Made by a program: the position numbers and the translations under genes. The notes under the pieces were generated by a model. It did not search any database, was not told the origin of the DNA, and saw only the letters and a program-made list of their open reading frames with translations. DNA of 64,000 nt. Origin: Ectocarpus siliculosus (taxonomy: Eukaryota; Sar; Phaeophyceae; Ectocarpales; Ectocarpaceae). Where the stretch lies: contig FN648707.1 of assembly GCA_000310025.1 (NCBI GenBank), forward strand, positions 201,347 through 265,346. Direction: 5' to 3'. Numbering within the stretch: position 1 is the stretch's first letter; every line of letters starts with the position of its first letter. This document shows, piece after piece, positions 1 to 64,000 of this stretch.

Positions 1-185
1 TCCAGAAAACAACGGGGGGGGGGGGGGGGGGGGGCGGTTATTTTTATTTTTGCCAGCCCTTAGGGGTTGGGCCATGGCCCAGGGGTCCCCGAGAGAACGG
101 GGCATTGTTTCCACGGGGCTTTTCCCCCAGGCCCAATGGTCCCTCCCAATTGGGCCAAAGGGGGCTGGGGGGGGGGGGGGGGGGT
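1..185. repeat. Poly-G rich, probably low-quality sequence
   Basis: Two long G homopolymers (about 13-34 and 165-184) flank G/C-rich sequence with many doubled and tripled bases. No coding signal is convincing on either strand. The homopolymers resemble the poly-G tracts that border the assembly gap near 27.1 kb, so base errors are likely here. Confidence 0.6.
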
Positions 186-232
186 GTACTCATAGTCGTG
201 CATGCCGTAGTCATTAGACCATTGACCTCGCA
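185..232 (+). repeat. 48 bp dispersed repeat, copy 1
   Basis: This segment is the near-exact reverse complement of 47321-47370, which lies in intron 1 of the cofactor C gene. Only a few bases differ. Both copies abut C/G-rich sequence. The family is unknown; it could be the end of a longer dispersed element. Confidence 0.6.
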
Positions 233-339
233 TCCCTACAAAGCCGGGACGGAGCACGCCGGGTTCTCACCGGACCAGGCTCTCACATCACCAAGCGCGA
301 AGCGCCGGGAGGTATTCGGCGAGTCGCATGAAGGGTGAG

Positions 340-2384
340 CTGCATCCTGCTAAGGGTGTTCGGCATCTTGTGCTTACTTCCTTGCGTACGGATGACAGCT
401 ACGTATGACTTAATTTATTTTCTGGTGCTTTCACTTCCAGAGACAGTTGTAAGCACTGTGTAACTGCCTCGAGGGTGCTTGACCATTTTAACACAACGTG
501 GTGCGATCATCCCCCGTTGCGCGGAGTGAGGGTTCTCCACCCCGCACAACATGATCTACTCGACCACCATTATGGTTACTGCCAAAAAAAAAACGAGGTA
601 AAAAAAAAAACGGTAACCTGGTTGCCGAGTTCACGAAGTGAATTGGCTTGTTTTACAACGTCGTTGCCAAGCGACGAAAACCCAATCCCGACGGCAAACA
701 CCGAGCGGGGGGCTTGTTTTACAACGTCGTTGCCAAGCGACGAAAACCCAACCTCGATGGTAAACACCGGGGGGTGGGCTCGGGGGGGGGATGAAAACTG
801 AATGAGCGGGTCATGAATTGTAGCATATCAGAAAACACGAAAGAAGGTCGGTCTGAGTGTACAGCGTACCCTCAAATTTGAACAAGTGGCGATGTACTGC
901 TGAAGACGAAACCAATCCGCGAGAGACTTTCAAGTTGGAACATGAATGAGCCCGCCGTCGCCAAAAGGCGATATGCCAATGCGAGTCAAAACAAAATAAC
1001 GCGCCATGTTTGCCGTTCGACCAGCGACAATTTTTCGCAGTCAGTCCGGCGACGTCGAGCAATCGGTCCGGAAAAAAAGATGGGGCTGTTGAAGAGCAAT
1101 ACACATCGAGCAATATTGCAAAGCACGATACGGCTCTGAGCACCGTTTCCCTGACAATACGTTTACAATGTCTCCCGAAAACGCACGAAACATTGTTGCC
1201 GTTCGGCGATCAACGGGAACAGAGCATGCATTCTCTCAAGATCGTCGAAGCAGGCGGCAGGGGGCGACTGACTCCAAAGGGTCAAAAAGCGCGAAAAAGA
1301 GTCGGGGGTTCTCTGTTTACGTAGGGTCCTAATGTGAAATGGTTATCGCGCATTTGTTGGAAAGGAGGTTGGCAGCCTGTCGCATTAGTGATATTTGGAG
1401 AGAATGTCTAGAAGAGCTACGCATTCGTGATATTTGGAGAGATTTTGTTGCAGAGCTATGCATACTTCATTGGAATAGCGGACGAAGATGAGGCTACCAC
1501 GCATATTCTCTCTACTGTTACCACTCCATGCTTACGACGGTCTCTATCAGATCTGATTCTCCTATCCTGAATCACTTTCCCTCTCTCGACGATGACGTTC
1601 ATTGTTTCTCGTATACAGCTAATGTAATGTGGTTTTGCACCCTCGTCCACACGTTATGGCGGTGGGTGGTGGTCTTCCGCTTCTGCCATGTTTTGGAGTG
1701 AGAGGCTTGAGGACCCGTGGAAAAAAATGCGTCACGTGTCGCGGATTGCTGTACGTTGATGTTCGTGAACAGGAAGGGATAAGGATGCACTCTACAAGCT
1801 TCGATGGGGAAGGATGGAGTTCGGGAACGAAGCTGCTTTTTATCTACGACCGGCGAGGAACTTGGCCCAGTCTGAATTACGGTACGGTACTGGGCCCTCT
1901 ATAGTGCAGGCGTGTGTCCAGACATTTTACCTGCACTAGCGGGCACCACTAATAATCAGAATAGTGGGTCAATAGTGCAGGTTCGGCAATATTGAGGCCT
2001 CAATAGCGCAGGTCCGGCACGATTGAGGAGATGTTTGATTTCATGGTGTGGCACTCATGCTTTGCGGGGCTAACAGAGTACGACATGGATCGAATTATTA
2101 TTTCAAATCGTATATTTTCTTGTTTGGCAAAGAATACTTCACAACGAAAATTTAATGGTCATCATGCCGCTTATTATCCAGAAAGAGAGCTCGGCGTGCG
2201 GTGTGGCGAAATAACGAAATAACCACTCTCTTTCCCTCCTACCACCAAAATGCGCTGTTCAGCTAGGTAGTAGAGTGGGAACACGGAAGGAGACACAGTG
2301 AGACGTTTCTTATCGGGCACGCTGCCCAGCTACCCCTTGTTTCTTATGTCTTGGGGGTATCGCACATCGCACCATCATGTTTCT
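340..2384. other. Non-coding stretch with short tandem repeats
   Basis: No gene is supported here. It contains a 66 bp unit repeated twice (645-776), two roughly 39 bp units beginning near 1381 and 1420 that share a GTGATATTTGGAGAGA core, and two roughly 30 bp units at 1971-2028. Open frames on both strands are short and lack splice-site support. Confidence 0.5.
645..776 (+). repeat. 66 bp tandem duplication
   Basis: Two adjacent copies start at 645 and 711, each opening with GGCTTGTTTTACAACGTCGT. The first 40 bases are identical and the rest differs at a few sites, so this is a recent local duplication. It is non-coding as far as can be seen. Confidence 0.8.
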
Positions 2385-2388
2385 TATT

Positions 2389-3167
2389 GAGCAGTGGCCA
2401 AAATCGGGTACACCCGGTCCAAACATGGCCATAATCGGGTACCCCCACAAGATGCTGCTGGGGACGACCGCATGGCACCATCTGATTGGCCGATACCCGC
2501 CCCTACCCGACCTTGACCGTCCTTCCACCGGGTGCACCCGATCTTGGCTACTCGCCCCCCTGAGGGGTACCCGGTTTTTCTTTCCCCTACCCGAAAATGG
2601 CTGGGCTGTTCGGCCAAACCCCATGCACACAAGTAGTGCCTTGCCCTCGATTCGGACGTTCTGACGGCCAGCGGGGGCGGACCCACCGCCGGTGGCGGAA
2701 CTCTCGCGTGGGGGAAACGGCATCCAGGCAGGCGGTCGGTGCAAATGATAGACAAAAGAGCTGTGGATGAATGCCTCACTCACGAGATGCAGCACACACG
2801 ACACGCATGCATCTAGCGAATAGACAGACAGAGATAGATGTTCTCTGCTTCTGCTGCTTTCTCATTGGCGACAAACGAGCGGCCAGCGGTGTGTGTCCTA
2901 ACCGTGATTGATTGTGTGTATGTAGTGGGGTTTCGCCGAACAACCCAGCCATTTTCGGGCAGGAGAAAGAAAAACCGGGTACTCCTCCGGGGGGTGAGTA
3001 GCCAAGATCGGGTGCACCCGGTGGAAAGACGGTCAAGGTCGGGTAGGGGCGGGCGTCGGCCAATCAGATGATGCCATGCGGTCGTTCCCAGCAGCATCGT
3101 GTAGGAGTACTACCCGATTATGGCCATGTTTGGACCGGGTGTACCCGATTTTGGCCACTTCTCTTTT
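2389..3167 (+). repeat. Left palindromic arm of the recombinase element
   Basis: Bases 2389 to about 2640 are repeated in inverted orientation at about 2935-3158, around an internal spacer holding a run that encodes no recognised product. The whole arm matches 5902-6932 in reverse complement, including the central spacer. This shows that the arm was duplicated as a unit and is not two independent insertions. Confidence 0.8.
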
Positions 3168-3336
3168 TTTTTTAACTCTGGCAAGAGAGTGCTGAACTCT
3201 TCTCGCATTAAAATTGAAGGCAAAGTACCGCAGGAGGGGAGGGTAGAGAGGGGCTCTAGGGTTTGACCACGGGTTGGAGTAAACAGCACGAATGCTGTGA
3301 GCGCTGATTTGAAGTGAAGACAAAAAAAAAAAAAAA
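3168..3336 (+). mobile_element. tRNA-derived SINE, 5'-truncated copy
   Basis: The segment from about 3177 matches the 3' body of the SINE copies at 11250-11567 and 61881-62204 (shared core CTTCTCGCATTAAAA, then GAAGACAAAAAA) and ends in a poly-A run at 3320-3336. The tRNA-like head is missing. It lies just inside the left arm of the recombinase element, so it inserted after, or moved with, that element. Confidence 0.7.
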
Positions 3337-3959
3337 CTCCACCCCCCGGATTTGCCACGGGATTCGACCAAGAGACAGACCTCTCACCACATCACCACAG
3401 AGTTCTCCGTCCATGATGGTCGGATCGTCACCAGCACTTGAAGGCTGTACGCACCACACCTGTAGGCGTCTTGAAGCTAGTGGTAAGTGCTGTGGGGTCT
3501 GTGTGTGCTGAGAAATGTCAATCCATTTGAGCAAAAGTAAGAATCCGTATGGAGAATCCGTAGGAGATGCTATACGATAGTTTGGCCATACTATCGTATA
3601 GGATCCTCGACGCAAGCCCTTTTTGGCCGAAAACCCATATTGGTTCATCCAACTTAGGTACTCAATTTAGGTGACAAAAATAAACGTTAATACACGGCCT
3701 TGAGCCCACTGCACGCAAGTAGCTTATGTGCGACCTGTCGTGTACAACAAGTGACGACGTTACACGCATAGTTTGAGTGTATGGAGTAGGTGCTCTCTTG
3801 GTGTGCTACGTTCCTATTTGTGTGATCATGGCTTCGGGGCTCGCAAGAAAGGATCCTAGCTCGTGTACAGGGTACCCCACGGAAAAAGTGGTTCCCCACC
3901 GCGGGCCCCCTATGCTTTATATAGGATCGCTGGCCTGCCGCTGATGTGTACGACAACCT

Positions 3960-5123
3960 TTGTGCCGCTGCCCCCCATGTACGATGGCAGGAAGTGGAGT
4001 TGAATCTAGCCGGGCTAGAGATGTGCTCTGCCGTGCTGGGGCCAGCCTCGTCCGCCAGTCACTTGCGCGAACGTCTGAACGAACTTACCTGGGCCTTTTT
4101 GGAGGCTGGGTGAAATATCGTGTGGCCGCTGTGCATCGGCCGGTGTTTCTTGCTGCTGAGACTGTTCCGCGTGATGTCGTTGCTCAATTGGTTGAGTACG
4201 TCGCGTATGGTTTTTTAGTTTTTGGGCCTGCAACAATCGACGATTGCTAGTCACCTGTCCGCTGTCAAGTTCTTCCATCGTGTGTCGGGTGAACGGGAGC
4301 TTGATACGCAGCATCCGCTGGTGCGTTGTGCTTTACGTGGGGCGGCGCGGGGGCATGCCGACGTGGGAACACAGCAGCGGTTGCGGCGGCCGGTGTCTTG
4401 GGCGATGTTTCAACGGGGGAGTTCGTTGGTACCGCAATGGGGAGTAGGCGGGCGCGTTTTGTTTCTTGTGCTGAGTGCTTCTTTCTTCTTTCTGACGCGA
4501 GCATCCGAGATGTTTGCGGTGTCGAAATTGTCCATGTATGAGGTTCATGGGTTGCGTCGGGGGGACGTAGCGTTTTTTTTCGGGGGGCGGTCCAGCTATT
4601 GCAGTCGGCGCGGTGGCCGTTGGCCGATCGCGTGGAGGTACATTTTCGCTCGTCCAAAGGGGACCAGTTTCGGAAAGGGGCGGTTTGCACGCGCACACGG
4701 CAAGGTCCGTGCTGTGGGGTTGACCGGGATGGTGCAGTGGATGTCATGGTGGAGCTCCTTTCTCTGTATACCTTTCTGCCTTCGCATGCGCCTCTCGTGG
4801 CTTTCGGTGTTGGTCGGGGCCAGTGGGCCATGTGGACTAAGTGTCAAGCTACTGTGGCCCTTCGCCAAGTGGTTGCGTTGGCGGGTTTGCAGCCCGAGGA
4901 GTACGCGCTGCACTCCCTTCGAATTGGGGGCGCAACTTTCTTGGCGGCGGGGGGTGCATCGCCGGAGGTTCTTCGTAGAGAAGGGCGATGGTCGGGGGAG
5001 AGTAGTTACCAGTGTTATGTTCGGAATGTTGGGGGTGATGCTTCGTGGGTGTCAGAGGTGTTGGCGAACAAGGAGAAGGTGACTACACAGCCAGGGCAGG
5101 GTACCCGATGGGGTGACGTGTGA
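3960..5123 (+). pseudogene. Degenerate tyrosine recombinase (integrase)
   Basis: Three consecutive open stretches on the plus strand together resemble one tyrosine recombinase. The N-terminal part looks like a SAM-like core-binding domain (around 'SLARTSERTYL'). The C-terminal part holds the catalytic signature HSLRIGGAT, followed by EGRW and a tyrosine context YQCYVR, as in recombinases of Crypton and DIRS-type elements. Such enzymes cut and rejoin DNA through the tyrosine. The reading frame is broken about twice, so this copy is a fossil. It sits centrally between the two inverted arms, which suggests that it once moved the element. Assignment to a phage or viral integrase is less likely but not excluded. 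Confidence 0.75.
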
Positions 5124-5186
5124 AGGGGTTCTGTGGCGCGTGGTGTATGTCGAGGTCCTTGTTGTACCGATGGTATTTTGCTGTAC

Positions 5187-5271
5187 ATCGTGTATGCCGT
5201 ATATATTGTATGTTGTACATATCGTATGTTTTGCATATTATATATGGTATGTGGTACATGTTGTGCATGGT
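5187..5271 (+). repeat. Degenerate TATGT-type tandem repeat
   Basis: Short AT-rich words (TGTATG, CGTATG, GGTATG) recur every 10-20 bases just after the recombinase remnant. It may belong to the non-coding part of the element. No gene is seen from here to the right arm at 5902. Confidence 0.5.
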
Positions 5272-5901
5272 TTGCCAAAAATAAAAGGGGGGGGGGATCA
5301 GTATGGCACACCAGCCTTAGGTTTGGGGGCAGACAGAGCTTACCTATTTCTGTCTGTTGGGTGGCTGATGTTTATACTGATCGTAAGGAGTAGACCGGGG
5401 GCGTGTGCGGTGTTGCCCTGCCTGGTTTCCGCTCTTTTCCCCTCCCCCTTGGCGAGCAAAGGGGGTACGCAAAATAATTACAAATTTCGAAAGCATCGAG
5501 AAAAATAGGAATTAGAGTATACCGGTGCCCCCCCCCCCAAACACCTCCCAAATAAGAGAATGGGTACGTAGGTGTCGGAGAATTTTTTTTCGGGCACCCT
5601 TGCTCTCTATTGAGTTTTAAGTATAGTCTGGTTCTCTGTACCCGCCCCTCTCACGTCCTATTGCTGCTGCTGCTGCTGGAGCTATTGCTCTGTGTTGTAC
5701 CCTGCAGCAGTGGCGGCGGCGGATAGACTGCATTACGCTGCGGCTAGGCTATAGTACTGGCCCCTCTGTATGTACAGTACGTCGTGCAGGTTGAATACAG
5801 ACGGGCCCGCACATAAGAAAAGTTTATTTTAGAAAAAAAGAAAAACGGGCTAAGAACACGAGCTTAATCTCGGCCACAACATTAGACACGTCCCAATAAG
5901 A

Positions 5902-6932
5902 AAGAGAAGTGGCCAAAATCGGGTACACCCGGTCCAAACATGGCCATGATCGGGTACTCCTACACGATGCTGCTGGGAACGACAGCATGACATCATCTGA
6001 TTGGCCGACGCCCGCCCCTACCCGACCTTGACCGTCTTTCCACCGGGTGCACCCGATCTTGGCTACTCACCCCCCGGAGGAGTACCCGGTTTTTCTTGCT
6101 CCTACCCGAAAATGGCTGGATTGTTCGGCGAAACCCCACTACATACACACAATCAATCACGGTTAGGACACACACCGCTGGCCGCTCGTTTGTCGCCAAT
6201 GAGAAAGCAGCAGAAGCAGAGAACATCTATCTCTGTCTGTCTATTCGTTAGATGCATGCGCGTCGTGTGTGCTGCATCTCGTGAGTGAGGCATTCATCCA
6301 CAGCTCTTTTTTTGTCGATCATTTGCACCGACCGTCTGCCTGGATGCCGTTTCCCCCACGCGAGAGTTCCGCCGCCGGCGATGGGTCCGCCCCCGCTGGC
6401 CGTCAGAACGTCAGAACGTCCGAATCGAGGGCAAGGCACTACTTGTGTGCATGGGGTTTGGCCGAACAGCCCAGCCATTTTCGGGCAGGGGAAAGAACAC
6501 ACAACAAAACGCCCGACCAGTACCTAACACATATTCCTCTGCACCTTCCCAACATAACATATGTGAGACACACAAGACAGCTACCAAACTGTCTTGTTGA
6601 GCCTGTTACCCGCAGGGGAGATGTCCGTATATGCTGTCTGGGAAATGTTTCTGACGCTATGAATTCATTGCTAATAATCTGTCTCAGACTCTGTAATATG
6701 ATAGAGATGGATTCGTTGTGTCATAAGAAAAAAAAAAAAAAAACGGGTACCCCTCCGGGGGACGAGTAGCCAAGATCGGGTGCACCCCGTGGAAGGACGG
6801 TCAAGGTCGGGTAGGGGCGGGTATCGGCCAATCAGATGGTGCCATGCGGTCGTCCCCAGCAGCATCTATCTTGTGGGGGTACCCGATTATGGCCATGTTT
6901 GGACCGGGTGTACCCGATTTTGGCCACTGCTC
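5902..6932 (-). repeat. Right palindromic arm of the recombinase element
   Basis: Reverse complement of 2389-3167. An extra segment at 6498-6743, ending in a poly-A run, interrupts it and belongs to another repeat family. The order of modules (GTGGCCAAAATCGGG end, internal palindrome, GTGGCCAAAATCGGG end) is preserved. Confidence 0.8.
6498..6743 (+). mobile_element. SINE-like element 2, poly-A ended, nested copy
   Basis: An insertion splits the right arm of the recombinase element: arm sequence stops at GGGAAAGAA and resumes after a poly-A run. The 3' part (GATAGAGATGGATTCGTTG followed by TGTCATA and A-rich tail) recurs at 43427-43525 and, inverted, at 55915-55977. An older copy with a similar middle (TTGTTGAGCCTGTT) is at 18972-19126. 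The poly-A end and nesting indicate a retroposed, non-autonomous element, SINE or 3' end of a LINE. Confidence 0.65.
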
Positions 6933-7030
6933 TATTTACTATGTACTGCTGTATCATCGTCACAAAAGAATCTGATCTTCGAGGTTCTGGTTCTTCTGCG
7001 TTCTGCACTGCAGACTGCTGTAGACACAAC

Positions 7031-7073
7031 AGACAGCAGACACACAGCAGACACACAGCAGACACACAGCAGA
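7031..7073 (+). repeat. 11 bp minisatellite (ACACAGCAGAC)
   Basis: About four copies of an ACACAGCAGAC-type unit lie between the recombinase element and the lone membrane-protein exon. A copy of the recurrent 9-mer ACTGCTGTA precedes it at 7014-7022. Confidence 0.75.
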
Positions 7074-7280
7074 TAGTGAGGGATGACTCAGCTTGTACCT
7101 GCTACCTTGCCTATTGGGGGCAGTGTTAAGCAGTCCTCCTCTCACTTCAACATAGGAGTGGTCTACGTGTGTGTGTATGCTATGTTACAACGCTCTGCAG
7201 CAAGAAATAAATCATGTGTGACACCGTCTGACACTATCCCGTATCATCGTATGTATGCATACCATCCATGCATATCGCAC

Positions 7281-7558
7281 CTGAGCCAGTGGCTAAAAAA
7301 CAGGAGGAGCTTTTTCCTGATGCACTTGCGCCGGCTGAACCACGCCGAGATGACCGACGCGGTGACCAGGGTGCACAAGACACGAATGGGGGTGCACACC
7401 GCTTCTCCCTCCTGCAGGTCCTCGACGTTTAACCGGGTACTACACGTCCGAAATAATAATAACGCATCAACATTGTCATCATCGGCCTCAAGCGCAGCCT
7501 GGGCGGCTTCACTCGAGTTGTATCCGTACCCTTCAAGATAATAATCGGACGAAGCCAT
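7281..7558 (-). CDS. First exon of a multi-pass membrane-protein paralogue
   Basis: The exon runs from ATG at 7558 down to 7281, ending in HWL plus a split arginine codon before the donor GTGCGA. It is 278 bases and ends in phase 2, exactly as the first exons of the paralogues at 19506 and 41404. The shared core is LQ-GEA--TP-R-LCTLVT, then a hydrophobic helix, then SRRK. The N-terminal part is acidic and unlike the other two copies. No downstream exons were found; going downstream one meets the 4.5 kb recombinase element and then the window edge, so the rest may lie beyond base 1 or be lost. The open frame continues upstream of this ATG to about 8170 without any sign of function. Confidence 0.6.
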
Positions 7559-7559
7559 G

Positions 7560-8887
7560 TAGATCGGAGATTCTGACGGGTGAAGCACCGCGAGAGGGCT
7601 ATTAGCTTGCGGGGAGGAGGAGGGGCTAAACACGACTCTCGGGCGAGCATAGAGGTGGTGGGAGAGGTACAGTACCTCCGTTGTGCGTGTCGGAACAGGA
7701 ACGGAAGGCGACCGAGACCGGGACAAAAAAAGGGCGGGTGCGGGTGATAGCGGCGCGGCGAAAATCGTCATGAAGATTCGGAACAGAGCCAGTCTACGAT
7801 TATTCTTCAAGGAATGTTGAGGAAGTCCGGCCGTCAATATCCTTCCGTCAATATCCTTCTGGATGTCACTCAGCCAGCAGCCAGATCTACGCTTTTTTCG
7901 CCGTACGCCTTGGTACCTTGGGGCGCGACCTGTATCTTGTGTCGGTGGAAAAAAATCACCGTGTTTCGCCGTGTTGTACGCACCTGCCCATGGACAATAC
8001 GTGTCGTCCACCGCACCCGTCCAATGTGTTGGCTCCTCACGTACAGATGTTCGTGGTTCGTTGGCATACCTATGCGGCTGCTCTAAACACGATTGAAGCA
8101 GGGATCTCTCTCGCGCTCTCGCTGTCTCTCTGGTGTATATTTGACTGGGCATAAGAGACAGCCCCCTCAAACTACCGCAGTAGTGCTACTGCTGCTGCTG
8201 TACACCCACCACCGAGATTTGGGATCAGGCAAAGACGCGAGTTTCGTCCTTCCCTTCAAAAGGATGTGCCATGGTGACGACCAGGGACGGCTCAGGCAAA
8301 CAATCGCATCGCGTTCGAGAGGATGGGGCAAGCCTTCCACGTTCCATGATGCTGAAGAGACATTCACAAGCGACACACCGAGGAACCGTCAGAGGATGAC
8401 AATGATGGGTGCGTGGGGGGCGGGGGGGTCACCCAGAGGCCGAGAGAGCGTTGCCGACGGGGGGGCGGGCTTCCTCTTCGCCTTTGGGTTTTGGACAGAG
8501 GGGGATGACACCTAGGTGGGCACCTACAGTATATAGGTGGGCGTATGGAGGACGGGGATTCCAGTGAAGGGGCATGATACAGGTGAGTTATATACAGTCA
8601 TGATTCCGCCAGGTTGATTTCCCTCCGGGCCCTGACATTGTTCTTGCACGCGACGACGATCATTCACGATTCACGTTCGTATCGCGCACACCCACGCATG
8701 CATCCGCAATTTTGGTATTGGAACTTTCAGCATGCCTTGCGGGGGCACTCTAAAACGAAGGGAGAAGTGAAGATGCTGTTCCTCAAAATGCTGACAGTTA
8801 CCACTGACTGGACTGATGTTCGACCTTGCTAATAGGTGGATGTCGACGTCACTTCTTGCGCCGTTCACATCGCTAACTCCGGAGTAG
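7560..8887. other. Non-coding, upstream of the lone first exon
   Basis: No further exon is supported. A minus-strand frame stays open from 8170 into the first exon, but the upstream part is arginine, serine and proline rich and has no counterpart in the paralogues. Short CAG/CTG runs occur near 8180-8205. Confidence 0.4.
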
Positions 8888-9108
8888 TACCGTAAATAAC
8901 ACGAGATAACACACCCCCTGGACCGATTTTCTAATCTGGATTTCTCAACAGCAGAAAGAGTCACAGCGCCGAAAACGGTGGCGTTTAAGCTGTTTCGTCG
9001 AGAGCTTTCCAAAAACGTGTTGTTTCATTTATGCATCCTCTTCGTCGTGGCGTAATCGAGCTTTGAAAATTGGTCCAGGGGGGATGTTATCTTGTGTCAT
9101 ATACGGTG
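8888..9108 (+). mobile_element. 221 bp Tc1/mariner-like MITE, diverged copy
   Basis: Same length and layout as the copies at 17968-18188 and 18436-18656. It has terminal inverted repeats of about 50 bases that include ATAACACACCCCCTGG and its complement, and a central CACAGCGCCGAAAACGG block. The left outer 15 bases have drifted. No coding capacity. Confidence 0.85.
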
Positions 9109-9393
9109 TGCACTTTTGTGTTTCCAAACTACTCTTGGTTTTGGGAGCCCCTTTCTAATAACCACCTCTCTCCCTACGCGATGTGACTCATCACACCACA
9201 GCGGAATGCAGCTTGTCCGGGCGTGCATGTAGTCTTGGAAACATTATTGGGACGAACACGTGACAGGGTGTCAAGTACTAAAATCCCCACGATGGGCTCA
9301 CAGCCGATCTGAGCAACCCAATCCTCTTTATCGTGTCGGAGGTTATCGTGTGACATATCAGGTCACACGTTAATCGCATCTCGAGAAACACCG

Positions 9394-9879
9394 TTGCGGG
9401 CCACCAGTTTTACCGGAGGAAGAACGACTGTGCTAGTTGCCAACGAAGCTTACGAAGCCCCTTTGGGAACGCTCCAGGGGGGCGTCCACAAAATGTTGAC
9501 CAGTCCTGAACTTCGAAAAAGAAATGAAAGAATGCGATTTTTTTCACAGGATCAAGTGTTAACCCCATCTCGGAGAGCTGCCTATACTCGTGTAGTGCAG
9601 CGAGTCGGACATCGGATGTTCCTGTCTACTGTAGAACAACTACATACAGTATCGACGCCCAACGAAGAATGGTCATTTGTCGTATCACTGCTTCTGCTAG
9701 ATGCTGCTCACAGGCCTTGTCTCCGTGTGTGGGTATTAAGTTTGAAGACCCTCGTTGTTCGGTGGTGTTGTCCATTTACTTGTAGGAGGCGTCCCGTGCA
9801 TGATATGTACCTGATGTGTCGCAGAGATTGCGTCGCATTGACCAAATTTCGCCGAACCCGACCAGGGTGGTGGACTTAG
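9394..9879 (+). CDS. Unrecognised ORF, 161 codons
   Basis: An ATG-started open frame. The first 100 residues have ordinary composition, with charged and hydrophobic residues mixed and an RKRNERMRF cluster. The last 50 look random and cysteine or arginine rich. No family is recognised, no splice structure is evident, and no repeat of it was seen elsewhere in the window. It may be one exon of a gene, a decayed gene, or chance. It lies between a MITE and the last exon of the broken membrane-protein paralogue, on the opposite strand to the latter. Confidence 0.25.
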   Translation: MRATSFTGGRTTVLVANEAYEAPLGTLQGGVHKMLTSPELRKRNERMRFFSQDQVLTPSRRAAYTRVVQRVGHRMFLSTVEQLHTVSTPNEEWSFVVSLLLLDAAHRPCLRVWVLSLKTLVVRWCCPFTCRRRPVHDMYLMCRRDCVALTKFRRTRPGWWT

Positions 9880-10524
9880 GCAATATGCATTTCATCACAT
9901 CATCACTGAAATACTGCAGCATGAACTCGTAAAAACCTTTGGCCCGTCTACAGTACATCTCTGTTGCAGAAGTATGACATCACGTACAGTAATTTTGCAC
10001 ACCCAGGAAAAAAGCAAAAAAAACAGACACCCGGTGCCCGCCCTATCGAGCTATGAAACCCTTGACCGAAATCTCACCACAACGAATAGCCCCAAAGACT
10101 GCAATGTAGTGGGTAGCGAACGCACGCATCCTTTACTTTAATCACACCATGGAAGGCGGAAGCTGTGTTGTTTTGCACAGCTCCGTTCGAAAAGCAGCCA
10201 AGGCTGCTGCTCGAACTCCGTTGTTCAACCCGCTGGGCTTTTGTGAAGGCAGATTTTTTATCTTTTCCCCAAGGGATGCTGACCCGTCGAGAGATCGCCT
10301 CAGTGACGGACCAATCCGATCGGAACGACTGGGCTCTTTCGCCAATGCTCCTCGTCCCCCGCACAACTGCTGTGCACGACGATGGTGTCGAGGGCGAAGT
10401 GGACGTAGCGAAACGCCCAGGTGATGACCAGGAAAACTTGTCTGTGATACACACGACGAATGGGTTACGAGAGGGAGGCGGAGCGAGCGGGGGTTGGCTG
10501 TGGTTGGAGGTTTCCGCGGCGTAA

Positions 10525-10549
10525 CAACAACAACAACAACAACAACGAC
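10525..10549 (+). repeat. (AAC)n microsatellite
   Basis: About eight AAC/CAA triplets. It lies just upstream (on the minus strand) of the acceptor of the last exon of the broken paralogue. Confidence 0.9.
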
Positions 10550-11249
10550 ATGTTATCAGTAGAAGGGCGTGCTGTGTAAGCTACACTAGCTGCATTGGAG
10601 TATGATCAGACAGAACATCCGGAATTTGATGGGATACGATAGGTGAGGCAGAAGGTACGCCTCCCCCGCGAAGAATTAGAGGTGAGGTAATACCCCTTGA
10701 ACAGACCGCTATCAGTGCACTATGGCATGCCGCCGACCTAGCAGAGTCTGCACTAGGAAAGCAGCAACAACGGCAGTCCCGGTACCTGTGATCACCGTTA
10801 ACCACAGCATGCGAACCCTGAAGAGATCTCACTCCACATGTTACCACGTTATCGTTGAACTTGGGGTGACAACGTCGTGAGAGAAGAAAACCTCCCGGGA
10901 CCAGCCCCACGACAATATTTCCCAACGTCGCACCCCGCCCGTAATGATATCCTATGCATGTGCTACAGTGGGGTAGCCTTGTCAGCGGTTCTGCGCAACG
11001 CAGCAATCCACTCGACACCCAATCCCAGTGTAGTCGGTGTATCGGTGCATTAGGCGAAACAAGCACATGGTGCATTCAAAGCCTCGGGTATGCAATGATG
11101 TCAAAGGCAGCTTGAGAGAGAAGGTTTTGTTGCACGCAATTCGCTGATTGGTCAACACGCCTGTGGTCGATCACATGGCAATCGCCGAAAAATCCTGGTC
11201 AATCGCCGTGGGTCACCTTCGCTTCTCGCAGAAACATGCACGGCCCCGG

Positions 11250-11567
11250 TTTGTTTTTTGTTTTGGTCTTCACTTCAAGTCGGCGCTCACAGCACTAGTG
11301 CCGTTTACTCCAACCCGTGGTCACACAGGAGAGCCCCTCTCTACCCTACCCTCCTGCGGTACTTTGGCTTCGATTTTTAATGCGAGAAGAATTCAGCACT
11401 CTCTTCCGTCTGTGTACACACGAACTAGCGCTATCCACTAATAGGCCACGAGCGGAAGCGAGAGAAAAACTCACTTTGTAAGAAAAGCTCGCTTACGCCG
11501 GGATTCGAATCCCTGACCTGACCTCTAGAAGGTTTCGAGGTTACCAACTAGACCACCGGGGCGACCG
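11250..11567 (-). mobile_element. tRNA-derived SINE, full-length copy
   Basis: Read on the minus strand, it starts with a tRNA-like head. A-box-like TGGTCTAGTTGGTAA and B-box-like GGGATTCGAATCCC provide an internal Pol III promoter. The body, shared with 61881-62204, follows (GCTCGCTT or GCGAGCTTTTCTT, then CTCGCATTAAAAATCG), and it ends in a T/A-rich tail near 11250. It lies in an intron of the broken membrane-protein paralogue. Head plus body plus A-tail is the standard architecture of tRNA-derived SINEs, moved by LINE enzymes in trans. Confidence 0.85.
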
Positions 11568-12344
11568 ATATTGGAACACCGTATTGAAGGTGTCCTCCAC
11601 ACCATGTATTTCACCACGCTCTGGGGTAGCCGGAGGGTCTGCTCTCCTGTCACACTGTGCTGTCGAGAAAGAATAGTGGGAGGGTTTAGCAAGGCCGAGG
11701 TGTCGATACGATTGACCAGTCGTGACTCACTGTTTCATGTCGCCGACGACGTAGATCGTGCCGGAAATGCCAAGAGCTAGAGTCACAGTCGTGGCGATGA
11801 GGGTGAGCCCGAGGTAGTAGCGAATGTGGCGTGCGTCTTCCAGCACTCCTTGATCTCCGTTATCCGGAACACCAGTAGCCAGGTCACGATGCCGATCATG
11901 TACATCCCGACAAAGAACTCGAGATAGAAAGTCGAAGTGATGACTCAATAGCGGGCTAGCTGCGCCGCCGACCAAAGCCATTTCGGTATTTAGCACGATG
12001 ATGGGGCACTTGAACGAGAAACATTCGCGTTTGTTATCCAGAACGGCGTGTGTACCTAACCAACATGGTCTCCACCTTTGTCATTATTTCCCGCAAGTTA
12101 CCTCCAAGGGGCTGTCCTAGAGCTACCTATACTATCACAGAAGAGCATCAGCAGGAGCTGAGGGTGAATGCATCTGAATGGTAAACGTCCAAAAGCTCCC
12201 CCCTCCTACATTAGTACCGAGGGCAAACCGCAAAGAACTACCACTTGTGGAGGTATGTTGTCGGGGGGTGGGCACGCACAACGCACCCAAAGAAGAGAGG
12301 GCGACGAATGCACGTTCTGAAAAACCGCCCCACCAAATTAAGGG

Positions 12345-13050
12345 CCTGATGCCATCCTATTTTGATGTTGACAGATTTTGAAAACAACCGCAAGAGCACC
12401 AGAACTTGCACACGAAACACACAAGACCAGTCGGAAAGCATCGGGAAAAACAGAAATCGTTGACTCTTGCACAGGGCGGCAGTAGAGGGTGTTCAGCATT
12501 TCATTCAGGTACCGCCACAGCACCTTGAAACCAAGATGATAATTATCACGAGTCTAGATTCAAGTCTAAAGAGCCAAAACGGCAGGCGCTCAAATGAGGT
12601 CAGTTTGGGTTTCTAATCGCCCCTGACCACTTCAACTAGTAGAGGACACCATGACGAGGCGCCGTGTGTGCTGGCACGTTCAGGTTCTTCTGCTGGAGCT
12701 GAACTGTAGAAGGTTGTAGTAGCGGCCTTCCCTCAAATTTGACCAATTTGACCGACACCCTGTGTCTTGTACTGCTTGTGCCTGGCGCCACTGACCCCAT
12801 TCTCCTGCACTGCGGATATCCTGTAGTAGCTGATGCCACTAGCTACTGTCGTTCAGGGGTTTAAGGTCCGTGGCGGCGAGCACAAGCAGTACAAGACACA
12901 CGGTGTCGGTCTAAGTTGGTCAAATTTGCGGAGATTGAAGGCGGCCACCACGACCTTCGATGTTTCGGCTCCAGTAGCAAACCTGAACGCACAAGAACAC
13001 ACGACACCTCTTCATGGTGTCCTCTACTGATTAAAGTCAGGGGCGATTAG
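12345..13050 (+). mobile_element. Foldback element, copy 1
   Basis: The core 12638-13028 is an imperfect palindrome that begins with AGTAGAGGACACCATGA and ends with its complement. The arms are 100-150 bases each and carry matching sequence such as GGAGCTGAA and CAAGCAGTACAAGACAC. Short inverted flanks (CTAATCGCCCCTGAC at 12613 and its complement near 13036) extend it. A single-sided 290 base arm (12345-12637) matches 21299-21610 in inverted orientation. No gene is inside. It is probably a non-autonomous DNA transposon of unknown superfamily. Confidence 0.7.
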
Positions 13051-13509
13051 ACACGGCGGGAAGGTTGCTTTCTTTTGGTATATTGAATTAAGGAAACAGA
13101 GCTAGCGTCAGTAGGAGTCTGGCATCAGTCCTTTTATCCAAGGCAACGCTCCATCAGATCGGAGAAAGAACAAACGCACAGCAGTTCACGACAATACCAA
13201 TCATAACAACGAAGACTCGCAAGAGGCCGTTCGTATGACCCTCAAATGACCGGTGGGCATCCTGCGAATTTGTTTGGTCAACACTCTCAACGTCATGTGT
13301 TCCACGACAAAAACAAATAAAACGAACACCCCGGTTCACCGGGAACACCCAAAACAGGGGTGAGGCCACTTGTTGTCTAGGAGGAATATCTGGCAAGCTG
13401 TTTTGTGTCTCGTTTTGATGACTTTGTAACTCGCACTTGGACACGTCTTCGGGAAGAACTTTGGGTGTGCAGATATTTGTGGTAACCATCCACTTTTCAA
13501 CCGCCACAC

Positions 13510-15080
13510 AAGTGGTGCAGCAGTTGTCCCCGCCTTAAAGACACTCTTCGTAAGTCAACTCCCCGCTTTAAGGACACAAAAAATCCCACAAGCATGGCGC
13601 CCCGCAGATGTACCACTACTATGCGGGGTCCTGTTCCCATAGTGCGGGCCCCCCAAAATTTGGTGCAGCACACCTCCGCGAGGTGCAGGCTACTCTTCGC
13701 GATATGTGGACGGCGTAGTTTTTTTCTTTTAGGACAACTGCACTTTGGATGCCCATGGTTGTTGTTTGGCATGTTGTTTGTCTGTCTTGGGGAAAGTCTC
13801 GTGAAGTTAACTTTGGCACAGTTTGTTTTGTGTCTTGCCTCAGTTTGACCTTGGGGGAGGAGCGGTATCCTCTTTGTCCGTGTACTTTCCCCATTTTTTT
13901 GTCTGGTGCTGTCTACGTTTCCGACACTTGCTGGTTTCGTTCCCAGTGTGGGTGGTTTCGTTTGGTCCCCATGTGGCAGGTAGCCTTCCGCCCCAAAGGT
14001 ATATCGTAGCAGAAATTGCGAAAATGCATGTTTCTCAGGTGCGGTAGCGATATGTCGGGCAAGATTTCACCTGAGGACAGCGCCTAAACCTACAACATCA
14101 GCGCACTACCGTACTTAGGTCGTGCTGCAGCACCGCTTTCCGCATTTCGGTGAAGGGGGAAATTCAAACGATGGTATGCACGTATTGGAGTACAACTGCA
14201 GTAGTTGTGGCGTTAGGTTTCCAACAACGCCGTTTCGTGGTCGCATTCCTGCTGCAAATGCGCGTCTTTTGACATATGTTACGCCTGGATTGGCCCCGGG
14301 GACGGTGAGTTTGTGGCCCCGGAATGTTAAAAGACAATTACCCGTATTAAAAAACACTTGAACACAACGCTGTGTCTTCAAAGCGGGGTCGACTGTAGTG
14401 ACAGGCTTGGATGAGGAACACCTGGAATCGATTGATGGCGCCCTAGTGGTGGCACCGGTGAAACAACCTTCGAACAGACTTGGAAGAACAAACAACAATC
14501 CCCAAAATGCAGCGTCAATATTAGGTGATTTCAGGCAACACAATGCACGAACCTGTCTGAAAAGGATTGCATTTGGGGGGGGGGCGGTTCTGGGGCAAGG
14601 GTGGCAGACAAACGACGCCACTGTTGTAAGTTTCGCCAGACTAGGACACGCTGTCTTGCAGCGGCTGGGCAGCAATACGCGAGAGATCCTCGCTGTGACG
14701 GCTTCCCTTGTTTCTCGACTAATAAGTCTCGACGGTAGCGGGATGTCAGGATGCCGGGAAAAAAGGCGGTGGGAGTCGAAACACACTGAATGAGGATAGC
14801 ACTTTCGGGTTGCCGAAAAGGACTTGCCGAAATCCTTCTGCGGGACAACGGAAAGCCGGTACTGCATTCATACTGTACAAAGGTTTTTTTCTTGCGGAAC
14901 TGATCCCGAATGGTCTTCCTATGAAACACTTGTGAGATGGATCGCTGTGTACTCTTTTGGTTTTAAGTCAAAGTCAAGATCGATTGTCAGAACCCGTCCA
15001 ACACCGGTTTTCCGTTCAAGTTTTAATCCAAGATAAGAGTCGAAACTGACCTTCCAGGTTGCTGAGTCCCAATCTCTTCC
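13510..15080. other. No gene supported
   Basis: Several frames of 70-250 codons overlap on both strands (largest 14115-14867 minus), but none shows a recognisable domain, conservation with another part of the window, or splice signals. A first exon for the broken paralogue downstream was looked for here and not found. Confidence 0.4.
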
Positions 15081-15437
15081 AGTAGAGGACATCATGGAGG
15101 AGCGGCATGCGCGTTGGCACAGGTCATCAGACACGTTGTTTGGGGCGTGCCTTGGAAGGCTGCAGCTCCTGTCTGCTGCTGTATGCGCCGTCACAGCCCA
15201 AATCTCCTTGACTGCTGGTCTACGGCATTGGCTCATACCTCTAGCTGCCTTGGATGACCCGCAGTAGGGGGGGATTGAGTCTATGGTGGAGCGTACAGCA
15301 GTGGATCGTGAATGGTATGGACCTAGATTTGCGGACGTTTCGGACAGCAGCTGCAGCCTTCGAAGGCACGCCCCCAGCGACGTATCTGATTACCTGTGCC
15401 AACGCGTATGCCGCTCCTCCATCATCTCCTGTCCTGG
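15081..15437 (+). mobile_element. Foldback element, diverged copy 3
   Basis: It starts with AGTAGAGGACATCATGGAGG and ends near 15437 with a degraded complement. The arms also share GGCGTGCCTTGGAAGGCTGC and its counterpart near 15355. Same family as 12638-13028 and 20901-21298, but more diverged. A TACAGCAGT word lies inside at 15294. Confidence 0.65.
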
Positions 15438-17760
15438 GCGTCAAGTCCAGGTCGGGGCTCCGCAAGGAAACTACCTTCTGGTCACCCGCCGTGTCGCTTG
15501 TTTTAAGCTTGACGGATTTTTTCATTTTGGCTTAGGAGAACGTAGGTAGACTACATCAAATACTGTTGGAGACACGCCCCAACCGCTGTAGCGTGTGACA
15601 ACTGACGGAGAATCTTTGTTGGTGAACACAGTCCGATAGCTAGGTGGTTCCTCGGTTGTTGTAGAAAGCAGTCAAAACATAGAAGACCACATAACACACG
15701 GTAGGGTAGGGTATACCCTGGTCCAAAAGTCATTCAGATGGGTACATACCCCGGTAGTCTAGTGGGTACCCTCGCAGCCTACTAAGGGCCAGGGTATGGG
15801 TTTGAGTCCCGGCAAAGTGAGTTATTTTTCTCACTAAATACATCCTGGTCTAAGTTGGAAGCGACGCGCTGCAAAGCTTGTTGTTAGTAAACTAGATCGA
15901 CTTCATAAGTCGCGATGGAAGGGAATGCCGTACCCTTCTCGCGATAGAAATATCTCAGGCAGGAACCGCAGGACGGGGTCCAACCCCCCCTCCTACGTGA
16001 CCCCGGTTGAGACGTCTAGCTAGTAGAAGTGGAGGATGGGGGCCAGAGGGGCAGACGACAGAGTCCAATGATGGGAGACAAAATATATACATGTATGACA
16101 GCGTCAAACGAGCCGAGGTCATTGCCCAACGTCCGCTTTCACCCTGCCGTGTCCCAAACAGCCCCAGAATAGCGGTCACAGTGAGTGATCAAAATCAAAG
16201 CTCGAGTTGGGCGAATCGCAACCCCTGTAGTTCCCAAAACGTGATCTACTCGAGTTAAATGGCAAAGAACTTCCTAAAAGAAAAAAGGCACGACTGCTGT
16301 ACTACTGCTGTCGTTGTCGCGCTCTCGCCACGCTGCCAAAAGAATGAGGGAGAGTCTCCACGTAAGCTGACCAACAGCAGCGCGACAGGTAGCGTCAACA
16401 GCTGCTGCCACCAGTACCGCTACCAAGGATGGACATAAACCGGCTTTGTCTGTGTTTTTTCCCCCCTCCCGCCGAGGTTTATGCCAGAGAGGGAGTTCCC
16501 GGCCCGCGTACAATAGCTCAGGGAGCTCACTGGCCACAGCCCCATCTCCACATCTCCACACAGCTGCAAACCAGCGCAACCTCAACCACAGCCTATCCCT
16601 TGTTTTGCCGTACACTCAACTCCAACTCTGGGCCTGGCTTTCGGAAAAAGCGGTTAAGACCCGCCACACTTTTGACCCATGAGTTCTGTGGGTCTTGCTG
16701 TTCTAACTGGGGGTCGAGGTGTGAACTCGGGTTGCACAATTCCGGTAGGAGCGAGCCTGATCGGAGCGGAATTGGAAACCTTTCATCTTCTAGTTCCTCC
16801 GAAGGAATCTTTTCTGATCCAACCATAGGATACTAACCATGAACTCTTCCCGCTCGAAACAAGCAATGGCTGGCACACAGCAGCACAATTCAGGTGGGAA
16901 AGCCGAAAGCCACGGCAAGCTGGTAGCCAGCTATGAGTCGCGCTCAGAACGCGACCGGTCCAGCGTGGTTGGAAGCAATGACTGGCACGTAGCTCAAACA
17001 GATGTAGTCTACGTGAGGATGGGTGGCGGGGAGCTCGTGGCGGCGGAGAGGTAGAAAAACACACACGCATGCCGACCGATTCATCACGGGAGGAATAAAT
17101 TGGCGTATTTCCCTACCTTTAACAGAGGACTTGCTGCAAAATACAACATAGTTGTGCTCGAGGAGCGGAGGCTTTGTGATGAGTTGCCTCCTGACCCCAA
17201 CCCAACCAAAGTCGTTTGCCCACACCGAGATCGGTTGGCAAAGAACCCTTACGTAGTGGCGCGTAGTGCACGTACTGCTGTATCTTTTTCGGCCACCTTG
17301 AAACCTCGCTGGTGCTCGCGTGCAACGCTCCTGGTAAGATACCCATACTTCCCATCAAATGTTTGTCCTGGTCTGGAAAGGTTTGTGAACTGGCATTAAT
17401 TAGGAACTACTTTTACACAACATTCAACGAAAGACTGCCCGTTCGAGATATTGCCACAGCAGTCGACTTTAAGCTCAGCTCTTTATGCTACATATTACAG
17501 CTGTGTGCATACGTGGTCTTTCCGAATGAACATGAAAAAAGAAGCGTACCGTACGTACGAAGAATACTGCTGTGTTGGTTGATAAGATACCACAACACGG
17601 CCGATCAACCAAACAAGCTCGTTTTCTCCACGACGGAGGAGCCACCTGCATCAAAATGATGGAAGTACCTTACACTTTCGGAAACTTTAGACGAAGCGGT
17701 TCCAACGCTGCTGTTGCCATTCTCTTGTACAGTCTGCTGGATGCACTGAAGAGTTGTACC
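15438..17760. other. No gene supported; one SINE head
   Basis: Apart from the tRNA-like SINE head at 15748-15850 nothing could be assigned. Open frames near 16274-16836 and 17100-17660 overlap on both strands and lack repeats or motifs. Two TACAGCAGT-type words occur (16293, 17274). Confidence 0.4.
15748..15850 (+). mobile_element. tRNA-like SINE head fragment
   Basis: It has an A-box-like GGTAGTCTAGTGGGTACC and a B-box-like GGGTTTGAGTCCCGG spaced as in a tRNA, followed by AAAGTGAGTTATTTTTCTCAC. The latter resembles the tRNA-to-body junction of the full SINE copies (AAAGTGAGTTTTTCTCTC). The SINE body is missing. A genuine tRNA gene is unlikely because the acceptor stem does not pair well. 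Confidence 0.6.
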
Positions 17761-17812
17761 TAATCGGGCCTTGAAAATCAGGTGAGGGGGGTGTGGTATC
17801 TTACGTCACCCC
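17761..17812 (+). mobile_element. MITE end fragment
   Basis: Only the right terminal repeat of the 221 bp MITE family is left (AATCGGGCCTTGAAAATC, then GGGGGTGTGGTATCTTACGTCA). It lies 156 bases upstream of a complete copy. Confidence 0.7.
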
Positions 17813-17967
17813 CTGCTAAATTTGTGTACTGCCCAGCTGGTTTCCCTGAGGCCTCACTGCCGAAATACTCCACAACATTTGACCACATCACTTTGGCACC
17901 GCGGGGTATACTGTAACTGAGCGAATGCAACCTTTTGTCTTGGTGTCCTTACCTTCGTACTATAGTC

Positions 17968-18188
17968 TACCGTATATGACACAAGATAACACACCCCCTG
18001 GGCCGATTTTCAAAGCTCGATTTCTCAACAGCAGGAAGAGTCACAGCGCCGAAAACGGCGGCGTTGGAACCGTCTCGTCGAGAGGTTTTCGAAAATGTAT
18101 TGTTTCGTTTATGCATCCTCTTCGTCGTGGAGTAATCGAGCTTTGAAAATCGGTCCAGGGGGTGTGTTATCTTGTGTCATATACGGTA
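17968..18188 (+). mobile_element. 221 bp Tc1/mariner-like MITE, intact ends
   Basis: It begins TACCGTATATGACACAAG and ends with the exact complement. The inverted repeats extend about 50 bases with few mismatches. TA at both outer edges is consistent with the TA target duplication of Tc1/mariner transposons. No open frame. It differs from the copy at 18436-18656 at only about a dozen bases, so both moved recently. Confidence 0.9.
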
Positions 18189-18435
18189 TGTTCATCACTT
18201 TTTCGCCTGCACACCGCTCTTTCGCTTGAGTACCTCCTGCTGTTTCCACTCCATAGCTTTGTCTAGGTCATGGACGGGCTAGACTACTGCAGTACTGTTG
18301 CACATATATATAGCACAGACGGATCTCGGTGGTGAATGGGAGTCTTGGTTTCTCGGAGCATCTGTGGGCATGGCTTCCTAACCAAGGGCAGGCAATGACT
18401 ATCGTTTGTCCTGCGCGAGCAATTGATGATATGCA

Positions 18436-18656
18436 TACCGTATATGACACAAGATAACACACCCCCTTGGCCGATTTTCGAAGCTCGATTTCTCAACAGC
18501 AGGAAGAGTCACAGCGCCGAAAACGGCGGCGTTGGAACCGTCTCGTCGAGAGCTGTTCGAAAACGCATTGTTTCATTTATGCATCCTCTTCGTCGTGGAG
18601 TAATCGATCTTTGAAAATCGGTCCAGGGGGTGTGTTATCTTGTGTCATATACGGTA
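18436..18656 (+). mobile_element. 221 bp Tc1/mariner-like MITE, intact ends, second copy
   Basis: Same length, orientation and termini as 17968-18188, with a 247 base unrelated spacer between the two. The flanks (GCA before, CAT after) differ from those of the first copy, so the pair could be two insertions, with TA inside each terminus. Confidence 0.9.
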
Positions 18657-18971
18657 CATTGGTGCCATTGCGCCGCACTACTTGTTGTACAGCAGTACAG
18701 CAGTAGTACACAGCAGGCGGCTTAGCTGGTGATCTCGCCCTCACCTCTCTGCCCATAAAGCGTAAGTCCCGTCTCCCATCCCCATCATCAACCCAGCGCG
18801 GTATTCAGCAGTTCAATGTTTGTCTGCTTTCGCAAACGTGATGTTTGCTGTACCTCCACTTCACACAACTCTTGCACCTCTGCCGCAAGGCGGGGTAATT
18901 AGCAGTTCGATCCGAACGGGCACTTAGCAAGCTGCGGTTTGTACATCCCACCAAGCAGCACCCAGCAAATG

Positions 18972-19126
18972 CAAGATGGCCATCTGACTGCCTTGTTGAG
19001 CCTGTTGCCCACCGAAGGGGAGGTATCGCTATATGCTGTTCGGGGAGCCGCTGATGGTGTGGATTCATTGCAAATTTATCCCGGACTCATTCCATTATCC
19101 TTCGAAGTATATGTTCTAAAAAAAAA
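18972..19126 (+). mobile_element. SINE-like element 2, old copy
   Basis: It matches the middle and 3' part of the nested element at 6498-6743 (CTTGTTGAGCCTGTT, GGGGAGGTATCGCTATATGCTG, GGATTCATTGC) and ends in an A-run at 19117-19126. The 3' third has drifted. Confidence 0.55.
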
Positions 19127-19505
19127 ATGTTTCTTGTTCGGTCCGTTCGGAGAACACACAGCCACGTACGTGTAACCTGTGACCAGAGACAGAGCGTTCC
19201 ACACCTCCACACTCCACACCAAGTCAAAAGACAGAACAGGACACGATACAGCCAGCAAACTGCTGTTCTTGGGTGTAAAATTCTTCTGATTTTTCTCGAA
19301 GGTTGGTTTTTTTAACACTTTCAATATGTAATCTTTAGGGCTAACCGAGGTTGATTTTACTGACTGAAGCCGGTTGTGCCATCAACTACTCTCCCCTTTT
19401 GCACAGGCGATGCTGCCCCCGATCTGATCTTCGAAGCCTGCGGAGACAAAATTCAACGTACAACGACCATCACCTGTCAAGACTCTGGGTCGGGCGCGAC
19501 CTGCT

Positions 19506-22500
19506 ATGATGGCCACGAGCTCGACCTCTCCTCCTGCTGAGGCTTATGGATCTAGCTCGCTGAGCTCATCAGCGGCGCAAGCTGCCCTTCTCGCCGAGAT
19601 GTTCACGCTCAAGTGTGAAACCGGCATCTTGGTTGTCGGCCTCCAAGATGGGGAAGCACTCTGGACCCCTGTTCGCATCTTGTGCACACTGGTGACGGTG
19701 TCAGTTGCCTCTGCATGGATAAGCCGTCGCAAGTCCATCAAGAAACTCCTTATCTTCTTCAGTCACTGGCTCAGGTATGTGTACAACAAACAAGAAGTCG
19801 ACACTCTTGCAGAGACACGAGACGAGATATTCTATGTATGTAGATGCGTATACGTAGCTATTTAGATGCTTGGTTGCAGATAGATGAGATCGACCGACAC
19901 GATGGCATGGTGTCGGAACATCGCATTGCGATGTTATGTACTTCTTTTTTGGTTGCTGTCCGACCAGCCCTTTTTCAGAACTTGCGTCAATCATCCGGCA
20001 CAGCTGGGCTGCGAAGGCAGTAGACCACAGCAGTAGAGCAATAGTGATACCGTTGCGCTTATTGGTATCGGACGACTGCTGCTGCGCGCGTCTGTGCATA
20101 TCATACGTTGGAGAGGACTTTGTTTTTGTGTACAGGACGATCTGTACCTACATACATACATCTCTGTGCACAGGTAATCTGCAGCGTGTCTATTCTCGCA
20201 CAATTGTGCGATATTTCTCCGGACAAGGAGCAGCACTCATCTTCCAGTAAACACTGCATCGGTGTCTCGGCCTTGGCAGCCTCCTGGTTGTTGCGGATCA
20301 GGTGGTGCTGTGAAAATCGGTCTATCGTTGGTGGAGAGGTGGGAATCACTCGCAACCTTCCGACAAGCAGCCTCAAGGTAGACTAGTTGTGGTTTGTGCA
20401 AAAAAGGCTGCTGTACAGACAGCAGCAGGGAGGGGTACTGCTTGTAGAGAGTACAACAACAACAGACGGAGAACAAGATGCGGGGTGCTTCCACTTCTGT
20501 GCTATGCGTACCATGCCTTCCCACGCGTGTTTTGTTCGCGCATGAGCAGTGGGACATACGGAGCATGGAGACAGTTATTTTCGTAAGTTCCTACGAGCAC
20601 CTGGGCACACACTTGTTGTATGCGAATGCTCACGTCTACTGGTTTCGACGATGCGCGGGCTACCTTCCATGCTTACACGAAGTTGGCATGAAATATGCGT
20701 TCTGGTTTCTTGTAGAGGATAGAGGCTAGTCTACAGTACTCGATACAGCAGTGGTGGCTGCGGTTTCAAGAGAGGATCGGAACACGCCAGGTTGAAGACA
20801 ACTTTGACGCTGGCTCTTTTTCTCATACTTGAATCCAATAGCATACAAAGAGAGATAACAACGTTTCCGCCAGGGTTACCTGGTGCATTCTGCCGTCATC
20901 AGTAGAGGACACCATGAAGAGGCGTCTCGCGTGCTGACACGTTCAGGTTTGCTACTGGAGCTGAAATATCGAAGGTCTCAGCAGCCTCTGAAAACAGTCC
21001 GCAATCTACGCCGGAACAACCGGATGTGTCACTGGCGTGCTCGCCATCAGTGACCAAGGTTCTGAACTGCGGGTTTACAGCTGTAGCTGAGCACTAGCTA
21101 CTGCTGACAACCCTTCGTTCAAGGGCTTACGGTCCGTGGCGGTGAGCACGGCTGTGACAAATGTTGGATTCCGGATGTTCCGGCGTAGATTCCAGACTGT
21201 TCGCAGAGGCTGCTGCGACCTTCGATATTTCAGCTCCAGTAACAAACCTGAACGTGCCAGCACGCACGCACGACGCCTTCTTCATGATGTCCTCTACTGA
21301 TGAAAGTGGAAACCCAAAGCTAACCCTCAAAATCTACCTTATTTGAGCGCCTGCCATTTTGGCTGTTCTGGCTTGAATTTAGAATTGTGTGAATTTTGAT
21401 CTTGATTTTCAAAGGGGGCGTGTGGAGGTAGACGCGTGAATGTATGTTTTGAGCAGCTTCAATGGCCTCCCTGCGCGAGAATCAACGATCTCTGTTTTTC
21501 GAGAGGTGCCGACTGGTCTTGTGTATCTCGTGTGCATTTTTCTGGTGCTCTTGCGTTATTTTTCAAAATTGGTCAACTTCGAAATTCTCACTTCTTTGTC
21601 TTCAACCCCATTCAATCCGGTCTCTCAGTTACCCGTTTCAGACAGACGTATCTTAAACCGTAGCCAATTAACTTAAGGCCGGTGTACAGCGCGGATGCCT
21701 TGCCTACACTGCCATATGAAGATGCTCATGATGGAGGGCATGAAACATATCGTAAAAGAAACACTGCGTCGTCGTCAGCGACTTCTTGTGCTTGCTCGGT
21801 AAACACTGCGTACGACAAACACAGCGAACCATGAAAATACCTGAGAAAAAATGAGGCAGATATCTAATGTGTCGGATACATGATGGGTCTTTGGTCTCGG
21901 ATGAATAACAAAGACGAGCTCGATCAGTCTGAACAAGCAGAAACGGGCGACTCCTCGGGGGCAGCCGTAGTGCGTCCGCCATGTACTCAGGGGTAGCAGA
22001 ACACTGTCATTGCTGTTTCCTCGAGGATATCGCCCAGCAAGAAGTTCGGCATGCACGAGGCCATGTTTGCAAGGCTACGGTAGCTTGTATTAGCGAACAG
22101 GCGTCCATGAAAGCAAAACAGACGCACACGACTTCATGTAACGTGGCACAAGGGTAGGAGAGAGTTGCAAGGCCGGGACCGGGGAGGCGTACAGATAGCT
22201 AGCTGGGTCGTAGACACGGTGCATGTCGTTCAGACGCTGTTTTGGTGCGTCGTGAAGTCTGGCTGGGGCTTCTGTGTGATGGGAGACACTCAAGCAACGG
22301 CTGCCCATTGCCCAGGGGATGGTATCTACTTTTTTGGGTGTGTATCATGTGCGACCAGCACACGACTGGATTATGGCAAGTTCTCTCTTATTTCGGTCAA
22401 AGGCGTGACAAGCCAGTTTTACTCTCGACAACCCGTATTTTCTGTTAATTAATCTCTCTTCAACCGTCGCCACCACTGCATGGTACAACACACAACACGC

Positions 22501-25500
22501 ACCACCGCTTAAGTAGCAGTTTAGAAAATGAGCCCGAAAAGATCCGACATCTAACAACAGGTGCTCCGTCAAGAACCCTACACTATTGCTGTAACACGTA
22601 TACATCTACTTCAAGTATACCAGGTAGTCGCGTTGGAGGTACTAGACGACGAGCCTCGGACGACCGGATCTTCGAGACTGGTGCATCCGCCGCTTCCCGG
22701 CTAGGTCAAATGCTACATACCAACGGCGGAGGACACACACACTAGTATTGGATATCGATTCAATAACCTGTGAAGACAACAACACATCCTGTTTGGAGGA
22801 GGGCAGCTTGTCGTCAAAAGCGCAGGGAAGAAGGTTGACTCAAGAACTTGCATCATTCACGAGTGCGCAGGGCATGCTTGCCCAATTATCGAGAATGCCA
22901 TTGTGTTTTCCTGTTTTTTTCGATCCTCGACATCGGTACGATATGTACTGCTGTAGCACGAAGTAAAAAGCAGTGTCGATAGCGAATGGGACGTGTCTCC
23001 AGCGATGTGTGTTGAATCAAATCCGTTGTTGCCCCATGTGTTTTTCCGGGGATGCAGCCATACCCCGTTACTGGTGATGTGGCCGGGTAGGTAACAATTG
23101 AGAGGGGGGATATTCTCGGTCGGGTTATTTCGTACCGGTAGCCATCTACAAGATAGAAAGGGCAAGACGGAGCCAGACTGCGCGACCCGAAGACCTCTGC
23201 GGGGCGCACGTCGACATCATGAGCGTGTTGGCATGGTGATAGAGAGGCTATGTTTTTCTACAAAATATGACTTTACTCCATCACCCCCACTACTACAACT
23301 TCCGTGCAGAACACAACCCTTTTGCTCTTGGCAGTTCGGCGTCTGTCCGTCCCCCTTTAGTTCGACCACCACGACCGCCAATCGTCGCAAGGGGAACTAT
23401 CCAGATTCAGAAGGGTGGGATGGGCTCGTGTACATGCGTATATCTCTTGCTTTGGAGGCGTTCTTTCTACTTCCACCACCGAAACAGGTGGCATCTGCAG
23501 TCCACAGACCACCCGCCGTTTTTCTCCTCGTGCGATCATCTACATGTGCTACAAAGACGGCTGACAATCCCGAACCCCTCCTCCACGCGCGTCTCCTTCA
23601 TCCTTGACGACGGTTTCAATATGGAAACCTCACAATGGTGCCGCCGACGGCGACACGGTTTCCTCCAACTCTACAAAACCAGTGGCCTGCTGTATGAGCT
23701 CATGATTGTGACGCAGGGGACCATGATATCGGTGTGCTGGGTCGGAGAACGTCTCGAGGGATTCATCAAGGCCTTGAAATACCTGGAACAAACGTCGTCG
23801 AACATGCTCGCCATCACCAACCTCGCCATCTGCATCAACCTCGCCCTGGTCGTGAATGTCAGTGTGCTATTGTTCACATTATCTGCTGTTCTGGTTTATT
23901 TTTCTGCCCTTCAGTCGCATCTTTCTCGCCCATTTTGAGGCCTTGCCTCTCTAATAGAAAAGTTCCCATCCGGGGGGCACACAGACAAGGGACCACACAC
24001 ATAAGAAACCCTCGACCGCCCCGCATGTCTCAATCGTTTCTCTCGAGAAGGGTTCAGCCGCGCTTGGCCTCGAGGCTATTGGGTTAGACTGTTTTTGCGC
24101 GAAATACGGAACATGTGGACGTTCACATCTCAAACCCCGGGTTCATGTAGAATGTAGAAGTGCCGCTTGGTAGTGTTCGAGGTTGCAAACGCGCAAGAGT
24201 TTGCCACCTGCACAATTCCGAGAATAACCGTTTTCGTTGTTCTACATAGTGGAAACGACTAATACACCACTCCCGCCGCCTTTGGGGTGTCATTGTTGCT
24301 GCCCGTATTATAGGTTCTCTACCCGCTGCTAGCCATTCCCGAAATTTGGCCGGCTAGCCTTCCCCACCTAACCCTGGGCCCAACCCTATCCTATCCCTAA
24401 AATTCGCAAACACGCAGTCCCATCGCACACTGTCTCGTGTCAAAAGCGTGAGCACGCCCGCGCTGGTGTTGCTCTTCTTAGCTATCTCCGTGATCGCAGC
24501 CGCTGCTTCGGTGCCCTTCTGGAGCATCACGGTGGTCAGCGGGACAGCGTTTTGGGTGACCAACGCCGACAAGGTGCGGGCGTTCTTCGAAACAATTCGG
24601 TGTCCTGAGCCCGTCAAGTTGTCATGCTGGCGTTCGTTTTTCTCGCGGGTATGACTAGTCCTGGTTTGTCGGCCGGTAACGGAGGCAAGGCAAGCAAGTC
24701 TCCTGGAGGGTGCACAAATGTACTGTAAGAATGCCCGTGTAATGCGGTCCGTGTATAGACCACCTGTCTTGAAGGAGGAATCATCCACCCTTGAAGATGC
24801 TTTCCCGAGAAAGCTGGCGTTTCCGGAACTCCCCATGACCTTCCCGAAGTGGCCCTCACGAAGTCCAACGTACATACGTTGAGAGCGAACCCCGCACGTT
24901 GAGGGCGAACCCCGCTTTACAAACAATCAAACGGTAGTACTGAGAAGTGCCTGTAGAAATTAGCTGCTGATCCTCTGCTTCAGGTGGTTCCTTACCCTTC
25001 TTCACCGTTCTTCCGGCATCCTGTCCTCCGACCGGTTTACCGTGTTTCGCATCTCTCTTGGAATGGTCTGCCTGGGACAATCGACCTGTGTATCGGGATG
25101 GCGACGACGACAACAACATCAGGCCAAGGCGGACTGGATCATCGTCTCGATCATCATCCTCGAGTTCGTCGTCGGCATCTGCATGTTCGTCATCGTGTCG
25201 TGGCTTATGGCGTTCCGGATGCAGGCGATCAAGGAGTGCTGGAAAATCCACGCCCGTATCCGCTACTACTTCGTCCTGACCCTCATCGCCACCGCAGTCA
25301 ACCTGGCTCTCGGGATTAGCGGGTTAAGCTACGTCTTCCGCGACAACGCGGGGTGAGTGGTTGTGGTATCGATGGGGCAGGTCACAAGTCCGGGAAGCGC
25401 TTAACTATAAGAGAGAAAACTTAAGACTGGACAGGTAAGCGATTGTTGTGAGACGGCAAAATGAGGAAAATAGATGTTCGGTGTTGATGGTCGTGTAGCA

Positions 25501-26436
25501 TGCACAAAAGAACGTAGCGGCACGAAAAAGCGTGGGAAAAGAGCCCCACCCCAGTCGATGGTCCCCCCTGCCCTTGGCAAACAGCCAAAGGTGGAGGGAA
25601 GGAAAACACTGGTGTCACCTTTAGGAGTAGCAAATCAAGTCCCCCCCCTGACATACGCCACGAGGGTTTGTTCATGTTTTATTCTTCGTTTGTCCCTCTT
25701 TGACAAAATGTGAAATGAAAGCTGCGTCCCTGAAAAGTCGAAACCAAGATTGTATACAGCTTTGCATTTTCCATCTGTGGTCTCTTTGAAGGTCCAGGAA
25801 GGACACCTCTTGACCGCTCACCAGGGTAGAGAAACGACTCGACGGAAGGGAAAACGGGTGTTCGGAGGTGCTAGGGGTGCAACCTAAGTATATCGCAGCA
25901 TCTTTTTTGTCCTCCGACGTTCGGCATGTTGTGTTTTGTGTTCGTGGCGTTCAGGCTCACACTGCTATCACAAGTTCTTCTCTTGTCTACTGAAGAAGCA
26001 CGATGCGACATCGCACGAAAGTAAGACTCCGCCTGCCCCCAAATCGATCTCCTTCTCCCGTCCTTCCTCCCGCCCGCCCCGCCTCCTCGTGCCTCCCGTT
26101 CACGCTGTACCGAATTTGTTTGCCCCCAGGGAATATCTATTGTCTTTGACATGGGCGTTTCGTTACGCGCACGTCGCTCTCGACACCATCGTCCTCTACG
26201 GAGTGCTTGGCACGAGGCACATGGATGAGGGGGGCGTCTCTACTGCTTCCAACTCCGGGACAAGCTCTGGACGTTTGCCTGCTAACTCGGGTCTTCCTCG
26301 TCCGAGTAACCACCGTGGCATGAAAAAGCAGAGCGGGGTGAGCAACACAAGCTCGAAAGCAAGCGGCAGTGCCGTCTGCTCGACTCAGGGTCCCCGCCAA
26401 GTTAGACCGACCCGTTCTGAACTGCTACTTGTATGA
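19506..26436 (+). CDS. Multi-pass (about seven-helix) membrane protein, left copy
   Basis: Five exons: 19506-19774, 23557-23857, 24418-24648, 25123-25352, 26130-26436. The lengths sum to 1338 bases, 445 residues plus stop, with no stop at any junction. Donors are GTATGT, GTCAGT, GTATGA and GTGAGT. The acceptor of exon 2 (ACAAAG) is the least certain. Exon 1 gives a serine/alanine-rich N terminus and one helix ending SRRKSIKK. Exon 2 gives two helices and KALKYLEQ between them. Exon 3 gives one or two helices and WVTNADKVRAFFE. Exon 4 gives two helices separated by MQAIKECWKIHARIRYY. Exon 5 gives the last helix (YAHVALDTIVLYGVLGTRH) and a roughly 70-residue serine-rich tail. About seven helices and a soluble tail recall a receptor, but no family is recognised and function is unknown. 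The upstream GCACAGGCGATGCTGCCCC is shared with the right copy and may mark a 5' UTR exon. Confidence 0.7.
19980..20365 (+). other. Two conserved blocks inside intron 1 of the left copy
   Basis: Blocks 19980-20072 and 20275-20365 match 40955-41050 and 40681-40780 of the right copy. The first reads open on the antisense strand in both copies (CAAQLYRMMD against FAAQLCRMID). The second differs by single-base indels, so it is unlikely to be coding. They may be optional exons, regulatory sequence, or simply retained homology. Confidence 0.4.
20901..21610 (-). mobile_element. Foldback element, copy 2
   Basis: The palindromic core 20901-21298 opens AGTAGAGGACACCATGA and closes with the complement of AGTAGAGGACATCATGA. 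The one-sided arm (21299 to about 21610) matches 12345-12637 in inverted orientation (shared GAGCGCCTGCCATTTTGGCT, AAGAGCACCAGAA and GACTGGTCTTGTGT). It sits in the long first intron of the left membrane-protein gene and has no counterpart in the right arm. Confidence 0.75.
21620..23330. other. Intron 1 interior, nothing recognised
   Basis: No exon, repeat or counterpart in the right arm was seen in this part of the long first intron, apart from one ACTGCTGTA word at 22947. Open frames are short and two-sided. Confidence 0.4.
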
Positions 26437-26539
26437 TTGGAGGAATGATGATTGATATTTGCGGCTTGAAGGCGTGGTCGTGGTATCATCAGGCATGGGC
26501 ACTTTGCGACTACTGCAGGCGCTCGCTGCTGCAGTTCGG

Positions 26540-26745
26540 GTTGTTGCACGAGTTAATGTGCGGGTCACGTTCTGCCAGAGATCCCTCTGAGGCCCATCAG
26601 CAGGATAATCAGCGGAGAATCATGACTTGTCAGACTCATGTCCGCCATGCCAGCCTTGGTAAAGGTTCGTGCGAGCTTCTTCTGCGTGCTCTTGGCTTAG
26701 CACAACTCACTGCTAGAGTCAAGTGTAGGGGTGTAGGTTATCCAT
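26540..26745 (+). other. Highly conserved block downstream of the left membrane-protein gene
   Basis: Starting about 100 bases after the stop codon, roughly 190 bases match 33440-33235 (inverted) with about ten differences, around 95% identity. The adjacent last coding exon is only about 78% identical. The block could be a conserved 3' UTR element, a small RNA gene, or a patch of recent gene conversion. An open frame (26433-26747) crosses it in both arms, so a short peptide cannot be excluded. Confidence 0.5.
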
Positions 26746-27037
26746 AGTGTGTAAAGTGTACGTCGCTGTCGGATGGATTCCTACCGTCACGTACAGCCTC
26801 ATGGAAACTTGTTTTAGACTACCCATAGTCTGTCAAACTTAGGGTTAGTTAGGAACATTGTGGGTGCGCAGATTCGCTTGGTTTAGATGTACTGTCTTGT
26901 AAGTATGTGCTGCTATGTTTCCTTTTTGGTGCACGTTGTTCATTGTACTGTAGCATACACGGGCGCTTATACATATCACGAACGAACACGTCGGGGTGGG
27001 TACGGGCCTTCGTGCCATCAGTGGGGCACTGGCGGTC

Positions 27038-27190
27038 GGGGGGGGGGGGGGGGGGGGGGGGGGCAAANNNNNNNNNNNNNNNNNNNNNNNNNNNNNNNNN
27101 NNNNNNNNNNNNNNNNNNNNNNNNNNNNNNNNNNNNNNNNNNNNNNNNNNNNNNNNNNNNNNNNNNNGTTTTGGGGGGGGGGGGGGGGGG
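27038..27190. other. Assembly gap (100 N) bordered by poly-G
   Basis: Bases 27068-27167 are N, exactly 100, with G homopolymers on both sides. The right palindrome arm reads straight through the corresponding point (about 32940) with only CGAAGGGGGC between the two flanks. The gap is therefore probably a short or artefactual poly-G and not missing genes. Confidence 0.85.
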
Positions 27191-27859
27191 CAAGTGCATG
27201 ACGTTAAATGTCTTCCGGCACGCGATGTTGTTTCGAACCAACTCCGTACATGGCCTGTGTAGCTTCTTGTTGGTTCCAGGCCTGTACTCTCTGTGTTGTC
27301 ACTTCCTTGTTTTACTTCGTAGTAGTGTTATCTTGTTGATCATGTTGTTGTAGAATGTATTCATGACGTGTATGTTTTCGTCCCAGTTCTGGGCGCCAGT
27401 CTACACCTATTGGTACATGTTTGACGCACCGGCAGGGGTCACACGGCAGGAAGGAAACAAGTATTATAGTGGAGGTTTTCCTCCTGTGATGCTTCTTCCC
27501 CTAATGTTTATGCACGAGGAGGGTTCAGCAGCTCCTTCCCTATATATTTGTGTGTATTGCAAGATTTTGCGGTTTTTCCATTCTGGATTTAGATTAGATT
27601 TTTCCCTTCGGAGAGAAATTCGAATCGGCAATGTAGAGTTCTCAGCTTACAATGTTACCAACCCAGGGAGTCGTGTCAGATTTGTTTGTGACTAGCGAGG
27701 GACTTGGTTGTATTAAGCAAATTGACATGACATCAACCCGTAATGTGTAGGTCCTCATGGGTCTAGTTGTTGTAATTTCCGTTAAAATGTTTAGACCCAG
27801 CCTGACACTCCCGAAATGCGTGTATCCGGTTTGCCGACAAGCGCAAGCCTTTACAAGTA

Positions 27860-29890
27860 TTGGTTGGTAGCCTAGAGTCTAGTAAGTGATTTGACACGAA
27901 CGTCTTTATCTTTTTCCAGGGAACGTCGAGTTCGACACAATAGTATGTTTAGGAAGTAGGGGCACAAATGGCGTAGTGTGCCAGACGTGATCAGATGTAT
28001 TGTGAGGGTTATTGATTTGTGTGCGTTGAGAACGTTGTTGTAGAACAGACCAAGCGCTACGCCCGAGACCGTTGCCAACATTGTCGCTACCCGCACGGAC
28101 GCTACACTTGATGAAGACAGAATGAGTGGTCGACACTCAGCCATCGGTTCATATGTCGACCAATGAGCCCGATGTCGGCATCGTGGAAGTGCACGTCTTC
28201 GAGTTGGTGCCCATACCACTGTCAGAATTGTCTGCTTTGCGTGCCCCCTGAGCTGAAATTGTAGCGCACTTCAGCTCAGACCTCTCAGCAAAAAACAAGC
28301 AACTTTCCCATTTCTACACGATCGTGGAGCAAGATCGTCAAGCGACCTGTACCAAGCTACTACCTACTGCTTGTGCTCATACCGAGGAGAACTACGAGTA
28401 ACGCATAGAAGAGAGAGCCGCGTATCTCAAAAAGGGCCACATGCTTTGTACGAAACTTGCAGGAGGGTCGGACGGGGGCAAGAAGCACAACTCTTCCACC
28501 TCACTCGAAAGTCCGTCCTTGCAATCTTGAGAACATCCACCGAAGAAAGACAACTTGTTTTTTGAGAAGAAACCGGAGATCGCTAAGTGTTAAACCAAGA
28601 AAAACCGGAAATAAATGCGGCCTAGCTGGGGTCAAGAGCTTTGGGGTAATAAAACGGTGTCAAAATTGAATACTCTTAACTATAGGTTTGAGAATTTGCG
28701 CGACAGGCATTAAACTAAACCCCAGGGGCATCAGAATCTTCACGAAGAAATCACAGCTTTTCCTCTGATTCTTCTCCAAACCCCGACCTGGTAAGATGTC
28801 GTCCCATTCTCATCTACCAACAAACCCCATCAAGCCCGCTCCTTAAAACCTCTCAAGCTGCCAACCCACAAGAATCACCCTAGGCAAGTGCCTTGCGAAA
28901 ACTATCACCTCTGCAACAGACAGCTGACCCTTCAAAATGGGGTTTACGACAAACAACAACTTAATTTTCTCCGCCTGAAGGAAGCGAGGAACAGAACAAA
29001 GAGAAGACAAGCAAAGGCTCAGGTGCATACGGCTGCGGACGGCGATAATGATACCATAGCCGCGTTTCCTGTTCCAAGTAGACTGCCCGATGTACAGCAC
29101 GAAGGCCAATTACCATACGGCCCAACGAACGTGTTTGAGCTCAACCCGCCTTGACTCCAACGCGGAACACATTCACATCGGTTCCCAGAGTTTGGCCACC
29201 ACCCTGCGCCTCCAAGGCTGGCCCCATTTCCGAACAACGGCAACTCCCTCGAGATCCCAACTTAAGCTCTCGCCTCTGGCAGACGTTCCGCTGTGTAACA
29301 ACCACGCCCCCCTCCTGTTCCTCGTTTTCTTGGCAAAATGAAAACGTTCCCTTAAGCTAAGGAGGACGAAATGTAAGGCCCACAGTTCACCGCCACAACA
29401 TCAAAACCCCGTAGTGCCAGCGCTGCCGCCGCCGACGAAAATGAAAGCACTCAACTCTCGACATCATCCACCTACATTGTCGGGGAAGTCGTGGGTAACC
29501 ATGCCGCTTCTGATTAGTCAAATGTGCCCATCTTGAACGAAGTCCGTGCCCAACGCCTCCACGACGCGGTCTGCCAACCCACAGACAAAGCAGGGAATTC
29601 AACGGCACAAGAAGAGGCGCAGCGATTACTGATTTGAGGAAAACCGTGAGACTGGGGGCGGAAGTTCTGGACACAGGAACTTCTCCTTTACACCCAAGAG
29701 GACAGAACGATGCAAGACCAGTACCTCCGCATCCGGACTCTGTGCGATTCGAACGGCTACTAGGGTAAATGTCAACAGGGGGTTGGTTGAGGTGCGCGGT
29801 GCTTCGGCAGTATCACGGGCAGTGATCTTACACGAACAGACCTACGAGCAATCTCCCACACTACGGACAGCCTTGCTAAACCTCCCATGG
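27860..29890 (+). repeat. Inner left arm of the giant palindrome
   Basis: Continuous match to 30165-32230 in reverse complement. It includes frames conserved in both copies (for example NIHRRKTTCFLRRNRRSL on the plus strand here and minus strand there). The counterpart of the 30399-31196 ORF is on the minus strand here but no longer open throughout. No known gene family was recognised. Confidence 0.75.
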
Positions 29891-29894
29891 GACA

Positions 29895-30225
29895 CCCATC
29901 GGGCACCAATGGCCATGCCCATGGGCGGCCCATCAAGTGCGCATGAAGTGCCCACTGTTGTCACTTCAACCTAGAAGTTCGTCACCGGCACATCAACCTA
30001 GAACTTATCCACTGCACATCGACCTAGAACTTAGCCACCGGCGCCAACCTGGCACGTATCGAATGGGCTTGGGGTTAGGTTTAGGTTTAGGGCTAGGGTT
30101 ACGGCTATTTGTCGCCATATTGCCCGTTCCAAAGCAGATAATTTATTGTTTACACCGGTTCCGGTCGAAGCCTTCTCACTGGCCGCCCATGGGCTGCCCA
30201 TGGGCAACCCATGGGAAGTGTGGGA
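29895..30225. repeat. Palindrome axis with CCCATGGG clusters, tandem repeats and telomere-like tract
   Basis: Clusters of CCCATGGG words at about 29886-29925 and 30182-30215 are the innermost inverted match. Between them lie three to four 25-30 base units with CAACCTAGAACTT (29966-30057), then TTAGGTTTAGGTTTAGGGCT (inside 30070-30103), which resembles a degenerate TTTAGGG telomere repeat. This spacer has no inverted partner. Confidence 0.7.
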
Positions 30226-32230
30226 GACCCAATACGAGGTGAAGAACGTTCCGAGTAGAAACAACTTGCGCCTGACATTACAACTTCCATTCATCGCCGT
30301 ATTTTGTCGCGCCTGTTCTCGCTCAGATGTCAGTTAATTGCCGTATGATAGGTAGAGGTGTTCAAAGGCTGTCAAACCTGCCCTACAGTCAAAGTTGAGT
30401 GCATTTCGTACGGATATTATGGCTTGCAAGAGCAAACATCGGTAGTTGGACGACGCTCTCGACCGCAGGGCCACATGGTTTTCCTCTTCAATCAGTAGTC
30501 GCTGCGCCTCTTCTTGTGCCGTTGAATTTCCTGCTTTCTCTGTGGGTTGACAGACCGCGCCAAGGGGGAATTGGGCACGGACTTCGTTCTAGATGGGCAC
30601 ATTCAACTAACCAGAAGCGGCAGGACTACCAACGACTTCCCCCACAATGTAGGCGGATGACGTCGTGGGTTGAGTTTTTTCATTTTTTGTCGGCGGCGGC
30701 AGGGCTTGCACTACGGGAGGTTGATGTTGTGGCGGTGAACTGTGGGCCTTACATTTCGTCCTCCTTAGCTCGGGGTACTTTTACATTTTGCCAAGAAAAC
30801 GAGGAGCAGGAGGGGGCAATGCTTGTTACAGAGCGGAAAGGCTGCCAAAGGCGAGAGCGTAACTTGGGATCTCGAGGGATTTGCTGTCGTTTGGGGATGG
30901 GTCCAGCCTTGGAGGCACAGGGTGGTGGCCAAACTCTGGGAACGGAATATGACCATGTTCCGAGTTGGAGTGCAGGCGGGTTGAGTTCAGACGCGTTCGT
31001 TGGGCCGCATGCTAAATTGCCCTCACGCTTTACGTCGGCCAGTTTACTTGGAACAGGAGAAGCATGGCTGTGGTGTCATTATCATCGTCCGCAGCCGCAC
31101 GCACCTCGTTCTTTGGTTGCTTTTCTTCTTCCTGTCACTCGTTTCCTTCAGGCGCAGCAAATAAAGTTGCTGTTCGTGGTTCAACCCATCTTGTGATGAC
31201 CCGCCGTGTACGGCAGGGGTGGTAGTTCTCGGAAGACACTTGCCTAGGGTGATTCTTGTGGGTTGACAGCTTGAGAGGTTTTGAGGAGCAGGTCTGATCG
31301 GGGTTGTAGATGAGCTTGGGACACCATTATTTCTTGTAGGGTTTTGGAGAAGAATCAGAGGAAAGCTGTGATTTCTTCGCGAAGATTCTGATGCCGCTGC
31401 GGCAATGGTAGTGTCTGCCGCGCAAATGTTCAAACCCATGTTTGGGGTATTTAATATTGACCCCCGGTTTTATTACCCATCGTTCTTGACCGGGTACCCC
31501 AGTTAGATCGCATTTATTTCCGGCTTTTCTTGGTTTAAGAGTTAGCGATCTCCGGTTTCTTCTCAAAAAACAAGTTGTCTTTCTTCGGTGGATGTTCCCA
31601 AGATTGCAAGGACGGATTTTCAAGCGAGGTGGAAGAGTTGCGCTTCTTGACCCCGTCCGGCCCGCCTGCAAGTTTCGTACAAAGCATGTGGCCCTTTTTG
31701 AGAAACTCGGCTCTCTCTTCTATGCGTCACTCGTAGTTCTCCTCGGTATGAAGGAGCACAAGCGGTAGGTGGTAGCTTGGTACAGGCTGCTTGACGCTCT
31801 TGCTCCACGATCGTGTAGAACTGGGAAAGTTGCTTGTTGTTGCTGAGAAATGGTCTGAGCTGAAGTGCAGCTCAGGGGGCACGTAGAGCAAACAATTCTA
31901 CCAACTCGAAGACGTGTACGTCGACAATGCCGCCCTGAACTGAAGGCTGAGTGTTGACCGTTCTTTCTGCCTTCAGTAAGTGTAGCATCCTCCATCAGCG
32001 CGGGTAAGGATAACGTGTTAGCCACGGTCTCCGGCGTAACACGGTCTTTTCTACAACGTTCGCAACGTACACAGATCAAATAACCCTCCTAATATATCAG
32101 ATCACGTCTGGCACTACGCCATTTGCGCCTCTACTTCCGAACATACTCTCGTGTCGAACTCGACGTTCCCTGGGTAGCTCAAGACTATTTGTGAGACAAA
32201 TACGTTCGTGTCAAATCACTTGAACCAATA
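30165..32230 (-). repeat. Inner right arm of the giant palindrome
   Basis: Reverse complement of 27860-29890. Identity is about 80-90% by eye with scattered indels. It carries the open 265-codon frame and, on the minus strand at 31671-31327, a 114-codon frame whose first half (NIHRRKTTCFLRRNRRSL) is also kept in the left arm. Confidence 0.75.
30399..31196 (+). CDS. Unrecognised ORF, 265 codons, in the right inner arm
   Basis: The longest uninterrupted frame in the window apart from exon-chained genes and one 308-codon frame around the lone first exon. The mirror-image sequence in the left arm (28843-29674, minus strand) encodes similar peptides in the same frame (shared AAPLLVPLN, GHGLRSRWAH and IKLLFVV). 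In one block most differences between arms fall at third codon positions of this frame (att/ata, ttt/ttc, gtc/gtg, gta/gtt), which hints at past coding selection. The left copy is interrupted. No domain is recognised; it may be a transposon-derived or lineage-specific protein. It points away from the palindrome axis, opposite to the membrane-protein genes. Confidence 0.35.
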   Translation: MHFVRILWLARANIGSWTTLSTAGPHGFPLQSVVAAPLLVPLNFLLSLWVDRPRQGGIGHGLRSRWAHSTNQKRQDYQRLPPQCRRMTSWVEFFHFLSAAAGLALREVDVVAVNCGPYISSSLARGTFTFCQENEEQEGAMLVTERKGCQRRERNLGSRGICCRLGMGPALEAQGGGQTLGTEYDHVPSWSAGGLSSDAFVGPHAKLPSRFTSASLLGTGEAWLWCHYHRPQPHAPRSLVAFLLPVTRFLQAQQIKLLFVVQPIL

Positions 32231-33234
32231 GTTGTAAAGGCTTGCGCTTGTCGGCAAACCGCATGCACGCATTTCGGGGGTGTCAGGCTGGGTAAAAACG
32301 TTTTAACGGAAGTAAAAACAACTATGTTAGACCCATAAAGATCTACACAGTAGTACAGGTTGATGTAAAATATAAAACGTTAAACACAACGAATCTCTTA
32401 CTACACCGGTCCCCCTGTCATCAGTTAGTAACCTCGTAAGCTTAGAAAAAAACTCTCTAGATAGCGAATTCGAATCTCTCTGAAACGAAAAAGCTAACCT
32501 AAGAGGGGAATTCGCAACACCTTGAAGACATTCAAGAATGGGGAATGGAAGGAGCTGAGAACCCTCCTCGCGTTAAAAGATTGAGAGAGAAGCACCACAG
32601 GAAGAAAGTTGGAGAGAAAAACCTCCACTGTTGTCCTCCCTCCCGCGTGACCCCGGCTGGTGCGCCAAACATGTACCAATAGGTGTGGACGGGCACCCAG
32701 ACAACATGGTACGCGAAAACAATGCACGCCATACAACGCGAAAAAAAATGCAATTGAACACGGAAAATGCAAATACAAAGCAGAACAGGGAACTGAAGAA
32801 AGCAGAGGGAAGCAGGCATTGAACCGACGACAAGCAGAAGCTACTACCCAAAAAATCAACACACACGTGATGCGCGTGGAAATCGCTCGAAACAACATCG
32901 CGTGCAGGAACACATATATGTTCATGCACTTGCCCCCTTCGACCACCGAGTGTCCCACTGATGGCACGAAGGTGCCTACCAGCCCCGACGTTTTCGCGAT
33001 GTCAGCGCCCGCCCGTCTATGCACGAAAAAGGGAACTACCGCAGCCCATTCATGTACGAAACAGCCATCTGAAACCAAGCGAACCAGCCAACCCTGCGCT
33101 ATGTTATGTTTCGATAACTAACGACATGCCTGATCTATTTAAATGTATTCGACTTAAACAACATGTTTTAATAGAGATATCTACGGGGCGGTACGTACTG
33201 TAGGAATCCATCTGACAGCGACGTACGCTTCGCA

Positions 33235-33440
33235 CTCCACGGTAACCTACACGCCTACACGCCACTCTAGCAGTGAGTTGTGCTAAGCCAAGAGCACGCA
33301 GAACAGGCTCACACGAACCTTTACCAAGGCTGGCATGGCGGACATGAGTCTGACAAGTCATGATTCTCCGCTGAATATCCTGCTGATGGGCCTCAGATGG
33401 ATCTCTGGCAGAACGTGACCCGCACATTAACTCGTGCAAC
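33235..33440 (-). other. Highly conserved block downstream of the right membrane-protein gene
   Basis: Mirror partner of 26540-26745. It lies about 200 bases after the stop codon of the right copy. About 95% identity over 190 bases, clearly above the neighbouring coding exon and the more distal flank. Confidence 0.5.
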
Positions 33441-33636
33441 AACCCGAACTGCAGCGTTGAGCGCATCGACGTAAAAACAGAGAGAGACCGCGTCTCCAGC
33501 CACATTCAGTCACGACCTTGTAGAACGTGTGAAATAGTTGGGAGACACACAGGCCTGACAATACCCACGACCACGCCTTTGCACCGCGAAGGGCAATTGC
33601 ACCGCGAAAGGCGTTCATCGTTTAGAAATCATTGCA

Positions 33637-36600
33637 CTATTCGGACTGAACTGAAGGTAGAACTCGGCGGGAACCCTGAGTTGAGAAGACGGCGCCACCG
33701 CCTACCGGCGAGCGTGGCGTGCAGAACCCGCTGTGCTTTTTCATGCCGCTATGGTGACTCGGGCGAGGTAGATCCGAGCTCGCAGGCGCCCGGTCAGAGT
33801 TCGTCCCTGAGGTGACAGAAGCAGACGGGAGCGTGTCGCCTCCCTCATGGATGTGCCTCGTGCCAAGCGCGCCGTAGAGGACGAAGGTGTCGAGAGCGAC
33901 GTGCACGAAGCGGAGACCCCATGATACAAACAGAATATTTTCGCTGGAGACAAACGAAATTGGTACAGAGAGAGAGAGAGAGAGAGCGGGAGGCACGGGG
34001 CGTGGGAGGCGGGGCGGGCGGGAAGAAGAACAGAAGAAAGCGTTTTAATGCTGAGGAACTCATGCTTCCGTGCCTTGCAGCTTCGTGCACTCTTCAGTAG
34101 ACAATAGAAAAACGTTCGGTAGCAGTGTTAACCTGAACGCCAGGACGACAGACAGACGAGATCATATACAAAAAAACACAACGTGGCGTGTGGAACGTCG
34201 GAAACAATGCCGCTGCTTTGTTTGCCCCCCTAGCACCTGCGAACACCCGTTCTCCCTTCCGTCAAGCGGTTTCTCTACACTGGCGAGCAGTCAAGAGGTG
34301 TCCTTGCTCGATCTGCAAAGAAACAAATGGTGGAAAACTGCAACGCTTCAAACAATCTTGGTTTCGACTCTTCAGGGACACACCTTTCATTTCACGTTTC
34401 GTCAAAAGAGGGAACAAACACGCTCCCGGGGCCTGCCCTCGCGGCGTACGTTAAGGGGGGAATTGGATCAGCTACTCCTAGAGGTGACACCAGTATTTTC
34501 CTTTACTCCACCTGTAGCCCTTCGCGAGGGGCAGGGGGGACCATCGACTGGGGTGGGGTGTTGAACGCAGGTCGCTAACATTCTTCAGGAAGGGAGGCCG
34601 ACCCCCTCAACACACACACCCGATCACACGGGTTCGTCTGCGTTTGCAACACTAATGTCGTTGCCGCGCGGTCCTTTTGCTACTGCCGGTGGAATCTGAA
34701 CACGGAGGTAGCGAAACCGTTGCGGCTCTTCTCCGACGCTTGAACGACGCAACAAAGGAGGGAGAAAAATTCGAAACATGCCGCGTACGAATTAGAAAAC
34801 TGCACCCTGTCCCCTCTCATCATCTGCAAGGAAGCTTTCTCTCTTGTCGTTAAGCCCTTCCCGGACTTGTGACCTGCCCCATCGATACCATTCCCACTCA
34901 CCTCGCGTTGGCACGGAAGACATAGATTAACCCGCTCATCCCGAGAGCCAGATTGACTGCGGTACCGATGACAGTCAGGACGAAGTAGTAGCGGATACGG
35001 GCGTGGATTTTCCAGCACTCCTTGATCGCCCGCATCCGGAACGCCATAAGCCACGACACGACGACCAGCATGCACGTGCCTATGACGAGGTCAATGAAGG
35101 TGACCGAGATGACGATCCAGTCCGCCTTGGCCTGATCTTGTCATCGTCGTCGACATCCCGATACCCATGTCGGTTTTCACAGGCAGACCATTCCAAGAAA
35201 GACAAGAAACACGGAAAACCCGTTGGATGACGGAATGCAGGAAGAAGGGTGAGGTACCGCCCAAGGCGGAGGGTCAGCAGCAAGTGTCTACTGGCACCCT
35301 TCAGTACTACAGTTTGATCGTTTGCAAAGCGGAGTTCGCTCTCGATGTAAGTACGTTGGGCTTCGTTAGGGTTTCTTCCGGGAAGTCAAGGCGAGTTCCG
35401 GAAATGTCACCCTTCTCGGAAAAGCAGCTTCAATGGTGGACGATTCCTCGATCAAGGTGGACAGGTGGTCCATACACGGGCCGTCATTACACGGGCAGTC
35501 TACAGCATATTTGTTGACCCTCCGCGGGACTTGGTTGCCTTTCCTCCGTTACCGGTTGACAACCAAGACTGATCATACCCGCGAGAAGAACAAAAGCCAG
35601 TATGTACTCTTGACAGGCTCAGGACACCGAGCTGTTTCGAAGAACGCCCGCACCTGGTCGGCGTTGGTCACCCAAAAGGCTGTCCCGCTGACCACCGTGA
35701 TGCTCCAGAAGGGTACCGAAGCAGCAGCCGCGCCCACGGAGATGACTAAGCAGAACAACACCGGCGCGGGCGTACTCATGCTCTTGATACGAGACAGTGT
35801 GCGATGGGACTGCGTGTTTGCAATTTTTGGAATAGGATAGGGTTGGGCCCAGGGTTAGGTGGGGAAGGCTAGCGGGCCTATTTTCGGGAATGGCTAGCAG
35901 CGGGTGGAGAAGCGATAATGCGGGCATCAACAATGACACCCCAAGGCGGCGGGAGTGGTGTATTAGTCGTTTCCACGAGGACAACGCAAACGGCTATTCT
36001 CGGAACTGTGCGGGTGGCAAGCTCGTGCGCGTTTGCAACTTCGAAAACCGCCAAGCAGCACTTCTACATGGGCCGGGGGGTTGAGAGGTGAACGCCAGGA
36101 TGTTCCGTATTTGCGAACGAAACAGTGGGTGAAAGCGCAAAAACGTTCCAACTCTATGGCACGGAGGCAAGAGTGCTGGACCCTTCTCGCCAGAAACGGT
36201 TGAGATATAGGGTGAGGGCAAGGATTTCTTGAGTCTGTTTGGCCCTGAATGGGGTATGGGTCCGTTAGGGAGGCGAGGCCGCATTGTTGGGCTCAGGGTT
36301 ATGTGAGTAAAGGATAAAAAACGAATCGTCTACGAACAGCAGAACATATGTACTCCCCAAACCCAAAAACAATTAATTAAATCAAACACCCCTATATATA
36401 AATTATTTCATTATTATGTACTCCCCAAACCCAAATCTTTTTTTATGTACTCCCCAAACCCCCCAAACCCAAAAACAATTAATTAAATCAAACACCCCTA
36501 TATATAAATTATTTTATATGTGTACTCCCCAAACCCCCCAAACCCAAAAACAATTAATTAAACCAAACCCAAAAACAATTAATTAAATCAAACACCCCTA

Positions 36601-39600
36601 TATATAATATGTATGTACCAAGCGTAAGTAGGACGAAAACACACACTGACATTGACGATGAGGGCCAGGTTGATGCAGATGGCGAGGTTGGTGACGGCGA
36701 GCATGTTCGACGACGCTAGTTCCAGAAATTTCAGGGCCTTGACCAGTCCCTCGAGATGTGCTCCGACCCAGCACACCGATATCATGGCCTCCTGCACCAT
36801 AATAATGAGCTCATACAGCAGGCCACTAGTTTTGTAGAGAGAGAGGAAACCGCGTCGCCGTCGGGGGCACATCGTGGGGTTTCCATATTGGAACCGTAGA
36901 GACGCGCACGGAATGGGGGTTCGGGATTGTGAGCCGTCTTTTTGTCGCGCATGTAGATTATTCCACCCGGAGCAAAGCAATGGTCGACGTGTGTACTGCA
37001 CACCTTACCTCTCGCTTGTACGAAACAACCTCCCAAGACACATGTACTTCCTCTGTATCATAAGTCTGTGCCGTTATGGGCGCTCAGTCGTTGGGGTACT
37101 TAAACGTTGACGTTTAGCCTTTGACCGGGTGTGTTAGAAAGGCAAAGAGCATACGAAGATGACTAAAAAAAAAAGAATCGAAGACCGTGTTACACACTAA
37201 AATTAGGTCAAAATATGCCCATTTTGGCCGTATTTCGGTATAAATTATTGAGAAACTATTTTGAGAATTTTACGACTTCGCAGTATAACACACCGGGGCC
37301 AGGAAGCGACAGAGGGAAGGGACGTTGGAGAGGGTGGTAAAATACGATAAGGAGGCTTTTGAGAAGGCTTACGCCTGGGTGGCATCGAGTCCCAGCGACA
37401 GCGAGGACGACTAATCGAGTTTTTCCCTTTCTTTTCCCCCGACAGCAACAGACACTTTTTTTACCCCGCAGGTGTCTTGGTTTTAGTGTGGGAACCCCAA
37501 GTGTCTTGGTTTTCATGTGGAACCAAAATTGTCTTGGTTTTTGTGTGGGGTCACGATTATACTGGGTTGAGTATTGGCGGACGCGGCACGTATCGTTGAG
37601 TAGAACGGGGGGGTTGGGTTCGGGCACTACTGTTGTTTGTTTCCCCGCAAGTGTCTCGTTTCTTGTGTGGGGCCTCCAAGTGTCTTGGTTTTAGTGTGGA
37701 TCTCCCAAGTGTCTTGATTTGAGTGTGATGGTCACTATTATACTGGTTTTAGTATGGGGGGTGCGTTTGGCTGATGGAAGTACAGGAGAGGGGTTATCTT
37801 TGGGGTGGGAATAATTCTTGAGTTTTTGGGGGCGGGACAGGCATTTAGCCCCACCCACCCCCTACCTGGAAAAGGGCAAAATATGGCCGTTTTTAGGCCA
37901 ACTCAATGTTTTCCGGCCGTTCAGCGGCGTGGTTCAAGCACCAACTAAAAAAAAGAAAAAGGTTTTCTCGCTAAAAAAACGCCGGAGAATTCAACGAAAA
38001 ATTCGGAAAACACGGACACCGTTAAGGGGGCGCAAAAACATAACGGCACAGACTTATGATGCAGAGGAAGTATATACACAAGCTGAACCCACCCTTGTGA
38101 ATCTGGAGAGTTCCCCTTGCGACGATTGGCGGTCGTGGTGGTCGAACCAAAGGGAACGGATGGACGCAGAAGTGCGAAGAGAAAATGACTTCTACTGTGG
38201 ATAGGAGTAGTAGTGAAGGTTTTGAAGATAACTATTATATAATACGTAGTCTTGACTATCCTTTGCTCTGTGGAGAAAATATATCGCCTCCTTATCACCG
38301 CCGTGCCAACCTGTTCATTGACAAAAGGCGGGAAAAGCTGTAGAAACTGATGTCACGGCCTCACCGTGATTATTGCTCGGCACTTGATCTGTGGAATTGC
38401 TCGAAGCAGTTCCGGGTTTAAGTTTACGGTACTTCTTTTAGAGTGTCCTGATCGTGTTAAGGGATGTCTTGTGGTGCTGTTTCTTCGAAGTTGTCCTGCA
38501 AATGCATCGAACACGGATGTGTCACATCCACAGACCATCGATATTCGAACCATACCCTTCTTCCTAAACACACAAGCCGGCACTCTCATTTATATATGAT
38601 GCCAACAAAAGAAAACTAGAAGCACCCGTCATGGACGGGTTTAGCTGAAATAGACGCGGCTGGGCAACTCTCGCGCCTTGCCGCGTGGGGCGGTAAATCA
38701 ACAGCAAGTAAAAGGCATGTTTGCACATACGTCAAGAACATCGAAACGACGGAAGAGCATGAACGAACACGGCAACGGATGAGAGCGCGCCGGGGGTCAC
38801 ACATAATATGAATGTACCTACAGCTCTTCCGCAAGTTGAATGCGAAACAGGTCTACTCCCCGACACAGGACCTACAGGCGACGGGGTCGTGAAGCAGCTG
38901 GTGCCGTCGTGTGCATAATAAGTGTGATGCGTTTCCGAGTGCTTGGTACCCCGTGGGACGCCTGTATCGAAACGAGGCGACTAGTTGGATGCAATCGTCG
39001 TGGATGAAGTACCAAGTTTCATATCGTCTCGAAACCATGGGGAGAAGAGAGAGACGCGGTCATGCAAGACACCATTTTACGCGATATTTTCATCACACGA
39101 CCTTTGGTATGCGTCCGATATGTTGACGTTACCTGCCAAACTCCGCGGTATGTTCTTCACACACCAAGACACTAAGACCACATTGCACGAACAAGATCCT
39201 CCACAAACAGAGAGCAAGGGCAAATCAGACGAATCCACCTTGTTAACGTGTGCCAGAGGCGGTTGCACTGCCATCCCCTGCCCGTTCACCGCGCCACTGC
39301 CGCGCCGTTGCTGCCGCGCCGTTGCTGTGGGCGAGACACGGCCCACGGCGGCTTGTGTGCCTTGCTCGCCCTCCAAGCGAAAAATTGCGGGCTAAGATAC
39401 ACCGCATAACGCATTGATGATTGATGAAATGGGACTTACTTGCGCTGCGTCGTCAATGTTTCTACTCCTAGCAAGGCTACCGGGGGCAAGCAAGAAGGGC
39501 AACGTTTTGACGGGTTAGTGTACCTGTACGCACACAATAAATGGTATTTTGGCGTCCGCAGACAGACGGAGGCGGACGAGGCTAGCACAAAATTGACACA

Positions 39601-41110
39601 CGCCGCATTTGCAGCGGGATGCGCCATGGAAAACGGCGCTGATGTGTGAAGTGCGGGTTGGTTGTGGAAGGAGAGGACGGGCGCCCTCTTCATGTGCTGC
39701 GGTCTCGGATGATTTCAGCTTGAAATCGTCCGGCACGGCCTCTGTATGGTAGTGATATATGTCATGTGTGTTAGGGGAACTGGTTGTAGCTCAGTCTGTT
39801 CGGAAGGCTCAAGCTGCATCTGTCCGAGCTGCTCGTGCGGGAGAGCAAGTGATTGTCGAGATCAAATCTGACCGAATGTAGTATATCTGTATTTGGGCGT
39901 ACTGGTCTCTTGTATAGTGAGTGGTGGATAATACATGAGACGTACGTCTGTTGTTACTAACACTGGCGAGTCCCAACAAGAGAGAGGGGCAAGTACGTAG
40001 TGAGGAGTTCACTGCTGCGGTCTTGTAACTGTCGCACGAACGAATTAGTTGAGGAGGTAACGATGTGGGCAACGGTCCTTTCACACTCTCTCGTTGGTTG
40101 GGCTGTTCTGGCAGCGAGAGGACGCATGCGTACGGTGTCACGGGAGGCCTACACGCACGACCTCCGCCGTCCGTGCAGAACAATCTACCTTCGATAGTAT
40201 TACCAAACCCAACGTATGTCACGCAATCATAAGTATACTCCTCCAGTTTGTAAGTATGTCCGAATGATCTTAGCGGTCATTTCGTGTTCTCACGGTGCAC
40301 CGTTGGGTCACGGCCACGGTTTCGCGCGGTTCATGCTACGGAGGAAGTTGAAACTATGTAAAAAAACACTGTGGTCGGAATATTCGCTCCATGACATGAA
40401 CACAAGAAAGGCTCCGCTCCGTGAGACTCTTCCCTTCGGATTAACCGAAACCTCGAAAAGAAAAAGCCGGTCCGCCGAGTTGTTGTACTCCGTGAACACC
40501 TCTCTGCTGTTTCCTAAAATCCATGCAAAGTCGAGCCTCTGATTCTTCACGAAATAATCCTTGATTGACTGCGGGCCCGTTTCATCTCTAACCTACAAAC
40601 AACCCGCCTTGACCCCCCCGAATGTCACAGCTTGGCAGGGACTTGGGTTGGATCCGACGACGCGTGTCCACACAAAACTGACCGTTTTCCGGAAGAATGC
40701 GAGGGATCCCACATCTCTTACAGCAGACCGCTTTTCACAGCGCCGATTGCTCCACCAAGAACCAACAGGCTGCCATACCGAGAAAAGCGACATGTACAGT
40801 AGTCTAGACTGTATTATTATCCCCAATTGAGAGAGCATGTATTCCTTAATAAAGGTTACTGCTGTAGTTCGTAGAATATTTTATAACTGCATCTGTTGGA
40901 ACCGGCCGTCCTGCAGAAGATCGTACAGCAGTGGACTACACAAACATACACAAAATGTCCGATACCGGTCAGCGCAAACGGTACCGCTACTGCCCTAGCC
41001 TACTGCTGTGACTGCGCCGCCCAGCTGTACCGGATGATGGACGGAAGTTTTGAGATGCTGGTCTTGGCAACTACTTATGTAACTGCTGCTGTCAATTCAC
41101 TTTCATGCTC

Positions 41111-41144
<34 letters not shown>

Positions 41145-41404
41145 CTGAGCCAGTGACTGAAGAACATCAGGAGTTTCTTGATGGACTTGCGCCGGCTCAA
41201 CCATATCGAGGCCACCGACACTGTGATCAGGCTGCAAAAAAGCCGAACAGGGGTCCAGAGTGCTTCCCCGTCTTGGAGGCCGATAACCAAGATCCCGTCG
41301 GTTTCACACTTGAGCGTGAACATGTCCGCGTATAGAACAGCTTGCGCCGCTGGGCTCATCGAGCTGGATCCATAAGCCTCAGCGCGAGAAGATAACGAGG
41401 TCAT
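33637..41404 (-). CDS. Multi-pass membrane protein, right (mirror) copy
   Basis: Minus-strand exons: 41404-41145 (an ATG at 41437 is also in frame), about 36937-36651, 35809-35579, 35131-34902, 33943-33637. Exons 3, 4 and 5 have exactly the lengths of the left copy (231, 230 and 307) with the same phases and donor contexts. Conserved signatures include RRRRGFLSLYKTSGLLYEL, WVTNADQVRAFFE and VALDTFVLYGALGTRH. Exon 2 is 14 bases shorter near its start than in the left copy, which puts the shared acceptor out of frame. Either another acceptor is used or this copy is damaged there. Intron 1 holds about 1 kb of extra repeats and intron 2 an AT-rich satellite. The two genes converge on the palindrome axis. 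Confidence 0.6.
36345..36605 (+). repeat. AT-rich satellite, 60-90 bp units
   Basis: Three to four units built from TACTCCCCAAACCC, AAAAACAATTAATTAAATCA and CACCCCTATATATA. It sits in intron 2 of the right membrane-protein gene, 45 bases from the exon 2 donor, and is absent from the left copy, so it arose after the duplication. Confidence 0.9.
37470..37760 (+). repeat. Tandem array of TGTCTTGGTTTTAGTGTGG units
   Basis: Six or seven units of 20-32 bases with a GTGTCTTGGTTT core, in two clusters separated by about 90 unrelated bases. The array lies in intron 1 of the right membrane-protein gene and has no partner in the left arm. The rest of 37000-37990 shows nothing recognisable. Confidence 0.8.
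38300..40680. other. Intron 1 interior of the right copy, no gene supported
   Basis: No repeat or exon could be assigned. One short plus-strand frame, about 39505-39649 (GLVYLYAHNKWYFGV followed by an alanine-rich end), has natural-looking composition and could be a gene fragment, but no family is recognised and the antisense strand is open as well. Confidence 0.3.
41107..41140 (+). repeat. (TC)n microsatellite beside a splice donor
   Basis: About 16 TC units directly after (on the minus strand) the GTAA donor of exon 1 of the right membrane-protein copy. The left copy has no such tract. Confidence 0.9.
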
Positions 41405-42810
41405 GCTCGTCGCAGCAGCAGGTCTCGGCCGAAACACTTGACAGATGACAGATGATGCTTGGTGAATATGCCAGGCTTCGTCTCAGTCAGGCTTCGAAGA
41501 TCCGGATCTGGGGCAGCATTGCCTGTGCGGGAGACCGCATTTATTTGAGGATCCATCACCGAATACCGTATATGTGGTGGATAAAATTATCGCTTACATG
41601 AATATGATATGACTTTGTTGAACCATTGCGTTATTTACTCAAATTCTCACCACAAGAAAAATGTGTCCTACTGGAGTATTCAACTCTTCACAAGTACCAA
41701 GACCGAACAACCAGGTTTGTTTGCATGTGCCCCGTGCTACTATTTTCAGAAGTTTACAAGAAACGCAGAAGCCCCCATGCCTCTAAAAGAACAACCCGGG
41801 CGCGCACGGCACGGATAAGGAGGACAGACGAGGCGAGGCGGAAACAAACAACCAACCTTCTACTCTACCGGCGGTCTTTTCATACCAACAGTGTACCTTT
41901 CTATTTCTTGCAACAGAACGGTCTTGTCTATAGACAGCGAGAATGAAAGCAATACCGAGCCAGCGGGCCCGTACGGCAAAACACACAGAGCTGCAGCACT
42001 GCGATCTTTGTAGCATCGTCATCACCATCAGCAAACACAACAGATCAGCGGTTTACCGTTTTCTTCCCTCGGCGAAAAGATATTCAATTGCCACTTTCGT
42101 ACTAAATTAACACAGACAACAGTTAGTTCGTTGGTCAGTCAGTCAGTCGTATGCACATCATGTTCATGTTCTTGGATGTTGTCAGTTTGTGGTCGTCCTT
42201 GAGAGCGGAGGCGAGTCCAACCTTCCCGCCGTATTTCATACACACACAATCCACGGAGCACGTCGGGCATGTACTACTGTAGATAGAGTGAAAAGGACCG
42301 ACCCAGCGAAATGATACCAACGGAGCAACTCTTCAACCGCTTTGTAATGATAAAGGGAGGGATTATTTCTTGACGTACGTACGTTCACCAGCAACTAACT
42401 GCTGTTCTTTGTTGTGGTCTGCGACCCACCAATCGGTTCCCGCATCCACGCCGTGATCAGGCAAAATATTCGATGCACCCATGGGTACGCACATACATGT
42501 AATGTGCCATGCACCCACAACTTGGGCCCATCTAGTCTACAGATCTGCACGAACACCGATACCGTTTAGTTTTCCATCCAAGAGCGACCTAGCCCTACTT
42601 CAAGGCCCGCCGACCTAGCACCTAGCCACGTCGGGACCAGCCTCGCACCTATCCAGGCGATATCACCTAGATTTATCCCATCAACGCCAATCTACAGTAG
42701 CACATCTATCCAAGCAGCAACAACCTGGAGCTTTCCACGTCATACAACACCAACCTATAGTGCCAATCCTTGCAGGACAAAACCTAGAACTGAACCACCC
42801 ATCACAGGTG

Positions 42811-43151
42811 GAGGTCGACCCCCTTCCCCAATATGTCGAGTGCCCGCGCTCCCTTGTGGAGACCTTGTCAAGGTCGGACACCTTGCTTGCGGAACACAAC
42901 CAAAGCCGGCCTCGAATGGCGAGAAATCGAATGAAATCGAATTCCCGCGCCCCCTTGTGGAGACCTTGTCAAGGTCGGACACCAGCTTGCTTGCGGGAAC
43001 ACAACCAAGACAGGCCTCGAATGGGGAGAAATCGCGATTGCCCCCCATTCGAGGCCTGCCTTGGTTGTGTTCGCCAAGGTGTCCGACCTTGACAAGGTGT
43101 CCACAAGGGGGCGTGGGCATCGGGCATATTGGGGAAGGGGGATCGACCTTC
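42811..43151 (+). mobile_element. Foldback element with GTCAAGGTC-type internal palindromes
   Basis: The ends are inverted repeats (AGGTCGACCCCCTTCCCC and, at the right, the complement with one change). Inside, ACCTTGTCAAGGT, itself a palindrome, occurs in both left-hand tandem units (about 42865 and 42967) and, inverted, near 43090. Matching GGCCTCGAATGG blocks add to the hairpin. No coding potential is seen. A family distinct from the AGTAGAGGAC foldback elements. Confidence 0.75.
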
Positions 43152-43426
43152 AGTGTTTTCGATCTGTCGAGGGCAATGGGTGCCATGGCTTTTTTGCGTA
43201 CCAAAAAATAAAAAACTTTTTTCGCTACAAGATAGTCTAGTCTAGTTGGTACGCCGCAGCAAAACAGTGCCACACGGCGTGAGTTACTTGCGTCACAGGT
43301 TCCGGTTCACCGTGTGTGCCAGCAGGGTACGATACGGTGTATGCGGAGGCTGAATTAGCGCTTATATCACTATAATTGTAGGTTAACCCGATGCGTTATT
43401 TACTCAAATTCTTATTACAATAGTTT

Positions 43427-43525
43427 TTTCTGACGCTATGAATTCATTGCTAATCTGTCTCTGACTCTTTTCTATGATAGAGATGGATTCGTTGTGTCAT
43501 ATTAAGAGAAATAAATAAAAAAAAG
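43427..43525 (+). mobile_element. SINE-like element 2, short 3' copy
   Basis: It matches the last 100 bases of the 6498-6743 element (CTGACGCTATGAATTCATTG, then GATAGAGATGGATTCGTTG) and ends in an A-rich run. It interrupts a duplicated segment whose other copy (41640-41740) lacks it, which shows the insertion. Confidence 0.7.
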
Positions 43526-45508
43526 TTTCCTATGTGAGTACAAGTATTTTCATCTACACAACTCAGATAGAACACCCAGGAGTGTAGGTGCACCGGGCTA
43601 TATTTTGGAGAAGCTTACAAGAAACTTCAGGGAAAAGCGCGTCCCCTACCGACTGAAAATGCACAAGCCTCCATGTCTTTAAAGAACAGCCGGCGCGCGC
43701 GCGCGCGCCCGCCCGACATGTATGGGGGTGTGACCTACAAAACAATATTTTTTGTGTTGGTGCCACAGGCGTACATACCCCTCCCCCAGGCTCGGATGGA
43801 GCCAGCCCCGACGATGGAGCCAGCCCCGACCGACAAACGGCTCTCACACTACACAAACAAGACACCTTCGTCCTATCCACACATCAAAATATGTCGGGGC
43901 GGCGGCGGCGGCGGCCGCTAAGGGTACTTAGCATAGATACATCAGCGCGCGGGGGGTCTGAATGCTAGAGATGTAGTACTATGCAATTAACATGCGCCGC
44001 TGTGCAGCTTCTTTTCGGTGATGACGAGGAGGACCACGATGAGACGATGTTCATGCTGCTGTCAGCCTGGTCATCGTTGACTACAGAGAGGCGTATCAAG
44101 CGCCCTTACTACGCCCCCATCCGGCGAACGATGTAAACAGAGAGAGAGAGGTAGAAGAGGGATAAAGATACGGAAAATATCCTTGTGTTGGAGGGTTTGT
44201 TTATTCTTTGACGTACGTACGTGAACAGTCCACCGTTCGTTCTGGCCTGCATATATATTCTGCGCATCCACGCCCTTTTCGGCCTCAGCACGAAGACAGA
44301 ACAACGTTCTCACTGGCAGCGCCTCTTTGAACAGATACCACTGATACTAAGACAGAGCAACGCGCTAACTGGCAGCGCATACACCGCAATAGACAGCAGT
44401 ACATAGGCTCACGTCCTCTACCAGCCCTTGAGTGGAAACCTTGCGTATAACCGATAATAAGACCGGCTCGAAGGTCCCGCGCCGACGCTGCTGCGAAACA
44501 AACACTTGCCGGGTGTACAGCAGTAATCGGTCTCCAGAAAGGTCCATGGGCAGGAACGCAGGAACCCTGCCTAATTGTCTACGTGACTTTTTCGTACGCT
44601 GCCCATATTATGGGGATTGTGTGGGTACCCCAGCACGCAGCAGCAGAAAAGCTGACGCCCTCCGACGCTAGTCGATGTGATGGCTTGTGGAGCTTGTAGT
44701 AGCGAAAGCACCGCAGTACTTCTTCAGAGCGGAAGAAGATGGAGAAACTAAACGTTGTAAACACGCGGCGTCATTAGGTGGCAAACACAGACAGATACAC
44801 CAGACAAAAGGTTGTAGTCTAGTCTAGGCAGTGCCAGCAGCATCCAAGGTACGACATGGACAGCTAAGGTACCCAGACAGTCCGATAGATCACAGAGAGA
44901 GACACAAATGCGTGAGGTCGCCGAACACCGAACGACAGAGCGTGAGTCTGTAGGTTCCTCCGCACATATTACGTTCCAAGCGACGCATGAGATAAAATAT
45001 AACACATACGTCACTTAGTCTACATAAGCAGCAGCTGACCATTGACTACGAAGAAAGGAGATGCGTAGGCATTTCCATAACAGCCCACCCTGAATTGCGT
45101 TACAAGATCGTGTTTCATCAGCAGGACACCTGTGGGCGGTGCAAGGCAAACATTGCCATCGCCAGGACAATCCTTCCGAATTCCGCATATATATGTATAC
45201 ACAGCAGCTGCGAAGAAAGCGGATGGCAATCTGGTGGGACTGTAGTATGTAAACTAAACATACCGCAAAAATTGTTTGTGGTGGCGATATCTTCACGCCG
45301 TGGGCGGCTATGATCGTGACACAAGTCGGTTGATTGCTGATGTGGGGTCGGGTCTCAGTTCTTATATGTAGTGTCGAACAAAGTGTGACGGTTTCATCTG
45401 GCCATCCAAGTTATAGAACGCCCGTCGACGACGCGGCGGAATTAGCGGCTGGATGGTCGGATGATCGCCCACACCAGGCCGTTGCTGTGAGGCTGTGTGC
45501 TGTGTGCC

Positions 45509-45642
45509 ATGGAAGGCAACAAAGACGAGCCTGCCGCAGGCCAGCATAGCAGCGGAGACCAAGAGGAGCTGCGACGACAACAGGCTCACTTGAACTTCAG
45601 TGCTTCACACCAGGCTCGACAGGCTGCTCGCCATCAAGCGAG
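45509..45642 (+). CDS. Possible upstream exon of the cofactor C gene
   Basis: ATG at 45509 opens a short glutamine-rich, charged frame (MEGNKDEP at its start) that reaches a GTGTGT donor after 45642. An overlapping frame at its end reads LHTRLDRLLAIKR. That frame resembles the N-terminal region of plant cofactor C proteins and would be in phase with the open sequence just before 46878. The two readings conflict, so this may be an upstream exon, a separate small gene, or chance. Confidence 0.25.
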
Positions 45643-45922
45643 GTGTGTTTGGGGGTGGCAGGCAACAAGAGAGAGACAGAGCCAAGACGCACTCGTGTGT
45701 ACCACATCACATCCTTGGAGTAGCAGGTACCTGCGCTCACCAACGAATGTTTTGTTTCAATCGGCGCGGGGTGATGTCCATGCTTTCCCAGTGAGGCTGG
45801 CAGCAGTGTGGGTATCCGTACGGCGTCTCACGAGCAGCTTTAGCAGTTAGGGTACCAGATATAGTATAATATCTTGCACATGGCACGTTTGATGAGATGT
45901 GTTTTCAAAATTCCAACCGCTG

Positions 45923-46129
45923 CCGTATGAAACCACCCCCCCTGGACCGACCGTATTTCGCGAACCGATTACCTGCGAACCAGCGACGGTGCCGAAAATG
46001 TCGGCGTTGGAACCGTGCCGTCTAGAGATTGCCGAAAACGTGTCATAATTTGATTTTGGCATCCTCTTCGTGGTTTGGGGCAGTCGAGCTTTGAAGATCG
46101 GTGATGTGGTATCTACGACACCCACGGTA
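45923..46129 (+). mobile_element. Diverged copy of the 221 bp MITE
   Basis: It retains ACCCCCCCTGGACCGA, GGCGTTGGAACCGT, GGCATCCTCTTCGT and TCGAGCTTTGAAGATCGG in the family order. The terminal repeats are degraded, so this is an old insertion. Confidence 0.7.
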
Positions 46130-46877
46130 ACCAACAGCAGATACGGACAGTACATGTATTTCCCTTCGATCTACCTAGCAACTTGTAGCTGGAGTTGTGG
46201 TAGCAGCCCACTCGCGAGAACCGGCTTTCCCATGTTCGTATTCGAACAGAAGGCTGAAGCTCTATTGTAACGCTTGGATCCCCGTGTTCTATCAATAGCG
46301 TAGCTCAATAGAAGCCTAGCTCTCCTGAAATATCGTTTGATTCGTTCCCGAATACAGCAACAATGGCGGCGAGGGCGATGTGGGCAATGATGACGAGGCG
46401 AGACACAACGAGGAAAGCGCTGCCCTTTTCAACGAGACTTTCACTGCAGATACTCAAGGTGATGAGAAGCATTAGTACAAGTGAAGGGTGCACGGCACGA
46501 CTCTCTTTCCTGTTTCCTGTTCATACGCCCTGCAGTAGCCCTAGTGAAAGAGTCATACCGTACTGCAACGGCGACGCGTGCCGCTCTCGCATGAGCTAAA
46601 CAGCGGTATTGCATTCCCGCCATTTAGACATCCCTTGAAAGGGCAAGTTTGGCCCGTCCCCATGATCATGTCTCGTACATAAGAATGATGCAGCACATGG
46701 TATGCCGCAATGGGAGGGGTGGCACCTGCATCCGGCTTTTGGCGTGCTTGCGTTCTTCGAACGAGGACAAGGATATTAAAGACGCCCCTCGTTCATCTCT
46801 CAGCAAGAGGGTGTAGCAATCATCATGGTACACATATAGGTGCTCTACCAACCGTTATCCACTATGATCCACCACCC

Positions 46878-47898
46878 ATGCTCGCCGCCCGCGCGACCGC
46901 AGACATCACCAACACCCTAGACCGCCTCGTGGCTGAAAGTAAGCAACGGCCATCGCAAACAGCAGCGGGTACCGGCCTCGCCGGAGCTAGGCATGCCCAC
47001 GGCGAAGCCAAAGCTCTACCAGGAAAAGGACATAGTGACACTTCTGCAGCACCGGCGGTTGATGGCGAGAGCGGTGTTCGCGAAGAGCTGGATGTTTTGG
47101 TGGACCGGGTGAAGGGGCTGCGGAAGCGAACCGCCGAGGCTACCCTGTTTTTGACTGTCTACGACCTCCGCAGGGCACAGGAGGTAGGTCCCTATTATTT
47201 TAGTACGCCGTACTGTAGCTGTAAATAACTCATGGTTCTGCCTGCTACTGTGCAAATAATATGTCGTGAATACGGAGAAGCGTCCTTGAAATGTTAATTT
47301 TACACCTCCCCCAGTTTCTTTGCGAGGTCAATGGTCTAACGACTACGGCATGTACGACTATGAATACACCCAGTTTCTTTGCATTCTGCGGGGCACCGCA
47401 CTTCTGAAAAAATGACGTCCTTATAGCGAGAGTGTATTTCAGTTGCTGTTTTTTCCTGGAGGTGGGGACGACTGCTGTAACTTTGCGCTGTATGAGTACA
47501 ACATACGCTACGTAGCCGGTATTTAGGGCGTTCGTGGCGGGGAAGCATGCATGCATGTGTCCCGGGGTTGAGAAGTGCCAGCAAGGCTGTCGCTGTAACA
47601 GCGTCCGGGGTGATGTGTGTCAACAATATCGCTATGTTGGGAGAAAATCATCTATGTTGCGGGTTTCGTTTTTGTGAAGACAACCTCGCTGCTTTTTATA
47701 GCGCTACCCCGTTGTTGCCGTGCCGTTGGGACGTACTGCTATACATCTTCCAAGTGTGCAGCGGCGGACGGTTAAGGTTTCTGCGCCACCAAACCTTCTC
47801 GATCGCCTAACTGATGTTTCTGCCTGTGCTCTTGTCGGCCTTGACCACAAGCGGTGGTACTGTCCACCGTGCCGAACTCGCAGCAAAGCATTGGCACC

Positions 47899-47931
<33 letters not shown>

Positions 47932-48558
47932 AAACATATTTGTGTTGTCGTGCGAGCGTTTGCCTAGGGTCTTAAAGCCTCTGTTTGTTGCTGCGCGCAT
48001 TGAATCAATCCAAACAGCCAACAAGACTATGGTACACTACGCCTCGCAGACCCCGAATATTCGAGGGGACGATAGTCGGCCTAGCTCTACGCCAGGGCAA
48101 GCTCGTCCACATCGCATTTGATCTTTCACGCACACTGATATTGGGGACTTGTTGATCTTGACTGGGACAACCGAAAGCAAAGATGGACCGTCCTTACTTG
48201 GTGTTGTTCGTCCTTGGTCGTTGGTAAAACACAGGAGGTCGGTCGGCTGTGGGCTAGCGTGGAGTCCACGCGGGCCGAGCTCGCACCGAGAAAGAGGTTC
48301 GCCTTTCGAAGCAAGGCCAAGGCTAAGGGGAGAGACGCGCGGAGAGGGGGCGGTGGGATTCCGGCACGGGAAGAGGGCCTAGCCAGGAAAAGGGTAGACG
48401 AGACGGGTGGCGGTAAGTGTTGACTGCTTTTTCGAGCCTCACGTTCAGAGCTGTCGAGCTGCATTGCGTGACAGCACAGCAATGTAGGGGTTGTTAACAC
48501 ACCGCTTGATCGATTTCGCGTTGGGTACGGAAGATCCGGAAACGTCTTGACTACGGCC

Positions 48559-48589
<31 letters not shown>

Positions 48590-51500
48590 TTGATTTGAAG
48601 GGGACTGGACCTGTCTGCCTTGCGCGAGAGAAGCTGCGGTATGAGTCTGTCCCCGGCTGTGCGCTGCTGACTTTTTTTTTTCGGAAGGCGTTGTCATTCT
48701 GTGCCAGGCTGCTGTACCAGATGCCTAGACGTGTCGGCTGAAAGCGTGCAAGGCGCGTGGGCCTCTGATGTTGAGCTCGGCTTGGCCACATGCGGCGGTG
48801 AAGGCTATCGTTCGAACCGTTCTTTCAACCGGTGTTGGGCAGGGTGTGCAGATGGTTTCGGGCCCGGGGGCTAAGGCCACAAGCGACCTACCCGTCTCTG
48901 GACGTAGGTTCCTCAGTGCGTTGCCCATCGGGTACTTGGACACTTGTCTGTCAACGGATACACTCCAAGTCGTAGCCCCAGCTAGCGCCTGGAAACATTG
49001 CCATCGTTGGACACCCGTTCCAGGAGAAAAGGAAGCGGAGGGCGGACCGGGGATACGCGGGATGAAAGGGCGGGAGGTGGATGTCTCGGCAGAAGACGCC
49101 GACAAGGACAAGGACTTTAACGTCGCCGACCTCGACGACTGCAAGGTCACCATGTGAGTAGTGAGGGACAGCTCCACGTGTGTTACACCGCCTCTTCTCG
49201 TCCCGACAGCACTTCCGGGTCCTTTGGGTGGTGGCCAAGTCCTTGCCGGAACCCCCCCCCCTCCTAGATTGTAGATAGGAAGCAGTTTACGAGGTTGGCG
49301 CATGGCGGAGGTGGCAAAGGGTCGGCGTGATGATTCTCGGTGCTCGTATAGTGTTGTATTGAGAGGCGCATGTGCGGTGGGGTACGAAACTCCGGTGGTA
49401 GTACTTGAGCAAGTACTTGAAGAGATTGCTGAACAGGATGGTATGTTGCAGGAAGGGGTGATGCATCCCGAAACCGAGGGCATCGTTAACGTTTACAACG
49501 TGGTGCATGCATACGTTGTAAATTTGACAACGCCTCTTTTGCCGCCTTCCTGTCGAACAACCCGTGAGTTCGAAGCGCCAACCAATTTGAATCGACCCAT
49601 GCCGGCCAACGTGTCCCAAACGGAACCCATCACCCGCGCTTTTTCCCACGGGCGAAGTTGCCACAGAGCCATGCGTGCGCATGGTCAGCGCCGGCAAGGT
49701 CGGGCTTTAGCTCGACGGTGGACCCCGACGGGACGGAGAACAAAAAATGCCGTCGTACAGTACCAAAACCTCGTCCTACCGAACCGACGCTTGTGTGCCC
49801 CCAGTACCATGTAGTTCTTGGTACACCAATGTACAGCGGTCGCCCCACCCCCGCCAGTCAAGTAGATATAGTGTTTGGGGTATTCGGCACTGGATACGGA
49901 TCTACGAGGATTCTGGGGGTTACGTGGATTTGTGTTGGTAGGGCAGTTGGGATAAGGAGGGCTCCACGCTCTCTATATTATCTCCCTACCCTCCTACTGC
50001 TTACTACGTATCGAGATCCTGGAGTCATCCTTTTCTGTCTGCACTTCTGACAACAAGCAATCCGCCTCCAACAAAACTTTGTTTTTGGAGAGCGGACAGC
50101 TTGTTGTCAAGGAGCGCAGAGAGAAAAGGTTGATCACGGGACCTTGATATATACCAGGTATTAGACAAGAGTAGAGAGTACAGAGTAGAGAGCACAAGCT
50201 AGAGAAGGCGTGGAACCCTACTGGGGGGTACGTCTTCCAAATGCACCCCCTACCAACAAAAATCCACGTGACCCCCAGATATCCCCATTCCAGTGGTAGA
50301 TCCGTATCGAGTGCCGAGTACCCCCAAGCATATAGTCCGGGGACAAGACCAACGATCGTATCACACATCTCGCCACCGACGCTACACTAACCGTTGAAAC
50401 AAGCTACCCCGCTCGTGTACAACACTCGTGTACTTTTTTTGCTCCCGCCGCGCAGCTTGCACGTGCTTGGGGCTCTGAGGCTTCGCCGCCTGACGTCATG
50501 CAGAGTGGTGTGTGGGCCCGTGCGTGGGCCGATCTACGTGGAGGGGTGCAGAAACTGCGTCATTGTCACGGCGGGGAGGCAGGTTAGCACCACCACTGCT
50601 GCTGATGCTGCTGATGCTGCTGATGCTGCTGATGCTGCTGATGCTGATGCTTTTGTTGGCTTCCGAGTCGTTCGTCCCTGTACCGCTCTCGCTACCACGC
50701 TATATCGTATCCTTGTATGGTGCTCATCTTGCAGTACGGTCTGTCGTGGTGCGCGGCTGTAGCACTGCTCTGCCGACCTGTGTCGCATGTACCGTAGGTG
50801 ACATGATGCAAGATATCACACCCCCTGGAAAGGTCAAAGGTTCGATCATTAATAAGCAGAAAGAGAGGCGGTGCCCAAACTGGAGACGTTGGAGTCGTCT
50901 CGGCCAGAGCTCCCGAAAACGCATCATTTGATGTTGACATCCCGTTCGTCGTAAAGTAGAACTTTGACATTCGGTTCAGGGGGTGTGATATCGTGCGTCA
51001 TTTACTGAAAGTGCAAGTGGGCCGAGTCCCTTTGTTGCATGCTTGCAAGGTAGAAACGCAGCCCGGCTCATGCGAAGAGATCGCTTCGAAGGTCGTGTGT
51101 TCTAGGTGGGAAGCTCGGGTGGGGTGTCACATTGAAAGAGGGGTCGAACCATCACCGCAAGGTTGGTGTCGAGGGTACAACAGTACAGCGGCACGGGGAA
51201 CACTACTGATGATTACCTGGCGTGCTCTCGAAGTTCCACCATGTGGCTGCCGCTGACATCGACACAAGACCTTCAGAACGAGACTCGGCTGTAGCGCGCT
51301 CACTGCTGAGATGACTATGCATAGCATCATAATATGGTACTACATAGCAAAAATGTTCCCTCCCCCGTGGCTTGTTTTGTCCGATTACCTCTGCAGCTGA
51401 GGATACACGAAAGCCGACACGTCGACTTCTACGTGCTCGTGGCCAGCGGCCCCATCATCGAGGACTGCAGCGGCCTCCGCTTCGCCCCGGCAGGGCTGCG

Positions 51501-52225
51501 GTACCCGGAGTACCAGCACCATCTACAGGTGAGAGAAAGGAAAGAACCAAACAAATTCGTTCGTGTCTGCGGTTCGGGTGTGTTTGGGTCAGTCGTGCCC
51601 CTTGTGTGGTGAAGCGCGTCCACATAAGTTTGTTTTGAGTTGATTGCCCCCTTTATAGTTTATTGCTGCCAGATAGCCTTCGGGAAATCCTCTGGGCCGT
51701 GTGTCATTAGCCCCAAGTTTTGGAGGTGATGGCATAGAACATAGCCATACAGCGCATACAAATACGTATATGTTGTTTTATATTGGTGGATTTTCGAGCC
51801 CCGTTTTTTTTTTCCGCATTGCATACAGTACGTAGAAGCACGACACAGGTCCGTTTCCTTTGGTGTCTACTTTGCTGTCGACCTGGAGCGGAAAGACTGA
51901 GTGAGAGTGAGAGACATCCCCCACCGCGCACACACCCGGACTTGTCCACTCGCGGGTGTGCTCTTTCCGGGCTTGAAGCAAACGCAAACTTGAAACCTTT
52001 GTTCTCCATACAGTACATGCTGCCTGCTATGTGATTGTGTCTTGTCTCTCTCGCCGCCTATGAACGAAACCGCAGGCAGCCGGTTTGGAAGAGGATGCGG
52101 TTACCAACGCCTGGGCAGACGTGAAGGACTTCAAGTGGCATCGTGCACAGCAGTCTCCCAACTGGACGGTTATCCCGGACTCGGAGAGGGAAAGCGATTC
52201 TCTTGCGATGGCGGCGCCGAAGTAG
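46878..52225 (+). CDS. TBCC: Tubulin-folding cofactor C
   Basis: Six exons, 46878-47183, 48235-48412, 49024-49153, 50456-50582, 51397-51528 and 52076-52225, total 1023 bases: 340 residues plus stop, near the usual family length. All introns are GT-AG and all phases agree. The product acts in the cytoplasm with cofactors D and E on alpha/beta-tubulin, stimulating GTP hydrolysis by beta-tubulin to release the heterodimer. Residues 1-135 form the charged helical N-terminal part with the family's PRKRFAFRSK signature. Residues about 165-310 are the C-CAP/TBCC beta-helix: DLDDCKVTI, CGPVRGPIYVEGC, QLRIH with the catalytic arginine, and IIEDCSGLRFAP. The C terminus has WADVKDFKW and SPNW, also typical. 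The gene looks intact. Introns carry trinucleotide arrays, a MITE and a 9 bp repeat. Start choice: the first ATG that gives family-like sequence; an upstream exon is possible. Confidence 0.93.
47321..47370 (-). repeat. 48 bp dispersed repeat, copy 2
   Basis: Inverted match to 185-232, located in intron 1 of the cofactor C gene. Confidence 0.6.
47898..47931 (+). repeat. (AAC)n array in cofactor C intron 1
   Basis: About eleven CAA/AAC triplets 304 bases before exon 2. They are complementary to the GTT array in intron 2, so the two intron transcripts could pair across exon 2. Confidence 0.9.
48558..48590 (+). repeat. (GTT)n array in cofactor C intron 2
   Basis: About ten to eleven GTT triplets 146 bases after exon 2, complementary to the array at 47898-47931. 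Confidence 0.9.
50597..50651 (+). repeat. 9 bp minisatellite (GCTGCTGAT) after a splice donor
   Basis: Five to six GCTGCTGAT units begin 14 bases after the exon 4 donor of the cofactor C gene. If the intron were retained, the repeat would be translated as alanine/aspartate-rich sequence in one frame. Confidence 0.85.
50790..51008 (+). mobile_element. Diverged 221 bp MITE in cofactor C intron 4
   Basis: TACCGTAGGTGACATGATGC at the left and the degraded complement at the right, with ATCACACCCCCTGGAA and GGGGGTGTGATATCG as inner terminal repeats. Length and block order match the family. The insertion did not disturb the exons. Confidence 0.85.
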
Positions 52226-52909
52226 ATACTTGCGGCGTCGGTTTGCTCGAACAATAGGCCGCGCTTCACACGGCTGTCGATGGCAGTTGCGACAATAGTC
52301 TGTCTGTGTTACGTGTAGGATCACTACGTACCATAACGCAGCAGCCAGTAAATGTCTTTTGAATATTTATCCGTACGCTCTGTCCAGGTGCAAGCCACCT
52401 GGTGGGGTACGAAATGCGCGAACGGTAGCGAAAGAAATTGGGGTGCTGTTTTTCTACGTTCTGGCACCGGCGAGGCCGGCTTCGATGTACAAGCCTACAG
52501 ACGTTGCTGCGTATGTATGGCGTCGGAGAAATAAGATTGCCCTTTAGGGTTGCAGAGTTCTTTAGTCCATTTATTAGCCCGGCTAGATGGCAATTTGCTA
52601 TGGGGGAAACAACTTTCTTGGTCAACCTTCCTTTCCTTCGCTGGGGTTGCATGGACTCAAAAGATGTATCCGTCTCAAAAGAAGATTTTGGGTCTTTGCT
52701 GCGTTGACGCTTACGCGTCTCACGAGCCACACAGCCGCCACGTAATTCACGCGTGCGGTTGGTGCATCTATACTACGTTTGATTCTACAACACCGAAAAC
52801 CTACATGGGTTGTATTGTAGTTGGGTGCAGGCTTCCTGCAAGTGCTGTACGACATGCCTTGCAATGAAGTCCTTTCGCGTCACACTCTTGCATACTCTTT
52901 TGACCTCAG

Positions 52910-53002
52910 TTGTCAGAAAACGTCAACACCCTCGGAACAGTGACCGTGGCAGAATGTGAGCCAGCCTGGTCTCTTCGTCGTGGTATCAGGAAAACAATGT
53001 CC
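52910..53002 (+). CDS. Isolated exon-like sequence, 31 codons
   Basis: Between acceptor GACCTCAG and donor GTGAGT lies a 93 base phase-0 stretch encoding natural-looking sequence (GTVTVAECEPAWSLRR). No adjoining exon could be linked: the cofactor C gene has already stopped and the next gene runs on the other strand. It could be a remnant or an exon of an overlapping gene. Confidence 0.25.
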
Positions 53003-53605
53003 GTGAGTAGGAATGGTAACTGGGAAGACACGCGGTAGCGGCCGTGTCGGACTGGATCTCCAATCCAAACATGCTGCCGTTCGTTTACATCATGTGAATA
53101 GATTTTCGCATCCGTCTAGGAGCGCTGTGTCAATAGTGACAAGCTGCCACCAAGTCTAACAAGCAACGGCATGCTTTGGCTGCCATTCCTTACAAGACTT
53201 TTGAGTACCTGGAAACAGTCCACCTCCTCTACATCCTAGACCCGGATCGATTCGTGTCCTCCGGTGCTCGCGAGGCAAGCGCACGCACGAGCATTCGGAT
53301 CTCGAATCCCTAAGCCTTTTCTCTAGACTATACACGACAACCACCCGGGGGGGGCGGGGGTACTACGCTACGCGCCTATCTCATAAGAAAGCCCCGTCTA
53401 ACCTAACCACACATGCAAGACCGGCAGCCACACGGCACGTCTACCCAATCGCTCAGGCCACACATACAAGATGGGCAGCCATACCAACTCATGTCTTGCA
53501 CATCTTCTCCCTATCCGAGCCCCAAAATTTCTCAAATTAATCGAACCAACACAGTAGTGAACTACACCACATCATCATCAGTATTCGTTCCCTATTATTC
53601 CTTCC

Positions 53606-56600
53606 TTAGTTGACCGCGCAGCCCTCTCTTCGAGCGGGGGCGTCGACGGCGTCTGGTGCGGGTGGAGGGTTGCTATCGCTGTCGGCGGTGGTGTTGTCGT
53701 TGCTTTCTCGTCTCCTCGCTCCAGAGTCCAACCTCTTCTGCCTCTCTTCGTGCACTGCACACGCGAGACACGAGACGGTGGTCAACCGATGCATGGACCA
53801 TCAAAAGTTAGTGCTGGCCTATGCTGTTACGGCTTGCGGCAGTGAACATCATGTGCCGTCCTGGCTGCTGCCAAGACATGTCTTGGTTTTCGCCGAAGGC
53901 TAAAGTCGCTGTCAAGTTGTACACATGGCAACAACAGGGAAAAGATTCGGCACGCGAACTCATGGCGCGTCGACCAAAAGGTCCAGCACGTCGAGCGATT
54001 TGCGCCCCCCAAACCTTCTTCTTTGTGATGCTCGTTTGCTCGATAGCGAAAAACAATCACCACCCGCGGAAGAAAAGAAGCGCGGTAGGCATGTAATCGT
54101 AAATGAAGATCGCAGCATGCCACGTCACTCCGTCATACCGTGCCGCACAACACTGCACCGCCGTATCTTACCGTAGCGCAGTGCAACCGTACCGTACCGT
54201 ACTGTACCACACCATAGCCTATCATACCGTAGCGCACTCCATCATACAGTAACATACCGTATCGTAGCAAACGCGTACCGTACCGCACCGCACCTAACAT
54301 GAACATCTTGTGGCCACCCTCAGGATTCGGCTTGTGAGCCTCTAATATCGCGGAATCATCGTCGCACAGGCGTCCCCCGCTAGTGAAGATGCGCTGCAGA
54401 ACCGCACAAAAAACATCAATGACGCATACAGCAGTAGCGAGCGAGAACGGCAGGTGCAATGCGGTTAACGCGGAGGAAGAGAGACCTTCTTACGTGAAAC
54501 CGTGACCAAAAGGAGGGCTTGTTTCCTTCGCTTCTTGGAGGAGAGAGTGGTGAACATGAGATGAGCACATGAAGGCTTGAAAGGGTAATAAATGCGGAGG
54601 AACCAAGCGTAATGACGACATCAATAACAATCGAAGACTGGACAGCTGGAGTCGTCGCAACATTTCCGTCTTTACAGAAACTCCGAAAGCCTTGAGAGAA
54701 ACGCGTGGAAATTGCAGAGCTCCGTGAGGCCTCTGCCGAAGCGCTAGTCAGAGCAATCAGGTGTGTGACAAATGCTCAAGCTTCAAAGTCACTTCGGGGT
54801 GTACTACAATACTCCGAAGTATGTATTTCATTACCGAAGGGTGATCAGGGTGGGTGCTGCGCTCTGGGCGGGAAACATGTTTGACATGCCCATCACAAAG
54901 TCGACCTCCTTGCAGTAGTGTCGCGCAAAGCGACGAGAGCATGGGGGGCAATGTACTTCCCAAGCACGCACGCTGCCGAGATTTCGGTTAACAGTTTACT
55001 TTGTGGTTAATCTGCAACAGAGAACGGGAAAAAGTGGTTATACTCATCTACCCCTTTCTTGGACAAAAGTGGGCAACGCTGACTCTACAAGTTGTTTCGC
55101 GGAGACCACTCATGAGAGGGCCGAACCTCTGAAAAATCCCGTTCCGACGAAGCCTTAATCCCGCAGCCGAGGCCCATGCACAGCATGGGTACCAAACTTC
55201 TTACGAGGTTTTGGGCACGTCCATAGCCCGAACACCGCACCGCGTCGCACAAGGCCTCAAATGGGTACCCGACGCTGTCAATCACCCGGTGTCTAGACTA
55301 CACCCACCGAAATCAACCAGTAATGTTTTCAACCACGCACTCCTCTTGTCTATTTTGTGACCCACTTTTTCGTCCTTTGGCTTCCGTGCCGGGCCTCTAA
55401 AATCAACATCCCACGCCCTCGGTCTGCTTCGTGGCCCACTTTTTTTTTTTTTGTCCTTTGGCTCAAGGCAGTGCTAACCTCGAAAATCAACATCCACGTC
55501 ACGGTTCTGGGGCACAGCTTCTTCGGACGTAGTACTGCAGCGATATGCTATCGCATCTTTCACAACCTAGGACGCCGACCGCGGTGGGGAATGCGAGACC
55601 CCTTACGGTGTGGTATCATTCACAAACACAGCAGACGGCAACATCTCTTCGATTGGAGCATTCTCTCGAACGGGTACTTTCTTTTACGAGATGTGCAGCA
55701 GTACACTAAAAACTACTGCTGTACAATTTTTCTCTTGAATAAGCGCTACAGCAGCACGCATGAGTTTGTCCGGGACGGACGATGGATGCGGATCAACGCA
55801 ACTCCTGCATCCACTGAAGAAGGAGTTTCAACACATCCCTTGACTGCTGTGGAATATGTACCGGGAATAACGAACAGGTAAACCGCTTCTTAATAATTTT
55901 AATTCTATTTTCTTAATATGACCCAACGAATCCATCTCTATCTAAGAAGAGAGTGTAAGATAGATAAGCTATGAATTATACTTGTAGAGCGTCGAAAGCT
56001 ACCTGTATTTATTAATTTAAATGCTTACACAGACAGAGGCTTACACCCATTTGAGATTTACCCACGTACATGTAGTGAGCGAGTAGCGGGTACAGCAGTT
56101 TTCTGTTCTAAGAACGATCTGAGGAACGGTCGGAGAGAGAGAACAGGTCGAAGGCCTGTGACGCGCGTTGCAATCACTCAAGTCGAGCACACCTTGCTCC
56201 TTCGCATCGCAGCTCTCCTGCCGTCTCCTAAGAATGCTGTCTACGTCGGCGGTAAAGAAGCAAGTTCATGTGTACGTAATACTGTTGTTGCCTACAATTA
56301 CACGCGGAAGCTGCAGCCGTCGAATTTTCGAATTCCTTCGCAAAAAAAACTCTCAACAACCGGTTGGCAGTTTGATATCTTCTCACTTCGGGCTTTGCAC
56401 CGGTGCCTGCTGCAACCAGTACTTCTGTCGTATCCATGGCCAACACTGCCACCTTGGTCGAACTCCGCCCCACGCACCCCTTTGTATCGTTCGCGCATGC
56501 TCACAATCGCCTTCTAGAGTCGAAATAGGTGCGGGCAACCTCAACCGTTCGAGATTCAAAATGGTGCCTTGCTTTGGGACTGCATGGGGAGTGATGAGTG

Positions 56601-56928
56601 ATGAGTGATGGTGTTGTTGGAATATATGTGCACGACAGAAGAATAACAGCAGCAGCGCGCGTGACAAAGGTGAGCACCGTGCGTGGAAACCTCTGCTTCA
56701 GCTTCTCTATGACAGCCGAACCCATCGCCAAACACAACGACCCAAACAGCGCGCGTGGGGGACGTGAGCCTTGTATTTTTTTCAGTACTGTACCTGGTGG
56801 ATCACGGGAATGTCTGTCTCCGAGAAAATGGCAGATTTCAGGTCGCCGACAGTCTGCACGTGGTCCTCGAACGTGAGCAGGCCGTCGCCCGGCAAGTATG
56901 CAAAGCTCCCTCCAACCCTGACCACCAT
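53606..56928 (-). CDS. Ubiquitin-like domain protein, 127 residues
   Basis: Minus-strand exons 56928-56794, 54393-54294 and 53754-53606, total 384 bases with consistent phases (0, then 1) and GT-AG introns. Residues 1-80 form a ubiquitin-like fold: MVVRVGG as first strand, TVGDLKSAIFSETDIPVIHQ as the ubiquitin-type helix (compare ubiquitin TVGDLKAKIEEETGIP), FTSGGRLCDD as the strand and turn of the usual GK-L-D signature, and KMFMLV as last strand. The tail (about 45 residues) is basic, then acidic and proline-rich, ending GCAVN. There is no terminal diglycine, so the domain is probably a fixed protein-interaction module and not a conjugated modifier. Start is the ATG that opens the fold. The family within the ubiquitin-like proteins is not recognised. 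Shares a 1.9 kb divergent intergenic region with the transporter gene. Confidence 0.75.
54135..54292 (+). repeat. Degenerate TACCG pentamer repeat
   Basis: Many TACCG/CCGTA words with interruptions. The tract lies in intron 2 of the ubiquitin-like gene and runs up to the exon 2 donor. Confidence 0.75.
54850..54912 (-). pseudogene. Possible duplicate of the ubiquitin-like exon 2
   Basis: After an AG at 54911-54910 the minus strand reads GGRLCD, identical to the core of exon 2 of the ubiquitin-like gene, about 500 bases upstream of it, within intron 1. The following residues do not align clearly. Either a decayed exon duplication or a short chance match. Confidence 0.25.
55350..55505 (+). repeat. 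Tandem duplication of about 80 bp
   Basis: Two units each with CCCACTTTTT, TCCTTTGGCT and AAAATCAACATCC. In intron 1 of the ubiquitin-like gene. The open plus-strand frame across it (55357-55881) has no recognised domain. Confidence 0.65.
55915..55977 (-). mobile_element. SINE-like element 2, 3' fragment
   Basis: The complement reads GATAGAGATGGATTCGTTGG and GTCATAT, the conserved 3' end of the element at 6498-6743. Upstream sequence is only weakly similar. Confidence 0.55.
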
Positions 56929-56929
56929 T

Positions 56930-58800
56930 CTCCCCCTGGAAAAGCTGTGTGTGTGGACCTGTGGACTGCGTGGCGGCCAGAAGCGGCAGAATGCGGCCCA
57001 ATTTGAATGGTGGAATTACATATGTGGGTACCCCCATATGGCCATCTGTGTCTCCCCCACCTCCACCAAGCAAAGCAGCACAGCACAGGGTGACAGAACC
57101 ACTTGCTCTCATCCATTTTCCGCGCCCGCTGGAGCACATGTCCTAGGATATTTCGCAGGTGAGTGTAGGCTGTGGAAGGGAGAGGTGCAATCTTGCTTCG
57201 AAACACAACGCTCGCTTACGACTGGAGAGCGGGGGGGCACGCATCGTACGCGTGTTTTGTGTGTGTTGTACTTACGTGTTGCCCTTAATACCCAGTGTTT
57301 ATGAGGGGCTTGCTGTTGCTTCTGTCTATTATAGCAGTGGTATGCAAGTAGCAGCCTCTACAGCTTGTTGTGCTGTGGGTGGCTGCTGCTCTGTCGTCGG
57401 AGGGGTGCCCAGGGAAAAGTTAGTGCCTAGAGTAGAGCGGGGTACGATAGACAAGCACGGCATGCGGTGCTGACGACACAAACTCGGTACTGATACAATA
57501 GATGTTCAATAATGTAACTTGTAATGTAACCAAGTTCTTACCAGCATATTATTAATAGTTCTGTTTCCTTCACAGCTGGCTGGTGCAGTCTCTCGTTCTC
57601 TCGGTTCTCTCGTGGTACAGTAGTAGCTTTCCTGGTGCACTAAACCGTAAATATACATACTACAGCAGTGTTGACGACAAATCGCGTCTTGGTGGTCTGA
57701 GCGCACGGCAGGGCTTTTTGACCTGTCTACAAATTTGAGCACACCTGCCCTCTCTGTTGTTTTTGGTCTTTCTTACAACGTATCTACAGCAGTGTACCAG
57801 TACATATGAAACCAACGTAACAGCTTGAGGACACGAAGGTGGAACATGTGGAGGCACGGGACTACATACAGACTAATTTATGTTATCTACAGCAGTAAAC
57901 ACTCGCATGCCATACATTTGATGGGGGGACGGCTGGACTCTCTCAAAGAACGCTATGTTATCACTTCACACCTCCCGTTACTCTTGTACCTCCCGTACAC
58001 CGTTCCGATCGTACCTCTCAACATCTTACATACGTACAAATATAGTTTTCTGTATAAGGAGTACCGGAAAATATCCAGCTATGACTATATATTGAAACGC
58101 GCACGTTCCGTGGTCAACGGCTAACTGCTCTTAATAGGGTGCTTTTTTATTTTTTACATGCCATCCTATGTGCGGTATATCTACTTATATGTTTGTTTGC
58201 CTGCCGCCGCGGAGGTAATCTGTACTTTTGGTTTTTTTCTTGGCACACTCAGGAAGAAGAACACCGGATATATTTGGTATGTAGAGGTTTGAAAGGTTCT
58301 GCCGTGCAGATAACAACAACACGCGTTTGGCGTTTGTACGTGCTTGAGAACATGCCGGCCACGATAAGCTTGCGTATCCTCGCTTTCTCATGGCAAGTGC
58401 AGGCATGCCATGTCATGTTGTGGTCCTGCTCTACTTTAACGCCTTTGTTTGAAATCCTTTGCTGCTACAGTACTCTGTCTTATATGTTGTAATCTCATCC
58501 GCTAAATCACGTACATAGCGCACATTAAAACGTACTCCCATCACACGCCCATTCTCGTACATGACGACTCCCATGGAGTGAATTTTCGTCGACGACTTCT
58601 AAGCCGTTGCCGGCAATGTCTCCCATTGCCCCAACAACAACCGACCCACAGAGAGGCTAGAGGACGAATGCCACGAAAAACCTGAGCAGAAGAATAGAAG
58701 CTTCTTCTTCAAGCTTCTTTTTCTCTTGCTCTCGCTTTCGTGAGCGACCTCCCCAATACTTGGCCGCGGCGGCATTGCAACGGAGGACCTAAAACAAGAA
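56930..58800. promoter_or_regulatory. Divergent intergenic region
   Basis: This separates the start codons of the ubiquitin-like gene (minus) and the transporter gene (plus) and must hold both promoters. It contains three TACAGCAGT words within 240 bases (57661, 57785, 57888), the densest cluster in the window. No TATA-like element or exon could be assigned with confidence. Confidence 0.4.
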
Positions 58801-61800
58801 ATGCCGAACAACAATGGCGACGGTCCGCAGACAAGCCAGGCCGAGGACGGCAGGGGGGACTCGGAGGGGAGACAACAGCTAGGATCGGAGGGAGGAGGGA
58901 TCCAAGGGTATGGAGAAACAGGGGCCGCGGTGAGCTTGGGCCTCAAGGAGATCCCTTCGGGTCAAGTTTCTACTCCGCGAGGAAGGTTGGTGCTTTTTTC
59001 GTGCGTGTGTGTGTGTGTGGGTGTGTTTCTTGTTAGCATAGACCGTGCCAACCGGCCGACCAATGAAATGACGTCAGTCTCAGTGCGGCTGAAAACAGAA
59101 AATGCTTCTACAGGTACAATCTGGGACCCTGTGACGGGGCGTCATGGGGGAGTCTACGCTACTACTGTCAGGATGAAATCAGGATGAAAGACGTAGTATG
59201 TGTGTGTGTTTCTTTTCTAGCGTCGACCCCCACTATGCGGCTGACCAATGAAGACGTCAGTCTTGTAGCGGGATAAAAATATGAACACTTGGGAATCAAA
59301 GGGTAAAGATTCTACCGACATGTGCATGTGTGTATCAGCATCGGCCGCGCTAACCGGCTGACCAATGAAAATACTAATACTTGTTTCCCAGTCCGGCAGA
59401 AGATAGAAAATGCTTCTGAACGCCATGATCTGGGGTCCCGTAAGGGGAGGTCATGGGGGAGGCGAAAGCTACTCTGGATGAAAGACAGACACGGTAGCAA
59501 ACAGAGGAGAACGGCGCTTGCCTCCCAAGGCTGCTACTAAGCAATCATGTTCGTTTCGGGCCGCGCGTGTGATTTTTTTCATTGGCATTTCCTCCGGAGG
59601 TATGCCGGCTGGGCTGGCACGCCGATTGCTCGGTAGTGCTAGTTATGCTGCAGGGCGTCCTGCTGGCCTTGCAGCGAGCGAGGTGGTTGCCAATCGACTT
59701 CACAGAACTTATGCAGGGCGATTTGGCCGGCCTTATTTCTGCGGCCTTTTGAAACGACCACTACGATTGCTCTCTTCCCTAGAGCCTGACGTACTCCGTA
59801 TGTTGGGTTGTGATGTATCACGACGTTGAGCAACCGAGGTTTGCTGTCCCGTCTGAAGTGCCCGCCTTCGTCAATATCTTTGTCTTGTATCAAGTCGTGA
59901 TATGTCGAGTCTCGGGGATCCAAAACTTATTCCTTTGCTTCTGCACCGTATTGTTCGCAGCACAAGAAAGACTACCATGCCGAAATTTGCTACCCTTGCT
60001 TCGAAAGGGTTTTCTGGACGTCGGGCTCTCGCGTTGGCGAGAACAACGAGCAAACAAGTGGCACTACAGCAGCAGTAGCCCCTGCAGTGCATGGAGAACA
60101 AGTACAATTGGTCATACTTTACCTGTGTAGCATGAAACACAATGGGTCCAAACATCGTCACCCCCCCAGGGTGGAAACCCCGTCTCTGCTATTTTTCACG
60201 GCACGTGTATGTCTTGGACGAAAAGCACGGAAGCTCCTTGCTGTCGTCAAAATTGTTTGAGACTAACAACAAAAAGTTGCCGACGAACACGTTTGGATGT
60301 ACTGGTAATCTGGGGTGCTGCTGCTCTCTGGTTTTTTCGACGACCCTTTTTGTTGCACGTACCAAAAAACCATACATCCGACGCAATCAATCGAGCATGT
60401 TTTTTTTTGTTTTTTTTGTCGGCGTCAGGTCGAAGTCCTTGACGAACGTAAAGGGTGCGGACAACGTTCTCGTTCCCGAGGTAGGGACGGCGTCCTATCA
60501 GGTGGCCCTGGCGAGCGGGAGTGGCGAAGCCGCGGCGGACGACCTGTACATGGAGGGGATAAGCCTAAGGAGAGGTTTCGCTTCTGAGTTCATCGCCCAC
60601 CTAGAGGTAGAGTGAAGCTCCCGGACGCGCATGACATTGGTGACTCAGGATGTCACACCAGCTGGTCTGATTTTCGAAGCTCCGTTTCTCCACGGCAGAA
60701 AAAGTACACAGCGTGGCAGAGAGTGTAAGTGTTGGAACAGCCATCTATGGTCGAACGCGTTCCGAACAAATGGATTCTACGTCTTCTCTGTGGTGGAGTA
60801 GTGAGATCTGAAAATTGGTTCTGGGTGTGTAGTACCTTGTGTCACCTATGGTATGGTGGTAAATAGATAATTGCTGACCGTGGTCTCTTGTGTCCGCTGG
60901 GGTTGATGCCCTAGGGTCACCTGGACGATGCTTTGGTTTGTTTGGTGGAGGTTTTGCGTTTGACTCCGTTGCCGCGGTCGGGGTGCTACTATGTCGGGGG
61001 CGAAGGTGTACCACCCCAGAGCCGTTAGTATTGTCGCAGGAGCAGGATTCAACCGGGTAGGCTAGTTGGACTTGCGCCAGGTGATTTCTTCACTGTGTTT
61101 GGGCCAGAGGTTGTCGCAGGGTCAACCGAGGTGTACAACAAACAAGAGGCGTAGGAGAGCCAGCTCTTGGCCAGATTATGCTTGTCGGCCATGGGAGTGA
61201 CTGGGCTGTCTGGTCGCGGGTAGCTTGCACGTACAATATGCTGCATTCGTCGCTGAGCTGAAACTGCTGCTGCTGCTGTCACTGCCATGCGGCACACAGC
61301 AAGCGGATGTGTCGCAGCTCACGGTGTCTGAACCCCCGCGTACGTAGTGCAGACACCGTGTGGTAATTCTCGACGCGAAGGGAATTGGACGGACAACGGC
61401 ATGCGACGGGCACCAGGGTACTAGTAATTGTTTTTTACAGTATTTACCATTGCCTGCCCCCGTCCGCCTGTGTAGTCAGTGCGAACGGCGGCGTCGGAGT
61501 CATGGTGATGTCGCACGCATGTGGGTGCGTATCGAAGCACCTTGACGTCGCACCTATCGTATCTATCGGTGTCTTCTTTCGTGCCACGCGCCTGCACCTG
61601 AATGGTTCATTCAGGTACCCTTCCCTTGTAACGTGGCTCAACCGCACCTGTCCGCCAAAGCCTTGATGTCTCAACTGCCGCCTTCACCTTGTCGAGTGAC
61701 TAAATCCTACGTACCTCATCACACACGTGACTCTCGGCTGTTCCCATCCACCCATCCATCATCCATCCCCTACGCCTTTCCCTCAGGATGACACGCGAAA

Positions 61801-63353
61801 TCTCTTCCTGTTTGACGACGATGACTTCGCGGTGAGTGAGTGAGTGGGTGACCGGTGCATGCCATGCCATGCCATGCCATTTTTTTTTTTTTTTTGTCTT
61901 CGCTTCAAAACGGCGCTCAATGCACCCGCGCCGTTTCCTCCAACCCGTGGTTAGACAGAAGGGTTTTACCCCAGCCCACCCCTGCTGCTGTACACTTTGC
62001 CTTCGATTTTTAATGCGAGAAGAGTGCAGCACTCTCTTCCCTCTGTGTACGCACGAACTAGCGCTGTCCACTAGGCCAGGAACGGAAGGGAGAGAAAAAC
62101 TCACTTTGCAAGAAAAGCTCGCTTACGCTGGGATCCGAACCCCTGACCCTGGCCATTGGAAGTTTTTTCGACGATACCGACTAGACCACCTGGGCGACCG
62201 GCTTGCATGCCACGACAATAGACATGCACGCAAAGCAAGTTAGACGAATGAGGCACATGTATGCAGAGAACCATCAACCTCCGTCAGAGGGAGAGATGAG
62301 GTGGGATCGTTCATCGCGACGTGACGCAGAAACAAGTGAAGGTATTGCCGTAGCGTAGTACATGGTAGTATGTTGATGTACCGTAGAGACAGGTATCGAT
62401 TTCCGAGTCACCGTCAGGCTGTTGAGATGCGCGTGTCCTCTCGTGTGACTTGGTGGGTGGTCGAGAAAACATAAGAGGGTAAGAGGATAGTGAGCAGCCA
62501 TGTAAACTATTCTGAAAACTATTCATCCATTTGAGTGTGGAGCAGTGAGGACATGATCGTAATTACGTTTTGTTCTTTGTTTTTTGTAACCTTTTCTTGC
62601 CTTTGTTCGTGGTGCTGTATGACAGGAGGACAGCGAGACGGCCCCGCTTTGGCCAGGCAAGGGCGGGGGAGGAGGGAAAGGGAAGCCGCAGCTAGAGAGA
62701 AAGGTCTCCTCCAGGTCGCAGGCAGCCGTGTCCAGGGTAGTCGTAACGTTCCTCAAGAGCATGGTCGGAAGTTACATCCTCTACACCCCCAAGGTGCCTG
62801 CCTGCCTGCCTACCGTAGTCAGTCGCTGTGCCTCTGCTGCGCGTTAGATATCACGTGGTGTGTAGAAAGGGTTGATTCAGCTAAGTTAAGTTTATGGTTT
62901 GTCGTTTGCGGGGTGCGGTGGCTCATCCGTGTGTGGTGGTTGGGCATCTTTGCTGCTCTAGGGTGTTGGGGCTCACAGGGAAGGGGCTCCTTTTTACTCT
63001 AGTCGAGGGAATTGTACTGATGAAATCGATGATATTGCTTTCGATCGCACCCCATGCGGGATATTTTGTCGCTGCTGCTGCTGCTGCTGCCGCTGTGGAA
63101 ACGTGATGTCACCCTTCTTTTTTGTGGGGGTTGTTGGATATAGTGTCGCTGCTGCTGCTGCTGCTGTGCCAATGAAACGTTATGTCGCCCCTTGTGTTTT
63201 TTTTATGTGGGTGGTTGACGCGGCAGATGTTCCAGAACGGTGGCCTGACGGGCTTCGATGCTGAGCCTGCTCTGCGCCGCTTGGGTAGCTTGCGACAACA
63301 TGATCGTACTCGTCCGCTTGGCCGAGAAGACTGGAAAAAACTCGTACGGACAG
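58801..63353 (+). CDS. AAAP-type amino-acid transporter, 5' part
   Basis: Exons 58801-58985, 60429-60606, 61787-61831, 62626-62793 and 63227-63353, with GT-AG introns in agreeing phase. The first about 150 residues are a cytosolic, acidic and glycine-rich N terminus (NLFLFDDDDFA in the 45 base exon 3). The membrane domain then opens with VVVTFLKSMVGSYILYTPK and MFQNGGLTGF, the first-helix pattern of the amino acid/auxin permease family (FLKxxVGxGILxxPKxFxNGG), followed by a helix and KTGKNSYGQ. These proteins move amino acids across vacuolar or plasma membranes with protons. In exon 5 the reading frame changes by one base between GLTGF and MLSLLCAAWVACDN: either a base error, or the gene is damaged. 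The remaining helices were not found before 64000 and probably lie beyond. A SINE, a MITE and tandem repeats occupy introns. Confidence 0.75.
59035..59485 (+). repeat. Three tandem units of about 150 bp in transporter intron 1
   Basis: Units near 59040, 59217 (partial) and 59342 share ACCGGC or GCGGC followed by TGACCAATGAA, GAAAATGCTTCT, and GGTCATGGGGGAG or its variant. They differ by many bases, so the array is old. Confidence 0.75.
59500..60428. other. Remaining transporter intron 1
   Basis: A plus-strand frame from 59518 to 59829 (with GRFGRPYFCGLL and SLEPDVLRMLGCDV) has plausible composition but no recognised domain. It could be a captured gene fragment. Nothing else is supported up to the exon 2 acceptor. 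Confidence 0.3.
60640..60855 (+). mobile_element. Diverged 221 bp MITE in transporter intron 2
   Basis: The family blocks are present in order: GATTTTCGAAGCTCCGTTTC, AAGTGTTGGAACAGCC, CTGTGGTGGAGTAGTGAG, AAAATTGGTTCTGGGTGTG. The termini are eroded. Confidence 0.7.
61881..62204 (-). mobile_element. tRNA-derived SINE, full-length copy in transporter intron 3
   Basis: Read on the minus strand: tRNA-like head with A-box-like TGGTCTAGTCGGTA and B-box-like GGGTTCGGATCCC, body shared with 11250-11567, and a 15-16 base poly-A tail (T-run 61880-61895 on plus). GCATGCCA lies at both edges (about 61858 and 62205), a likely target-site duplication. The left flank is a GCCAT repeat. Clear ends and tail suggest a fairly young copy. 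Confidence 0.9.
63058..63216 (+). repeat. Tandem duplication of about 76 bp with (GCT)n, upstream of an acceptor
   Basis: Two units each have TGTCGCTGCTGCTGCTG, then AAACGT-ATGTC and a T-run followed by TGTGGG. The second supplies the polypyrimidine tract of the exon 5 acceptor (CGGCAG at 63226). The duplication therefore also copied most of a 3' splice-site region. Confidence 0.75.
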
Positions 63354-63418
63354 GTGAGAGGAAAAACTCGTACGGACAGGTGAGAGGGAAAAACTCGTAT
63401 GGACAAGTGAGAGGATTG
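63332..63418 (+). repeat. Triplicated exon end and splice donor
   Basis: Three consecutive 27 base units each contain GGAAAAACTCGTACGGACA (with small changes) and then GGTGAGAG or AGTGAGAG. The first is the 3' end of transporter exon 5. The next two repeat both the GKNSYGQ-type coding sequence and a usable GTGAGA donor. Using donor 2 or 3 would add 9 or 18 residues without changing frame. Confidence 0.8.
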
Positions 63419-63424
63419 AAGGGT

Positions 63425-64000
63425 TGATTTCAATTAAACCAATGCATCCTTGTCGGTGATGCTGCAGCTGCTGCTGTTGCAGTTGTGGTTTTTGCATGTT
63501 GAGAGGTGAACGGAAGTGTGAAAACCCTCAAGTCACCGCAGCGTACGTATGCATGATTTTGCATCGCTAGCACAAGAGCGGGTTATGCCTATCTATTGTA
63601 TTTCCGTCCGTCAAAATTCTGGTTGTGTCGACTGCTCGTTGTGGGGATGCCACTCTCGACCTCGCTGTAGCTATGGTTGTGTTGGTGTTGCCGTTGTACT
63701 GCCCCGCCGGAGGGTTAGGGTCGCTTGGCGTCTTTTGGGTGCTTGGATGGCACAGGGGTTGGCCTTGCTCCCCCAATTTATGCATGTTTGCGCTCGTTGT
63801 CTGCCATACGTAGCATTGTCTCGCATGTTGCCTTTGGCTGCACACAACACGCAGTGGTAGCCGTATGCAGCGTTGGTGCATGATGCCCTTGGTCGCACTC
63901 ATGTTTACCTAGCGTTGCTGCTCATTCGAAGGGTGTGTCTCGTTTACGACACTCCTAACCTCATCTCGGAAGCCGTATTCACGATGACTGGACTGCCCAC
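63425..64000. other. End of window, intron or intergenic
   Basis: No exon continuing the transporter could be identified. Open frames here are short or overlap on both strands. Confidence 0.4.

Follow-up and report, generated by a model that had tools for sequence, protein, structure and literature searches.

The 64-kb window of the Ectocarpus siliculosus genome analysed here (the whole stretch of DNA under study) carries, with a probability that we put at about 0.87, an old tail-to-tail inverted duplication of a membrane-protein gene that belongs to a clustered family. This is an ordinary and known kind of event, since inverted (tail-to-tail) tandem gene duplicates occur within clustered multigene families. 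The two genes of the window are adjacent paralogs in opposite orientation, each the closest relative of the other within this genome, and their homology extends to non-coding sequence. As in other inverted tandem gene duplicates, introns and flanks are homologous and both copies have been retained; nothing essential differs, and much intergenic sequence can still be aligned here. Inverted duplication thus looks like an ordinary way for a gene cluster to grow.

The mirrored region and its assembly

The sequence-only reading had described a 22-kb diverged palindrome at 19506-41437. The window was compared with its own reverse complement and, as a control, the same two stretches were also compared in same-strand orientation. 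The expected anti-diagonal is present: the left arm pairs in inverted orientation with the right arm around an axis at about 30.06 kb, and the homology is slightly wider than first read (19401-29648 against 30474-41528). The comparison gave eight mirrored blocks, whose axes fall between 29.99 and 30.75 kb and two of which have E=0; other settings gave seven. Eleven had been reported before. The chained palindrome, composed of seven blocks and 6,870 aligned bp with a mean identity of 76.2%, is the largest inverted chain within about 189 kb of contig C489. Since the same-strand control yielded only a single 67-bp match (E=6e-5), the mirrored signal is far beyond chance.

The identity between arms is 77% over 6,273 aligned columns. 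Inside the chained blocks it reaches 80% in non-coding sequence (4,790 columns) and 83% in coding sequence (867 columns), so that the divergence is larger than the substitutions of up to about 20% estimated before. Identity in individual 100-column windows of these blocks varies between about 53% and 97%. No perfect run in the alignment of the arms is longer than 63 bp. As had been proposed, the duplication takes in exons, introns and intergenic sequence, and the homology extends about 3.2 kb downstream of the stop codons, where it ends sharply next to the loop. Most of intron 1 cannot be aligned (about 3.2 kb on the left side and 2.7 kb on the right), a weak block at 61% reaching 20362 in another comparison. 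Each arm does hold an intact five-exon model of a membrane-protein gene, and the arms are indeed old and were each altered by insertions.

It is hardly credible that the mirrored region arose from two separate loci or haplotypes joined by the assembly. What could speak for such an artefact is the 100-N gap inside the left arm. However, the flanks of this gap pair with neighbouring bases of a gap-free right arm (27045 with 32933, and 27186 with 32937), and there is no N from 27168 to the end of the window, so that continuous sequence covers the innermost 2.5 kb of the left arm, the spacer and all of the right arm. Because the gap flanks match adjacent right-arm positions and the axis sits in N-free sequence, a false join is unlikely; besides, an identity of about 76% is ill-suited to alleles.

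Table 1. Features of the window, with positions counted from its first nucleotide
Feature	Position	Strand	Remarks
Left arm	19401-29648	+	Original orientation at the axis; 100-N gap inside; from mirrored blocks and C21 polarity
Right arm	30474-41528	-	Inverted copy; from mirrored blocks
Left-arm membrane-protein gene, 378 aa	19506-26436	+	Predicted model; exons 19506-19774, 23683-23857, 24418-24573, 25123-25352, 26130-26436; GT-AG in 4/4 introns
Right-arm membrane-protein gene, 375 aa	33637-41404	-	Predicted model; exons 41145-41404, 36651-36825, 35654-35809, 34902-35131, 33637-33943; GT-AG in 4/4 introns
High-identity non-coding tract after the stop codon	26528-26794	+	93.6% of 265 aligned bases; mirror 33191-33455
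Assembly gap, 100 N	27068-27167	.	Between poly-G runs, inside the left arm; only gap in the window
Segment common to C21 loci	28562-29848	+	In whole at one locus, in part at two; mirror 30474-31566
Central spacer (loop), 825 bp	29649-30473	+	Colinear with the left arm in three C21 loci, inserted repeat aside
Dispersed repeat, about 367 bp	29849-30216	.	In the loop; absent from three C21 loci
Inversion joint	30473-30474	.	C21 homology stops at 30470-30475; mirrored arm starts at 30474
Broken family member (apparent)	10372-11944	-	E4 in two frames (11739-11944), part of E5 (10372-10440)
Isolated first exon of the same family	7283-7534	-	By order, separate from the fragment 10372-11944

Other elements were observed in the window. 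Two related self-complementary fold-back elements are located at 12609-13054 and 20896-21303 (76% and 78% self-match), one of them within intron 1 of the left arm. Inverted repeats at 2386-6935, totalling about 0.8 kb at 95% identity, flank an ORF (4219-5079) whose end presumably resembles a tyrosine recombinase (DIRS- or Crypton-like); a Pfam search of this ORF gave nothing up to E=0.1. No Pfam match over the curated cut-off was found for ten ORFs of the window (eight beside, two within or near the axis) and nine further stretches, the best sub-cut-off match of them all being TBCC_N (E=0.00028, 21.6 bits against 27), for the ORF at 46689-47222. Rfam gave no match in the window at gathering scores. 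In the genome at large, EsV-1-7 repeats are abundant, with at least 150 matches (the best 150 of 880 candidates scored, all listed ones being over the cut-off). They had matches in 0 of 14 control genomes, of which the named ones are bacteria and archaea and have little bearing on other eukaryotes. The EsV-1-7 family is described as expanded or proliferated in brown algae in two papers (PMC7457493, PMC12477816).

The loop, the joint and the direction of copying

The centre of the palindrome is not a 230-bp axis, as had been thought, but a non-mirrored spacer of 825 bp, about 367 bp of which are a dispersed repeat inserted later; leaving this repeat aside, the loop measures about 450-460 bp. 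The repeat has at least dozens of matches in the genome searched (189.5 Mb, 492 contigs). By eye, its ends look inverted (TCTCCCACACT...AGTGTGGGAGA) and an imperfect duplication (about 11 bp) flanks it. The repeat also includes a short stretch that resembles telomere sequence (GGGTTAGGTTTAGGTTTAGGG).

Three C21 loci reveal the polarity of the structure. In all three, the match to 28562-29848 directly adjoins a match from about 30225 to 30470-30475, the 367-bp repeat being absent, and past about 30473 each locus runs into sequence unrelated to the right arm. The right arm, in turn, begins at the complement of 29648. Since these loci run from the left arm through the loop to about 30473 and only then differ, the right arm is the inverted copy and the loop belongs to the left arm. 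A derivation of the C21 copies from one of the arms was ruled out: the four-way informative sites that join left and right against two C21 copies number 52, against 12 crossed ones, and the arms are about equally distant from copy C21a (identity 0.760 for the left arm and 0.775 for the right).

The C21 continuation past the joint is composed of pieces that recur at many places of the genome, the first of them about 30 bp beyond the joint; a search for it on C489 gave no match apart from the loop itself. At the inner joint there is no clear microhomology at the present divergence. Pieces recurring on several contigs, which are probably exons of a gene family, occur on contig C21 at 5760-8700 of locus L040. 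One minus-strand frame there reads DPHMFGFSGQKFDFTGE, which is reminiscent of root-cap or von Willebrand D-like domains; none of the pieces of this stretch tried in Pfam was over the cut-off.

The ancestral locus would have contained a single five-exon membrane-protein gene on the + strand, with the segment 28562-30473 downstream. About 10.2 kb would then, as the comparison shows, have been copied in reverse and joined at 30473, which left two copies converging on a loop of about 450-460 bp. The process was likely fold-back priming at a break or a replication template switch. Afterwards, the arms would have diverged mostly independently, with insertions that include the 367-bp repeat in the loop. 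Another history, in which one of two direct copies was later inverted and family members were so brought tail to tail, seems improbable to us: cluster members do occur in both orientations, but the homology includes introns and reaches about 3.2 kb beyond the stops, ending sharply by the loop, a pattern that a single inverted copying explains in one step.

An inverted copy joined via a non-duplicated loop that is colinear with one arm is also found in yeast fold-back inversions (PMC10622511). However, the yeast products described there are dicentric chromosomes, broken and then stabilised, whereas the structure studied here is an old internal segment.

Divergence and stability of the arms

The similarity between the arms is patchy. 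The variance of identity among non-coding 100-column windows is 0.0104, while the maximum in 2,000 shuffles was 0.0029. Such patchiness bears on the view that arm-to-arm gene conversion has preserved a long-lived palindrome here, in the manner of sex-chromosome palindromes, with which the region shares large gene-bearing inverted arms (PMC3403216). Tracts at 89-94% (27757-28637 and 26528-26794) do lie beside tracts at 60-64%, and the contrast between tracts is greater between the arms than against the outgroup. Nevertheless, this view is unlikely. The mean identity is merely 76-80% and, where C21 outgroups exist, low and high tracts track the similarity to the outgroup. Far from being nearly identical (76%), the arms differ by about 24%, which sets them apart from those sex-chromosome palindromes.

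The comparison of patches with the outgroup covers 28562-29648. At 28891-29180 the identities are 0.765 (left-right), 0.704 (left-C21a) and 0.742 (right-C21a), and at 29181-29648 they are 0.878, 0.788 and 0.809, respectively. Differences in rate explain much of the contrast there, because the C21 outgroup, too, is fast in the first stretch and slow in the second. From the first to the second, identity rises more steeply between the arms than against the outgroup, which leaves room for some conversion. The only genome-wide match of the tract at 26528-26794 is its mirror, no convincing match being present in other family members, and it may be either a conserved element or a conversion tract.

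The survival of an old palindrome had been regarded as notable, large palindromes being prone to deletion and gene conversion. According to PMC10164571, which deals with Alu-sized repeats in double-stranded DNA of yeast, recombination becomes about 40 times rarer once the spacer is lengthened from 12 to 20 bp, and no instability is left at 75% homology. Judged by these limits, an 825-bp spacer (about 450-460 bp before the insertion), an identity of about 76% and the lack of any perfect run beyond 63 bp make instability unexpected, and stability is to be expected at present. Thus, this apparent surviving palindrome is probably a case of arms too diverged to be unstable. A point on the other side comes from the same paper: in long single-stranded DNA, divergent and widely spaced repeats still interact. 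The argument fits the present arms; younger arms were more alike and far longer than Alu repeats, and their early survival is outside its reach.

The two genes and their family

The two gene models have matching exon phases, with the reading frame kept, and converge on the axis. Over 370 aligned codons and by three methods, dN is 0.147-0.153 and dS 0.29-0.35, a dN/dS ratio of about 0.43-0.52. Because of this difference between dN and dS, both predicted genes look to have been held open by purifying selection.

The copies appear to have diverged unequally. Unique amino-acid changes are distributed 16:32 between left and right with outgroup A (p=0.03) and 11:31 with outgroup K (p=0.003). At codon positions 1+2 the corresponding counts are 23:39 (p=0.056) and 18:40 (p=0.005), and at third positions 13:22 and 19:22. 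The protein of the inverted copy thus carries two to three times the number of unique changes seen in that of the original; with outgroup A the result is marginal, third positions leaning likewise.

Each protein contains eight non-overlapping segments of 19 residues with a mean hydropathy above 1.0 (1.13-3.02 in the left protein and 1.07-2.51 in the right one). The weakest is the last segment of the left protein (1.13) and the first of the right protein (1.07), so that seven or eight membrane passes are possible. Together with a Ser-rich tail, these seven or eight hydrophobic segments suggest a multi-pass and maybe receptor-like membrane protein. Pfam searches with both arm proteins and seven family members gave nothing over the cut-off (best DUF2976, E=0.012, 15.9 bits against 28.2). 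A profile search of the PDB found no significant relative, its sole match being a quinol oxidase subunit (E=1.9). Thus, neither Pfam nor PDB offers a match to a known family of seven-transmembrane or G-protein-coupled receptors.

The exon-4 peptide has 14 matches at 12 loci, ten of them on contig C489 (both arms included) and two on contig C30. The C489 members span about 117-477 kb in both orientations, and two of these loci are split over two frames. In a tree of 12 members, all from this genome, the arms are sisters with a support of 100/99. This tree was built with concatenated exon peptides, some incomplete. The genes in its rows D, E and G look broken, and the first exon and the later exons combined in row G stand in an order that probably does not fit a single gene. 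When these three rows were left out, the arms were again sisters among nine members, with the same support (100/99).

D and E are also sisters in the 12-member tree, at the weaker support of 90/87. They form an inverted, head-to-head pair at about 154-171 kb of C489 (L025-L027), whose alignment covers 2,998 bp at 72.7%, the axes of the main four blocks lying at 162.1-162.5 kb. As their identity is lower than that of the left and right copies, D and E are probably an older inverted pair of the same cluster. C is linked to D by an inverted chain (2,189 bp at 66.7%) and to E by a direct one (2,561 bp at 65.2%), the longest of the direct chains. Left and right are the most similar pair found, and the clustered family seems to have grown partly by earlier inverted duplication. 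Inversion is seen in the two sister pairs of C489 (left/right and D/E), but the C30 sisters lie in direct orientation, so that a general preference for inverted duplication is unsupported.

A more far-reaching proposal sees in the cluster a lineage-specific family of receptor-like proteins with seven passes, for which inverted duplication would be the preferred mode of growth. The newer copy would be driven to diverge, and the convergent pairs could yield hairpin RNA that regulates the family. We regard this proposal as very unlikely; if true, brown algae would possess a system for the birth and divergence of orphan receptors. For the inverted gene duplication itself, a single locus displays its origin (through a loop colinear with one arm), its relative age and its fate. 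What remains of most interest is the orphan and possibly receptor-like family with its two inverted pairs: a small clustered family of membrane proteins, without significant Pfam or PDB match, that may merit an expression survey.
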